A stretch of DNA of 64,000 nucleotides. Source: Spirometra erinaceieuropaei. Its lineage: Eukaryota; Platyhelminthes; Cestoda; Diphyllobothriidea; Diphyllobothriidae. Within the stretch, counting starts at the first letter, position 1; each line of letters opens with the position of its first letter. Position numbers and translations under genes: made by a program. The stretch spans positions 1,015,217 to 1,079,216 of the forward strand of contig CACRXP010000030.1 of NCBI GenBank assembly GCA_902702965.1, read 5' to 3'. This document shows positions 1-64,000 of this stretch, one piece after another. The notes below the pieces were generated by a model. It searched no databases, had not been told where the DNA came from, and saw only the letters and a program-made list of their open reading frames with translations.

Positions 1-104
1 CGCGCGAACAAACACAGCACCTGCCACTAAGTCACTCTGCGCGATCTACTTCAGTAATCCCTGTTCTTTATCTCCCAGTTATCAGTTCACACAATCCGCC
101 TATG

Positions 105-1010
105 CAGTAGGTGAAGTAACTCATGAAATGTCAACCGAAATTCTGAAATGCGTTTTCATTTCGAAAAGACTAATTAAGTAGGGTTGTAAAACTAATCGCG
201 ATGCAGCATAAATCTATAATGATCCAGTTACCTCAGGGTGTCGGCTTTCGAAAGAACTTATTTTCGGCTGCATGCAAGATCTATACTTTGCAAAAATGAC
301 TACTTAAGTAGTATGCAATTTTCTCGTCGATTTTCGATGCCCTTAAAAATTCAATGATAATTCATGGAAAACATGCATAAAAATATTCATTCGTTTACTT
401 ATTCGGTAGAAAATCACGTCTTCTTCCAATTTCATACTCAAAAGAAGAGTATAATTCGGTTTTAAAAAAGTTCCTAATTGTGAGATTTTTTAATACCGTT
501 AAATGGCCCTTCATGAAACGTCATGTATTTGCATTTATGAATGTGGCTTGTAAATTTAACAATATTGCTCAAATTCACTGCTGAAACCCTGAATGTAAGT
601 GTAAGAGCAGGTCGGGTTCAAAATTATTCGGGAATTAGAAAAGTTCTTAAAAACCGAATTATACTCTTCTTTTGAGTATGAAATTGGAAGAAGATGTGAT
701 TTTCTACCGAATAAGTGAAAGAATGAATATTTTTATGCATGTTTTCCATGAAATATAACTGAATTTTCAAGGGTCATCGAAAATCAACGAGAAAATTGCA
801 TATTACTTAAGTAGTCATTTTTTGCAGAGTATAGATCTTGCATGCAGCCGAAAATAAGTTCTTTCGAAAGCCGACACCCTGAGGTAAGTGAATCATTATA
901 GATTTAGGCTACATCATGATTAGTTTTACAATACTACTTAATTTATCTTTTAGAAACGAGAACGCTTTTCGAAATTTTGGTTGACATTTCATGAGTTAGC
1001 ACATCTACTG
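105..1010. mobile_element. Palindromic TA-flanked element, family P1, copy 1
   Basis: A 906-bp foldback element. Both ends read inward CAGTAG(G/A)TG..CTAACTCATGAAATG; the right end is followed by TA and the left by TG. The similarity is not limited to the tips: most of the left half (TGTCAACCGAAATTC, AAGTAGGGTTGTAAAACT, GCCGGCTTTCGAA, TTTCGATGCCC, TCTTCTTCCAATTT) reappears as reverse complement in the right half, with a short unpaired centre near 575-620. There is no credible ORF. A CAGT terminus and TA target suggest a non-autonomous Tc1/mariner-type foldback element. It lies in a filamin intron. Confidence 0.8.
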
Positions 1011-1015
1011 TAAGT

Positions 1016-1180
1016 GGCATGAATTGTTCTCATTGATTTTCGATGCCCCTTAAAGTCCAATTATATTTCATAGAAAACATGGAAGAAGTTATTCATTCTT
1101 TTGCTCAGTCGGTAGATAATTACGTCTTCTTCCAATTTTATACTCGAAGGTTGACATCTCATGAGTTAGCCCACCTATTG
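1016..1180. mobile_element. Family P1 fragment
   Basis: Deletion derivative of the P1 palindromic element: an internal stretch (CTCATTGATTTTCGATGCCCC through TTCCAATTTTATACTCGAAGG) jumps directly to the right terminus GTTGACATCTCATGAGTTAG and CCCACCTATTG, followed by TA. It sits five bases from copy 1. Confidence 0.7.
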
Positions 1181-1864
1181 TAAACAAAGAGTTATACAAG
1201 TGAACTAATGCGGTCGACAATAAGCCTTGGCATACAATCACAACGAATTCAGACCCCCTGGCGAGAGATTATGTGATCTGGCTCCGGAGTCTATGAGCAG
1301 ATTAACATACTCCGGAGATCCAGGTATCTCTCCAAACAATCAGCTCAATCAGCCCACTTCTCTAGGACTACTAACTCCAAACATTATTCCCGATACTGTA
1401 CTGCTCTTTTCGTTTTCTCTGCCCTTATACAAACTTCGAATTCTTGCGTTATAGACTAAGCGGAAAACTAAAACCCAACGAATCCACAATGAAACCGTAG
1501 CGGGGCGAGTTAATTCTATGTTCTCCTGCTTCCGAGGCAGACTGATATTCCTCAAGAGGTGATAAGATAGATCGCATGTTTTCTATTCCAACGAAAAGGT
1601 TGCATACCTCACCGATGATTTGGGAATCTGCCTTTTGCCGAGCTTGCCGTGCGGGAACCCCAGAACCGCCAAACCCCTTCTTACATGGCCAGTCTATATT
1701 TGGCGTTCGACAAAGGAAATTACTAAACTACGGAACTTCACTGAAGAGGAAATGGCGTGTTTGTGATGATCACCTAAGGCCTCAACCGGTGCTTGGCTAG
1801 AACAGACGTCCAAAAATAGAAGACGGCTGTTGCGGTAGGATGCTTCGTGAGAAGCTCTTTAAGA

Positions 1865-2228
1865 TGGAATTCACTCGTTCCGTTGTGCCTTACGGGCTCT
1901 CTCTCGAGCCCAACCAGCAGCCGCACAGCGGCGCATGATATAGGCAGTATGTTATTACCGAAAAAGACAAGGTAGACTATAGGGGCCATTTCTGGCTTAT
2001 TAGTTGTCGTCAGCCAGTCATACCCAACCTCGAAGTGTGGAACACCCGAGGCTCGAACTCGCGACCTGTTAGTTAGAAGTCAACGCCTCTAACCACTGGG
2101 CCACGAACCCGTTGCCCTGTCGGTTTCGATCGGGAATATACAATGGTGGGGGGCGCTGGTCGATCATTCTTACGGAACTCGCTCGTTCCGTTGTGCCTTA
2201 TGGACTCTCTCTCAAGCCCAACCAGCTC
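1865..2228 (-). mobile_element. tRNA-derived SINE S1, one full and one partial copy
   Basis: The minus strand carries a split polymerase III promoter: A box TGGCCCAGTGGTTAGAGGCG and B box GGTCGCGAGTTCGAGCC, followed by a conserved body (GGCTGACGAC, AAGCCAGAAATGGCC, TGTCTTTTTCGGTAATA, GCGCCGCTGTGCGGCTGC, TTGGGCTCGAGAGAGAGCCC, GGAACGAGTGA). Part of a second unit follows at 2130-2228. The same body occurs at about a dozen other places in the window. Confidence 0.8.
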
Positions 2229-2630
2229 TTTATGAATTATGCTGTCTGCCCGCCGACAGTCCGGCCATCGCAAACGACGGCGTGTGTCACACGGAGTGGG
2301 CGGAGGATGATGACGTGCGCGTTTCCTGTGAGGCGTACTTGCGCAGCAGTTAGCGCGCCCTCTTCTTCCCTCCCCCCCCCATCCTGTTCCGATGGCACGA
2401 CAATGGCTGTACGACCGGAGACGGTTCAGCTGTAGTGGCTAACGAAGCCAAACAGCCCGTCTACGCGTGCCATACGTGATCTGGTCGCCACGGCGCATCC
2501 CAGGGTCTCACGAGATAAACTCGGATCTCATGCCGTTGATGGTGGCATCAAACCCACCCTGGGGAGGAGCCATTACATCTGCCTACTTGACACCGGAGCA
2601 TGCACAGGCAATGCACGTGTGAGAACTTAC

Positions 2631-2831
2631 GTGGTCCGACCATCACACCGAAGGGTGAGTTTGGAATCTGCTGGCCCGCGAAGAATACATTGACGGAGTG
2701 GAGACCTTCCACCTTGGGTGTGTACTCGACCAGGTAGTTGTCCTCACTCTGGCGGGTGATCACGGGCTTGATCACGTCCTGCCGGCCTTGCGGGTCGAGG
2801 ATCACACAGTCGGCCGTACCTTCACCAGCAC
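2631..2831 (-). CDS. FLN: Filamin coding exon 6: rest of Ig repeat 2
   Basis: A 201-nt exon, codons 406-472 plus one base. Acceptor TTTTTGGTAG, donor GTAAGTTC. It reads GAGEGTADCVILDPQGRQDV, NYLVEYTPKVEGLHSVNVFF, AGQQIPNSPFGVMVGP: strands C to G of repeat 2 with the usual EYTP, GLHSVNV.F and IP.SPF.V.V motifs. It ends in phase 1, so at least one more exon lies left of the window. No further filamin exon is visible between 1 and 2630. Confidence 0.94.
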
Positions 2832-2849
2832 CTACCAAAAACGGAGCAT

Positions 2850-5800
2850 AAACAGCGGCCATAAGGAAATCATTCCTAAGACGCAATTAGTAAGGAGGTA
2901 ACCTTCAGCGCATGAAGAGATGGGACCATTAAAAAAGGCATGGGTGCATTTGCATAAAAAAACCAGTAGGTGAATATGCACTGAGTAATGGAAGGTAAGG
3001 TTAATGGCTGCTCAAAGTAGCGATATCAATATGAGGGATTCCCATCCTTACAGTGAAATGTCAGTGATCCCATAATACGCAGGCTGACAGACTCCGAGAT
3101 CAGTGCAAATACACACGTACGGTTTAAAAACCCGGCTTAATTCAGGTATCAAATTCCAATCTGTAGATATATACCAGAATGAGAAAGGAAGAAGTTCTTC
3201 GGAAAAAATCGAGTTGTACTCGTGAATTTTCGAATTGGTGACACCAACCCGTCGTCAGACGAAGTGAAGATAAAAGAGAGAGTACCAGAATGTACTGCGC
3301 AAAGCACTAAGTAGCTATAAACTTCAAGAGTTCGGTCCACATAGAATCATTTATGATCACATGACAGAACCGTCCTACAGGATGGCGATGTGCTGCCCAT
3401 TCAGGTTACGAGCGCCATTTCTGATTGGCCGCGATTGTGGATCGGGATCTGCCTTCCAGTCAGCCTTTACATGGGCCGCCAAACTGAATCACCTTCGGTT
3501 TACGCGGCTTTGCGCTGTCGCAAGTAAAGTGCCGATGCTCAGCGGAACCAGTAGTGCTGTTTGGCTCTGTGAGCAGCTAACCGTAGTCAGGTGGGAGTGG
3601 AACGTTCCCTTGAAAACCAATAACCAATTTGCAAGTGGAATAGGCGCCGGTAGTCAACTTGATGAATTCATTGATACGAATCCGGGGATTCTGCAATCAA
3701 GACGGCATTGGAATCATCAGTTTCTGATGCTGAAAGGAGACCCTGGTGGTTGCGATGTCAAACGCCAAGAATCAAAATCCGCTGGAACAGCAGTTGGGTT
3801 AAGTCATATTTGGCAGCGCTTGAATTTGTCCTGAAGTTTTCGGAACACAGAATCTCTACGAGGGGTAACTCATCCAAGTTTTACTTCTACGTTTATCCAG
3901 CCCATGGCCTCAATTTCGTATATGAATGCTAGCCAAGGTTCCCAACAAATTTTGAACTGAAAAGGTGCGAATGATTGCCAGCCAAGGATCCCAACAAATT
4001 TTGGACTGAATGGGTGCGAATGATTGTTATGACTGGAGTTTTGACTTGACCTTCAGAAGTGTTGACTCCCATTGAAACGTTATATAACTCACAAACTCCC
4101 TCTTTGACGAGAATTTTGCACAGGTAAAGGGGTCTGTGTGAGGGAAAACACACCGACTGTGATACGGAAGTTTTTAAGGTGCATTTAAAAGTGGTCATAC
4201 TTGTGAATTTAAGTAGCGTTGGTGGCACGAACACATGAACAACATGGGTCTCAGTGCGAGAGTATAGAGTAATTGGAGAATAGGGATGACAACAGGATAC
4301 AGAATGTAACGACAGCGATGAGTAATTAGTCTTACCTTCGTCTTCTTCTAAACCGACTGCAATGCACAGAAACAAATAAATTCAAAAATGAACCCATCTA
4401 CAAAAAGAAATGACCTAAACCAGAGCTTGAGTCACTTGTTCGCTTGTGTTTAATGATGATCCCCTCCTTCTGGGAAACTGATAATGCATGAATACTGTCA
4501 AGACCACGGATTTTTTTGTAGCCGGCATACACCACATCGATGAGTCTCGCTCTTGAGGATTTGACCTCGCCTGAATTTGCGGTGTTGGGAGATGACCAAA
4601 GACTCAATCCAGGGGTTTGTACTTGAACGTGTCAACCCAGTAGGCAGAAGCATTACTAACTGCGCCTCCACAAAAGTCTCTTGGAGAGGAAACACCTCAC
4701 CAGAAATGATTTCCTGGATAAATTTATATTTTACAGTGAAGACAGTTGGGAGTAGCTTCGAAGTGCGCAATTGCTAAGCCCAATGATGAACAAAGTCAGC
4801 CTTCAAACCATGGGTCTCCTGTGCGGAGTTTCAGATGTGGTCGACTGGCGGAAGGCTTTGATAGAAATGGCTGTGCTTTGGAGGAGAGAAGCGTGAAATA
4901 TCATGGCAATTTGCGTTGCTACTGACAGAGAGTCTCAGTAGTGCAAGATTTCGACTCGCAAGTGTTGTATAACACTGCTATAAATCAAGAACATATGCCG
5001 AAACCTGAGTTTCTGCAAGGCTGGCTGACGAACACCAATAAGCCAGAAATGGCCATACCAGTCTCCCTCGTCTTTGTCGGGAATTTTCGATGTCTACTTC
5101 CCATATATAGGCATATACATATATACATATGTGTATACGCGATCGCAACCGACAGGTCAACGAGCCACTGGCTCAGTGGTTATGGCGTTGAATTTCTAAC
5201 CAACACGTTGCGGGATCGAGCTTCAGGTGTTGCATACCGCGGGGTTGGACATGGCTGTCTGACGACGGTGATTAGGCCAGAAATGGCCACTCCAGTCTCC
5301 CTTGTCTTTGTCGGCAACGCTGTTCTGCATGTATAAACTATAAACATTTTTTGAAGCCATATATATATATATAAATTGGACTGTAGACCTCCAAAGAAAT
5401 AAAATTGGAAGACAAACATGTTCTTTGGTAAAAAAAAATATGGAACTTTATTAGGTAGATTTTCGACGTTGATTCCCAATATCGTTGTCAGACTTGAGTA
5501 AATGTGAGACAAACAAGTGCCATTTTGGATGTGCTGAAAAATCAATATTCGTTTGATGTTTGCGCCAGTCAGCGGCCACAGTATGCGTCATTCCGTATTG
5601 ATTGGCTCTCGTCTCTTCCGCTTTCCCCTGTGATTTCTGTGCATGGCAGTGAGGAGGGACGACAGAAAATGCGGATAAATTGATTCAGTTCTGTTTCGGC
5701 CTTATTTTGTCCTCAGTTGATTGCCTCTCCATGCCTTTAACCGCCCATCCGGAGCTCGTTGGTTTGGGGAAGCGAATAGATCGCTGTGCACCGATTTCTG

Positions 5801-6700
5801 GAAACGGTCATTCAAGACTCTTTTGTTTGCTGGCGTACACACACACCGACCAGTTATTGGTCTTCCCTTTGTGGGCACCTGCGAGATCTCAAAACCAGAG
5901 CTCAGAGCTAGAATGAAAGACGGGCATTACCGCCTGCAATTTGGTCAGATCGTAGTTAAAAATCTCACAAAAGCGGATCCATGACTTGACTGGTTGATAA
6001 GGAAAGTCCAGCTTCCCTGTCGCTGTTCATAAAACATCCGGAACTGAACAGTTACCAGAATATTTGCTGACATTCCAGAAAAGGAAGAAGACATTTCGTC
6101 CACCAGAAGCGACAGGGGTATCATCTGACCCTCCAGGCTGCGAAATCGATAACCCAGCCTCAGGAACCAAAGCGTCCTCTGATCAGTTCGCCATGCAGGG
6201 CGTCTGCGAAACCGGCTACTGATATCAACTGGTGAGGGTGTTTTTCGGAATACTTGCGTTCTTCACTCGAGAGGATTAGAGTCACCGTTTTACTGGAGAA
6301 TGTCGAATTCTCGCCTATGGATGGATAATCTTGAATACTGAACCGATTAGGTCGGAGACCGAGGATGCGAAGAAAGAACGTACAAAAACGTACTTGAGGC
6401 AGAGAAGTTCTTTCTCTGAAAACACAGCGGATCGTTTAGCGGCTGCCCATAGTGTTATGCTTTACTCTGAAAGCCCGGCACCTCGAGGTGTAGTTTATAC
6501 CGGCCTGTACGGCATCATGGTTGTTAAAACCTCCTTTCATTTTTTCGTTACCCTGCTTCCTATACCTGAAACTTTGTTAAGGTTTTTACCCGCCAGATCA
6601 CAAAGCTCTCCTGAATTCAGTCGTCAAACGCTGTCCTGGCAACCAACCAAAAACGGCAGTTGTAAAAGTAGTAAAGTAGTCACAAAATCAGTGGACGACG
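2850..6700. other. Filamin intron 5, mostly unassigned
   Basis: Apart from the SINE pieces at about 5.0-5.3 kb and a short TA run at 5361-5374, I recognise nothing in this intron. ORFs here, such as 3361-3834 and 6331-6762, lack recognisable domains, and the latter overlaps exon 5 on the opposite strand. Confidence 0.6.
5021..5333 (+). mobile_element. SINE S1 copies (two diverged fragments)
   Basis: A tail fragment (AAGCCAGAAATGGCCATACC, GTCTCCCTCGTCTTTGTCGG) at 5021-5081 is followed by a head-to-tail diverged copy at about 5139-5333 with A box TGGCTCAGTGGTTATGGCG, B box GCGGGATCGAGCTT, and the tail AAATGGCCACTCC. They are separated by a TA-rich stretch. Confidence 0.7.
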
Positions 6701-6721
6701 AGGAGCTAGGGCAGGTCTTAC

Positions 6722-6959
6722 CAGTCGTGAAGATATTGAAGAATGTACGTCTGCCGACTTGATTGCCCCGGGGCTCAATACCCGGCCCGGAAGCGGTGGC
6801 CTTGCTAGGATCGGCCGCACCCTCGACCATGACCTTGAAGGGTGAATTCATAATCTCCTTGGCGGCAAACTTGATGATCACTCTGTACTCGCCCGACTGG
6901 GAGGGCACGTAGGCGCAGGAGTAGGTATTCTGGCGATCGGTGTTCGGAATCACATCACA
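6722..6959 (-). CDS. FLN: Filamin coding exon 5: end of Ig repeat 1, start of repeat 2
   Basis: A 238-nt exon, codons 327-405 plus one base. Acceptor GCGCTTTTAG, donor GTAAGACC. It encodes CDVIPNTDRQNTYSCAYVPS, GEYRVIIKFAAKEIMNSPFK and VMVEG, which are the E to G strands with the conserved Y-x-C-x-Y-x-P, G-x-Y and SPF-x-V signatures of filamin repeats. The repeat linker and second repeat follow: KATASGPGIEPRGNQVGRRT, FFNIFTT. The exon boundary falls in strand B of repeat 2. Confidence 0.94.
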
Positions 6960-7521
6960 CTAAAAGCGCAAGTAGGCGGGATGGATTCAGATGAGCGAGT
7001 GGGGTGAAGTCTTGCATGCATCTTGATCCTGGTATACTGTAACAGCGGCTAGTAGCGAGGTATTAAATAGTATCGCTTCTATTGCGGCTCAGCTGCTAAG
7101 TCACCTGCGACAGCGCACTAGCGGCTGCCTAACGCAAACGAAAACTTCATTCCGCCTAAGAAACCCAATTCAAGACAAATGTCTACCGATTTAGGTTTCC
7201 GTCTGCAAGTCTCCGAGCTCATGAGACGTCCACGTTTGTCAGACCTTGTTAATATGCTGCGTTAGGGATCATAACTAATGACGTCCACTAGTCGTGCAGA
7301 GTTCTAAATGTAATGGGGGTCAAATCAGCTGTTTTACCGATCCGGTTCCTAGAAAAGCACGGGAGAACCTAATAAGTCACCAAACCGAGAATGTGTGAAA
7401 TCGACGAAGAAACCAATGATGCTTAGAAATAAAGAGAAGCTCACGAACAGCTGTTCACATTTCATGGTCAAAGCTGGCAGGGATATATCAGAGGCAAAAA
7501 TTGTCCCGGATGTGGACTTAC
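6960..7521 (-). other. Filamin intron 4
   Basis: A 562-bp intron with consensus GT-AG ends. No repeat family or ORF recognised. Confidence 0.8.
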
Positions 7522-7640
7522 AGGTTCGCGTTGGCCCTTCGGGTTGAGTACGATGACCTCCACGGCACCACGGCCGGCGCTGAAGGCATCGATGGTGAAA
7601 CGTGCCGGCATACCGACCTTGTTGCCACGTGGTTCAAGAC
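7522..7640 (-). CDS. FLN: Filamin coding exon 4: first half of Ig repeat 1
   Basis: A 119-nt exon, codons 287-326. Acceptor TATATTCAAG and donor GTAAGTCC. With the split Gly codon it reads GLEPRGNKVGMPARFTIDAF, SAGRGAVEVIVLNPKGQREP. This is strands A to D of a filamin-type immunoglobulin repeat (GPG-x-EP-x-GN, FT, AGxG, V.DPKG-like). It ends in phase 0 and is followed by exon 5, which starts CDVIPN. The plus-strand ORF overlapping it is a shadow. Confidence 0.93.
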
Positions 7641-9050
7641 CTTGAATATAAAAGAAAGATACTTTGAACTTCAGGCTGATGTGACCTCAGGATAAGAGGC
7701 GGCAAGTTGTTAAATCTTCAGCGTCACATACGTCAATCAAAAAGACAAAAGCCTACAACGATACGACATTGCGAGCCTCTGTGTTAGATCTTTGCTTTAC
7801 ATTTTGAAGGATGAGCGTTTTTGGCTCACACGTCAGTAAGAGAATGTGTGCCTCGCAGGTGTACATATACATAGCTAACAGAAATAAGGACGGGAGTCCC
7901 GGGATGGAAATGGAATGAAAGGCGATCTCGAAAACCCCTTCTTGTATTGACTTGGCATTTCAAAACCAGATCACCTTCCATTTTCCTCCCCCTACGCACC
8001 AGCGACTACAATCTTGACCCCGCGACCTGTTAGTTAAAAGCCCAACGCCTCTAACCACTGAGCCACGGACTCGTTGTCCTGTCGGCCGCGATCGGGGATA
8101 TGCAATGGTAGAGGGGCGCTTACTGACTTCCTGGTCGGCAAATTGATGAGCCATCTTAGAAGGGGAGTTCCACACAGGCCGGAAGCCAGAATCTACTAGT
8201 GGCTCGTGTATCTTGAGGCCCAATATTATTGCAGCATTTACTGGACGGAATGCATCTGAGGCCCCATCATTTGGGACGGCTTATGAACTGGAAAAATAAA
8301 CTTTCCTTGGTGGCCGTCCACTTTTCGTCGGTGAGGTAGAGATTCGTTTTCGGCCACTTAAAATCGTTGGCCAATCAGCTGGCTGGATTTCGTGTCTGCT
8401 GCAGAAAGAACGGTAGTCGGTCAATGACTCAGTCAGTAGACATATCGATCCATCATCAGCTTGTGCGACGCCGCATAGACAAATCGATGACACCGCTGCG
8501 GTAGGCCAAATGTAACTCGCGCGAAACTTAAAAACGTTGGATGAATGACAAACTCGTCCAAGGCATCGCCTTCTGTCCTCCTTTCCTACGTATATGCGTT
8601 TATCTCACCAAAGCTGACGAACCGCGATTGAGATACTCATAGCAACTTTTTGATCGGATTCGGGAAGGTTTTTGATGAAAAATTTACTCTGTGTTTACAC
8701 ATTTGTTTTTTTAAAAAGAAAACAGGTTAAAATGAAATCTAGCGTACCTACCAGAAAGCACATTAGGAATACTAAACGATTTACTAATGAAACCGGCAGA
8801 TGAGTCACGTTGGACCACAAATCCAACAAAACACTTTTCGGCTTTTATCTATTCATCGTCTCAAGATGATGGTGGATGCATACACATTAGTGTGATGACC
8901 CCACATTACAATCTTTCTTTCGTTTAACGAGGGGCTGGTGCAACCAGCTTGAAAACTCCCAAGTTCAAGTGGGTTTAGCCTGAGAGCTCTCTCTTGTTCA
9001 TTATATCGCCTTGGGATGCATGCCATCCCAGTAATACACACATATATATA
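7641..9050. other. Left end of filamin intron 3, unassigned except a SINE fragment
   Basis: Holds an S1 SINE fragment at 8018-8127 and otherwise nothing I can name. Short ORFs at 8281-8493 and 8853-9041 have no recognisable domain. Confidence 0.55.
8018..8127 (-). mobile_element. SINE S1 5'-end fragment
   Basis: The minus strand shows the tRNA-like head: TGGCTCAGTGGTTAGAGGCG (A box) and a truncated B-box region GCGGGGTCAAG, with the leader CCATTGCATATCCCCGATCG. Confidence 0.7.
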
Positions 9051-9500
9051 TCAAGTGAATAATTTCGGAAATTACTCTGTGCAAGACATGGAGTTGTCTC
9101 CGAAACATGACTTTTTAGGATAAGAACCGAAATTTAAATGAGCATTTGAGTCGAAGAAAATCGACTGCTGTGGAATGACCACGTAATGTCCATTCTACAA
9201 ACAAGAAGCACTACGGGTAGTGCGAAGTACATATCGAACGTATTATACCGTATTCCCGACATAGGTACTACCTAAAAGCATAGCCAGGTGTTTCGCCGAT
9301 ATTCACATTCCGGAGACTTAACTCTGTGTCCTGCACTGAGTAATTTCCGAAATTATTCACTTGATTATTCTCTGGAGTTCATATACCAGAAGCCGCATAG
9401 AGAACGCTGGGTGTCCCACTGAAGAGCCGAATCCCATGCAGGGGCAGAATATCGGAGAAACACGTATCTGGGCTTTTAGTTAGTACCTATGTCGTTTTGA
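9051..9500. mobile_element. Hammerhead repeat HR, copy 1 (inverted arrangement)
   Basis: Positions 9051-9364 begin TCAAGTGAATAATTTCGG and end with its reverse complement; the body matches the HR repeats at 12.4 and 28.7 kb. A short minus-strand hammerhead fragment (9274-9306, UAUCGGCGAAACACC) lies inside. A plus-strand hammerhead region (9410-9475) follows the right end, preceded by the HR leader GGAGTTCATATACCAGAAGCC. It looks like two rearranged, oppositely oriented pieces of the 351-bp unit. Confidence 0.75.
9410..9475 (+). ncRNA. Degenerate type I hammerhead ribozyme (H1)
   Basis: CCCA-CUGAAGA-GCCGA...UCGGA-GAAA-CACGUAUC-UGGGC. The core strings and cleavage triplet AUC are present, and helix I pairs CCCA with UGGG. 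The pair closing stem II next to the core is broken (G opposite A) and the inner stem II hairpin is shortened, so activity is doubtful. Confidence 0.65.
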
Positions 9501-9697
9501 ACTTAATAAAGCCTGACTCACGCCAGCCAAGAAGTCGGTAATAGCCATCATGACTATTACCCTGTCTTCGTCGGTAATCTCATACTGCTTATGATACTAG
9601 TCGCTGTGCAGGTAGCCGCGGGGCTCGAAATCTTGATCCGAAGCTCTACGCGGCGGGCATTTCTCGTAATTTGATCAGCGGACGCACCTCCAACATA

Positions 9698-10680
9698 CAG
9701 TCAGTGACCGAACTCATGAAATACTAACTGAAATTCTGAAATGCGTCTCTGATTTGGAAGGCTTGCTTGGGGGAGATTGTAATACTAATTTCACGCAGCC
9801 TAATTCCAAGATATTTGAGTCACGCGAGGACGATGGCCTTTGAATGCACTTCTTTTCTGTGGCCTGAAAAAACCCACACTCGGAAAAAATGGCTATGTAG
9901 CTAGTATGCATTTTCATATTAATTTTGACGCCCTTGAAAATTCGGACATATCTTATAGAAACATAATTAAAAAATATGTTTTCTTGCACTCAGTCGACGA
10001 AAAAAAAACACGTTTTCATCGAATTTCACATTAGAAAAAAGGGAGTCGTCGGTTCTAAAAACACTATTAACTTCTGAATATGTTTGTGTCAGGCCTATCG
10101 TTATATTTTTCACATAGCATTTACAGCCTGGACGCTGTATACGTTCCACGCGGGAAATGTCACGCATTGCTCAATGACATTAAGAAAACGCTACATAGGA
10201 GTCATAAAATTTTGTAATGGATGTGTACTCTGCTGCATAGTGCACAAGCAGCCTTAATATACGGGCATATATGATGCAATTTGTATGAACAGTTCAGCAA
10301 TTGTCTCATAGTTGCAGACTTTCCTAAAACCGAAAATTCACTTTTCTTCGAAGATGAAATCTAATGAAAGATGTTACTTGCTACCGAATGAGTACAAGAA
10401 AACATATCTTGATTGTGTTTCCTTTAAATATATTCGAATTTATATGGGCATCGAAAGCCATGGGAAGGAGTCATACTTCTCAAGCAATCGTTTGTTTATC
10501 TAGTGCGGCTTTTGCAGACGGACGAAAAGCAGCCGCATTCAAAAGTCAGCATCCTGGCGTGACCAAAATATCCTTGGGCTATGCTATAAGAAAATGGGAC
10601 AACATGCATATAAGGCATCCTTCCTGATCAAAAAAACGATTTGAATTTCAATTAACATTTCACGAGGTCTCCCACAGTAT
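9698..10680. mobile_element. Palindromic TA-flanked element, family P2, copy 1
   Basis: Starts TA-CAGTCAGTGACCGAACTCAT and ends in a diverged inverted terminus near 10680. Family P2 is related to P1 in plan but differs in sequence (CAGTGAGTGACCGATCTCAT, TTAGGAAGGATTACTTGG, GACTCGGCAGGAT). This copy is diverged. ORFs inside are incidental. Confidence 0.65.
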
Positions 10681-10681
10681 G

Positions 10682-10738
10682 TAGTATATATATATACCCC
10701 CTTCAACATCCCAAAAATAGATATATATATATATAATG
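10682..10738. repeat. TA-rich microsatellite pair
   Basis: Two TA runs around the sequence CCCCCTTCAACATCCCAAA, just before the SINE array. Confidence 0.8.
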
Positions 10739-11652
10739 TTAGGGGGCGCTCACCGATCGTTCATACGGAACTCACTCGTTCCGTTGTGCCTTATGGACTC
10801 TCTCTCGAACCCAACCAGCAGCCGCACAGCGGCGCATGATATATAAGCAGAATGGTATTGCCGACAAAGACAAGGGAGACTGGAATGGCCATTTCTGGCT
10901 TATTAGCCGTCGTCAGCCAGCCATACCCAGGCCCTAAGTGTGGAACACCCGAGCCTCGAACTCGCGACCTGTTGGTTTAGAAGTCAACGCCTCTACTCAC
11001 CGGGCCACGAGCCCGTTGCCTTGTCGGTTTTCGATCGGGAATATGCAATGCTGGGGAGCGCTCACCGATCGTTCCTACGGAACTCACTCGTTCCGTGGTG
11101 CCTTATGGACTCTCTCTCGAGCACAAACAGCAGCCGCACAGCGGCGCATGATATATAGGCTGAATGGTATTGCCGACAAAGACAAGGGAGACTGGAATGG
11201 CCATTTCTGGCTTATTAGCCGTCGTCAGCCAGCCATACCCAGGCCCTAAGTGTGGAACACCCGAGCCTCGAACTCGCGACCTGTTGGTTTAGAAGTCAAC
11301 GCCTCTACTCACCGGGCCACGAGCCCGTTGCCTTGTCGGTTTTCGATCGGGAATATGCAATGCTGGGGAGCGCTCACCGATCGTTCCTACGGAACTCACT
11401 CGTTCCGTGGTGCCTTATGGGCTCTCTCTCTCGAGCACAAACAGCAGCCGCACAGCGGCGCATGATATATAGGCTGAATGGTATTGCCGACAAAGACAAG
11501 GGAGACTGGAATGGCCATTTCTGGTTTATTAACCGTCGTCAGCCAGCCATACCCAAGCCCGAAGTGTGGAACACCCGAGCCTCGAACTCGCGACCTGTTG
11601 GTTTAGAAGTCAACGCCTCTACTCACCGGGCCACGAGCCCGTTGCCTTGTCG
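10739..11652 (-). repeat. Tandem array of SINE S1 (312-bp period, three units)
   Basis: GCTCACCGATCGTTC recurs at 10748, 11060 and 11372, an exact 312-bp spacing. Each unit contains the full S1 body and, on the minus strand, the A box (GTGAGTAGAGGCGTTGA, diverged) and B box GGTCGCGAGTTCGAGGC. The units are nearly identical, so amplification is recent. Short ORFs of about 70-160 residues repeated here are translations of SINE sequence and not genes. Confidence 0.9.
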
Positions 11653-11872
11653 CCCCCTAACATTGTATATTCCCGATCGAAAACCGACAAGGCAACGGGC
11701 TCGTGGCCCGGTGAGTAGAGGCGTTGACTTCTAAACCAACAGGTCGCGAGTTCGAGGCTCGGGTGTTCCACACTTCGGGCTTGGGTATGGCTGGCTGACG
11801 ACGGCTAATAAGCCAGAAATGGCCATTCCAGTCTCCCTTGTCTTTGTCGGCAATACCATTCTGCCTATATAT
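11653..11872 (+). mobile_element. Inverted SINE S1 copy ending the array
   Basis: At 11653 the array switches to CCCCCTAACATTGTATATTC and then runs as reverse complement of the preceding unit through CGGGCTCGTGGCCCGGTGAG, the B box and AAGCCAGAAATGGCCATTCC, to a TA run at 11866-11880. With the third unit it can form a near-perfect hairpin with arms of more than 100 bp. Confidence 0.88.
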
Positions 11873-12303
11873 ATATATAGTACAGGGCGTCTGGTTTGCA
11901 CCACCAGGCCTCTGACTCAGTACTACGTGAGGCATATTCATTTCGCCGATTCCACGCAGCGGCAGCCTGGCTCATTAGTGCGTTTTCTTGTATTTTCCAC
12001 GTGTCCTTGAGCGTAACCCCGGACGAAATTATGAAATCCATTTCGAGAACACCCCGTGACCAAATCGCTAGCTTCCTTAATTCTCAAATAATAACGAGGA
12101 TTAACCGAATTTAGGTTTGGCATTTAGAAGGTTTTCCTGGCAAATTTTTCATCCCAGTGGAATCTAGGACAACTGCTTGTACTCTAAAACCGACGCTAGA
12201 GAAGCAGAGAGTATTCACTCTTACATATCAATTTAGATGGGTGAGAACGAATTACACTCGTGTATGGTAAAGGTATTATACCGTACTCCCTACATAGATA
12301 CTT

Positions 12304-12390
12304 ACTAAAAGCCCAGACACGTGTTTCGCCGATATTCTGCCGCTGCGTGACACAGCTGCGAGGGGTTCGGCTCTTCAGTGGGACCCCAGC
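12304..12390 (-). ncRNA. Type I hammerhead ribozyme (H2), core intact
   Basis: Helix I GCUGGGG-U-CCCA pairs with UGGG-C-UUUUAGU (one mismatch, several G-U). The core is CUGAAGA (C3 U4 G5 A6 N7 G8 A9). Stem II is GCCGA/UCGGC enclosing a second hairpin GCUGUG-UCA-CGCAGC. GAAA follows, then helix III ACACGUGU, which is self-complementary, and the cleavage triplet GUC with C17 at 12316. Every invariant hammerhead position is present. Helix III is too short for a stable monomer but could form an eight-pair helix between two molecules, as in known dimeric hammerheads. Confidence 0.85.
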
Positions 12391-12654
12391 GTTCTCTAGC
12401 GGTTTCTGGTATATGAACTCCAGAGAATAGTCAGGTGAATAATTTCAGAAATTAATCAGTGCAGGACTTGGAGTTAAATCTCCGGGACATGACTTTCTAG
12501 GGTCAGAACCGAAATTCCAATGAACCTTTGCGTCGAAGACAATCAACTACTGGTGAATAACCACGTAATGCCCATTCTACAAGCGAGTAGTACTACGAGT
12601 AGTATGAATTCCATATGGCAAAGGTATTATACCGTACTGCTGACATAGATACTT

Positions 12655-12731
12655 GCTAAAAGCCCAGACACGTGTTTCGCCGATATTCTGCCGCTGAGTG
12701 ACACAGCTGCGAAGGGTTCGGCTCTTCAGTG
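12655..12731 (-). ncRNA. Type I hammerhead ribozyme (H3), core intact, helix I truncated
   Basis: The same core as H2: CUGAAGA, stem II GCCGA/UCGGC, GAAA, palindromic ACACGUGU, GUC cleavage site with C17 at 12667. Upstream of CUGAAGA the sequence is AUGAACA and not GGUCCCA, because an inverted HR segment joins here, so helix I keeps only about two pairs. Confidence 0.78.
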
Positions 12732-12830
12732 TTCATTTAAATTTCGGTTCTGACCCTAAAAAGTCATGTTCCGGAGATTTATCTCCAAGTCCTGCACTGA
12801 TTAATTTCTGAAATTATTCACCTGAACACT

Positions 12831-14609
12831 CGTGTATACTTGTCCACCTGACAATTAAGGAAACAACGAAAATGAATGGCATGAATGTGAAAAGAATATT
12901 CCATTTACCGTGATCTGAGCCCCTTCCCCATGTATCACGAAGTCCCTAAAAAATCTTTAAATAGCACATCTCCCAGAGTTCGCTAGTTGGTCCGCAGCGT
13001 GAATTTCTAAACGAAATACTAGTGACTGGAATAGGTTCAAAGTGAAATCGGTAGAAATCACAGCAGACGGGTAAGGGATGAAATGAAACGTACAGCGATA
13101 GCGTTCGTCTATTTCGAAACACTCGTGTGCCGTTACAGGGCATACCGACTGGGTAGAAAACAAGTCATTCTTTCCTTAACCTGTGACCTATAGGAGCTAG
13201 AGGATGAAACAAGTCCGTCCAAGGGTCATTTCCGGGCACATTTACTTCCAAGGTCACTGCTGCAAATCAACCGGCTGTCCAGCAACTTTTCAGCTCGGAA
13301 ACAGGTGACAATTCATTCAACTATCTGGGCATCACAGCTGCCATGACAACGTGAATAGGAGAACAGAGGGCGTTTTAGACCGCCAAACCACCTCAAAAGT
13401 TCTGCGAGGCACTCGGTTTCGCAGAAAACGCGAACGCATTCACTTACAGTCGCAATGACAGGACTCCTATCTCCTCGGCTCAACCCGCAGGACAACAACT
13501 TGTACGAGAACAGTAATCTTACTGGTTAGCACATTCGGATCCGCAAGGTCCCAGGTCTCGGTGTCTCCGAGAAGCTGCTGAAACTTCACGTGGCTTTTCT
13601 GTGATCTCGGTCCGAGCAGGAATAGGAGACAGGTGAAGCGTTGTCGTGCAAAACAGCCAAATATCGCGAGGCCTTGAAAGTCAGATTTGAAATGGTCCTC
13701 AGTGGTGCCCTCTGCGGACTTCGCGGTCGTTGGCTTCCTGTTCTCTTCACCGGACCTCTGTCGCCTGAGAGATCGGGAGGCCGTTGCGAGCAATGTATGA
13801 TCCACGCCGACTTCAATCAGGTACTGGAATCCGAATTCCATGCAACGCTAATGTCTCAACTACACGTACGCCTTAGCTCACCCGCCCTGGCTTTTGTCTT
13901 GAATGGCCTCCGGGCAGCAAAACTGAGGCGGAGAATGCAATTTTTTTGTCCAGACCCAGCCTATTTGCCAACCAACCCTCGCCGGAACAGTCTGATTGGT
14001 TGGGAGGTGCGCCCACCTGGTTGGCTGGGCCTCTGCGTGAACTCAACAGTGTGGATCTAGCCTAACCAATGCAGCAGAGGGTGGAGGGTGTAGTTCTAAA
14101 ACTGGGCGTTACAACGCCTACTGCGTCGTAGGTAATATCCGGTGTATGGACGGGGCATATCACTTAACTGCCGTCAAACCGCGTGCCAAACGTCAGGTTG
14201 GCTGGACTCAGTCAAGAATCCCATTTCGTGTTAAGCTGCGGGGAAATCGAGCGCGTGGCTTGTTGTGACAATTTCGGGAAGGATGGTGTCTCCTGCAGGA
14301 AGGCTTGTTTTCCCTGACGACTGCGCTCGTTGGAAAGAAGCATAATACGCACACAGATTCATAAGACGTCCTCGGAAGTGCATGAATGCTCTGCACAAAA
14401 CCTATGTGGCGTTGCTTAAGAGAGAGGCCTAGTCCAAAGTCACTGTCCAAATCCGGGCGATTACAATTTCCCTCACTGAGCTTTTTCTCACAAAGTCCGA
14501 CCATACGAATTACAAAAGAAGTCACTTGAGCTAAAGGAGTAAATTTCATCACGGGTTCTTATTTCTTCAGCTAGTGATCTTGCATACAACCTCCACCAGG
14601 CGTAATGTA
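12831..14609. other. Intron 3 stretch without recognised features
   Basis: I see no known repeat or domain. Overlapping ORFs on both strands at 13467-14060 are moderately GC-rich but contain no motif I recognise and no splice context. Confidence 0.5.
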
Positions 14610-15445
14610 CAGTAAGTGGGCAAACTAATGAAATCTCAGCAGAAATTCCGAAATGCGGTTTCATTTCGAAAAGATTAATAAGATAGGGTTGTAAAACCAA
14701 TCAGCTTGGAGCATAATTTTATAATAATTCAGTTACGTCAGGATGCCGGCTTTCGAATGAACTTCTTTACGGCTGCATGCAAAAACCGCACTCTGTAAAA
14801 AATAACTGCATAAGTAGCGTGAACTTTTCCCATTGATTTTCGATGCCCTTAAAAATTAAATTATATTTCATGGAAAACGTACATAAAAATATTCATACTT
14901 TCACTCATTTGGTATAAAATTACGTCTTCTTTCAATTTTATGCTCAACGGAAGAGTTTAATTTAGTTTTATAAAACCTTTCCAATTACCTAATAACTCTG
15001 AACCCGAACTCCTGTAACACTTGCATTCAGGGTTTCCAAACTATAAGCCGTATATTTTCCGCGTACGGAAAACCATAAATTTCTCTACGGTATTAAGAGG
15101 AAACCATATGGGGTTTATAAAATTAAGCAGTGTATTTGAGCCATATTGTTAACTTTACAAGCCACATTGGTAAATGCAGAGACATGACGTTTCATGAACG
15201 GCCATTTCACGGTGTTAAAAAAATCCCACAATTATAAACGTTTTTAAACCGAATTATACCCTTTCTTTGAGTATAAAATTGGATGAAGACGTAATTTTAT
15301 ACCGAATGAGCAAAAGAATGAATATTTTTATGCATGCTTTCGATGAAATATAATTGAATTTTTAAGGGCATCGAATATCAGTGAGAGAAATTCACGCTAC
15401 TTATGCAGTCATTTTGTACAGAGTGTGGTTATTGCATGCAGCCCG
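14610..15445. mobile_element. Palindromic element P1, right end truncated
   Basis: Starts TA-CAGTAAGTGGGCAAACTAAT and keeps most of the right arm up to GCATGCAGCCCGAAAGAAA near 15445, where the element breaks off before its right terminus. Arms pair through GATTTTCGATGCCC, TACGTCTTC and GCTACTTATG. Confidence 0.75.
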
Positions 15446-15715
15446 AAAGAAAAATGTGAACACTGCGTGTTTTGATGGGCATATCACCCCCTAAAAGTTC
15501 TGAACTCGTGTCTCTGTTGGCCATATTCTGGCAAATCGACGGAAACTATGGTCAGCTGGAGATCCCCAGACACCTATTCGGTAGGCGCAGCTAGTCTGGA
15601 CGGAACAACCGTGCCTTGTAGTCCAGGATAGACCAATCAACAAAGAGTCAGACGGCCTTCTGAGGGATCGGGAGGGTAAGGCGGGGGTCCGGCATGCATT
15701 CACACGGTCACCTAC

Positions 15716-16100
15716 CTGGTCCATACGCACGCACACTCGCAGCATTGGTACGAGGCCGCAGTGGGGCGCCGTCCTTGAGTTTAGCACTTGGGAACTGGCT
15801 TAGGTAGGTCATCATAGCCTTCTCGTCCACCCGCGGGTTGATCATCTCCTCGGGTCGAATGAGCTGGGGCACATCGAGCCACTGCTCAGCAGCGTTCATG
15901 GCCTCCTGGGCATTGCGCAGCTTCTGTTTGGGCTCCCAGTCACGCCAGTCCGGGCAGAGACCGGGTGCACAGGAGTCGACCAGGGCACCGATGGCGGTGC
16001 CGTCGTTCCAGTCCGTGGTGAAATTCTTCACTGGGCGATCCGCCAGCTTGGAGTTCAGCCAGGAGAGTAGACGCTGTTTGGGTGTGGGGCCTTGTCCACC
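15716..16100 (-). CDS. FLN: Filamin coding exon 3: CH2 domain
   Basis: Codons 159-286 plus one base. Acceptor ATCTCTCCAG; donor GTAGGTGA. The exon covers the whole CH2 domain: [71 protein letters not shown] and [14 protein letters not shown], followed by the linker GAPLRPRT and RAYGPG, which is the hallmark entry to the first filamin Ig repeat. Length and spacing agree with filamins generally. An apparent Met at the start of KNFTTDW is an internal GTG codon and not a translation start. Confidence 0.95.
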
Positions 16101-16234
16101 CTGGAGAGATTAAAGTGAGGCAGGTGAGGTAAGAAGGAGCAGTCTGTCCCAACACCCGAAAAGCCTCGTGTTTGATCTCGGTCTATGCAGCCGCCACAGT
16201 CACCGTCGCTGCTATCATGATCATCATGATCATG

Positions 16235-16321
<87 letters not shown>

Positions 16322-16554
16322 ATGGTCGTCCTGAATATCATAGTCGTCAAAACAGCACGAAATCCGATGTGATTTGGTATACTAACAACTTTAGATTTTC
16401 GTTTCCCTTTAGTTATTACTGCAATCTTCTCCATTTAAAGTCATGAGTAGATGCTGCACTCAAGGTTTCGTGAATGAAACCGCCTTCTACGGGTTAAAGG
16501 TTAAAACCCTGCAAGCGCTGCTCGCTTGCGAACCCAAAAACGTTGTGCTCTCAC
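16101..16554 (-). other. Filamin intron 2 with long CAT/ATG microsatellite
   Basis: The smallest filamin intron. It contains an almost pure CAT repeat from about 16213 to 16310 followed by five CAG units to 16323, in total over 100 bp of triplet repeat. Read in frame the repeat gives poly-His, poly-Ile or poly-Met strings; these are not proteins. Confidence 0.9.
16213..16323. repeat. (CAT)n-(CAG)n triplet microsatellite
   Basis: About 32 CAT/ATC units with two early interruptions (near 16219 and 16231), then GCA/CAG units. It lies within filamin intron 2, about 110 bp from exon 3 and about 230 bp from exon 2. Confidence 0.97.
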
Positions 16555-16667
16555 CTGGTTATCCTCTTCTCCCTCCCAGAGCGGCAATGTGATGGAGTAG
16601 TGCAGAATGAGCGTCCAAATCAGACCCAGAATTAGTTTCAGTCGGCAGTCCACAATATCAGTACTGT
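16555..16667 (-). CDS. FLN: Filamin coding exon 2: end of CH1
   Basis: A 113-nt exon with no ORF long enough to stand out alone. Acceptor CTTTCAG precedes it and donor GTGAGA follows. Joined in phase 1 it reads [20 protein letters not shown], then [18 protein letters not shown], the highly conserved last helices of filamin CH1. It ends on a codon boundary, and exon 3 then begins [11 protein letters not shown], as expected for the short CH1-CH2 linker. It is separated from exon 3 by a 454-bp intron carrying a long CAT repeat. Confidence 0.95.
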
Positions 16668-17055
16668 CTGAAAGACGGATAAAACGAATGACAGTTAGAC
16701 ATTATATGCGAATGACATGTTAGTAGAAAATGGAGTTGTCCGTAAAAACTAGCCGGTCAGCTGAGCATCAAATGAGTCTACGGCGTTATAACAAAAAGTA
16801 TTCCCTGCAAATAAGCCCTGCTTGGTGTAGCGTGAGACTTGAAGTGGAGTCAGGGCATGAGAAAGTTACTTCAGTGTAGTCGGTACCGCTAATGACCCTG
16901 ATTTACCCCACCCCGGCTTGGGTTCACTCCCAGACAGTCGTCGTGTCTTTGAGTGTTCATTCGTCGCGAGTGATTAATACCAACACAGCAGTTGATAAGC
17001 AGTGTTGACTTGTCCAAAATTTGTATTACAGTGAGATGGAATTGCCTGGTACATA

Positions 17056-18052
17056 CAGTGAGCGACCGATCTGATGAAATGTTGGCTGAAATGCTGAAAT
17101 GTGTTTTCGATTAGGAAGGATTACTTGGTCGCGGTTGTAATACTGATTATCTTGCGGCATACTCTTATAACATTTAGGACTCGGCAGGATATCGGCTTTT
17201 AATTGCACTTCTTTTCATTCTTCTGTAGAAAGTGTGTTCGGTAAAAAATGACTACTTAAGTAGCATGCATTTTTCCCATTGATTTTCGATGGTCTTGCAA
17301 ATTCAAATATATTTTATAGAAAACATGCACAAAAATATGCTTTCTTTTAGTCAGTCAATAGAGAATCACGTCTTCTTTATATTTTATACTTAAGGACGGA
17401 GTATAATTGGGTTTTAAAAATGTTTTCTAATTGCCGAATAATTTGGAGCCTGATTATTCGTTGCATTAGGGCTTGGTGATTTCAGTCTACAAGGTGCATT
17501 CGTTCCGCGTAAAGAAAATCCCATATTTTTCTATGCCATTAAAGAGATATCATACAGGGTCCATAAAATTTTGCAATGGATGCGGACCATGTTGTACATT
17601 TCATGAGGAGTAGTGGTAAACGGCCGGGTACGATGCTGTGTGAATGGACGTTTTGCGGTCTTAAAAAGTCTTGTAATTAAAGACTTTTTTAAAACCCAAT
17701 TATACTCCGTCCTTAAGTATAAAATATAAAGAAGACGTGATTCTCGATTGATTGACTAAAAGAAAGCATATTTTTGTACATGTTTTCTATAAAATATATT
17801 TGAATTTACAAGACCATCGAAAACCAATGTGAACAACGCATGCTACCTAGGCAGTCATTCTTTTCACCGAGTAGGATTTCTACAGGAGATTGAAAAGAAG
17901 TGCATTTAAAAGCCGACATCCTGCTGAGTCCGAAATATTATAAGATTATGCCGCAAGATAATCAGTATCACGACCGCGACCAAGTAATCCTTCCTAATCG
18001 AAAACGCATTTCAAAATTTCAGGCAATATTTCATCAGATCGGTCACTCACTG
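17056..18052. mobile_element. Palindromic element P2, copy 2 (complete)
   Basis: 997 bp, flanked by TA on both sides. Termini CAGTGAGCGACCGATCTGAT and the matching GATCGGTCACTCACTG. The two arms of about 450 bp are reverse complements almost throughout (GGAAGGATTACTTGGTCGCG, CTTATAACATTT, GATTTTCGATGGTCTTG, AGAATCACGTCTTCTTTATA). No coding capacity. Located in filamin intron 1. Confidence 0.87.
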
Positions 18053-18574
18053 TACCTCACCCTTATCCACACATCCGCCATGTTACAATGGCGAACCAGC
18101 GTAAAGACAACCGTACAGACATGTCTGCGCGAGCCGCACACGTGCTCGCCTTAAATTCGGGACGAACCGGAATTGAATAAACCGGATCGAACAGAACTGC
18201 GATAGGGGTCATGCCAACCTGACGAATTTTACGGTCAGTTAGATACTGATTATATAATGAGGCTACGCCGTTCTAGACGATGTCCGAGGGCACAGTCTTC
18301 CGGTGACAGGAATTGTTGACAGATGCGGATGAAAGTGCAACCATGGGAACGTAGTTTTGTGTCGCTCGTCTCATATGCTAGTCACTTGTACGACATGTTT
18401 ACGGATAACTGTGTATATGGGCTCAAGCACTGATGCAGAAAGAGAGCATAGGGTGATATGAAGGTGTCTTCAACTGTCTTCATCATCAAGGCATGTTCTG
18501 TCGTCGACAGATGCGGAGATCGGCCAACGAAAATTTCAGGTCATCCGTCATCACGGTCGATTGTTATTATTTTG

Positions 18575-18778
18575 GCAAGATCTTATTTCGTAGCCGTACC
18601 TGTTAGGCGTTAGGGACTAGGGCTTAGTGTTAGGATTCGGAGTTAGGGGTTAGGGTTAGGGGTCAGGGGTTAATGTTGGGTTAGGGTTATGGTCAAACCC
18701 CCTATTACTACTGCTCCCGTATGACAGACGGCTGAGGCGTGTCTACTGCAGCTATGGCAACGAAATAAGATCCGACCG
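18575..18778. mobile_element. Telomere-like repeat element T, short copy
   Basis: A degenerate TTAGGG-type tract (18602-18690) followed by CCCGTATGACAGACGGCTGAG, related to the flank of the 43.3-kb T element. It is bracketed by an inverted pair: GGCAAGATCTTATTTCGT on the left and ACGAAATAAGATCCGACC on the right. Confidence 0.6.
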
Positions 18779-18811
18779 TTACTTTTCCTTATTGTAATTA
18801 CACGTCAAAGA

Positions 18812-18925
18812 GAAATGGAAGTGGTAAGGGCGTTGGCTGTACTAAAGCCTTCTCCTTACTGCGTGGGTTCGAATCCCACCGAGGCGCCGAGTTTTTCACA
18901 GTTGGGTCAGTACGAAGAAATGGAA
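18812..18925 (+). mobile_element. tRNA-derived SINE S2 fragment
   Basis: Contains AGTGGTAAGGGCGTTGGCTG, CTTACTGCGTGGGTTCGAAT (B box) and CCCACCGAGGCGCCGAG, then TTTTTCACAGTTGGGTCAGT. The A-box region is damaged. The head resembles a class II (Ser/Leu-like) tRNA. Confidence 0.75.
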
Positions 18926-19287
18926 GAATATCCCTTATTGTGGAAAGAGGGTAATAATGGATGTTGTCCGCAACTAATAGACAGATGTGAAATTTTGGAT
19001 TCTTGAATCGTTTGCTCGTCTCTAGGTGGTATCTAGTATTCATGAGTTCTTTTCATTTCGCTGGCAGGGCATGCCAAATCTCCTTGAAGCACTGGAATAT
19101 GTTATAGTGGTAGATGTGTGGTGTCATTTCAGGACTCAGTGGTATATGGGAGTGCTTGTAGGAAATGTTCATTTAAAGTAGCTGAGATACCGCAGGGATA
19201 TGCCCTCAATCATTTTGCTTCACGAAAACGGACTATTATTCGAGGCACTCCACACGGAATTACTAAAGCGTAACGCGACGTACTTAG

Positions 19288-19445
19288 AAATTTCTAAATT
19301 GGAGCATCTACCAGAAAACACACGGGGAATGCTGGGGGACTCACTGACGAGCCGAATCCCTCGCAGCTGCGCCATGCAGCGGCAAAACATCGGCGAAACA
19401 CGCGTGTATGGGCTTTTGGCTAGTACCTGTGCTGTTACTATGGCA
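19288..19445 (+). mobile_element. Hammerhead repeat HR, copy 4 (head region only)
   Basis: Leader GGAGCATCTACCAGAAAACA, hammerhead core, then GGGCTTTTGGCTAGTACCTG. The HR body that normally follows is missing. Confidence 0.72.
19331..19420 (+). ncRNA. Type I hammerhead ribozyme (H5), core intact
   Basis: Helix I CUCA/UGGG (one G-U), core CUGACGA, stem II GCCGA/UCGGC with inner hairpin GCUGCG-CCA-UGCAGC, GAAA, then CACGCGUGUA with A17 at 19408. A at position 17 is permitted (UH rule) though usually slower than C. The N7 base and inner-stem bases differ from H2 while pairing is kept. Confidence 0.78.
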
Positions 19446-20519
19446 TCACCTTACTCTAATGTATACTACTCTCAGCAGAATCGAGACAAGTGGGGGGGGG
19501 CGTGAAAAGGCATCAGTGGAACTCCAAACACCACTTGGCCTTGGGCCTGTTGTGCACACCCCAATATTCCGGCTCCGGGGTTCGAGGCTCCTAACGTCCT
19601 CCAAGATCACATGACCTACTAAAACACTCATGGCAGATCCCAGTCACTAAGACACGTCCTTCAGCGTCGAGGGCGTTAAGCTGGTCCAAAACGCCACGGA
19701 GCTTGGCTAGGGGCGTTTTATAGTAGCGCTGGCGATGCCCACGGGCGGTCCTAGTCACTTAAGCGCGCGTTCCACGCTCCAGGCGAACTTACGCGTGCCT
19801 AAGTCAGCCAATCAGCTCGCAGGGGTAGAACGCAAATCGGTCAAGAAGGTTGCAAACCCACGTGCTGGGCGACCGGTCAACCAATCAGCACGCTGCACCT
19901 GGACATGCACTTTGACCATAGATACGGTGTCCCAGGCAGTGATTTAAAGGTGCCGTGCATGCATCCATTGCCTCAGAGAAGCCTTTTTTTCACACTGGGT
20001 CTATTCGGCTTCGAAATTAGTCCGTTTCGGAGACGAACAGTTGGAGATATTAAGACGTAGGCTTCTAAAAATTTATTTTAACCTTACAATTTCCCTGGAT
20101 AGGATTGACAGCGAATTCATTTCCCGCGCCTAGTCTCCAATAACCAAACGCAGTAGGAGAGTAGGGAGCGCGGTAATTTTTGTAAAAACTCCAAAAAGTA
20201 GCTCGGAAACTCTGGACTGTTTTAGAGTTGTGAAAATCCCCTTTGAAAAATTCAAAATACAATTTGTGAGCATGCGTCTGATTTTGATAATATCTCTTCC
20301 GGCCTGTATATCTATATGGCTATTTGAATGGTGAATCAGAAAATATGGGAAGCAGATAATTATGCTGTAGCTCGGGTTTGAGGGGCGGAGAGTGAAACCT
20401 CGAAATTCCACTCAACGCCAGGGAGGTGAGCTCCGGGAAAGGTAATCATATGCGGGTGGCTGGCTTGGTGGTTTTGAGTCATGGCAAACGTGAGACCTGT
20501 AGCTGTCTCTGCCGAACGT

Positions 20520-20981
20520 AACGGTCACGGAAACTGTCAACTTCTTCTGTGATTTCATTGCTGACAATCAGCAGAGTATTTGGGTGCCAGTGAATGCCCC
20601 CAAGGAATTGTTATCGAGGTGTACATTGAACGTGGAGTTCCTATTTGACAACAATCTGTATAGACAGATGGTTGAGTAGCTGTGGGCTCGCCCCTTGGCT
20701 CGTTTTTGGCGGATATACTCATGGGCAACCTAGAAGCTTTTCAGCTGCGTCATCAGATCAACAGTCTGAGATACTATGGGCGGTACGTGGATGATATATT
20801 CGCAATTGCATCTGAAAAAAATGACGTCTCAGCTCTGCTAGATGATATAAATCAAGCGCATCCATCAATCAAATTTACGTTGGAAGAAAAACAGTCCGGT
20901 TCGTTCCACCTTCTGGATTTGCTTCTGAGTAGAAGGCCTGACGGCAGTATTCAACGTAGCATCTGCCACCAGAACCGCTAA
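20520..20981 (+). pseudogene. Penelope-like reverse transcriptase fragment (PLE-1)
   Basis: Reads VGSPLGSFLADILMGNLEAF, then YYGRYVDDIFAIA, the palm motifs of Penelope-type reverse transcriptases with the catalytic YVDD, then HPSIKFTLEEKQSGSFHLLD. Upstream bases encode ELLSRCTLNVEF in another frame, and a stop and frameshift precede VGSPLG. The frame stops at 20981, where the family normally continues. A dead copy. Confidence 0.85.
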
Positions 20982-20984
20982 ACG

Positions 20985-21636
20985 TTGAATGTAATTTAGT
21001 CCGCTGTTTGACAGAAAGGGTGAGAAGAATCTGCTCAGCTGATAGCGCTGAGAAAGAGCTTAAGATCATGAAAGTTTTTTTCGCCAGAACGAGTGTCCTT
21101 ATCGATTCATTGACAAGAGCATGGCCAAAAGACCACCAAAGCTCCTGATGCTGACGGCAGGAAAGAAAAGGCTTTTCATCGGGGCTCCACTTCAAGAGAA
21201 CGCGCCAAGTGAACTTTTAAGAAAATGCCTAACTCAAGCTGTATCAGGGACCTTTCCAGCAGCTGACGCCCCTGTACTGTTCTCCACTTGTTCCATTCTA
21301 TACGGAGAGGGCAAGGACAAACTACCAGCTCAGACCATCTTTATGTGTATTTACTCCTTTACTTGCTCGTGTGGGACAGAATATGTTGGTCGCAAGAGCC
21401 GACATTTGTCCAAAAGAGTAAAAGAGCATCTTTCAACATGGTTAGGAAAGAGTCAAATTAAGGACAGCAACAGCATCAAAGAGCATCTTCTAGCATGGTT
21501 AGGAAAGAGTCAAATAAGGGACATCAACAGCCCTATTCTGGCGCACCTGGTAGACACAGACCACCGTCCAGACGCCATGCAGAACTTCCGGGCGATTTAC
21601 AATGTTCTGTCAAGCTATCCAAAACTACTTGGGTAG
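20985..21636 (+). pseudogene. Penelope-like C-terminal region with GIY-YIG endonuclease (PLE-1)
   Basis: Starts with NLVRCLTERVRRICSADSAE (connector region), shifts frame near 21110, and continues to the GIY-YIG nuclease: CIYSFTCSCGTEYVG, RHLSKRVKEHLSTWLG, HLVDTDHR, then FRAIYNVLSSYPKLLG. GIY-YIG domains nick target DNA for integration. An extra 19-residue segment is present because of a 57-bp tandem duplication. The last 171 codons are open. Confidence 0.85.
21421..21534 (+). repeat. 57-bp in-frame tandem duplication inside the GIY-YIG domain
   Basis: Two units starting AAAGAGCATCTT at 21421 and 21478, encoding KEHLSTWLGKSQIKDSNSI and KEHLLAWLGKSQIRDINSP. Other copies in the window have this segment once. 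The units differ at several sites, so the event is not brand new. Confidence 0.88.
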
Positions 21637-21919
21637 CGCCTGTTGGCTACGGCAGAGGCAGCTGCAATCAGGCTACGCGAACCGGTTCTATGCGCACAGA
21701 AGAACTTCATACGGGTCCAACAGTTGCCATGACTCAAAGCCACCAAGCTTACCACCTTTACCGGGGCCCATCTCCTCCCTGGCGCTGACTGGAATACCAA
21801 TTCTTCACTCTCCCTCCGCAAATCCGAGCTACAGCATAATTATCCACTTTCCCGTAACTTTAATTCATTGTTTCAATAGTACTATAAATGTACAGACCTG
21901 AAGAGAATTTATCGGAAGC

Positions 21920-23333
21920 AGAAGTATGCTCGCCTAATTGCCCTTTGAGTTTGGTGTCTCTAAGATTGCGTTAAAACACGCGCCATCTATCAAGAGACGT
22001 AAGAGTATTGACGTTTCAAGCACTGAACTATGTCATAAACTGGAACAGTTAACTGTAGAAGGGCGTAACCTGCTAGAAACGATCGTGTGTCGTAACCTTT
22101 CGATAAATAATTAACCTGAAAAGTGTATTAATTTTTAGATGCGCCTGAAAGTCACGTCAAGCTCAAAATGCCCGCGTCGATTTTTCATTGCGGACCACAC
22201 TGACATCAGTCCGCATGAAAGGTCTTCTTCGAAACACGGCTTGGTAAAATGCCTGAATTGACATGAGATCGTATTTCATGCTTACTCATCGTACAAGTAA
22301 ATAAAAGTAAGTTACACTTTGAATTAATTTTCCTAAATTTTTATGTCAAAAGACGCCAAACCCCAGTAAAAAATATCATCTGAAAATCCTAAATGTGTGT
22401 GTCTAACTGCGTGTGATCCACCTGTAAACCCGATAACAACTGTTCACTTATGTTTAAACTTCTTGTTTGTGAATGACAAGTTATAAAAGATGGCCTTCGA
22501 ATACGGGCCCGCACTTTGGTCTGACTATTCATGTCTGACTGATATCTTGCATTTATGTGCAAAGTTGCCACTTCAATATTCGCATACTGGCTTCCTACTC
22601 ATTGTTTATTCGTACTACTATATGGCGCCATTGGTTGCCAAAGGCAACGCGCTTTTGAAGGACGCCAAGAAGCGCGCTAACTGGATCGCACAAATATCGG
22701 CGAACACGAAGGTCACCCCTCGGGGCGATTATTGGTGTTCGAGTGTCAGCAGAAAATGCTGCTTTCTTGAGGAGAGTATTTATCTCATCTACAGCCTCAA
22801 TTATTCTAAAATAAAAGCGCATGTCCTCTTTATCTCCATACATGATTACTCCACAATTTCCGGACGGGTAAGCAGATCTCGACGCAGCCCAAGCTTTACA
22901 TGTTACATGCCCGACAGACCACTGCTTTGCCATTCATTCGGGCCAGTCTCCATTGCCGAAAACACGTTCGACACCAAAAGTAGGCAACGCCTGTAACAGG
23001 CGTCTCTGGTGGCAGACTTTTGTGACCTTCAAAGAAATTTGCGGCATCTAGGTCGAGAAGAAGCATACAAACCCCGAACAGTTGTGTTATTTTGTCCGTA
23101 GTCTCTCTTAAACCACTTGGCTGGTCACTGCAGGTCAGAACTTCTTGAGTGCAGCCTCCCTTGTCTACCCTTAGATACTGTTTTCCTGGTGGCCAACTTT
23201 TCGGCCCATTTTTCAGACAACAGGGACTAATGAGGAAAGATAAACTCAAGTACTGGCGAGGACTTAACATCAAACGAGGGAGATGTCATGCACTGTGGAC
23301 GGTATTAATTTCACAGAAAGCCTGCCATGATTA
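21920..23333. other. Intron 1 stretch without recognised features
   Basis: No repeat family identified. ORFs on both strands at 22490-23273 show no motif I recognise. Confidence 0.5.
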
Positions 23334-24256
23334 CAGTAGGTGGACATACTCATGATATGTCAACCAAAATTCCGAAATGCGTTTTCGACTCGAAAGGATT
23401 AATTATGTAGGTTTGTAAAACTAATCGGTGCGCAAAATAGTTCTATCTTATTCCAGTTACCTCAGAATGCCGGTTTTCGAACAAATTTCTTTTTGGCTGC
23501 ATGCAATAACCACACTCTGTTAAAAATGACTACATAAATAACATGAGCTTTTCTCATTGATTTTCGATGCCCCTAAAAGTCCGATTATATTTCATGAAAA
23601 ACATACATAAAAATATTCATTCTTCCGCTCATTCGGCAGAAAATTACGTCTTCTTCCGACCTCATAATCGAAGGAAAGGTGTAAATCGGTTTTCAAAAAC
23701 TTTTCCAAGTCCCGAATAGTTTTGAAACCGCCCAACCGTTACACTTGGATTCAGGGGTTCCAAACTACAAGCCGTATCTTTCCGCGTACGGAAAACCACA
23801 CATTTCTCTGCGGTATTAAAGGGGGACCATAAAGGATTCATAAAATTTAACAGTGGAGTTTATCCATATTGTTTACTTTACAAGCCACATTGGTAAATGC
23901 AAAGATAAGATGATTTATGAGCGGGCATTTCTTGGTATTTAAAAGTCCCACACTCAGAAACTTTTTAAAAGCGAATTATGTCCCGCATGTTTTCCATGAA
24001 ATATAATTGGACTTTTAGGGGCATTTAAATCAATGAAAAAAATTCATGCTACTTATGTAGTCATTTTTTACAGAGTGTAGATTTTACATGCAACCAAAAA
24101 GAAGTTTATTCGAAAACCGACATCCTTAGGTTATTGAATTATCATAGAATTATGCTGCATGACAATTTATTTAAAAATCCTACTTGATTTATATTTTCGA
24201 AACGAAAACGGATTTCGGGATTTCGGTTGCCATTTCATGAATTAGCCCACCTACTT
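23334..24256. mobile_element. Palindromic element P1, copy 4
   Basis: Starts TA-CAGTAGGTGGACATACTCAT; ends TGAATTAGCCCACCTACTT followed by TA. The arms match the P1 consensus (GCGTTTTCGACTCGAAAGGA, GAAAATTACGTCTTCTTCC, GATTTTCGATGCCCC) with an internal deletion in the right arm. Confidence 0.82.
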
Positions 24257-24370
24257 TACAAGGGCCATAAAGAGCCTTCTAATTATGCAGCTAGTTGGCA
24301 GAATCCTAGAATAAAGTCGCAGGTAAAGAAGAGGAGACGTTCACCGGGGGGGAGGGTTTATTAGAGGTCT

Positions 24371-24407
24371 GACGTTTCGAGTAGTTGCTTCGTCTACCCA
24401 TCTTCAG
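24371..24407 (-). ncRNA. Penelope 3'-end hairpin (hammerhead-like strings), copy a
   Basis: CUGAAGA-U-GGGUAG...CUACUC-GAAA-CGUC. The stem GGGUAG/CUACUC pairs fully (one G-U). Unlike the HR ribozymes there is an extra unpaired base before the stem and no pairing partner for the CGUC side, so I call it a conserved hairpin, not an active ribozyme. Confidence 0.6.
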
Positions 24408-24700
24408 AGACTGGGAAGCCATGAGCACAGCTCTCCCTTATATGGCGCACTTTGTTTGATGCGTGGCCCACCAATGGTGCCTGCGTGGCTGCATCCGACC
24501 CGCATGTCACCGTGACCTGAGTCGCCCCCGTCCTCGTTGGCCGTGGAAATAGTTGACGACTCCGACTGTTCCACGCCGTAACTGTCCCCCGTTAAGAAGG
24601 TTCGTAAAGCCAGATAGGAGGGGGGCAAATAAGTGTGGCGGTTGACAAAGCAGTCGGTGGATATCCAGGACTCCGACTGGCAAAGTTGAGAGATCAGGAT
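24408..24700 (-). pseudogene. Third Penelope-like 3' fragment
   Basis: The minus strand encodes ESWISTDCFVNRHTYLPPS and LALRTFLTGDSYGVEQSES, matching the end of the neighbouring ORF (EAWISTDCSVNRHTDLPPP, LRTFLTGDGYGAGQSGPS). It ends at the 24.4-kb hairpin. Confidence 0.8.
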
Positions 24701-24752
24701 TGATTATTCGAAGAAGAAGATGGGTTCACCGGAACAGGTTTATTTAGATGCT

Positions 24753-24790
24753 GACGTTTCGAAGAGCTTGGTCGGCTCTCCATTGTCAAA
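24753..24790 (-). ncRNA. Penelope 3'-end hairpin, copy b
   Basis: UUGACAA-U-GGAGAGC...GCUCUUC-GAAA-CGUC. The seven-pair stem has a sequence different from copies a and c but still pairs; the 5' core string has diverged from CUGANGA. Confidence 0.6.
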
Positions 24791-24931
24791 GCGTAAAATG
24801 CACTTTATCGACCAGAAATCCCAAGTGGCGTGTCACGTTGGTCTGCCTCATGCTGACCGACTTTTCTCTCCTCTCGCTGCCTGGGCCTCTCGGGGATGGT
24901 TGACGGGCGTTTTGTCTGCGTGCCTTATGGT

Positions 24932-25790
24932 TCACCACTTCGTCGGGGGGGAGGTGATTGAGCCACTGACGAATGGTCGGTTTGGCGGTTCTTGTTCTTC
25001 CTCACCGATTAAACTCGTCGTCGGGTTGTCTCCGTATGGCCTTCTTAAGTCCGGTGTGGCTGTCTGGTCCTGATCTCTACGATTGTGATGACGTAGGACT
25101 TTGTAAGCTGTAGGAAGGTCCAGATGCCTGTTGATAGAATAGGCATCGGAGGACCACGCCTCGAGAGTTAGCCGTTCGGCTTTTGTGTTGTCCCGGCCTA
25201 AGATAGTAGCTCGCTGGAGATCAAAAGTCTGCCCAGTTTCTCCAACGTGTGTTGCTAATTGAGAGTTGGGGTTTAAGCTCCGAGTAGCCGATTTGTGGTC
25301 TTGTAGGCGAGTCTGTAATTTCCGCGCGGTTTCTCCCACATAATTACAATCGCCCTCATTGTAATTTATTTTGTAGATAACTGCTGAGGTTTCGGCGGGT
25401 GGCAATGGGTCCTTAGGTTGCATCAGGCGGCGTCGAATTGTCGCTTGTGGTCGGTGGGCCAGGCCTACTCTGGCCGCGGAGATGACTGATGGTCCCGATT
25501 GTCCCGCGCCGTAACCGTCCCCCGTTAAGAAAGTTCGTAAAGTCGAACAGGGGGGAGGCAAATCAGTGTGGCGGTTGACAGAGCAGTCGGTGGATATCCA
25601 GGCTTCTTGCACCTGCTTTATTTGATCATTGCCCCGGCCCACAATCTCAATGGCGCCAAAGTTGAAGATGTGTCGCGTTTGCGCGGCATGGGTTGCTATC
25701 TCCGACTTTGGATCGCACCCTCGCACGGCCAACCCATGTTCGTGCATTCGCGTTTGCAGCCGTCGGCCGGCTATGCACAGGAATTTCTAA
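24932..25790 (-). CDS. Penelope-like ORF with one and a half GIY-YIG domains
   Basis: About 271-285 open codons. The first part (RRLQTRMHEHGLAV, ATHAAQTRHIFNFGAIEIVG, VQEAWISTDCSVNRH) is the C-terminal half of a GIY-YIG nuclease. A second, complete nuclease follows in frame: AVIYKINYNEGDCNYVGET, RKLQTRLQDHKSA, QLATHVGETGQTFDLQ, ERLTLEAWSSDAYSINRH, with GIY-like VIY, YVG, the catalytic Arg and the Glu of LEAW. The open frame across the junction is unusual; there is no reverse transcriptase. Probably a by-product of nested insertion and not a functional gene. Confidence 0.75.
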
Positions 25791-25793
25791 TCT

Positions 25794-25830
25794 CTGAAGA
25801 AGGGTAGACGAAACGACTACTCGAAACGTC
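25794..25830 (+). ncRNA. Penelope 3'-end hairpin, copy c (inverted)
   Basis: CUGAAGA-A-GGGUAG...CUACUC-GAAA-CGUC on the plus strand, opposite in orientation to the coding fragments on its left. Confidence 0.6.
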
Positions 25831-26801
25831 AGACCTCTAATAGACCCCTTCCGCCGAACACCTTCTCTTCTTTTGATATGCCACCTGGGAATCGCATTTT
25901 CACTACTATGCAGTCTCAGTTAGCTAAGGAAGGCCTTCTTCAGGTGGTCGAAAACGGTTGTCTTTGCTCTGTAAGGAATACACAAGGGCTCCCCGCTTTA
26001 TCAGAAATGTGCACATAGAGGAGGAGCTCAGTCCAAATAGGGGGACAAAGGAGAAAGATTTTGATGTTGCGACTCAGTCCGTCTGCAGCGACGGTCGGAC
26101 AGTTTATAAGGGGCGGAGTTTAAATTTGGTTAAAAATTAGCGACTGTTGAGATTAAACGACCCACATGTCAATATCCGAATGCTTTGGATTGAAAGCTGC
26201 CTAAAAACCGGCGGTCCTAGGAGTTACTATTATCTAGCTGAAATCGAGCCTTCGATGGTACCTCAACAGAGGGAGAAGTTGGAGGGGTAGAATAAAGGCT
26301 TCATTGGCAACTCTTCGAGAACAGTCCGCCCATCTCTTCATCGAACTTAGCGACAACTTCCAACAATGGCCACTTTAGGCCGGTCCAACAAAAGACCCTG
26401 ACATACCTAATTGGAAGGCGTATAAACATAAGCCTAACTGATATCATTTCCTGAGGAGAATAATTTGAAATCTATCGAACAATGGATAGCATATTCAACA
26501 CGACTCGATGTTGGTTATTGGGGCGTAGACACAATAAAACTCCAGAAACGTTGGAAAATCGATAACTGACAGTCGGTCGCTCATTGGCTATCCAGTGAAA
26601 TCTCGCATTCCTCGAGGATACGAGTGAAGCAGATTGCTTAAGCAGTCCATATTTTCCACTCTTTGAGGCGCCCATAATATTAGTTACTCCTCTGAGAAAA
26701 AATAAATCAAGGGCTCATTTTGCTGGAAATTATATTTCCCCATATACAACTGCTCAGAAAATTGACATACATTTGCAAACGAATTCCAGATTTTAAACAT
26801 A

Positions 26802-27794
26802 CAGTGAGTGACCTATCTCATGAAATGTTGGCTGAAATTGTGAAATGCGTTTTCGATTAGGAAGGATTACTTGGTCGCGGTTGTAATACTGATTAGCTCG
26901 TGGCATACTCTTATAACATTTCGGACTCGGCAGGATGTTGGCTTTTAAATGCACTTCTTCTCAATCTCCTGTAGAAAGCGTGCTCGGTAAAAAATGACTA
27001 CTTAAGTAGCATGCATTTTTCTCATTGATTTTCGATGGTCTTGGAAATTCAAATATATTTTATAGACACCACAAACAAAAATACGCTTTCTTTTAGTCAT
27101 TCAATAGAGAATCACTTCTTCTTTATATTTTATACTTAAGGAAGAATTATAATTGGGTCTAAAAAAGTTTCTAATTATGAGACTTTTAAGACCGCGATAT
27201 GTCCATTCACATATCATCGTACCTGGCCGTTTACCACTGCTCCTCATGAAATGTGCAACATGGTCCGCATCCATTGCAACATTTTATGGACCCTGTATGA
27301 TATGTCTTTAATGAAATAGAAAAATATGGGACGTTCTTTGCGCGGAACGCATGCACCTTGTAGAGTGTAATCACTAAGCGCTAATGCAACGAATGATCAG
27401 ACTCCAAATTTTTCGGCAATTGGAAAACTTTTTTAAAACCTTTTTATACTCCTTCCTTAAGTATAAAATATAAAGAAGACGTGATTCTCTATTGATTGAC
27501 TAAAAGAAAGCATATTTTTGTTTGTGGTTTCTATAAAATATATTTGAATTTCCAAGATCATCGAAAATCAATGGGAAAAATGCACGCTACTTAAGTAGTC
27601 ATTTTTTACCAAGCACACCTTCTACAGGAGATTGAAAAGAAGTGCATTTAAAAGCCGACATCCTCCCGAGTCGGAAATCTTATAACAGTATGCCTTAAAA
27701 TAATCAGTATTACAACCGCGACCAAGTAATCCTTCATAAACGAAAACGAATTTCAGAATTTCAGCCAACATTTCATGAGATAGGTCACGCACTG
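26802..27794. mobile_element. Palindromic element P2, copy 3 (complete)
   Basis: 993 bp, flanked by TA. Termini CAGTGAGTGACCTATCTCAT and GAGATAGGTCACGCACTG; the arms are reverse complements along about 450 bp. Very similar to the 17-kb copy. No ORF of substance. Confidence 0.87.
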
Positions 27795-28305
27795 TAGAAT
27801 ACATTGCGCCTCAAACAGTCGACAATAATAAAGTTTACTGGTCCAAATGTAAAATGCTTGGCGATCTCGAAGGAAGGGGTTTGAATCCACAGCGGACACG
27901 GCAAATCTGGCTGAACTAAAAACACGCCTTTAACTGTCGTGGGTCCAAAACCTGTCGAGATCGCCGACTGTTTCTTAATTGGAAAAATAAACATCTGTTT
28001 TTGTTGACTGTTTAAGACGCAATGTATCCTGTGTTTAAAAGATCTCAAAGTTTTTAGAACAGACGTTCCCCAAAACGAGGGTTTCTCTGCCCCTTTCCAG
28101 AAAGACGAACTACTGGTTTCAAGAGTCGGCCATATGGCGAAAGTTTAAGTACTGCCTAAGCATTGTCGCACCAGTTTTGATCGGAAATATTAACCAGAGT
28201 GGCCTGACCCGCGGATCAATAGCAGAGCTTCAGACTTAATGCACAATGCCTGAGAAGCTCGGATTCGAGTCCTCGGTTATCCAAAAGGCTGAATTGGATT
28301 TAACC

Positions 28306-28352
28306 CGTTGGCCACGGCTAATAAGCCAGAAATGGCCATCCCAGTGCCCCTG
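28306..28352 (+). mobile_element. Short SINE S1 tail fragment
   Basis: ACGGCTAATAAGCCAGAAAT and GGCCATCCCAGTGCCCCTGG match the S1 body; nothing else of the SINE is present. Confidence 0.55.
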
Positions 28353-28504
28353 GTTTTATCTGCTACCCTCTCCTGTGTGACTGCTGGTCGCTATGACACT
28401 GCCCTCATGGACTCTACATTGTATGCGAAGGTGAGGCGAGGTAGCCCTTCCCATCTCCTGACTGGCGATTATTCCGTCCCACGACATTGTATATAAATAC
28501 TTAT

Positions 28505-28862
28505 ACTTCTGAAATTAGTCACTTGATTATTCTCTAGAGTTCATATACCAGAAACCGCATAAAGAACTCTGGGGGACCCACTGAGGAACCGAACACCTCG
28601 CAGCTGTGTCACTCAGCAAAACACGTGTCTGGGTTTTTAGCTAGTACCTGTCTGGCGTACGGTCTACCCTTATCATACGGATTCCACACTACTTGTAGTG
28701 TCACTTGTTTGTAAAATGGGCATTATGTGGTTATTCCACAGTAGTTGATCTTCTTCGACTCGAATGTTCATTGAAATTTTGGGTCTGACACTTAAAGTCA
28801 TGTCTTGGGGTCTTAACTCCATGTCCTGTATTGAATAATTTCTGAAATTATTCGCTTGATAT
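28505..28862 (+). mobile_element. Hammerhead repeat HR, copy 3 (one full unit)
   Basis: Begins with the last bases of a preceding unit (GAAATTAGTCACTTGATT), then leader CTCTAGAGTTCATATACCAG, a damaged hammerhead, and the complete body to AATTTCTGAAATTATTCGCT. Unit length is about 335 bp, consistent with the 351-bp unit minus a 15-base loss in the ribozyme. Confidence 0.8.
28568..28640 (+). ncRNA. Broken hammerhead ribozyme (H4)
   Basis: CCCA-CUGAGGA and the 3' part AAAACACGUGUC-UGGG remain, but the 3' strand of stem II (GGCAGAAUAUCGGCG in other copies) is deleted, leaving AAAA where GAAA should be. Not expected to cleave. Confidence 0.7.
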
Positions 28863-29098
28863 ATATTCATATATAAAATGTTAATATGACGGCATATGAA
28901 ATGATCAGGGACGCTGTCCACACTACTGAATGGGTAAGTGATCTCAAATAATGGGTCACTACTGAAAACTCAATTAGCGATTTCGCTCTGCGATTCACGT
29001 CAGAGTTAAGGAGGATAGAGATTTTAGATGCACTACCTGAAAATAGAAGGAAGGTAAAATAAAGTCGAGCAAATTTGATCCAAGCAACTCATTCTTAC

Positions 29099-29459
29099 CA
29101 ATATTAACCAGTCGTAGGCCCTCGGATTCCTCGAGAAAACGCAGAGTCATTGTGACATTTTCAAGCTTCTGAGTGCGAAAGCTCGGCTTCTTGTTGACAT
29201 GTCGAAATTTCTGTCCCGACAGGGACTCAACAAGTTCGATTAGTCGTAGCCCGTCGGCCAGATCGAACTGTAGGTCATCCACGGAGGTGTGCTTCTCCTT
29301 CAGATGTTCATTGGCCCAACGCGTGAAAGTGTTCTTCTGAATCAACTTCCACTCCGCGTCCTCGGCCATCTCACGTTCCACCATCGGCACCTCCTCTTCC
29401 TCCTCATCGACGTAACCGTCGCCAGGGTCGGCATACTGGAAGTCGTTGTTTGCGTACAT
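29099..29459 (-). CDS. FLN: Filamin coding exon 1: N-terminus and most of CH1
   Basis: Codons 1-120 plus one base. The protein starts MYANNDFQYAD, has an acidic run of five Glu near residues 19-23, then enters CH1 with DAEWKLIQKNTFTRWANEHL (residues 34-53), the classic actin-binding start of filamins, and DLADGLRLIELVE. It ends at RLVNI plus the first base of Asp. The donor GTAAGAAT follows at 29098. Just upstream of the ATG the minus strand reads CTCCCACCTTTTAG, a good acceptor, so this exon probably begins at 29469 with only about ten untranslated bases and a separate 5' untranslated exon lies further right. The start is chosen because it is the only in-frame Met before the conserved CH1 start that leaves the usual short filamin leader. 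Confidence 0.95.
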
Positions 29460-29476
29460 TTTGAATTACCTAAAAG
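29460..29476 (-). promoter_or_regulatory. Splice acceptor just upstream of the filamin start codon
   Basis: On the minus strand a pyrimidine-rich tract ends in CACCTTTTAG and is followed by GTAATTCAAA and then the ATG. It fits a 3' splice site placing the ATG ten bases into an exon, which implies an upstream non-coding first exon and an unseen promoter to the right. Confidence 0.55.
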
Positions 29477-29479
29477 GTG

Positions 29480-30936
29480 GGAGAAAATTCTGCTCAGGTT
29501 TCCATTGCCACAGTCAAATGCGTGTTTAGAGAACCTCGAGGGAAAAGGCTTGAACCGCTTGGCCAGTCCGCGTCAGATTTGAAACCAAACAGGATTCGAG
29601 CTCTGGTTCTGGTTCATCAGTTAGAAGTTCACCCGGGTACACTTGGCTGTGCCTCAAAGCTGAACTACTGGAGTTCGGCTCTATAACCAAATCTCCAAAC
29701 TCAATTACTGATTTTCGACTCGCGGTTCATTCTAGGCTCACGCCTACGGGTGCTCTGCAAATCCAGCTGGCTTCATTGTGTCACGCTAGATGGCTAACAA
29801 CCACTGAGGCCCCAGTTTCATGAGTTGAACGAGGTGTTTGAAGTGGACATGAAGTATAATTATGATTACTTGTTATTAGCGTCGAGCAGAGCTTCAGATT
29901 TAAGATAATTAAATGACTGTGATACACTGCTCACGATCATAGTGAACTCGTTTGTGGGAAAGTTACTCTCTGAACGCAAAACTTTTCAAGAATTAAAACG
30001 GAAATACGGCTATCCTAGCTGGCAGTAATGGCAACTAAAATCATGAATGCTGATGCATCACAGTAAGCGTAATTCATCGGGTATTTAAAGAAATATGAAA
30101 TTGTTGGATAGCTTTCAGTTGAGACCACTTAACTTGCAGCGGTTATAATTTTGACATGTGATCAAGGCGCAGAAGAAGTATGTCGTTGCAGTTAACTGTT
30201 TTTTTGGTCATTTCTTTTGGAATGGGCGCAGATTCTCTAACTTTTCACCTAACATTTAGCTAAATATCAACATTTTTGGGAGAAAACAGCAATACGGGAA
30301 GTTGTTTCTCAAGTTAATTTTGCGGAAAGTTGGGTTTTCATTGAAAACTACAAGTGCGATTGGGCGAGTATTTTTACGCAAACACTTTTTCATCGAGAAA
30401 AATTTTGAGACCGTTTTGCGACTGTTAATTACGTCGGCTTAAATTCAGCACTGTTTGCGTCCGGTTTGTTTCTCCAAAAGACAGTAATAAATTCTGTCTA
30501 TTTTTTTGAAAAAATTAATAAATAATTTAGTAGTCCTCAGAAGTGCAGGAATGACTTCCCTCGAAAATATTTGATTTATAAGGCTTGAAGCAGATGTTTT
30601 TTTCAATCACTGTAGGCTACCGCATAAGGACTATGAGAATCATAATTTGCATTCCTCACAAAATAACATTTAGATCCAAAAAAGCCTCGAAGAATAGCGC
30701 AAAATGCCTAAGCCGCTAATATATTTGCTATTTACTCTATTGAACCGTCTGATGTAGCTGAAATGGCGGAAGAATCTGCTGGGACAGCAGTTTCTTAAAC
30801 TTTAAATGTCCGCCTACGTTAAAAACGTTAAGTACTCTGGTCTGAATCCTTATTGGTTGCTATGACGCTACCCGCGTGGGCGTAACGGGCCGAATCTATC
30901 TCAAAACCGAATGACTGAACGACCCTTCTAAGAGTG
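29480..30936. other. Upstream flank of the filamin coding start, no features recognised
   Basis: No known repeat and no ORF of note. A 5' untranslated exon of filamin may lie here or further right, but I cannot place it. Confidence 0.5.
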
Positions 30937-30938
30937 TA

Positions 30939-31818
30939 CAGTCAGTGACCGATCTTATGAATTGTCATTTGTACTAGGAAGGGTTCCTAAAGTAGGGTTG
31001 TAATATAGATTTTCGTGCAATCTGAAGCCACTACCGTCATGCTAGGATACGAGCCTTTGAATGTAACTTTTTCGCCGCCTGCAGAATCCACTTAGGTAGC
31101 GTTGTTTTCCTCTTTTGATTTTCGATGTCCTTATATGTACAAATATATTTTGCAGTAAAAAGGCACAAAATAGGCTATTCGCAGCTTTTTTGGTAGCAAA
31201 GCACTTTCTCAATTTTATGGTCAAAGAAATAGCATCGTTAATTTTAAAAATGTCTGCAATCATGAGACTTTTGAAGACCATGAAATGTACACCTCTATAG
31301 CATCATATATATCGGCTTATTAATGTTCCATCTGCAGCAGATTTTATGGGTACTATATGATAACTTCTTGATGACACAGAGGTACGCGTGATTTTTACTG
31401 GTGAGAAGTACAGTTTCCAGACTGTAAACACCAAATGCAAATGCGACGGCAGATCTGATTCAAAGTTATTCGAGGGCGCCTTCTTTCAATAAAAATTCTG
31501 CAGTGGACATGATTTGCTACCAGTTGAGTAAAGAAAGTATATTTTTGAGTATGTCTTTTATAAAATCTGTCTGAATTTTTAAGGGTACTGGAAACAAATC
31601 AAATAGTTTAGTGCTCAATAAGTAGTCGTTTTCGTAGCCGAGTATGGTTTTCGCAGATGACCGAGAAGAAAAGCGTTAAAAAGTCAGAACTTTGGTGTTG
31701 TCGAAATATCCTACGATTACGCTACATGACAACCAATATACCAAGCCCATTTAAATGAGCCTTTCTATTTTAAAATGTACTACAGAATTTCAGTAAATAT
31801 TTCGCGAGATTGGTAATA
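30939..31818. mobile_element. Palindromic element P2, diverged copy
   Basis: Starts TA-CAGTCAGTGACCGATCTTAT; internal GATTTTCGATGTCCTTATA and terminal ATTTCGCGAGATTGGTAATA support a P2-like palindrome. Its right end coincides with the left end of the next element at a shared TACAGTA. Confidence 0.65.
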
Positions 31819-31820
31819 TA

Positions 31821-32846
31821 CAGTAGATTGGCTAACTCGCGCAATGTCACCCAAAATTCCGAAATGCGTTTTCGTTTCGAAAAGATTAATTAAGTAGGGT
31901 TGTGAAACTAATCAGTCTACAAAATAATTCTATAATAATTCTATAATAATTCTATAATTCTATAGTAATTCTATAATATTTCAGTTACTTCAGGAGGTCG
32001 GCTTTCGAATGAACTTCCTTCCGGCTGCATGCAGAATAAAACGTTCTGTAAAAATGACTATTTACGTAGCATGAATTTTTCTCATTGATTTTGGATGTCC
32101 CTAAAAGTCCAGTTGTATTTCATGGAAAACAGGCATAAAAATATTCATTTTTTGCTCATTCAATAGACAATGACATCTAATTTTATACTCGAAGGAAAGA
32201 TATAATTCGGTTTTCAAAAACTTTTCCAATTTCCAAATGATTTTGAACCCACTCTACCGTAACACTTGGATTCAGGGTTACAATACTACAATCCATGTAT
32301 TTTCCGCGTACGAAAAACCACCCAGTTCTCTATGGTACTGAGGGAAGACCATATAGAGTTCATACCATTTGGCAGTGAATTTGATCCATATTGTTAACTT
32401 TACAAGCCACATTGATAAATGCAGAGACATGACATTTTATGAACGGCCATTTCACGGTATTTAAAAGTTCCACAGTAAGAAACTTTTTGAAAACCGAATT
32501 ATGTACCTCTCTTCGATTATAAAATTAGAAGACGTAATTATCTACCAATTGGGCGAAAGAATAAATATTTTTATGCATGTTTTCCATGAAATATAATTGT
32601 ACTTTTAGGGGCGTCGAAAATCAATGAGAAAAATGCATGCTACGTAAATAGTCATTTTTACAGAGCGTTTTATTCTGCATGCAGCCGGAAGGAAGTTCAT
32701 TCGAAAGTCGGCATCCTGCGGTAACTGAAATATTGTAGAATTAGTTTGCAGGCTGACTTGTTTTACAACCCTACTTAGGTAATCTTTTCGAACCGAAAAC
32801 GCACTTCGGAATTTCGGTTGACATTTCATAAGTTAGCCCACCTACT
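31821..32846. mobile_element. Palindromic element P1, copy 5
   Basis: Starts TA-CAGTAGATTGGCTAACTC and ends TTCATAAGTTAGCCCACCTAC. The arms follow the P1 consensus. A local ATTCTATAATA microsatellite expansion (31923-31980) lies in the left arm, where other copies have the motif once. Confidence 0.82.
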
Positions 32847-32869
32847 CAATGTTCTCGTGTACGTATGCG

Positions 32870-33235
32870 TATACGGTAACAGACTACCAGCAAAGACAAA
32901 GAGGAGTAGGATGGTTATTTCTGGTTTATTTGTCATTGTCAGTCACACCCAATCCCTCGTTTTCATAACCTGGATTCGGATCCGAAAATTTTGGGCATTG
33001 GTCATTAAATCCAACGTTCTCTCTGTGATCCACGGACTTAATGTCCTATCGATTGCTATGGGACATGCCAAATATCGCTCGAGGGCCTGAAGATCAATAA
33101 TAGAGCGTTGGGTTCAACGTTCATTAACCACAGAATCCAGATTCGAATCCCAAAGAACTAAAAGTGTGGGATTGAGTATGGCTATCTGACGACGGCAAAA
33201 CAGCGATAATCGGCCATTTCAGTCTTCCTTATTTT
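32870..33235. mobile_element. Diverged SINE S1 fragments
   Basis: GCAAAGACAAAGAGGAGTAG and TTATTTCTGGTTTATTTGTC at 32900-32950, then a second piece with TATGGCTATCTGACGACGGC at 33175-33200 in the opposite orientation. Low similarity. Confidence 0.45.
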
Positions 33236-33239
33236 TTTC

Positions 33240-36200
33240 ACACTCTTATCCACATTATATATGTACAAAGGACATATATAATGCTTTTGCCCTCTCGGAA
33301 ATTGCTCTTTGTCCTATACAAATGTCCCTGACCCTTGAAGGACGTAAGGATGGCTTTTTCTAAAAACAACGATCTGGACAATCTGTTTCTTCCGTGCATT
33401 TCACATTCAGTGTAGCGTCGTTGACAAATTCTTTGTTTTAACCATCCCACAAGAAAGATAATTTGTTCCCTTACTGAATCCATAGGATGTCTTCTTCGTG
33501 AACAGCAGTCAGCAGTAGAAAAGTCAAGTCTCCTCGTTCGCAATCCACGAAACTCAAGAAACCGGTCCTAGCCTCGCGCTCTTCTATGAACTCGAGGTAA
33601 TAAAACTGCCATTTCGGTCGTCGCACGCAGCAGCTGGTGACATAAAATTCCCCCTGCTAGGGTACCTATTGAAAGTCACGTAGACACACCCGTCTGACCT
33701 GATATCAGGAAAAACCACACGTCCCTCTCCATTTAGACCAGGTCGATGAAAACACAGGCACTTGGGACTTTGACAGGCAACAGGTTGCGAAAGGTAAATT
33801 CCTCGCTTAACTACGCGGTCCATGATGGTTATGGCAGTAACATGTTCAGGATGTTCATAATCGCTTCGGGGTAGAAACAGTGTTCGTTAGCAGAGGGTGT
33901 GAACACGCTGTTCTACTCCAGAGCATTGTGCAGAAGGTTAACTGGAGATGTTTGTTTCCGGTTCCACTGTCATCGTCAGGTGAATCTTTTCTGTTCACTC
34001 CTCAGTGCTGGTCACCATGCAAGTCAAACCTGAGAGCATTCGGAGTGGACGCAGTCCACGCTGGGTTGGCGTCAGAGGCCTTCATTCAAAGATTTGTTAT
34101 TAATATTTGTTATTTTATGCCTCCAAACGGGCCACATGGTGGATTCGCTGGACCAACATGAGGGTCATATTGGATTCTGGCAGGCGTTATTGGATTTGCG
34201 AACCGTAACAAATGTTAACATCTCGGGGTGCGGTGGCAGACCTGATTGCTGGCAGACGTCGTGTACACTGGGACCCCTGCCATCCCCCCACTGTTGTTGT
34301 TAATCAAAAACCTAGTTATTTGCTGTGTGGACCAGGGGGTATGAAGTGGAACGCCAAGGTGCGGGCTCGACCGCGTCATCCACCTGCGCCCTCCCCCGCC
34401 TCCGGTCGTGTTAGCTCTGTCTTGAAACGAGGCCCAGTTGGGGGAGGAGCAGAGAGTGTGGTAGATGCAGCGCAAGTCTACTCTCACTATAACTCACGCA
34501 TAAGTCAACGTCCCTGCTCTCACCTTGTAGTGGAGCACAGGGTGAAAATCGTTGGATGTGACGATCGAACTATCGTGTTATTAACTATCCAAATGATGGT
34601 ATGTTCAGATGCTTTTATCACGTCGCATACGTTTGGAACCAGCAGGATAATGAGCTCATGCTTTACGTCAACTAAAACACTAGCCCAAAGTTACCGTCAA
34701 CTCGGAGAAGTTTGTTGATACGAGTAGCGGGTGAAATAATTGACAGCGAGAATTTTATCTGCCCTACGTACTGAGTTCACACTCGAACCCAACACTACTG
34801 GTGGGGGGTAATGGACGTACAAGGGGTACAGAATTTTTAGAACATCGATGTTGAACCATCAAATCAAAATCAGCAGCTGTTCCAGCTTATCGCAACTGTT
34901 GATTATTTGCACCAACCATCCTTATTCGTCGCTGATTCTGATGATGCTGTTGAACATGAATGCGCAATGTCAGGCGAATAAAATCCTTACTTTGAGAGAT
35001 CGAGGTCCCTCCTTCTCAGCAAGGTTCGTCAAGAAATGGGGGTGTTTGAGACGTCTAAAGATTTTTTAACATTTTTCTTATGCAGATGCCAAAAAGACGG
35101 AGGAAAAAAAAACTGAAATTGTTAACAAGGTTATTTCTCGTAGGAGTCAAATCTATGGACGAAGGGGGTCGATAAATGTATACTTCTAAGATTGGCGAGC
35201 ATACTGAAATGAATTCCCTTTGCGAGAGTTAACGATGGGAGTGTCGCGCATGTGACAAGTTTACTTCCGCTATCTGTGCGCAGTTCATCTCATGTCTAAA
35301 AACATTTTACGTCAGAAATATCGATTAATTCGCGCAGGCAGCTGGATTGGTAGTGGTAATTCAAGGCCAGAGCACTCGTAGGCCGCAGTAACTGTTGTTC
35401 GAAGTTTCCTCTCCCCAAGAAACTGCGAAACGAAGTTGATCATCGTTTTTTGATATTTAAAACGCTGAACAACATATAAGCCATTTCCAAGACATTTGTA
35501 ATTAGCTTAACTCAAACAGCGTACTGTTGACCAAAATTCATATTAAAGGTATCAGACCGTACATTCTTTCGTTGACTGCCAGCCTTAGTTTTACGTATGG
35601 CCCTTAAACGTCCTCCCATTCTGGTGTGAGGGATGTTTAGCGTTGCCTGACGGGTATAGCACCCGCACAATCGACCCTTCTAGGTCCAAATGACACTGAT
35701 TGCCGAAAACTGTTCAACTAGTGAGAACCGTGGTTGCCTTGATGTACGAGGGCGTGGATATCATCCAAATCCTAATAAAACTTAGCTAAATCAAGGGGCT
35801 GCCTTTCAAATTGACGGAATCTTCGCAGCTGTTTGTCATCTGTGTTTTAGAAGGCACACAGATATACTCCGTGAATGGGATGACGGACTGAATCAACGTT
35901 GTTCGATTTTTTTAATAGACCTCTTTTGAACACTGAGACCAAATCTCAAGAAAATCTGCGATTATGAATAGTTCGCTGAAATTCTAACGTTTGCTTGGGT
36001 CTAAAAGGACAGATGCTGCTAAATTTGGATCCAAGGGGTTTCATACTGAACACATAAAACAAGAGGAAACCCTTTTACGCCTATTCATTTGAACGTAAAA
36101 ACTGCTTCAATCGCAATCCGTAAGTGGACGAAAACATTGCTTCAAGTTTACGTTCTTTAATGCTTAGATCTGTAGTTACCAAACACGCCAGTCTAGTTGA

Positions 36201-36580
36201 GATCATGCAGTCTAAAATTCTTGCAGATAGCAAAATGCATAAACGCGAAATGGTAACGCTGATTAGAGCCAAATTGATGTCTGTTAATTGCAAATTATTT
36301 TTCGCACATTCGTCTGAATTAAAAGCCCAAGCAGGGACCATAGCATGCTGGGTGTTATTCTTCGCCTCCTAGGTGCGAATAATTTAAGTCACAAGCTGAT
36401 CGATAGAAGTAAAATAACGACGTGATTCTTACAGACAAATCCTTCCCCTGAAAAAAATGTGATGCGGTTGTTCCTGCGAAATTCCTTCCCGGTGTGTATT
36501 AATTAAATCCTCAATTTACTAGTGATCGGCCAAAACAGGGCTTCAGGGTCCGAGTAGTAAATGAAAGAAGCGAAGGAGCG
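33240..36580. other. Gene-poor stretch, nothing recognised
   Basis: I find no domain-bearing ORF, known repeat family or RNA gene. ORFs such as 33880-34161 and 34212-34718 lack recognisable motifs. Confidence 0.5.
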
Positions 36581-36599
36581 CGGTGACGAATGTCCGTTC

Positions 36600-37355
36600 A
36601 GAAGCTGGGGAAATCCAGTAGACAAGTAGCACTGGGGAGCGAGTGGACACTCAGCTGGCTTGCAGGCGTGTGCGCACGCGTGCGTGAGTGCTACCGGCTG
36701 TGCTGGCAGGTCACGCCCACGCAATGCACGCACGCAGCCCTGTCCATCCTCCCCCCGATCAATACGGATCGATAGAGCGCGCGCGAGCGCGCATTTACGC
36801 AGCTTCGCGGACGAACGTCTTAGATTTGCGCACTGCACCCCCCCCCTCCCACTGATTACTGTTCGATGACAGCCAGTAGCGAGGGCACAGATTGCCAGGA
36901 CGCGTGCCACTGGCTGCTGCGGCGGCAGCAGGAGGATACGGTGCGCACGCACAACCTACGCAGAAAAGCACTACAACCAGCACATGCGTGCTGTTTATTT
37001 CCGGGACATCAGGCAAGCAGGCGTATTTGAAGTTGGGACCAAGAAGGAAGATGCGCTTGGGCGACGGGGATCAATGCAAATAATTTGACACACGTACGCC
37101 GACTGTACGTACGGACCGCATAGAAGCACGTGCTTTTGTTTTATGGGCAATGCGCTGCGCCAAAAAATTAAGCCTTTGGGCAGCGCCGAACCTTCATGCG
37201 GACGGAGGAAGTTGCTGCCGGACATTTTCGGTGACGGTTATCGAAACTTCCTTGTCATTTTTTCTCGCTGGCGCCTCCCCCTTCCTGCTGCGTCTGTACG
37301 CACGAGAAGGGTTTGCGAATGGAAGTATGATGTCTCCTACAGTGATAAGTGTAGG
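36600..37355. promoter_or_regulatory. CpG-rich tract, possible promoter region
   Basis: Unlike the AT-leaning surroundings this tract is dense in CpG (GTGTGCGCACGCGTGCGTG, AGCGCGCGCGAGCGCGCAT, GCTGCTGCGGCGGCAGCAG). It lies about 7-8 kb upstream of the filamin start codon and directly left of an assembly gap. A promoter for filamin or for an unseen neighbour is possible; this is inference from base composition only. Confidence 0.3.
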
Positions 37356-37432
37356 NNNNNNNNNNNNNNNNNNNNNNNNNNNNNNNNNNNNNNNNNNNNN
37401 NNNNNNNNNNNNNNNNNNNNNNNNNNNNNNNN
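37356..37432. other. Assembly gap (77 N)
   Basis: A run of N. ORFs that span it are not valid. Confidence 0.99.
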
Positions 37433-37860
37433 CGAATTTTGTCCACGTACCTGCTGCTAGTAATGATTATACATTAGCTGAAGACCTTTTATTTGCACAA
37501 GCTTACGAGGAAGATGATTCGATGACCGAAACAGTCCTGGATAGGAGCCCGTCGCCAGAAGTCTTGCAACTTCACACCACGCGTTGGTCACGTGGGCTTT
37601 TGGTTGGGAACGGAGTCACCCTATTTATCCGAACGCGCATTGCGTGCTATGCAGGTCGGTACGCGGGTTCGCGACATTGCTATCAGAGATGCAGTTATCC
37701 GTAAACTGGAACTCGTGATCGGCTACCAGGGCGCTGGTCGCGAGTTGAAGTTGGGACCTCTTTACCCGTCGCAGTTTACTTCCAATGACAAGCCCAGTTG
37801 GTCATATCGGAGGATGCCGTTAGCGCTTTTTCAAAATAAGACTCGGTGACCGGAACCGCG
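37433..37860 (+). other. Open region of unknown nature right of the gap
   Basis: Two overlapping plus-strand frames are open here (one with AEDLLFAQAYEEDDSMTET, the other with ERALRAMQVGTRVRDIAIRD). Neither matches a family I know. It could be exon or transposon sequence; I assign no function. Confidence 0.25.
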
Positions 37861-38274
37861 TAAAGCGTTCGCTCAGGCTGATGGAGGCGATGCTGGAGGA
37901 TTGAGCGATACTCTTTCTACCCCGCCAGCGGTTGAAGAAGGCGTTTCACCAGGGAGTCGGGCAGTGACGCCAAACATCGAAATCGGCGGCGGAACAGTTA
38001 AGCTTCAGATCTGAGCGCATGAACAACAGGACCAGGGAAGGCGGTCGGATCATTTCCTAGCATCTTCTGTGCCCTCTCTTTCCTTTGGCAATCGGATGGT
38101 AGAATATCATCCGGATCTGCCTGTAGCCAAGAAAGGAGAAGAGAGATTGGGAGGGGCAAGACATGAGCTGAGCTCCTCCGCCAGTCGTGATGGTGAAAGA
38201 GACAACGAAAATGGTTACCCAGAAATTTGGAAATGTCCTGAGCATCAGTGTACGAATGGTGGAGGCGAGCGCAC

Positions 38275-38525
38275 GGACCACACCATGGAACTCACACGCC
38301 CCGTTGGACCTTGGGGTTCCCTCTCGCTCTCTCCTGTCCCGGCAGCAACCGTACAGCGGCAGAATGGTCTTGCCAACAAAGACATGGGAGACTGAAGTGG
38401 CCATTTCTGGCCTGTTGGTCGTCATCAATCAGTCAACCCGACCCCGAGGTATGCAAACGCCGAGGCTCGAACTCGTGACCTGTTGGTTAGAATTTCGACG
38501 TTCTGACCACTGAGCCATTGGACAG
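38275..38525 (-). mobile_element. SINE S1, diverged copy
   Basis: The minus strand has TGGCTCAGTGGTCAGAACG (A box) and GGTCACGAGTTCGAGCC (B box), then CCAGAAATGGCCACTTCAG and GTCTTTGTTGGCAAGACC. Confidence 0.75.
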
Positions 38526-38529
38526 CTTC

Positions 38530-39570
38530 AGAGGAGCTCCAATACCTACGTAGATATGGATGAACCTTGCGGAAGGCAGCTTTGTTATGTCGTCGGTCCT
38601 AACTCCGCTCACAGACGATAAATGTCATTGGCCAAGCCCCCAGATTCTTGTGCGTACCAGGCCAAACGAAGCAGTCGGAGACCAGTACGTCGGCGGTTCG
38701 ATCCCCAGGGTTATGAAGGTTCCGTGGGGAGGAATGCGCCCTGCGGTAGAGGGAGGACGGTGGAAACCTCGCAGAGAATGTTGTCCGGAAAAGATCCTTG
38801 TCGCAGGCGACGTTGACGCAGCATTGATCTGCAGCCGTCACGATAAGGTCGACCCTTGGAGAGAAAGAGTTAGAGATGGGCGATAGGGGACATGGGCAAA
38901 GTATAAGCTCCTCCATTCCTTGATGCGTCAGTGCGGCGAATATCAGGGATAAACTAAAATACATATTAAAGTTTGCAAACTCAAAGAGACCGACTTTGTT
39001 GGAATGGAATTAAAAACGAAGTAAAGAATGGGGGCGAATATGCGATTCCTAGATTCTTGCAGAAAAGAAGATGAACGCGTGATCTGTGCGATATGAATCA
39101 GCCTGAACTTCCCATCTCATGCAGGAGGCATTCATCAGAGACTCCGGGAATGCAGCATCAAATGAGCAGTTGCTGTTGTCAGTCGAAGATGAGGGAGGGG
39201 GGGAGGGTAAGGGTGGAGGGAGAGGGGGTTGTATTCGCGATAAGGCTAAACCCACGGCGTATCATGGCGTCGTTATAGCCTGCGTCCTTGGCTTGGAATC
39301 GGTCACGCCTCTTGACTGCGTCATCAAAGCGTCGCAAACGTGTCTGCTGATAGAGTTGATGTCAGACACTCAGGCCTCCAGCAGTTATCGTCCCTTCTTA
39401 CTGCTGGCTCACGCCATTAACCGCGTCCTCGCGAAGCTGAATTCATGGCCCTCCGCTGGGGTATGAGTAGCGACCTGGGGCGGTGGATCGTATTTCTGGA
39501 CTGCAGTAGCATGACGACTGCATCCTGCAAATACTGCAACCCCTTGTGTATGACCTACCCGTATCTTCTA
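38530..39570. other. Unassigned stretch with G-rich tract
   Basis: No family recognised. Contains GGGAGGGGGGGGAGGGTAA and further G-runs to 39229, able to form a G-quadruplex. Confidence 0.45.
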
Positions 39571-39578
39571 TTGCCTTC

Positions 39579-39720
39579 GATGATGGGTTCGAGCAGGGAT
39601 CCGAAACGTAAGGCGGACGAAGCTCCTGCCCCAACGATCGTCTCTTCCATCACGACTGCTTGCGGGGACTGGTCTCTCCGCCTCTGTTGGCAGTGTTGAT
39701 ATTGTTCAGGCAAAAAGCAG
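39579..39720 (+). mobile_element. Penelope-like 3' fragment with hairpin (copy f)
   Basis: GAUGA-U-GGGUUC...GGAUCC-GAAA-CGU hairpin at 39579-39609, followed by AACGATCGTCTCTTCC and GGGGACTGGTCTCTCCGCCT, which match the tail next to the 61.2-kb copy (GCGATCGTGTCTCCTTC, GGGACTGGTCTCTTAGCTTC). Confidence 0.6.
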
Positions 39721-39786
39721 TCAAAGCATCCGCTCCAGCCACCAGTGGCAGTCTTGGGGACCATGTGCACGTACGAGGCCCAAAGG

Positions 39787-39880
39787 CTGGTTGGGCTCGA
39801 GAGAGAGAGAGAGCTCGGAAGGCACAACGGAACGAGTGAGTTCCGTAAGAACGATCGGTAACCGCCCATCTACCATTCAA
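39787..39880 (+). mobile_element. SINE S1 3'-end fragment
   Basis: GGTTGGGCTCGAGAGAGAGA, CACAACGGAACGAGTGAGTT and CCGTAAGAACGATCGGTAAC. Confidence 0.75.
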
Positions 39881-39911
39881 TACATTTTGACCTGACTGAG
39901 AAAAACGCAGC

Positions 39912-40079
39912 GACCTGGGTGGGATTCGAACCCAAGACAGCAAGGAAAAGGCCCCACCAGGAGCCGTGAATTTAATCACATTTGGGTCAAGTTAACCACC
40001 CAGCCTACTACAAAGAATGGAATCCACCAGTTCTGATAAAGAAAACACTGCCAAACAGGATTTTTAAGCAATCAATCTG
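39912..40079 (-). mobile_element. SINE S2, left member of an inverted pair
   Basis: The minus strand has the tRNA-like 3' end GGGTTCGAATCCCACCCAGG, then the body. The body tail (GAATGGAATCCACCAGTTCT, TTTTTAAGCAATCAATC) is reverse-complementary to 41107-41200. Confidence 0.78.
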
Positions 40080-41030
40080 CAGTAGGTGGGCTAACCCATG
40101 AAATGTCAACCGAAATTCCGAAATGCGTCTTTGTTGCGGAGAGATTATTTAAGAAGGGTTGTAAAACTAATCATCCTGCAACATAATTCTATAATAATTA
40201 AATCACCTCAGGATGCCGGATTTCCAAAAACTTTACTCAAATTACTTATGTAGCATGCATTTTTCTCATGGATTTTCGATGTCCTTACAATTTAATTATA
40301 TTCCAAAAAACATACATACAAATATTCGTTCTCCTGCTCATTCAGTAGACAATTACGTCCTCTTCTAAATTATACTCAAAGAAAGAGTAATATTCGGTTT
40401 TCAAAAACCTTTTTAATTCCCGAATAATTTTGAACCCAACCTGCCGTTACACTTGCATTCAGGGTTCACAAACTACAGACCGTATATTTCGCGTACGGAA
40501 AACCATACATTTCTCTACGGCATTTAGAGGAGACCATAAGAGGTTCATAAAATTATAAAGTGGATTTGAGCCATATTGTTAACTCTACAATCCACATTGG
40601 TAAATGTAGAGACATGACGTTTTGTGAGCGGCCATTTCATGGTATTAAAAAATCCCATAATTACAAACTTTTTGAAACGGAATTATACCCTTCCTTCGAG
40701 CATAAAATCGGAAGACGTAAATGTCTACCGAATGAGCAAAAGAATGGATATTTTTATGTATGTTTTCCATGAAATATAATTGGAATATTAGGGGCATCAA
40801 AAATCAATGAGAAAAATTCATGCTAATTAAGTAGTCGCTTTTTACAGAGTGTGGTTTTTGCATGCGGCCGGAAAGAAGTTCGTTCAAAGGCCAGCATCTC
40901 GAGGCAACTGAATTATTATTGAAGTATGCTGTAAGATGATCAGTTTTACAACCCCATTTAATTAATCTTTTCGAAACGAAAACGCATTTCGGAATTTCGG
41001 TTGACATTTCATGAGTTAGCCCACCTACTG
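40080..41030. mobile_element. Palindromic element P1, copy 6, nested in SINE S2
   Basis: 951 bp, complete: CAGTAGGTGGGCTAACCCAT at the left, ATGAGTTAGCCCACCTACTG at the right. The flanks are ..CAATCAATC-TG and TA-GAATCAACCAG. The uninterrupted version of the same site (CAATCAATCTAGAATCGACC) survives as reverse complement at 41112-41131, which shows insertion at TA with duplication of TA (the left copy is now TG). Confidence 0.9.
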
Positions 41031-41375
41031 TAGAATCAACCAGATGACTACCACACTCAGGTAATTCAAAATCTGTCAAAACATTTACGAATTACGTGAG
41101 CGTTGTATTCATCTGGTCGATTCTAGATTGATTGCCTAAAAATCCTGCTTTACCAGGATTTTCTTTATCAGAACTGGTGGATTCCATTCGTTGCAGTAGG
41201 TTGGATGGGGCAACTTGACCCAACTGTGATTAAACTCACGGCTCACAAGTGGCTGGAGTGTTGGTTGCACCAAAGCCTTCCCCTTGAGGCCGTGGGTTCG
41301 AATCCCACCATGGTCGTCGAGTTTTTTTACTGTTAGATCAAATTGCCTGATTTAAAATCTGCCGGAACACCTACC
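41031..41375 (+). mobile_element. SINE S2, right member of the inverted pair
   Basis: Contains the tail segment, then CACAAGTGGCTGGAGTGTTG, GGCCGTGGGTTCGAATCCCA (B box), CCATGGTCGTCGAGTTTTT. Reverse complement of the left member over the tail. Confidence 0.78.
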
Positions 41376-41989
41376 AAGATTTGGGCATGGGTTGCCGCTT
41401 GCATCGAAATGCGGAAGACGGCTTTGCTTGCATGGGTCCTGTTGACTTGGCAGGTCTGATCTAGTTGGTGTAAGTAAAGATCAGTATTTCTCCAAAGTTT
41501 TATCTGGGCACGTCCTGTTATTAACTCATTCGGTGCACGGGGGAGGAAGTAAGAGGAATTGTCCCCGTTGTTCGTAATGTTTGAATCGCAGTAGTGACCT
41601 TTGACGGATACGTCCAGTAGTGTACTGTCAGTGTGACAACATTTCTGGGCTCATTTCGTCGTTCAGGCCTCATGGAAGCAAACAGTGCTTCCTCGCGCAA
41701 AGTTACTCGGACACTAATCCTCCTCACAGTTTTTCAAGGGTGGCCGTTCCTCTGATGAAGAAGACTTAGGTTGCCATTGGCCGCTTGTGGAATTGCAATC
41801 TGAATTTATCAAAGGACTTACAAACTGAGTTTGAAGCCGAAGGTTTAGCTGCCGCGACTGAGTTGCAGCTGTATGTTCGTGAAGGTAGGTCTGCAGTATT
41901 CGTCCGATTGCCCTATGGCAGTCGCAGTCCCCATCATTGGAACATATTTTCCAGACGATTGCTGCGGTTTTGATGAGTGGAAGTGTGGG

Positions 41990-43350
41990 TCAAATATGGT
42001 TATGTAGCTCCATCTGAAGTGAACAAACCTCAGTCACCTGTAATAGGGGACCGGTGGTAATAGGGGATCTTACGGGTGGGGCCGGGGAACGCACAGGCGA
42101 CGAGGTCAAGTAATTATATGAAAAAAAAGTTATTGGGAATGCGCGATTGTACTTTGGGTGGTTGATAAATAATTGTCCTAACCTCTAATCCTAGTCCCTT
42201 ACCCTACCCCCCAACTCTAACCCCTAACGCTAACCCCTAAATCTAACCCCTAACCCCGACCCCAATAGTATTGTGTCCAGCAGGTGGAACTACATAACCA
42301 CATCTTATCGGGGATCGCACGGGCGAGGAAGTCAAGCAGTTGTATAAAAGAGAAAAGCTATTGGGTTTGCGCGGTTGTACTTTGAGTGATTTCTGAATAG
42401 CAGTTCTAACCCCTGATCTGTAATCCCAACCCCTAAGTCCAACTTCTAACCATAACCCTCAACCCTAACCCCTAACCATAACTCCTAACGCTAACCCCTA
42501 ACCCTAAACCGTAACATCCTAACACTAACCCTTAACCGCGGCCCTTAACCCTAGACCTGAAACATCCAACGCGAAAGTTAGAAGGAGACTACAGGCCAAA
42601 AGTCAAGAAGCACCACCGACATTGAACCAGAAAAGGTAGACACGGCAACAAAGAAACAAGTTCGCCAACAGAACACACACCGCAACGCACAGCAACACCA
42701 TGCCATCGTAATCACACCAACTCAAAATAATTAAGTAGATCAGCAGTGTCGTGTCCATCAGGTGGGGCTACACAGCCACATCTTGCCGAAGTGTGCCTTT
42801 AGGTGGGCCCTTGGGGTCGATGGGCTATGCCTAAATCTGATGGACTATAACAGTTGAGAAACCACCCTCGAGGCTCTGCAGACTTCGTGTTGCTGCTCTT
42901 TTGGCCGTCGCCTGTTCGTTCGACGCTTGTTTTGCTCGATAAAGTAGCTTGGCCCACTGAACATCTGTCAAGGGACAGAGGCAGCGAAGGCAGGTCGGCC
43001 TCCAACCCTGAGGACCGAGAGAATCTTTCAATCTGCTGGCAGCCTTTGGTAAGATGTGGCTATGTAGCCCCACCTGATGGACACAATACTGTTGGGGTCG
43101 GGATTAGGGGTTAGGGTTGGGGGGGGGGTAGGGTAAGGGACTAGGTTTGGAGGTTAGGGCACCTTTTTCTCAACCATCCAAAGTACAACCGCGCATTCCC
43201 AATAGCTTTTCTTTTGCGTATAATTACTTGACCTCGTCGCGTGTGCGTTCCCCGGTCCCACCTGTAAAATGCCCCATTACCATCGGTCCCGTATTACAGG
43301 TGGCTGAGGTTTGTTCGCTTCAGGTGGGGCTACATAACCAACTCTGACCG
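41990..43350. mobile_element. Telomere-like repeat element T with long inverted ends
   Basis: The left end (GGTTATGTAGCTCCATCTG, GGGGAACGCACAGGCGACG, GGTCAAGTAATTATATG, TATTGGGAATGCGCGATTG) reappears inverted at 43163-43350. Inside, degenerate CCCTAA-type arrays (42178-42262 and 42406-42560) face a TTAGGG-type array (43085-43160), and a second inverted pair (42746-42792 / 43035-43082, GTCCATCAGGTGGGGCTACA) brackets a unique core. A second copy of the left flank sits at 42270-42410. Confidence 0.8.
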
Positions 43351-43412
43351 TAATTGGACTTGGCGCAAAAGCTTCTCCCCAAATCCTTTGCTCTAGAATT
43401 ATATGGAATCCA

Positions 43413-43785
43413 ATGGTAGGGGGCGCTCACCGATCGTTCATACGGAACTCACTCGTTCCGTTGTGCCTTAAGGGCTCTCTCTCGAGCCCAATCAGCAGCC
43501 GCACAGCGGCGCATGATATATAGGCAACGAAACGAGTGAGTTCCGTATGAACGATCGGTGAGCGCCCCCTAACATTGTATATTCCCGATCGAAAACCGAC
43601 AGGGCAACGGGCTCGTGACCCGGTGAGTAGGGGCGTTGACTTCTAAACCAACAGGTCGCGAGTTCGAGGCTCGGGTGTTCCACACTTCGGGCTTGGGTAT
43701 GGCTGGCTGACGACGGCTAATAAGCCAGAAATTGCCATTCCAGTCTCCCTTGTCTTTGTCGGTAATACCATTTCTGCTTATATGG
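43413..43785. mobile_element. Head-to-head SINE S1 palindrome
   Basis: A minus-strand S1 tail (GGGGGCGCTCACCGATCGTT) at 43413-43525 meets a plus-oriented copy (ACGATCGGTGAGCGCCCCCT) at 43526-43785 with intact B box GGTCGCGAGTTCGAGGC. The outer tails are reverse complements. Confidence 0.82.
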
Positions 43786-43995
43786 AATCCGTTTGAGGGG
43801 CAGTTACAGGTCTCTGCAGAGTTACAAAGTCCTCGGGATGAATTATCCGGCCATTGGGAGGGAGGGCTGGGAGACGGATGCTTGTAGAATACTCGCTAAT
43901 GAAATAAAGTTAAACTAGGCTTTTCCGCTTCTAAATGCCGCGTGTTTACATGAAGGACGGTCTGTTCCGTCAGGCAGTCCAGGCAGGCAGGAAAA

Positions 43996-44050
43996 GGGGG
44001 GAAGCGATTGGAAGTGGGGGGGGGAGGGGCGGGGGCGGGGGGAGGGAAGG
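43996..44050 (+). repeat. G-rich tract, G-quadruplex candidate
   Basis: Successive runs GGGGG, GGGGGGGGG, GGGG, GGGGG, GGGGGG and GGG separated mostly by one base. Confidence 0.8.
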
Positions 44051-44789
44051 TCATGGGCCGGAAGGGTCAATGTCCTGAAACACAATCGGATGTCCCAATT
44101 AGGCGCCGGCTAACAGGCCGCGCCAGCCGCCCCTCTCTCTCACGGAAATGTTGGCCCCCGCCGAATGAGGCAGAACTGGAGTATGCATTTTGCACATTCA
44201 ATGAACATCCCTCCGGGCAGAACTAATTTCCTGTATGATTTAACACTAACTTTGGCCAGAAAACGCGCCAGAATTACGGGAACCCAGAAAAACAACCTGA
44301 ATAAAGGCATATTGCACTCTACAACGTGGGTCTGTGGGAATGATGGATGCTTTCTCCAATCGTCAAGTACAAGACACTTTATTCAGGGCTAGCCAACTTA
44401 CCAGGAAGGCGAGCTTAGGTAGTAAGTAAGCGTGGAAACGACTCTGGGGAGCTGAAAGACTGATAGACGGTTGATTACAAATAATACCGAGTGTTGAAAC
44501 CTTGAACCATCACAGCTCTACTTCGTTTGTGCCCCACAAAGGGAGGCATTTTAAAACTTACCTGGCAAAGGTCCTGGTCCCATGTGTAAGCGCGATGTAA
44601 GCATTGAAAGTAACATAAGTCGAAGGTGGATGCTGAAATCGTTATTTGGGAAAGCAGCCGAGGCTGAAACGGAAAATTCAACATGATATATGACAAATCT
44701 GCCGCGAGACTGAAGGAAGGCTACAATTTTCGCAAAAGTCCTGGCTGACGTAACACGCGAAGAGGCAATATCCCAAACCTGATGGCAAA

Positions 44790-45130
44790 CCTAGCACTGA
44801 GCTCAAAATTAAGCCTGATACTTAACGCTTACCCCAAACCTATCACAATCCCTGGCCCTAACCCTAACCCTAACCTTGACCCTAACCCGAATCCTAACCC
44901 TAGCCGTAACCCTAACTTTAACCTTAACCTCATCGCAAACCCTAATCCTAACCTTGGCTACAACCCTAATCCTAACTGTAACCCTATGCCAACCTTTACA
45001 CTATCTCTAACCCTAAATTGTAATCTAAACCCCTATTCTAGCCAGAACCCTTAAAATTAACACAAACCCTAACCCCAAACTCAATTCTCAGCCCGACACT
45101 AACCAAAAGCCTACCTATAAACCGAAACAT
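44790..45130. repeat. Degenerate CCCTAA telomere-like array
   Basis: Many AACCCTAA-type units with substitutions, in one orientation, without the inverted flanks seen in element T. An interstitial array, not a chromosome end, since ordinary sequence continues on both sides. Confidence 0.85.
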
Positions 45131-45274
45131 CAGTGCCCTCTTCCGGTTTAACTTTGGCTATTTTCCCACAAACGATTTCAGCATCCCCTTTGGCCTACGT
45201 TTCTTGCAATGCCCACATTACGCTTGCACTTGGAACCAGGACAGTCTACCCGACGTCTGCTCAGGTGATGTGCA

Positions 45275-45477
45275 ACGTTGATATTATCGATAAAGACAAG
45301 GGAGAATGGAATGGCCATTTTTGGTTTATTAGCCGTCGTCAGCCAGTCATACCCAACCCCAACGCGTGGAACACCAAGGGTTCGAACTCGCGACCTGTTA
45401 GTTAGAAGTCCAACGCCTCTAACCACTGAGCCACAGGCCCGTTGGCCTGTCGGTTTCGATCGGGAATATACAACGGA
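45275..45477 (-). mobile_element. SINE S1 copy
   Basis: Minus strand: TGGCTCAGTGGTTAGAGGCG (A box), GGTCGCGAGTTCGAACC (B box), AAACCAAAAATGGCCATTCC and TGTCTTTATCGATAATATC. Confidence 0.85.
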
Positions 45478-45494
45478 CAACGGATAACACAAAC

Positions 45495-45695
45495 TACTCA
45501 AGTAGTCGTCTTTTACCGAGTGCGGATTTTGCAGGAGGTTGAAAGGAAGTGCATTTAAAAGCTAACATGGGTGCGAAATATCATGGAGTTATGCCGCCTG
45601 ATAATTAGCATTACAACCCCACCTAAGTAATTCTTCTTAATCGTAAACGCATTTCAGAATCTCGATTAACATTTCCTCACATCGGTCACTTACTG
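45495..45695. mobile_element. Palindromic element P2, right-arm fragment
   Basis: CTACTCAAGTAGTCGTCTTT to ACATTTCCTCACATCGGTCA and CTTACTG: the right quarter of a P2 element, directly abutting the S1 copy. Confidence 0.75.
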
Positions 45696-45984
45696 TTAGA
45701 TGAACCAGCATGGATATGGTATGTAACCCCCCTCCCAGGGATAACTGTAATTAGCTATCACCCCAACGCCGTTCATTGCCATGCCCGTAATGGGTAACCC
45801 CCACCCCTAACCCGTAAGAATTTAAAGAATATTCAGAAGAAAAAACGGCGAGCGAACGTTGCTTGCGATAACTTCTCGTCAAGCCAGTACAGCTACATGG
45901 GAAAGGGGTACGGTGGTTGCAAAAAATAGATAAAAATTGGTTCTAAAAAACGCAGGCTAGGCAAGAGCGGTAGGGAGCAGAAAG

Positions 45985-46562
45985 TTGTATGTGGTCAGAG
46001 GCGTTGGACTCTTAACTAGCAGGTCGCGAGTTCGGGCCTCAACTGTTGCACACTTCGGGGTTGGGTATGACTGGCTGACGACGGCCAATAGTCCAGAAAT
46101 GGCCCTTCCAGTCTCCCTTGTCTTTGTCGGTAATGCTATTCTGCCTATATCATGCGCCGCTGTGCAGCTGCTGGTTGGGCTCGAGAGAGAGCCCGAAAGA
46201 CGCAACGGAACGAGCGAGTTTCGTAAGAACGATCGGTGAGCGTCCCCTACCATTGTATATTCCCGATCGAAACTGACAGGGCAACGGGCTCGTGGCCCAG
46301 TGGTAAGAGGCGTGTACTTCTAACTAGCAGGTCGCGAGTTCGAGCCTCGGATGTTCCACACATCGGGGTTGGGTATGACTGGCTGACGACTGTCAGTAAG
46401 CCAGAAATGGCCATTCCAGTCTCCCTTGCCTTTGTCGGTAATAACATACCGCCTATATCATGCGCCGCTGTGCGACTGCTGGTTGGGCTCGACAGAGAGC
46501 CCGTAAGGCACAACGGAACGAGTGAGTTCCGTAAGAACGATCGGTGAGCGTCCGCTACCATT
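45985..46562 (+). repeat. SINE S1 tandem pair
   Basis: Two head-to-tail S1 units; the first lacks its 5' end. The second has A box TGGCCCAGTGGTAAGAGGCG, B box GGTCGCGAGTTCGAGCC, and ends TCGGTGAGCGTCCGCTACCA. The spacing is again about 312 bp. Confidence 0.87.
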
Positions 46563-46599
46563 GAAGTGCAACTGTTAGTGCACCGTAAATATTTTGGTC

Positions 46600-47740
46600 T
46601 CTGAAAGGTCTTTGACTTCTTTACACTGCCCGTAAGTAACACTGGAAGAAAGCCTAAGTAAGTAAGGTGAACCATACCTTTGCAGCATTCTTTGACGCAT
46701 AAATGACGCACCAATGGGCAAATGTATGAACCCCGTGGCAAAAATTAATGGCCCTAGGTAACATGACCTCAAACGAACAGTGTGCATTATTATAATAACA
46801 CATCTTGTTTGGAGGGTTCGGTCACATTTTCCTTTTCAATGAAAGACAAAATGGGTGGCAAAACGCCCTCGGTTTAGCGATGGAAGAGCAAGTTGCAAAG
46901 CAGGAACATGGTTAACGCAACCATGGGGAGCAGTACTGACGTGAACGCGAATAAGATTTCAGTGCGTGGAACTTCTGACTCTTTCCAAGAGCACCGTTTT
47001 CCGACGGCGAAATTTAGTCTAGACTAAGGCGGCTAGGCGTGCGCTTGTCCGTCAGCTTGATTAGGTTACTCCAGATTGAGGTCTCATTCTACCTCGAGTT
47101 TATTCATGGACACTTTTGTACTGTAAATTTGAAAACTAACTATTTTCCTTTCAGGCAATGAATCAAAATGGTTTCAATTCACTCCTGTTGAGTAGGCTTT
47201 TCAGAGGACGAAAATCTGGGCACCTATAAAGGACAGTACAGAGTTGCGCTGGTAGCCGAAATAGACAATCGACTGAGATGCGATATTGCTCCTCTTTAGA
47301 TCGTAATTTGTTCTCGGAAATTACTGTTGCAAAAAGAGACATGCGTCATCTCTACTTGCTCCCCCTCTTCCTCTCACGATACTAACCAGGGTTTAATACG
47401 TCGATCCCGCTTCTAACTACCTTCGCCTGAGTTCACTTTCCCTTCGCGGCGGTAACCGATACGCGACGCATGAGATGAACATCTGTTAGCATCTAGACTG
47501 GTGGTCACTTTGAAAGGACTGACACTATTGACCAATAGGACGAAGAAAACCCAGTAAGTAGCAATCGCAAATCGATTTGATCCCAGATCGATGAGTTTTA
47601 GTCATTTTTCGTCTCTTTAGTGTGCTCAAATGAGTACCGCCGGCGGATTTTTAACAGGGCAAACTGTCAGCGTTGAGTGCAACCGGTCTTAGCAGTAATG
47701 AAATCGGATGGCACTTGAAAACCTCGCAGACCGCGGGAAT
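46600..47740. other. Unassigned stretch
   Basis: No repeat family, RNA gene or recognisable protein motif found. Confidence 0.5.
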
Positions 47741-47754
47741 AACCACATTCATAT

Positions 47755-48060
47755 TGACCCAACTGTGAAAAACTCGGTGCCTCGGTGAGATTTGAACCCA
47801 CGCAGTAAGGGGAGGGCTTTAATACAGCCAACGCTCGAACCACTTGAGCTACGAGGCCCCGCCGGACGACGCGAGTTTAATCACATTTGGGTCACGTTTC
47901 CCGCCCAACATATTGCAACGTCTGGAATCCACCAAATCTGATACAGTAAGTTGACTGCCAAGCAGGATTCCCCAAGTAATTCACCTAGAATCCACCAGAT
48001 GACTAACAGGCTCACGTAATTCAAAGATGTTTTGGCAGATTTTGAATAATTCATATTGGC
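47755..48060 (-). mobile_element. SINE S2, left member of a second inverted pair
   Basis: The minus strand has GCCTCGTAGCTCAAGTGGTT, a diverged B box GGGTTCAAATCTCACCGAGG, the tail GGTGGATTCCAGACGTTGCA and GTTAGTCATCTGGTGGATTC. Confidence 0.8.
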
Positions 48061-48079
48061 CCAACTCGAGTCGTCCGAC

Positions 48080-48215
48080 GGAGCCTCGTGGCTCAAGTGG
48101 TTAGAGCGTTGACTGTACTAAAGCCCTCCGCTTACTGTGTGGGTTCGAATCCCACCGAGGCGCCGAGTTTTTAACAGTTGTGTCAATATGAATTATTCAA
48201 AATCTGCCAAAACAT
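48080..48215 (+). mobile_element. SINE S2 head with tRNA-like promoter
   Basis: GAGCCTCGTGGCTCAAGTGG (A box), GTGGGTTCGAATCCCACCGA (B box), closing GAGGCGCC. The 85-nt head folds like a class II tRNA with a long variable arm: acceptor strands GCCTCG/CGAGGC, D stem GCTC/GAGC, T stem GTGGG/CCCAC. The same head plus tail recurs elsewhere, so it is a SINE and not a single tRNA gene. Confidence 0.82.
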
Positions 48216-48219
48216 CTAT

Positions 48220-49065
48220 GAATAAGCACATTGCAGCCACAAAAAAGCACGTTAGAAAGAAATCAAGAGAGAAGAAGCCAAACACAGAGATGGAGAGATC
48301 AGTGCTGCTTAAATTGCTTGGGAGAAGCAGTAACGTACGCACGATCCAGCGAGATTGGATGCTGACGTTTTCAAGGGCTACAATTCACAATATCATGGAG
48401 AATTCGTCACTATTCGCTTATTGGATACCTCAGCAGACAACAGCTTGGACGAAGCACTAAAGGCAGCAACGACTGAATTTAGCCGCAGATCCCGTCATCT
48501 GGGCGGATAAGTGGCAAACTATGGTTTTTTACCTGCAAAAAGGAAGTTAGTTTTGAATAACCCGGACAGATGGGACCATTACTAACACGAGCCAGATTCC
48601 TTTGAAGGTGGGGAAGTGTTATTTTAAGTGCCTTTAACACCTTGAAAATGCGCAGTTCACACTTGTTTTCACACATCTGCGTTGAACAAGGTGTTTGCAA
48701 CGGGCCATTATGAGGCGTTCATCCTTAAAACCCTAAAACGGCGAATTCTGCCGCCGAAAACGGGTGTGTATGAAGTTTGTGGAAGCCTCGGAGCTTGATT
48801 AGCCGTATTCCCGAGTATCTCAAAGCGCTTACAAGACCGAGGAACACGTGGGGGTTTACAGTCACTCGGAGAGATCTTTTCGTTAATTAAGTCAGGCAAA
48901 CTCTGGCCAATCATAATTGTACTTAGAGGCCAACTGCGAAATTTCTGAAAAGTGAGAGTTCCTGAACGGAAGGGACCGTCAAGAAAGGTAGTTAAATATT
49001 TACCTGCATTCCCATTTGCCGGAAACTATCCTCGATTCACGGTCCTAAATTTTCTCGAAAAGTTA
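48220..49065. other. Unassigned stretch
   Basis: A basic ORF of about 88 codons (48197-48460, MNYSKSAKTSMNKHI) starts in SINE sequence and has no domain I recognise. Confidence 0.45.
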
Positions 49066-49989
49066 CAGCAGGTGAACTAACTCATAAAATGTCAACAGAA
49101 GTTCCGAAATGCGTTTTCATTTCGAAAAGATTAATTAAGTAGGGTTGTAAGATTAATCCCATGCAGCATAATTCTATAATAGTTCAGTTGCCTCGAGATG
49201 CTGGCCTTCGAACGAACACCTTTCCGGCTGCATGCAAAAACTACACTCATTAACGTTCGATGCCCCTAAAAATGCAATTATATTTCATGGAAAACATGCA
49301 TAAAAATATTCATTCTTTCACTCATTCGGTAGAAAACTACGTATTCTTTCAGTTTTATACTCGGAGGGGGGTCATAATGCGGTTTTCAATTGTGACTATT
49401 GTGAGACTTTTTAATGCCGTGAAATGGCCGTTCGTAAAACGCCATGTCTCTGCATTTACCAATGTGGCTTGTAAAATTAACAATATAGGTCAAATCCAAT
49501 GCTAAATTTTATGAACGCAATATGGCCTCCTCATAATGCCGTAAAGAAATCTGCCGTTTTCCATTCGCGGAAAATATACGGTTTGTAATTTGGAAACCCT
49601 GAAGCCAAGTGTAAAGGCAGAGCGGGTTCAAAACTATTCGGGAATTGAAAAAGCGTTTGAAAACCGAATATTACCCTTCCTTCGGGAAAATATTGAAAGA
49701 AAACGCAATAAGTAAAATAAATGAATAGTTTATGCTTGTTTTCCACGAACTATAGCAGCACTTTTAAGTGAATCGAAAATCAATAAAAAAAATACATTTT
49801 TAGCAGAGTATGGTTTTCGCCTGCAGCCAGGAAGAAGTTTGTTCGAAAGCCGGCATCCGGACGTAACTGAATTATTATAGAATTATGCTACAGGCTGATT
49901 AGTTTTACAACCCTACTTAATGAATCTTTTCCAAACGAAAACGCATTTCGGGATTTCGCTCGAGATTTATTGAGTTAGTCCACCTACTG
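49066..49989. mobile_element. Palindromic element P1, copy 7 (complete)
   Basis: 924 bp with TA on both sides; CAGCAGGTGAACTAACTCAT at the left and TTGAGTTAGTCCACCTACTG at the right. The arms are reverse complements with scattered differences. Confidence 0.85.
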
Positions 49990-49999
49990 TACATGGTAA

Positions 50000-51255
50000 T
50001 TTCCATTTGACCTTTCCGGTTTTTCACCACATATCTGCATTTTCTAACTGCTGGCAATGCTGTTAAAATCTTTCAGCAGTATGAATACATTTATCATTGA
50101 TTTTCCGGTCAAACTGCCTTCTAGGCACCTAGCATGCCCAGTGTGTTTATGTGAACCGACCGGTCCGGCAATCGCATGTCCTTTAGGCAGCCTGCGGTGG
50201 CATTTTCGTGCAAAGAAAGGTCACCGCCTTAAAGGGCAGGGACCTTCCAGCGTGTGCCAACATCGTTCTCCTCTTCTGAACCTCTCTGGAATTTACTTTT
50301 GACGTTACGCGGGGCATTGACAAAAATTCTGCTGGAAGAGTGAAATGACATACAGTGACAACAACACGCGGTGCAAAATTAATAAGTGTTGTGTAGGAAA
50401 TTCACCTCAAGACCCAGCAGTAATCCTTAATTTAAAAAACTCCAGTGTCTTTCAAGGAAACACGGAGTAGACTTGAGTAGAGCTCACACGGGCAGTAGTA
50501 GGTGTCGACCTGCGTCGCTCAAACTTGACGGATTTGGATTAAACTGATGAAAGCACTCCTGCATAAATTACCACCTGACCATACAGGCGGAAAATATCGA
50601 CATCTGGTTTCCCAGCCGCATTTTAAATTTATTTCTGGAAGTTAAAGTCTATGCGACAATTTTTCAGCTGGTGACTAAAGTACTTAAACTGAAAATTATG
50701 GATTATTCCGAGCGATAAGATACAGTTTGCAGGAAAATGCTTAACGTTTTGCCAATGGAGGTGAATTTTAGAGTTCTAGATGTACAGTAGGCGATCTATC
50801 TTCTGAAATTTGCCCATATTGACGAAAAATCATTGATTTTTACGAATATTCCCATGTTACAATTGAAAAGTCCGTTTGCCAAACAAGTGTTTTCAATGAC
50901 TCGTCATCAGACTAAAACAATTGCATAGAAATTGAAAATAGGGGAAGTTCACAGGGTTCATAAGCGACTCAGGGACCATTATCACTCATCGTTCCCAAGC
51001 CACCAGCATGACGAGGTCGACATGTTATGGTCACTGGGGCAAGGGGAGGGGGAGGGGTGACATAGGCTGTGAGTGATTTTTGTAAGTCGAATACGTTGGG
51101 CACATATCACTGCCATCAAGAGGTTATGGCGGCGTGTATTCACTTTCTGGGGTTGGTGTTGGCCACGGAAGACAGAGAGCCTGTGTCGACGTCTCCTGAC
51201 AACATAGCCCTGGATTCGCTACCCATATAGCCACTGCCTCGGCTGCAGTTAGCAC
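50000..51255. other. Unassigned stretch with G-rich run
   Basis: Nothing recognised apart from GGGGCAAGGGGAGGGGGAGG near 51036-51057, a G-quadruplex candidate, and an isolated TACAGTAGGCGATCTATCTT at about 50783 that resembles a P1/P2 terminus without a body. Confidence 0.5.
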
Positions 51256-52125
51256 CTATTGGCGTAGGCTTCTGGAGAAGCTTACTGGTGTCCGGTAGAC
51301 AACCTGAAAGGCACAAATGGCATAGACTTGGTGAGTGGCATCGACAAGATGTGCGAGAATAGAACTCGAGATCGATTTCTTTTCACCTTTGCCTAGCCAG
51401 GCCGGTATGTGTTCACGTACTCTCTTTTTCAGGCGCCTCTTTGTACGGCCAATAAATCCCGCTCCACAGGAGCAAGTAAATGAATAAATACACATCGATG
51501 TGACCTGCAACGGTGATCGGCCTTTACCTTCCAGGTGTAAACGGGCGGAATTTCTGAAACATATGCGTAAATTCGCCGTGGAAAAAGCGCTAGTGATCGC
51601 TGTCATTAGACGTCGTCTTACTAGGTCGCTTGCTGCGCCTCCCTGAAAAGACAGTCTTATAAATAGGTCTTTCTTTTCTGCAGTTGTCATGATGGGCTCT
51701 GCCGTGCGCTCCCTAGTAATTCGGAGGATAAATTTCTCTAGATATCCGTTTTCGTGGAGTATATCCCACAGCTGCTGGAGTTCTGCCTCAACAGTCTCAG
51801 GAGAGCAGATATGCTGCTCTCTAGCTGACAATCCCTGGACCAAATTGCGTTTAATATGTAGAGGAACAAAACTGTGAAAACTAATGTATTATCCCGTCCA
51901 GGTTTTCTTTCGGAATACCCCACACTGAATAGATCCAACCTCTTGTCTGTGGAGAAGAACATCGAGGGGGCGACTTCATTGTCTGCCTCAAACTCCGCAG
52001 ATAACTTTAGCAAGGGGTGTGCATTGTTAAACTTTTGGATCAGAGCGTCTGTGTCGGTGGTAACATCCGCCAGGCAGAAAATATCGTCCTCGCACCGACC
52101 GTAGAAGTCCAGATCTTTAATAGTA
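51256..52125 (-). pseudogene. PLE-2 reverse transcriptase (C-part) and GIY-YIG endonuclease
   Basis: The first frame has LDFYGRCEDDIFCLADVTTD, where YVDD has become CEDD, and then FNNAHPLLKLSAEFE. After a frameshift near 51840 comes RTAEPIMTTAEKKDLFIRLS and the nuclease CIYSFTCSCGAGFIGRTKRR, KKRVREHIPAWLGKGEK, ILAHLVDATH. The open 195-codon part is well preserved; the whole is not a functional ORF. Confidence 0.83.
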
Positions 52126-52129
52126 TCTT

Positions 52130-52880
52130 GTAAGCAGCTGGTTAAGAGTGCAACAGGCCAGACGCAGACAGCTGTTTCAGGGAGGTTACCGATCATCGGT
52201 ACGTCATAGGCCATTTGCAGTTAGGTATATAAGCATGAACTTGAAGCAATATTTTCCCGGAATGAATTTGAAGCAGGCATAGACAGCAGGATTTATTGGA
52301 ACCAATAAATTTCGCGACGGCTCATCAACTGCAGCCTGTCGTTGAATAACACAGATAACTAGTGATAGAGGTACAGAGGTTTGAACTTCCACAGAGAAAA
52401 TCAATGTAAAATAGCACGGTCATCGTATACTGCCCGTAGACTAATCCATAAAACGGTAACTTCAAAGCGCAACATAGGAAAAAATAGGGATGTTAACACG
52501 CCGATGGATTTCTTAAATCAAAAGGGCTCAGATCTGCCAGGGCAAGTTGAGGTTGACCACGTGGTTTAGCTGTTTACAAAGGTCGGGTTTCTCCCGCCGT
52601 ATGCAGATTGCTTCCAGGTAGCGCAGTAACTGAGTTGGCCGTGCTCGAAATAATACTCAAATAGATGTGTTGGGATCAACCGAATGACCGCTATCAAGGA
52701 GGTGTTTTCTAATAGAAGACCGTCGAGAAATTTACTGGTTCCAATAAATTCTACTGTATCAAATAGGCTTGTGACCCACTCTGTTGTGGTTAGGATCTCA
52801 CTCTATCCCATCCTGAAGATCGGTAACGATCGTGAAACAGGTGTCTACGTCTGGCCTGCTGCACTCTTAGCAAGCTGCTC
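52130..52880 (-). mobile_element. Nested Penelope-like fragment with inverted ends (PLE-4 type)
   Basis: The minus strand encodes the nuclease end LLRYLEAICIRREKPDLCKQ, LNHVVNLNLPWQI and a stop, as in the 62.7-kb copy. The outer segments (52130-52200 and 52815-52880, sharing TCTGCGTCTGGCCTGTTGCA in inverted form) and an internal pair around GGTTCCAATAAAT make it palindromic. Confidence 0.72.
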
Positions 52881-53459
52881 ACATATTGTATGTGGTATGT
52901 ATCCTATGGCACAGCGTTCGTTGTCTGCCAGTAGCAAGCTGGCGGACGGACAGAATGAGATCGAGTGAGATCCTTACCCCAACAGTTAGGGTCATACGCC
53001 TACTGGACAGTGTTTTGTAGCCCTGTCATCTCGACTACGTCCATAAAGGCATTTGCGAGGAACGAAGCAAGCGGTGAGCCCATCGCCACGCCGTCTATTT
53101 GATAGGTGACCATTGCAGAGAAACTGAACACTTTGCCTGCAACGTGTCAGTAGTTCTTTTACTGTTTCCGCTGGCATGTCTAACGGATAGTCTGTGTCGC
53201 GGACAACGTCACAAAGGTAGTTTATTGTCTCTCCTAAGGTGACCTTAGTAAACAGCTATGCTACGTCTAATGCTAGCATCGTCCGTCCGTCAACGTTAAT
53301 ATAACTACTCAGTCGGACACAAGTCATGAAGCATTTGACGAAACGTGGGTGGTTGGCGCGGCGAAAACCCGCAGCTTGGCGTACTAGCACACTCCTCGTT
53401 CACAGCAGACACTGACTAGGAGCGGTTTAGATCCAATTGGCGCGGCGGACGCCTGTACA

Positions 53460-53930
53460 TGGACCTGCCGCCACACCCAAAATATTATGAGCGCGCATTT
53501 CCAATAACGCAGTGTCTTAGTCCGCTGCAATTAATCCTAACTAAACTATGAGCAGACTACAAGTTAAAGCCGTTAAGTTGCTTAAGGAAAACGGACTTTT
53601 CAATCATTTATTACTGCTTACAGTTAACTTGAACCAATTCAGACCGTAAGTTATAAAATGAGCGGCAATACTGTTTATTGTCCACATTATAACTTAGTGG
53701 GTTAAGGCACTTCCAACGGCTTTGAATGCGATTTAAAACACAGCTGATATCACGCAAATATGCATCCTTCAGTACGCGCATGGGTGAACGTGACTTCGCG
53801 CAACCGTAATTTATTACATCTGCTCCCAAACTGGTGAAAAATTATTCTGCTATCACCCCCTCCTTTCTGCGGCCGTAAAATTTATTTTGCTAGTCCGTTA
53901 GCTATGCATACTAGAGATTTTAAACGGGCG
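53460..53930. other. Unassigned stretch between Penelope copies
   Basis: No motif recognised. Confidence 0.5.
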
Positions 53931-53932
53931 CT

Positions 53933-54931
53933 TTACAGAGTGCCGAAAGGACGAAGTCTGTGGATTTCTGAAATGCGATAAGATGCCAACCGCTGAAGTG
54001 TAAAACCTGCAATTTCGCCCGCAAGATTACTCTCACTCGTAGCGTCCCCTTGGAAAGGGGCCTTGAAGAACAAAGTTTTCGTTTCGGCGGTCGGCGTGGT
54101 GGGTTTGATCGGTTGTTCGGCGATGTTCTTTGCGATAAACCTGTCAGGAGACCTGTTTTCGCGAAGGAAATCCCAGAAGAAAACCTGGTCTGGACAATAC
54201 ACGAACTTCGCCAGTTTCGTACCCATCCAAAAAAACGAAATCTAGTCCAATGTTTGGCACAAAGAGCCAGAAAAATTTGCTCAACAGATAGCATCGAGGA
54301 GGAGCTTAGAAAAATCCAGGACTTCCTTCGCGAAAACGGGTATCCAGACAGGTTTATCGCAAAGAACATTACCGAACGACCGAGCAAACCCATCACGCCG
54401 ACTGCCGAAAAGAAAACTTTGTTCCTGAAGGTCCCTTTCAAAGGGAGCGCTGCGAGTGAACTCCTAAGGAGACGCCTTGATTAAGCTGTCTCGCGAACCT
54501 TCCCAGCGGCAAGGGTTCAAATATCATTCTCCAATAACCCCATTTTACGCGGAGAAGGCAAGGGTAAGTTTCCACCACAGACCACCTCAATGTGCATATA
54601 TTCCTTCACTTGTTCCTGTGGAGCAGGCTATATTGGTCGCACGAGTCGGCGCTTATCCAAGAGAATACGGGAACACCTCCCGGCACGGCTGGGAAAAGGC
54701 GACACGAGGAGCATAAACAGCGTCATTCTCGTGCATGTTGTCGATTGCGAACATCGTGTGGACCCCAACGAAGCCTTTCGTGTAATTTATAATGTCCTAT
54801 CGAGCTACCCTAAGCTACTAGGCCAGCGCCCGTTAGCGACAGCGGCCGCCGTTAGGTTACGAAAGCCACTCTTATGCGCACAGAAGAACCACGCGCAGGC
54901 TCTGCGCCTACAGTTGTCGAAGGTCGACTAA
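53933..54931. mobile_element. Head-to-head Penelope-like copies (PLE-5)
   Basis: A minus-strand piece (54028-54176: FFWDFLRENRSPDRFIAKNI, AEQPIKPTTPTAETKTLFFK) and a plus-strand piece (54319-54467: FLRENGYPDRFIAKNITERP, PITPTAEKKTLFLKVPFKG) are inverted copies of the same region, about 140 bp apart. The plus copy continues to the nuclease end; the minus copy loses the family sequence after about 54030. Confidence 0.82.
54240..54931 (+). pseudogene. PLE-5 connector and GIY-YIG endonuclease
   Basis: NLVQCLAQRARKICSTDSIE, EEELRKIQDFLRENGY, then a stop right after ASELLRRRLD at 54482, a frame change, and the nuclease CIYSFTCSCGAGYIGRTSRR, LSKRIREHLPARLGKGDTRS, HVVDCEHRVDPNEAFRVIYN, VLSSYPKLLGQRPLATAAAV, reaching KVD and a stop just before a gap. 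Close to PLE-1 in sequence but without its 19-residue duplication. Confidence 0.85.
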
Positions 54932-54986
54932 CGCTGCAACTCTCCGCGCCCTTACGCTCTCACCCCGGCCCTGACACTGACTGCTT

Positions 54987-55426
54987 NNNNNNNNNNNNNN
55001 NNNNNNNNNNNNNNNNNNNNNNNNNNNNNNNNNNNNNNNNNNNNNNNNNNNNNNNNNNNNNNNNNNNNNNNNNNNNNNNNNNNNNNNNNNNNNNNNNNNN
55101 NNNNNNNNNNNNNNNNNNNNNNNNNNNNNNNNNNNNNNNNNNNNNNNNNNNNNNNNNNNNNNNNNNNNNNNNNNNNNNNNNNNNNNNNNNNNNNNNNNNN
55201 NNNNNNNNNNNNNNNNNNNNNNNNNNNNNNNNNNNNNNNNNNNNNNNNNNNNNNNNNNNNNNNNNNNNNNNNNNNNNNNNNNNNNNNNNNNNNNNNNNNN
55301 NNNNNNNNNNNNNNNNNNNNNNNNNNNNNNNNNNNNNNNNNNNNNNNNNNNNNNNNNNNNNNNNNNNNNNNNNNNNNNNNNNNNNNNNNNNNNNNNNNNN
55401 NNNNNNNNNNNNNNNNNNNNNNNNNN
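54987..55426. other. Assembly gap (440 N)
   Basis: A run of N directly downstream of PLE-5; the element's 3' end is missing. The ORF drawn across it is meaningless. Confidence 0.99.
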
Positions 55427-55429
55427 TGA

Positions 55430-56030
55430 GGCGAACTTTTATCGATTTCTCTTATCGCTGATATGTTCCATTAAAACTGTACTGTCCCGGCTAGAATTTA
55501 TCGAAAGATACGTATACTCGCTACCTCGTCTTCTAAACACTTTTTTTATACCAAAAGCGCGTACCTAGATCATAAAATGGTCGGTTAAATCTCACACAAC
55601 TGCCCATAACTTTTACACATCAGCTGTTGCATCCGTCAACCTCTTCAGGTACATGACAGTAGACAGCATATGCTTTTTCAGGCCTGTGCATGCATGCATT
55701 TCGCAATAAAGAGCCCTTGAAAGCCAAATTGTGAAGAAGCACATCCTCTTTACGGACAAAACGACAAAATGTTACTATGGTGGGCAGACTTTGACCTCGC
55801 AGCATTTGCCTCTAAGTATGTTATTGGCAAGGACGCTCTGTGCGTTGGAGTCTTAATTAATTATTCACCCAACACGCCCAGGGGTGAGCTTCTTAATGAA
55901 GTCAGTACTTGCACCGGCTGTTGGAGCATTTTGCGGAAGCAGATTAGCAGTTTCCATCGTCTGATTCTGTAATATTCCCTAGTTGGTGACTGCTAGTTGC
56001 CGATAGAAGCGAAGAGGCAAGTTCTGGAAA
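55430..56030. other. Unassigned stretch right of the gap
   Basis: Nothing recognised. Confidence 0.5.
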
Positions 56031-56032
56031 GT

Positions 56033-56125
56033 GGCCGTGAAGAGGACGACACGATTGTCGGAACAAGCGCTTTGTTAGCACGGCGTTTCGGATTTTCACT
56101 CGAATACATCGTCAGAGACGGAGTC
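56033..56125 (-). mobile_element. Penelope-like 3'-end fragment with diverged hairpin (copy g)
   Basis: Minus strand: CUGACGA-U-GUAUUC...AAUCC-GAAA-CGCC, then GCTAACAAAGCGCTTGTTCC and ACAATCGTGTCGTCCTC. The stem is weaker than in other copies. Confidence 0.5.
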
Positions 56126-56370
56126 AGATAAGGGTGTTAATTTGCCGCCTTCTCACACCCTTTGGAATTGGAGTAGCACACAGACCAGGGAAAATCCCAT
56201 GTTTAATTTGAGCGCAGGGCAGATTAGTATTTTCCATCGTTTTCTTCAGTGATATTCCCTCATCTAGTTGTCATGCGATCGCCAGGAAAGACTCTGCCCA
56301 TTGTCTGCATGAATGCAGGAGAGTGTTACTGCTTCTGTCTGTTCGCGACAGAGCACCTTAAACCATGTGC

Positions 56371-57352
56371 GACGGTCTGCAATCGATCTCACAAAGTACT
56401 AACTGAAATTCTGAAGTGTTCCTCGATTAGCAAGGACTACTTAAGTAAGGCTATAGTACTCACCATCGCCTCGCATAATTCTGAGATATTTCAATCACGC
56501 CAGGGTGCCGGCTTTTGAGAGTGTTTCATTTCGACCAACTGCAAAAGGCCCGCACGGCAAAGTAGGACCATATATGAAGTGTGAATTTTTTTTCACTGAT
56601 TTTAAACGTGTCAATAAATTCAAATATATTTTTTTTAAAAAACGCGCACGTAAACGGCAACTCTTCAGTTCATTTGGTAGACATTCAGTTCTCCGTAAAA
56701 TTTCGCAGACAAAGGAAAGGCATATTTTGGTTCTAAAGTAGTTTTTCGATTCGCGAGCAATTTCTAGCCCAAAGTGCCATTGCATTTGCCTCCGGGGTTT
56801 TCGTTTTTAGGGTATATACTGCTCATGAAAGGAAAATCATGTATTTCCCTGTGCCACTGAAAAGAGGCCCTATAGGGCTCATAGGACTTTCAATTGATAT
56901 AAACTGTATTGTATACTTTACAAGAGGCATTAATAAACAGACACGTACTATGCTATTTGAATGGACATTGCGTGGTCTAAAAAATATTATAATTGGAGAC
57001 ATCTTAAAACAAAAAATTAACTTTCTGTGGGCAAACGCCCCGAAAATAACATGATTTGACACCATACTACTGCAAAAGGGAGTATCGTATGAATGTTTTC
57101 TATAAAATATGGCTGAATTTATAAGGTCATCAAAAATTATTGTGAAAATGCACACCGCGCAAGCGATTATGTTTTGATGAGTGATGTTTTGCAGATGACC
57201 GAAAAAAAAACGTCTAAAAGCTACTATTTAAGTGTCCGAAATATCGATCGATTTTGCCGCATGGTAATCACTATTGCAACCGCATCTCTGCAATCCTTCC
57301 TAATCGGAAACGCGTTTCACAACTTCTGCTAACATTTCGTGAGATCAGTCAC
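56371..57352. mobile_element. Palindromic element P2, diverged copy
   Basis: Left AATCGATCTCACAAAGTACT, right TAACATTTCGTGAGATCAGT; internal GATTAGCAAGGACTACTTAA and CTGCAATCCTTCCTAATCGG pair. Diverged more than the 17- and 26.8-kb copies. Confidence 0.6.
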
Positions 57353-57497
57353 TGGGTGGACTTTAAGAAGATATCCTGCTCTGTGTGCTGTCAGGCATGG
57401 TTAAATGGAAAAGTAACCAAAATTTACCTCGATGTTGGGAGGATGTCCTCCTGCATATACATGTGTATCCTGTTTTCTTTTAGCATTCAGAGATCAT

Positions 57498-58770
57498 ATT
57501 GTAAATGTGCTATCTCATGAAATGTTGAACAAAATTTCGAAACGTGTTTTTGATTAAAAAAAATCACCTCAGCATCATCCTGAGATATTTAGTCACCAAG
57601 ATGTTACATGTTGAAAGAGTTTCTTTTTGGCAGTTTGCAAAAAATGGGTATATGAATGGCACGCACTCTACCCACTAATTTTTCATATTCTTATAGACTC
57701 AGTAATATTTTATATGAAATACTCACAGAAGTATTCGGTGAGATTTGGTTTGGTAGCTTAACCTGATGGACACAATACTGCTGGGGTTGGAAGTAGGCGT
57801 TAGGATTAGGGGTTATGGTTAGGAGTTAGGGGTTATGGCAAGGAGTTAGTGTTAGTGGTTGGGATTAAAGGTTAGGTTTAGGGATAAGGGTTATCATTGG
57901 ATGTTATGGTTAGGGGTTAGCGCAACTATTTCACAACCACTCAAAGTACACTCGCCCACCCCCAATAGCCTTTCTTGACCTCGTCCTCTCTGCGTTCCCC
58001 GGCCCCAGCTGTAAAAACCCCTCTTACCACCGGTCTCGTATTAGGGGCGGTCGAGGTTTGTTTACTTCAGGTGGAGCTACAAAACCACGTCCGACCAAAT
58101 ATTCTTTCTTGTACTCCTTTAGTAGACGATTACGTTTTCCACGAGCGTTATGTTTGGAGGGGGTATCCGTCCGTTTTAAAAAGCTGTCTACTCTTGAGAT
58201 TTTTTAATACCGCGAAATCTCTATTCATACAGCCTCGCGTTAGCACATTTATTTATGCTGCTTATTAAGCGCACAACCTGGTCCAACTCCATTATACAAT
58301 TTTATGAGTTCTGTATGATATCTTCCTGATATCTCAGATATATGTGTGATTTTGCTTTGACGGAAATTATACGGCATTTAGACTGGAAACCTTTTGGGTA
58401 AGTGTGACAGCAGGTGAAGACCAAAATTACACGGAAATCGAAACAGTTTTTTGATACTGGAAGATAATCTTTCCTAAAATATTAAGTTTAAAGATGATAT
58501 TTTTTACGAAATGAGTATGGGAAAAAATATTTTATTTGTGTTTTCTACAGAATATGCTTGATTTTATGAGAACTTTTACAATCAACGGGAAAATATTCAT
58601 AATATTCAAGTAGTCATGCTTACCAAGTGTAATTTTTGCTGGCGGCCGGGCGTGTCTGAAATATTTTGTGATTATACCGCATATTCGTTAGTATTGTAAT
58701 CCTACTTAAGTGGTCTTTTAGAATCGAAAACATATTTTAGAATTTCGATTGCCATTTTGTGAGTGGTATT
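57498..58770. mobile_element. P2-like element interrupted by element T
   Basis: The left end TGCTATCTCATGAAATGTTG and right end AATTTCGATTGCCATTTTGTGAG are P2-like. From about 57745 to 58095 the sequence is element T: GATGGACACAATACTG, TTAGGG-type repeats, GCGTTCCCCGGCCCCAGCTG and TTCAGGTGGAGCTACA. Element T therefore inserted into a P2 copy. Confidence 0.6.
57780..57925 (+). repeat. Degenerate TTAGGG telomere-like array
   Basis: GGATTAGGGGTTATGG and GGAGTTAGGGG units, inside the element T segment. Confidence 0.85.
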
Positions 58771-59424
58771 TTCTTTGCTCTTAATTCAAACGACCAAAGA
58801 TTTATCCAGGAACGCTTCATAAAATCGCAGCTGAGGGCGAAACACAAGCACAACACGTATAGCGCACAATGCTTTTAGCCATCGGAGCATAGTCGCCGTG
58901 TGAACGATGAAAAGTGCAGAAAGTTCATAAAAATAGTCTCAACAAGAGAACACTATAAGTGAGTACTCTACTTAACTTTTGTATACTTGTCATTTGAAAT
59001 ATTAAGTGCAGAATTCCGAATGAAATATTCTTCCGGCGTGAATGTTTCAGGTCCAAACTGAGCAAAAATAGTCTAAGTCTGCACGTCCTGTTCTTACCTC
59101 CGCATCCCAGTCGAATGAAAACGGCTTTTTCAACAACAAGAAAACTAATTTTCCGCCTGGAATCTGAAACGACCACGATCGAGCTTGGATTACGACTTGG
59201 CCAGCGAATAGTCCGCGAAACAAACGTGAGATTTCACTGCCAACAGCCGCAGTGCGAACGTGCGCCGATAAGGCTTATGACCACCTGGCCGACCGGTCAG
59301 CAGACCAATGAATCACCGTAGGCGAGACCGGAAGAGCGAAACTTCCGTCTTAGTCAACCAGGCGTACTGGAGCCTGTGGCAACCTGAGCGTGTCCAGACG
59401 TGGGCGGGACAGGCCGGACTAGTA

Positions 59425-59500
59425 AGGTAAGGATCGCTAGGACAAGAGTTTTATTAGCCTGACGTTTCGGATTCCTGCTCGAATCCATCATCAGAGACAA
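59425..59500 (-). mobile_element. Penelope-like 3'-end fragment with hairpin (copy d)
   Basis: Minus strand at 59494-59461: CUGAUGA-U-GGAUUC-GAGCAG-GAAUCC-GAAA-CGUC, a perfect six-pair stem, then AGGCTAATAAAACTCTTGTC. Confidence 0.6.
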
Positions 59501-59575
59501 TAGCAGATACCGGTGGTCCACGCACAAGTGGCTGCGGTATTAATAGGATGCAGTCGCCATGCTACCGCATACCTA

Positions 59576-60358
59576 CAGTGCGTTACCTATCTCATGAAAT
59601 CTGATAACGGAATCTGATGAGAGAATTTCTGAACGCCTTTAACGTTGAGCATTTTGTTCGCTCATCCACTTTCTTCAATAAAATGTCCTTGTCTTTTGCA
59701 GAAATTGTGTTTACATAATTATATCAACTAAAATATCAGTAACTTTGAGCGAAAATGGACGTTGGAATATATTCGTGCAATTTCCTATGTTAATACATGT
59801 CCTAGACTCCGGTTAAGCATCTGAGCGACTTTTCCGTTGAAAGGGCAGTAATTTACCCGCGAGAGTTTAAATAAACAGATTTAGTCGAACTTGAAAATTT
59901 ATTTTATGTCCGATGTTAACCATGTTAATCAACCTCCTAACACAGAGGTCATTTTAAGAAAATCAGAAGTTTTATCAATTCCTAAATGTCATATTAGCAG
60001 ATCTGTGCGATTTGGTGCCCTAAAATGCTGTAATAACGTTAAAATGGGTTGAAATTGTTTTGCCGTTTGGAAAATTCTACCTGATGTCATCTAAATGAGC
60101 GCCACCGAAAGAGCGTTTCCAGCTTTAAACATGTGAAACACTACTTGTCATGTAGTTTAGGCAAGTGGGGCGGAAGGTCGGGTACAAAATACACGGGAAT
60201 CGAAAAAGCTTTTTAACACTGGAAGATACTCTTTCCTAAAGTATAAAGTTTGAAGATGATAGTTGTTACCAAATAAGCATGAGAAAAAATATTTTGTGTT
60301 TTCTATAGAATATGTTTGAGTTTATGAGAACTTCTACTACCAATGGGAAAATATTCAT
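59576..60358. mobile_element. P2-like remnants
   Basis: TACAGTGCGTTACCTATCTC at the left and a later block (AGATACTCTTTCCTAAAGTA, TTTTCTATAGAATATGTTTG) that resembles the 58.4-58.6 kb P2-like sequence. The element is heavily diverged and I cannot fix its right end. Confidence 0.4.
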
Positions 60359-60464
60359 CTTAGTCAACAGGCGTTCTGGAGCTTGTAGCAAACTGAGCTT
60401 GCAGGCAGGACTAGTCAAGTCACTGAGTGTTTGCAGGCGTTGCAAATGATATACATTATGAAGA

Positions 60465-61265
60465 AGGAGACACGATCGCTGGGACAAGAGCTTTATTAGC
60501 CCGCCGTTTCGGATTCCTGCTCGAACCCATCATCAGAGACAAAAAGCAGATACGTGTGGTTCATGTACAAGGGGCTGCAGTGTTTGTAGGATGCAGTCAT
60601 CATGCCACCGCATACCTACGAATATTCACGGCTTCCCCATCCCCTTCATCAAGGATCGTTGCACTTAGTGTGATGACTGTTCGATGGCCGATATCGTGTC
60701 GTTAATTGCTGCAATTTCATCACTTGTTCGATGCTGGTGTGATGATTGCTCGACCAACTGACCCACCGACCCTGGAGTTGGGAATAGTGTTCACTTGTGC
60801 GCTCCCCGCGTGGCTAATTACTCCGCCTAGGCGAAGTCTCAGCACCGAGTATGGAGGGGGAAGGTCATTGCACTTGTTAATGGAATGGGTGCCAGTAAAC
60901 CATGACTCAGCAGCTCGTGGCTCACGCGTTTGTCACCTCTAGCGAGAATTTCGGCCTCGTCGAATTTGAATGCGTGGCTGGATCTAATCGAATAAGCCGC
61001 AACTTGAGAGCTGGCGTCATTTCTCCGCACTGCTGCAGCGTGTCCGGCAATTCGCGTTCGGAGCTGTCTCCGACGTAACTGCTTTGTTCGCAACTGTACC
61101 TGATCCGATAAACGACTCCACACGTTTCTCGCCGTGGCAGCGGGTTTTTCGAATTCATTAACTGACGTTTGATGGCTGTCTCCGGTGTGTGTTCAACTCC
61201 AGCCTAATAAAGCTCTTGTCCCAGCGATCGTGTCTCCTTCGTCAAGACTGCTTCCTGGGACTGGT
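60465..61265 (-). mobile_element. Penelope-like element PLE-6 with inverted ends
   Basis: Left GAGACACGATCGCTGGGACA, AGAGCTTTATTAG; right the reverse complement (CTAATAAAGCTCTTGTCCCA, GCGATCGTGTCTC) at 61204-61236. The 3' hairpin (copy e, 60504-60536) lies just inside the left end. Confidence 0.8.
60839..61158 (-). pseudogene. PLE-6 GIY-YIG endonuclease, frameshifted
   Basis: NPLPRRETCGVVYRIRYSCE, QSSYVGDS in one frame and RELRTRIAGHAAAVRRNDAS, SQVAAYSIRSSHAFKFDEAE in another. VVY and YVG stand for the GIY and YIG motifs. Same subfamily as PLE-3. Confidence 0.8.
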
Positions 61266-61724
61266 CTCTTAGCTTCTATTGACGATATACATAATCTTAC
61301 CCCGAACTCTAGGAACCAATAGGAAGATGGGGAACTGTGGGAGACACGCCTTACAACACACCCGACAAACCGCATAGTTTGCTACAGGTTCCGCTGACTA
61401 CTGATAGTACATAGTTTGTACATCACAGGAAGTGAAGATTACTAGTGTCCTAGACAGTGCTCGGTGGATTTTGGCTTGCAGAGGATCTGCCTCGCCCCCA
61501 TTATTTGCACGACTGTCATGCCCCCAGTGGCTAGACGGGATTAAGAAGACCGAAAAGGAGCAAAGACGCGACGGTGAATAGAGTTGGACAGCTCATCGGC
61601 GTGAGCCATACACGACCTGATCCTTAACTCAGTACGCGCTAGGCCCCGTGGGCGGATCCCAGGTCTTACATAAGTCAGAATTTGCCTTTTTAAATTTCCT
61701 TTGAAATTAAACAAGGCCAGTTGA

Positions 61725-61880
61725 AATTGGAGTTCATATACCAGAAAAAACACGGGGAAAGCTGGGGGACCCCCTGACGAGCCGAACCCCTCGTAGTTGC
61801 GTCAGGCAGCGGCATAAGATCGGCGAAACACGCGTGTCTGGGCTTTTAGCTAATACCTGTGTTGTTGGTACGGTAAATAA
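61725..61880 (+). mobile_element. Hammerhead repeat HR, copy 5 (head region only)
   Basis: Leader GGAGTTCATATACCAGAAAA, ribozyme H6, then GGGCTTTTAGCTAATACCTG and GTACGGTA. The HR body is missing, as in copy 4. Confidence 0.75.
61761..61850 (+). ncRNA. Type I hammerhead ribozyme (H6), core intact
   Basis: Core CUGACGA, stem II GCCGA/UCGGC with inner hairpin, GAAA, helix III strand CACGCGUGUC with C17 at 61838, then UGGGC. Helix I: the closing pair next to the core is C opposite U, otherwise CCC/GGG pairs. Invariant core bases are all present. Confidence 0.76.
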
Positions 61881-61884
61881 TTGC

Positions 61885-62700
61885 ATAAGTCAGAACGCTA
61901 TTCAAATCGCACCAAGAAATAACTATTAGTATTATTATTATCATCATCATTGTAGGACTCTTACTTCAAAGCAGACACCGGTCCACACGTCAAAGGGCCA
62001 TGGCGAATTATGAGATTGTGGCTGTCCGTTTTCGTGGCAGCCGGGAAGACCTCTTTCTGTTCTTTACTTTTTGTCCGTCTCACTGTCAATCGAGGACTTC
62101 AAACTAGCATGACGGGAGTTCGAGGCCATTGGTCTCTGCGTTCTTCTCTGATTGGCCGCGGACAGACAAAGCTCAAACGCACGTGCTGTGGACAGAGCAT
62201 CTCAACGGTCGTCACGGACGACTTGGTGTTTCGTTTTGCCTAGCTGCTTGCGCATTCTCTAGCTTTACTAAAAGCTTCTCCAACAACCCTCTTTCTCGTC
62301 CCTAATTTCTGGTTTTAGAATCTTTGCTTTTGTTGACCCAGCGCATCTGGGCAATGGTTTCAAAAACATCAGACGTATTATGGTAAGGAATGTGCCGAAC
62401 TGTTACGAAGAAGAACACCCAAGTATTGCCCTCACACCCTCTTCTCCCACTCCCATACACCAGTGAACCGTCCTAAACTGTCGAATGCTGGAAGGTGGGA
62501 GTAGGTGCGGTGGTCTTGGGGGTGGGCGTCCGTCTAATGTGTACCACACGCGTGCACGGGAATAGTTAAAGACCCACGTCGCACTGGCACGGATAAGCTA
62601 ACGAAAATTTACTGAGTTGCGCCCAATTTCAGCCGTCGTGGTGGGAATAATGTTGCGGTTTATGCTTAGAACGCAGTAAACGCTGGACAAAATTATTCGG
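61885..62700. other. Unassigned stretch
   Basis: A short imperfect ATT/ATC triplet run at about 61928-61950; otherwise nothing recognised. Confidence 0.5.
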
Positions 62701-62721
62701 TGTGCTTCCAGATGGAAACAA

Positions 62722-63261
62722 GTGCTTACGAGAGACTGCAAAAGTAGTTCAAGATTTGTAAAAAAGAAGCATTCAGCCTTTACCTCATTCGCAAAGAATA
62801 CTTCATTCTCGACCTCATTATCGCTTTCCTTCTTTGCGACAGTTGCTTATCCCAGTTTGAAGGAATATTTCCCCGGAATGAATTTAAAGCAAGCAAGGAC
62901 AGCAGAATTTAATGGTACCACAAAATTTCGCGACGGCTTCTCAACTGCTGCCGGGCGTTGCATAACATGTACTTGTGGATGTAAGTACATTGGGCGAACG
63001 CAAAGGAAACTGGCAGCCAGAGCAGTTGAGCACCTGCCTAAATGGCTTCTAAAGCAGGAGAATAAGACTCCAGGGTCTTCCGTTACAAAACATCTCCTTG
63101 ATAGGGGCCATTCGGTTGACCCTAAAACGTCATTTCGAGTATTAGTTCGAGCACGAACTACTCGGTTATTGCGCTACCTGGAGGCAGCCTATATACGCCG
63201 CGAGAAACCCAACCTATGTAAACAGTTAGACCACGTGGTCAACCTCAGCTTGCCCTGGTAG
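62722..63261 (+). CDS. Penelope-like GIY-YIG endonuclease ORF (5'-truncated)
   Basis: 179 codons open to a TAG at the family end. GMNLKQARTAEFNGTTKFRD leads into GRCITCTCGCKYIGRTQRKL (Cys-rich GIY-YIG start), ARAVEHLPKWLLKQENK, VTKHLLDRGHSVDPKTSFRV, LLRYLEAAYIRREKPNLCKQ, LDHVVNLSLPW. The catalytic Arg and the Glu of LEAAYI are present. No reverse transcriptase upstream; the first 40-50 codons do not look like the family and the start codon is arbitrary. Possibly recent, because the frame is intact. Confidence 0.78.
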   Translation: MLTRDCKSSSRFVKKKHSAFTSFAKNTSFSTSLSLSFFATVAYPSLKEYFPGMNLKQARTAEFNGTTKFRDGFSTAAGRCITCTCGCKYIGRTQRKLAARAVEHLPKWLLKQENKTPGSSVTKHLLDRGHSVDPKTSFRVLVRARTTRLLRYLEAAYIRREKPNLCKQLDHVVNLSLPW

Positions 63262-63530
63262 AGCCGAGCCCTTTTGATTTTCGAAATCCCTGGGCATGCC
63301 TAGATCCCCATTTTCATTCCTATGTTGCATTTTGAAGTTACCATTTTAATCAATTAGTATACGCGCAGTCCACGTTGACCTTGCTGTTTTACATTGATTT
63401 GCTCTGTCGAAATTCAAACCTTTGTACCTTTCTCACTTGTTATTTCTGTTATGCAACGACCGGCAGCAGTTGAGAAGCCGTCGCGAAATTTTGTGGTACC
63501 ATTAAATTCTGCTAATCCCAGTTTGTAGGC
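62722..63530 (+). mobile_element. Penelope-like element PLE-4, 3' part
   Basis: A GIY-YIG-encoding end followed by a 3' region whose last part (63447-63513) is the reverse complement of 62901-62967 inside the ORF (66 of 67 bases by eye). The 52.2-52.8 kb copy has the same plan. Confidence 0.83.
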
Positions 63531-63705
63531 TCAGCGGTTGCGTGGCATGAACCACACCGTCTATCGCCTGCTACAGGATGCTGTGGATCGATAACTAGCG
63601 GTCTCGAAGATTTAAAATTAGGAACAGGGAAATTAGCGAGACCCTCTTTATTCTGGTTGGGAGAGCACAAGCAGTCTGGTAGGTAGCGTCGTCAAGGATT
63701 AAGTA

Positions 63706-64000
63706 CAGTGCGTGACCGATCTCATGAAATGCTAGCCGAAGTTCTGAAATGCGTTTCCGATCAGGAAGGATTACTTAGGTGGGGTTGTAATATTGCTTAG
63801 CATGCAGCATAATCCTATAGCATTTAGGACTCGACAGGATGTCGGCTTTTGAACGCACTTCTTTTAGACCTCATGCGGGAACCACATTTGGTAAAAAATA
63901 ACTATTTAATTAGCATGCATTTTTCCTACTGAATTTCGATGGTCTTATAAATTCAAGTATATTTTATGGAAAACATACACCAACATATGATTTCTTTTAT
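63706..64000. mobile_element. Palindromic element P2, left part, cut by window edge
   Basis: TA-CAGTGCGTGACCGATCTCAT, AGGAAGGATTACTTAGGTGG, GACTCGACAGGATGTCGGCT and GAATTTCGATGGTCTTATAA match the left arm of P2. Confidence 0.82.

Follow-up and report, generated by a model that had tools for sequence, protein, structure and literature searches.

Animal non-LTR retrozymes are the closest described relatives of the element analysed here. In the portion of their description drawn on (Cervera and de la Pena, 2020; PMC7229834), they are non-coding tandem units of 170–400 nt with a GC content below 50%, each bearing one type I hammerhead and arranged as dimers to multimers. Target duplications, when present, exceed 4 bp, and the host genomes also house Penelope elements. 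Such retrozymes are further characterized by the absence of an LTR, a primer binding site, and a polypurine tract, and by self-cleaving unit RNAs in linear and circular form. The same account names Penelope as a strong candidate for the mover of animal retrozymes, citing type I hammerheads, tandem occurrence, and coexistence. Penelope insertions themselves carry an inverted partial terminal repeat, 8–10-bp duplications, and an optional 31-bp tail (PMC3846280, in part), and a purified Penelope protein, which favours AT-rich DNA, cleaves the two target strands and extends them from internal sites located downstream of the Penelope hammerhead (PMC11167929, in part).

The window, as the entire 64-kb stretch of DNA under analysis is called here, holds at positions 12263–12825 what is probably a decayed insertion of such an animal non-LTR retrozyme. 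The two sister families to which this and related copies belong, A and B, are new in sequence, although elements of this kind are already on record (PMC7229834). The remark in the initial annotation that the sequence family may be undescribed can therefore be upheld for the sequences. Both families share with the described elements the non-coding tandem units, the size and GC range, the single type I hammerhead per unit, and the arrangement as dimers to multimers. Family B and the window locus also share the duplications longer than 4 bp, and Penelope elements are likewise present in this genome.

The insertion at 12263–12825 and its hammerheads

The insertion, 563 bp long and read on the minus strand, is one single element that begins with an inverted partial unit and continues through a ribozyme core and one unit of 351 nt to a second ribozyme. 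It is larger than the extent of 12304–12731 first given for it. The left copy of the target duplication, ATACACGAGTGT, lies at 12826–12837 (minus strand). Next to it, an inverted arm at 12731–12825 (plus strand) holds unit positions 143–237 reversed, with a 95% match to the unit and its outer end at start site 2 (see below), and meets the upstream hammerhead core at 12667–12731 (minus strand) in a head-to-head junction. There follow, all on the minus strand, the complete, non-coding family A unit at 12317–12667 (351 nt here, 352 in most copies), the complete downstream type I hammerhead at 12310–12384, and a terminal partial unit at 12263–12316 (positions 1–54), which stops at unit position 54, at start site 1. 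The right copy of ATACACGAGTGT occupies 12254–12265 (minus strand). This exact 12-mer is present within the window at those two places alone; three letters of the right copy also match the unit, and the target duplication amounts to 9–12 bp. The surrounding 2.3 kb (window 11874–14171) have an inverted counterpart of 94.6% identity on this contig, at a distance of 66 kb (locus L005), and the insertion is therefore older than this local duplication.

Both minus-strand hammerhead cores, CTGAAGA at 12729 and 12378 with a five-pair stem II, GAAA, and GTC, were recovered, as were the predicted cleavage positions, 12667 and 12316, with a spacing of exactly 351 nt, just as initially annotated. That both ribozymes are intact, as had also been claimed, is true of the downstream one and not of the upstream one. 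Downstream, stem I comprises four pairs (CCCA/UGGG), and the Rfam type I model (RF00163) gives 12310–12384 a score of 23.9 bits (E = 0.0053 in a search of 1.4 kb). The upstream core starts 2 nt past the inversion junction and so lacks the 5′ strand of stem I; in its place AACA faces UGGG, with two pairs at most. For want of this strand, Rfam does not report the upstream hammerhead even at E 10. Since the direct repeat is the end of one insertion and the upstream ribozyme is damaged, 12263–12825 is not a working two-ribozyme cassette, and the release of a 351-nt RNA across both ribozymes, as foreseen in the initial annotation, is unlikely from this locus alone.

A match to the type I model, which had been suggested as a check, thus exists for the downstream copy and is lacking for the upstream one. 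Nothing in the 64-kb window comes at or above the gathering score of 34, the downstream copy included, and two related loci elsewhere in the genome exceed it: L002, at 34.5 bits, and L001, at 42.3 bits, whose ribozyme-bearing piece of 155 nt shares 93.5% identity with family A. Taken with the downstream match and the many exact ribozyme copies in the genome (see below), these scores show that the cores did not arise by chance. When the downstream hammerhead was aligned with 46 relatives, 93.5% of the helix cells of the 47 paired, against 24–37% in slid controls. Covariation was dropped as a line of support, as the helices of these 47 show no excess over shuffles, the copies being too alike; conservation and Rfam carry the case. 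Stem III is palindromic in both families, reading ACACGUGU in A and ACACGCGUGU in B. According to the classes of PMC7229834 (in part), family A resembles the axolotl type, which works best as a dimer and has a weak palindromic helix III, and family B resembles the type with a two-pair helix III. Folded in circular form, the B unit is stronger than its shuffles (z −3.2) and the A unit is not (z −0.9).

Two sister families in the window and the genome

The family A unit measures 352 bp and that of family B 346 bp, and the two are 73% identical over the whole unit. Both are non-coding, with GC contents of 0.44 and 0.47; their longest stop-to-stop stretches, of 70–75 aa, bear out the earlier statement that the unit has no ORF. 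Where three other loci of this organization had been counted in the window, four were found, two A-like and two B-like. The A-like pair consists of older relatives: one at 9051–9493, with inverted arms, has its left outer end at unit position 237, and the other, at 28507–28859 (plus strand), has its right end at the same position. On the B side are an older fragment with a hammerhead at 19296–19443 (plus strand; core 19344) and a family B copy at 61693–61888 (plus strand; core 61774), the end of which lies at unit position 51, within start site 1.

Across the genome, a 33-nt stretch spanning the cut site has 557 exact occurrences, 247 of them forward and 310 reverse (0 for the reversed control), with long arrays bearing it on contigs C14 and C8. 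The 351-nt unit as query gave at least 125 matches from 38 scored of 2539 candidate sites, among them head-to-tail A arrays with exactly 352-bp spacing and up to five complete units. A search for family B, entered from the window copy with its core at 61774, gave at least 43 matches from 40 scored of 2119 candidates, arranged as 346-bp tandem units. In IMG/VR, 0 matches were found to a 22-nt pattern designed on family A alone. Multimeric and full-length copies elsewhere in the genome, as anticipated in the initial annotation, are thus present, and its description of the element as retrozyme-like holds on account of the type I hammerheads, the non-coding 346–352-bp units, the head-to-tail arrays, the target duplications, and the hundreds of exact ribozyme matches.

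Within two arrays, units lie 0–0.6% apart (11 pairs); copies at different loci differ by 2.3% on average (517 pairs, including some at 0). The sampled copies extend across the ribozyme cut site, a crossing that is partly built into the queries. Near-identical array units and cut-site crossing are together as expected from copying round a circle, for which an uncut multimeric transcript would serve equally well as template. A different view of the arrays would be that A and B are satellite DNA, spread by unequal crossing-over with the ribozymes as mere passengers; the long C14 and C8 arrays lend themselves to it, the C8 units having diverged to 82–91% identity with A and some C14 units being altered in the catalytic core. 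Outside those arrays, however, the sampled copies are mostly dispersed insertions of about 200–800 bp with fixed start points, and family B has target duplications, all of which renders the satellite explanation hardly credible. The reading retained here is that of a retrozyme dispersed by insertion.

The window holds several further features. A repeat with 312–314-bp tandem spacing and inverted copies lies at 10729–11872, 1834–2256, 43412–43772, and 46007–46530, and several family A insertions, by eye, adjoin sequence similar to it, along with a (TA)n stretch. Another family, of inverted-pair repeats that are possibly foldback elements, is found at 14608–15226, 17054–18054, 23332–24258, 26800–27796, 31817–32849, 40078–41032, and 49064–49991; in one example, the arms at 26800–27166 and 27430–27796 have 91% complementarity. 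Two frames resembling calponin-homology exons, at 15711–16109 and 28998–29465 (both minus strand; Pfam PF00307 at 69.9 and 54.7 bits), perhaps belong to one cytoskeletal gene with introns full of repeats. Degenerate near-CCCTAA repeats with a 13-bp period at 42150–42530 resemble an interstitial telomere-type tract. ARAGORN (bacterial code) placed a tRNA-Asn(att) at 47776–47858 (minus strand) and a tRNA-Ser(act) at 48082–48164 (plus strand), of which Rfam backs only the latter, at 37.3 bits.

Paired start sites and inverted arms

Insertion ends were tallied at 60 A loci and 30 B loci (L033–L062). The A loci comprised L003–L032, picked by similarity to the unit, and L063–L092, the 30 occurrences of the 33-mer that come first when the contigs are taken in order. 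Eleven duplicate or overlapping loci (L005, L017, L032, L038, L039, L054, L057–L059, L075, and L092) were left out, as were the array loci L076–L084 and L091, pieces shorter than 120 nt (L072), pieces lying 30 nt or less from the edge of their locus, and matches below 88% identity; L001 and L002 also stand outside the tally. Retained were 69 insertions, 45 of A and 24 of B, among which hidden duplicates are possible. The query unit was circular, so its own ends set no limit on the matches. Outer ends were classed either as start-type, where copying must have begun, or as the opposite, 5′-type.

Start-type ends concentrate at two points: 83 of 92 fall either some 50 nt past the ribozyme cut (site 1) or some 230–240 nt past it (site 2). 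In family A (n = 53), 37 lie at 45–60 and 10 at 233–242, making 47 within the two intervals, with six elsewhere (25, 66, 96, 281, 283, and 350). The corresponding counts in family B (n = 39) are 22 at 50–61 and 14 at 224–238, or 36 within the intervals, with three elsewhere (124, 174, and 346). The intervals were set after the data were seen; both families nevertheless agree. The 5′-type ends scatter, with two of 33 in A and none of eight in B inside the same intervals; five ends were unreadable (N). Among the nine off-site start-type ends, those at 96 and 124 abut N, and those at 346 and 350 abut an older copy. Two family A insertions, L065 and L068, have their start-type ends at 283 and 281, and a third site of less frequent use may account for them. 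On visual inspection, a short hairpin appears to precede three of the four start sites by a few nucleotides.

The two sites are used as a pair. Two start-type ends are readable in 23 insertions, of which 21 combine site 1 with site 2 and none uses the same site at both ends; the exceptions are L042 (50 and 174) and L046 (52, with the other end beside an older copy). In a permutation test, 0 of 200,000 permutations attained 21 mixed pairs out of 21. Insertions with a single start end (n = 46) begin at site 1 in 36 cases, at site 2 in three, and at neither in seven. These ends bear directly on whether a LINE-type enzyme moves the retrozyme, copying one strand by target-primed reverse transcription and generating the inverted arms via twin priming. 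Target duplications of 5–12 bp, variable 5′ truncation, and inverted copies are LINE traits too, as is well established (see also PMC2837659). Twin priming, however, predicts a variable start for the second arm, whereas a fixed second site was observed in 21 of 23, and the insertions show no 3′ tail belonging to the element itself, whether of poly(A) or of a simple repeat. A LINE origin is accordingly considered unlikely, and priming of both target strands by Penelope enzymes is preferred.

The junctions between arms speak to how the inversion arose. All 24 of them (those of the 23 insertions plus L016) are head-to-head, and 17 overlap by at least 1 nt. For Penelope itself, inverted arms have been proposed to result from fold-back, with the cDNA end priming its own copying (PMC3846280, in part). 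Such a mechanism could draw on the palindrome that lies beside site 2 in both families, within which the junctions of L045 and L047 fall. Yet only four of the 24 junctions link unit positions no more than 30 nt apart and are compatible with fold-back; the other 20 join positions more than 30 nt apart, and the end of the second arm at the other start site would be left unexplained. Fold-back was rejected as the general cause of the inverted arms and is judged highly improbable as the source of these insertions. Under the preferred reading, two-strand priming by Penelope enzymes, both arms would derive from the same template. Rare variants are shared between arms of the same insertion at 15 of 1647 positions in A, against 40 of 14147 between insertions (3.2×), and at 22 of 2963 in B, against 40 of 41380 (7.7×); eight of these 22 come from one old insertion, L044, and arm-to-arm conversion could also yield sharing. 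Because rare variants are common to both arms, a single RNA, or RNAs that were alike, probably served as template for the two, barring conversion between the arms.

Target duplications of at least 5 bp accompany 10 of 23 family B insertions, compared to 3.0% with shuffled flanks. In family A, the 17 of 41 found are not above the 28% expected by chance where scorable, since A sits in (TA)n: its flanks are 78% AT, mostly (TA)n, against 57% for B.

Penelope-like elements, a proposed route, and comparison with known systems

Both the window and the genome are rich in Penelope-like fragments, with reverse transcriptase (RT) matches drawn from 150 scored of 4009 candidates. The reference copy L093 matches RVT_1 at 38.9 bits, and two GIY-YIG matches in the window, at 24935–25786 (20.6 bits) and 54485–54928 (20.3 bits), stay below the cut-off of 22.6. 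A fragment at 50856–52220 (minus strand) has RT and GIY-YIG-type frames followed by a minimal-hammerhead-like motif, and is related to L093 at the protein level and across its 3′ region, with the 3′ motif aligned. It lies outside the insertion at 12263–12825 and is a candidate for the type of mobiliser. The L093-type minimal hammerhead, situated downstream of the endonuclease, reads CTGATGA ... GAAA ACACGTGT TC, with a stem I of 4–5 pairs and a stem II of about two; its core is intact in all five further copies fetched, and L093 itself has one change. Head-to-head Penelope pairs no more than 100 bp apart occur at at least six of 40 scored places (contigs C111, C1271, C4, C179, C206, and C1021), L093 as query masking their true outer ends. 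An accumulation of Penelope ends at query positions 336–356, about 15–35 nt past the hammerhead cut, proved an artefact, as the query itself stops there. In seven copies compared, the end lies at about +19 after the cut (L093 and L098), about +38 (the window copy), or about +44 (L094–L096), with L097 still alike at +44 near the end of the fetched stretch; retrozyme site 1 lies at about +49, and the start sites published for Penelope are at distances that differ from those of the retrozyme. The A and B units have nothing in common with L093 beyond short words, which leaves the L093 type no more than a candidate for the helper.

Two further observations concern these elements. Many RT matches to window 51741–52220 span only residues ~84–159 of the query, and a 97-aa open frame recurs, which gives the impression that Penelope has multiplied in a truncated form. 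Other minimal-hammerhead-like motifs, differing in sequence from that of L093 (CTGANGA ... GAAAC ... GTC), were noted in L025 at 1348 (plus strand) and 3055 (minus strand), in L049 at 2269 (minus strand), and in L069 at 1954 and L074 at 1363 (both plus strand); they possibly stem from further Penelope families.

Judged from their structure, the retrozyme insertions look Penelope-made, because the inverted-arm and duplication plan of Penelope insertions and the two-strand extension downstream of a hammerhead both match. The joint explanation that we consider likely is that Penelope enzymes prime both target strands on one retrozyme RNA, probably a circle. Tandem units would be transcribed, and the resulting RNA would be cleaved to unit length by its hammerheads, which in family A may act as dimers, given that stem III is a short palindrome. 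A host ligase would close the unit RNAs into circles, and a Penelope-type enzyme would cut both target strands about 5–12 bp apart. One target 3′ end would then prime copying at site 1, about 50 nt past the ribozyme cut, and the second strand, if primed, would start at site 2, about 180 nt further along the same RNA. Copying may continue beyond the cut site and take in more than one unit, thereby giving rise to head-to-tail units, and the two cDNA ends would finally join, mostly via short microhomology. We lean slightly towards a more specific form, in which the RNA, probably circular, carries two RT start elements, of which a Penelope-type enzyme, perhaps a dimer, would use one for each cut strand, extending both on the same RNA from different points. 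If true, the insertion scars would preserve the trace of retrotransposition that is dual-primed and in part rolling-circle, and would indicate by what machinery animal retrozymes are mobilised. On the question of the mover, the insertions are informative through their fixed starts, two-strand priming, obligate site pairing, and arm-shared variants, and the approach offers a way to test other retrozymes and Penelope inverted repeats from genome sequence alone.

Compared to known hammerhead-bearing repeats, the satellite repeats of newt and axolotl have units of about 330–350 bp, near A and B in size and different in sequence. The Sm-alpha and Sj-alpha repeats of schistosomes are likewise about 330–350 bp long. 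The initial annotation's likening of the unit to Sm-alpha stands for the plan alone, a hammerhead within an animal-genome repeat. Schistosome repeats have been described as containing tRNA sequence (PMC4918200, in part), unlike the A and B units, in both of which a simple scan for A- and B-box-like tRNA motifs found none. Plant LTR retrozymes are, as are A and B, non-coding, hammerhead-delimited, and copied through RNA, but have type III hammerheads, LTRs, 600–1000-bp bodies, and 4-bp duplications (PMC4918200, in part), compared to type I hammerheads and duplications of 5–12 bp here. From the described animal non-LTR retrozymes, A and B differ in being sequence families of their own and in their fixed paired start sites and inverted arms, of which the available part of PMC7229834 contains no description; the titles and abstracts searched, covering few subscription papers, likewise held no prior report of fixed paired start sites in retrozymes.

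Penelope-like elements differ in having a minimal hammerhead, where A and B have ordinary stems I and II, and two start sites 30–40 bp apart (PMC11167929, in part), where A and B have an obligate pair about 180 nt apart. An RT and GIY-YIG frame between hammerhead repeats is absent from A and B, whose units abut without a coding frame. The duplications are of about 5–12 bp in A and B insertions versus the published 8–10 bp for Penelope (PMC3846280, in part). Common to both are the head-to-head inverted arm and partial tandems (PMC11167929; PMC3846280; both in part) and copying from a fixed place downstream of the hammerhead, and family A also shares the AT-rich targets of Penelope (PMC11167929, in part).
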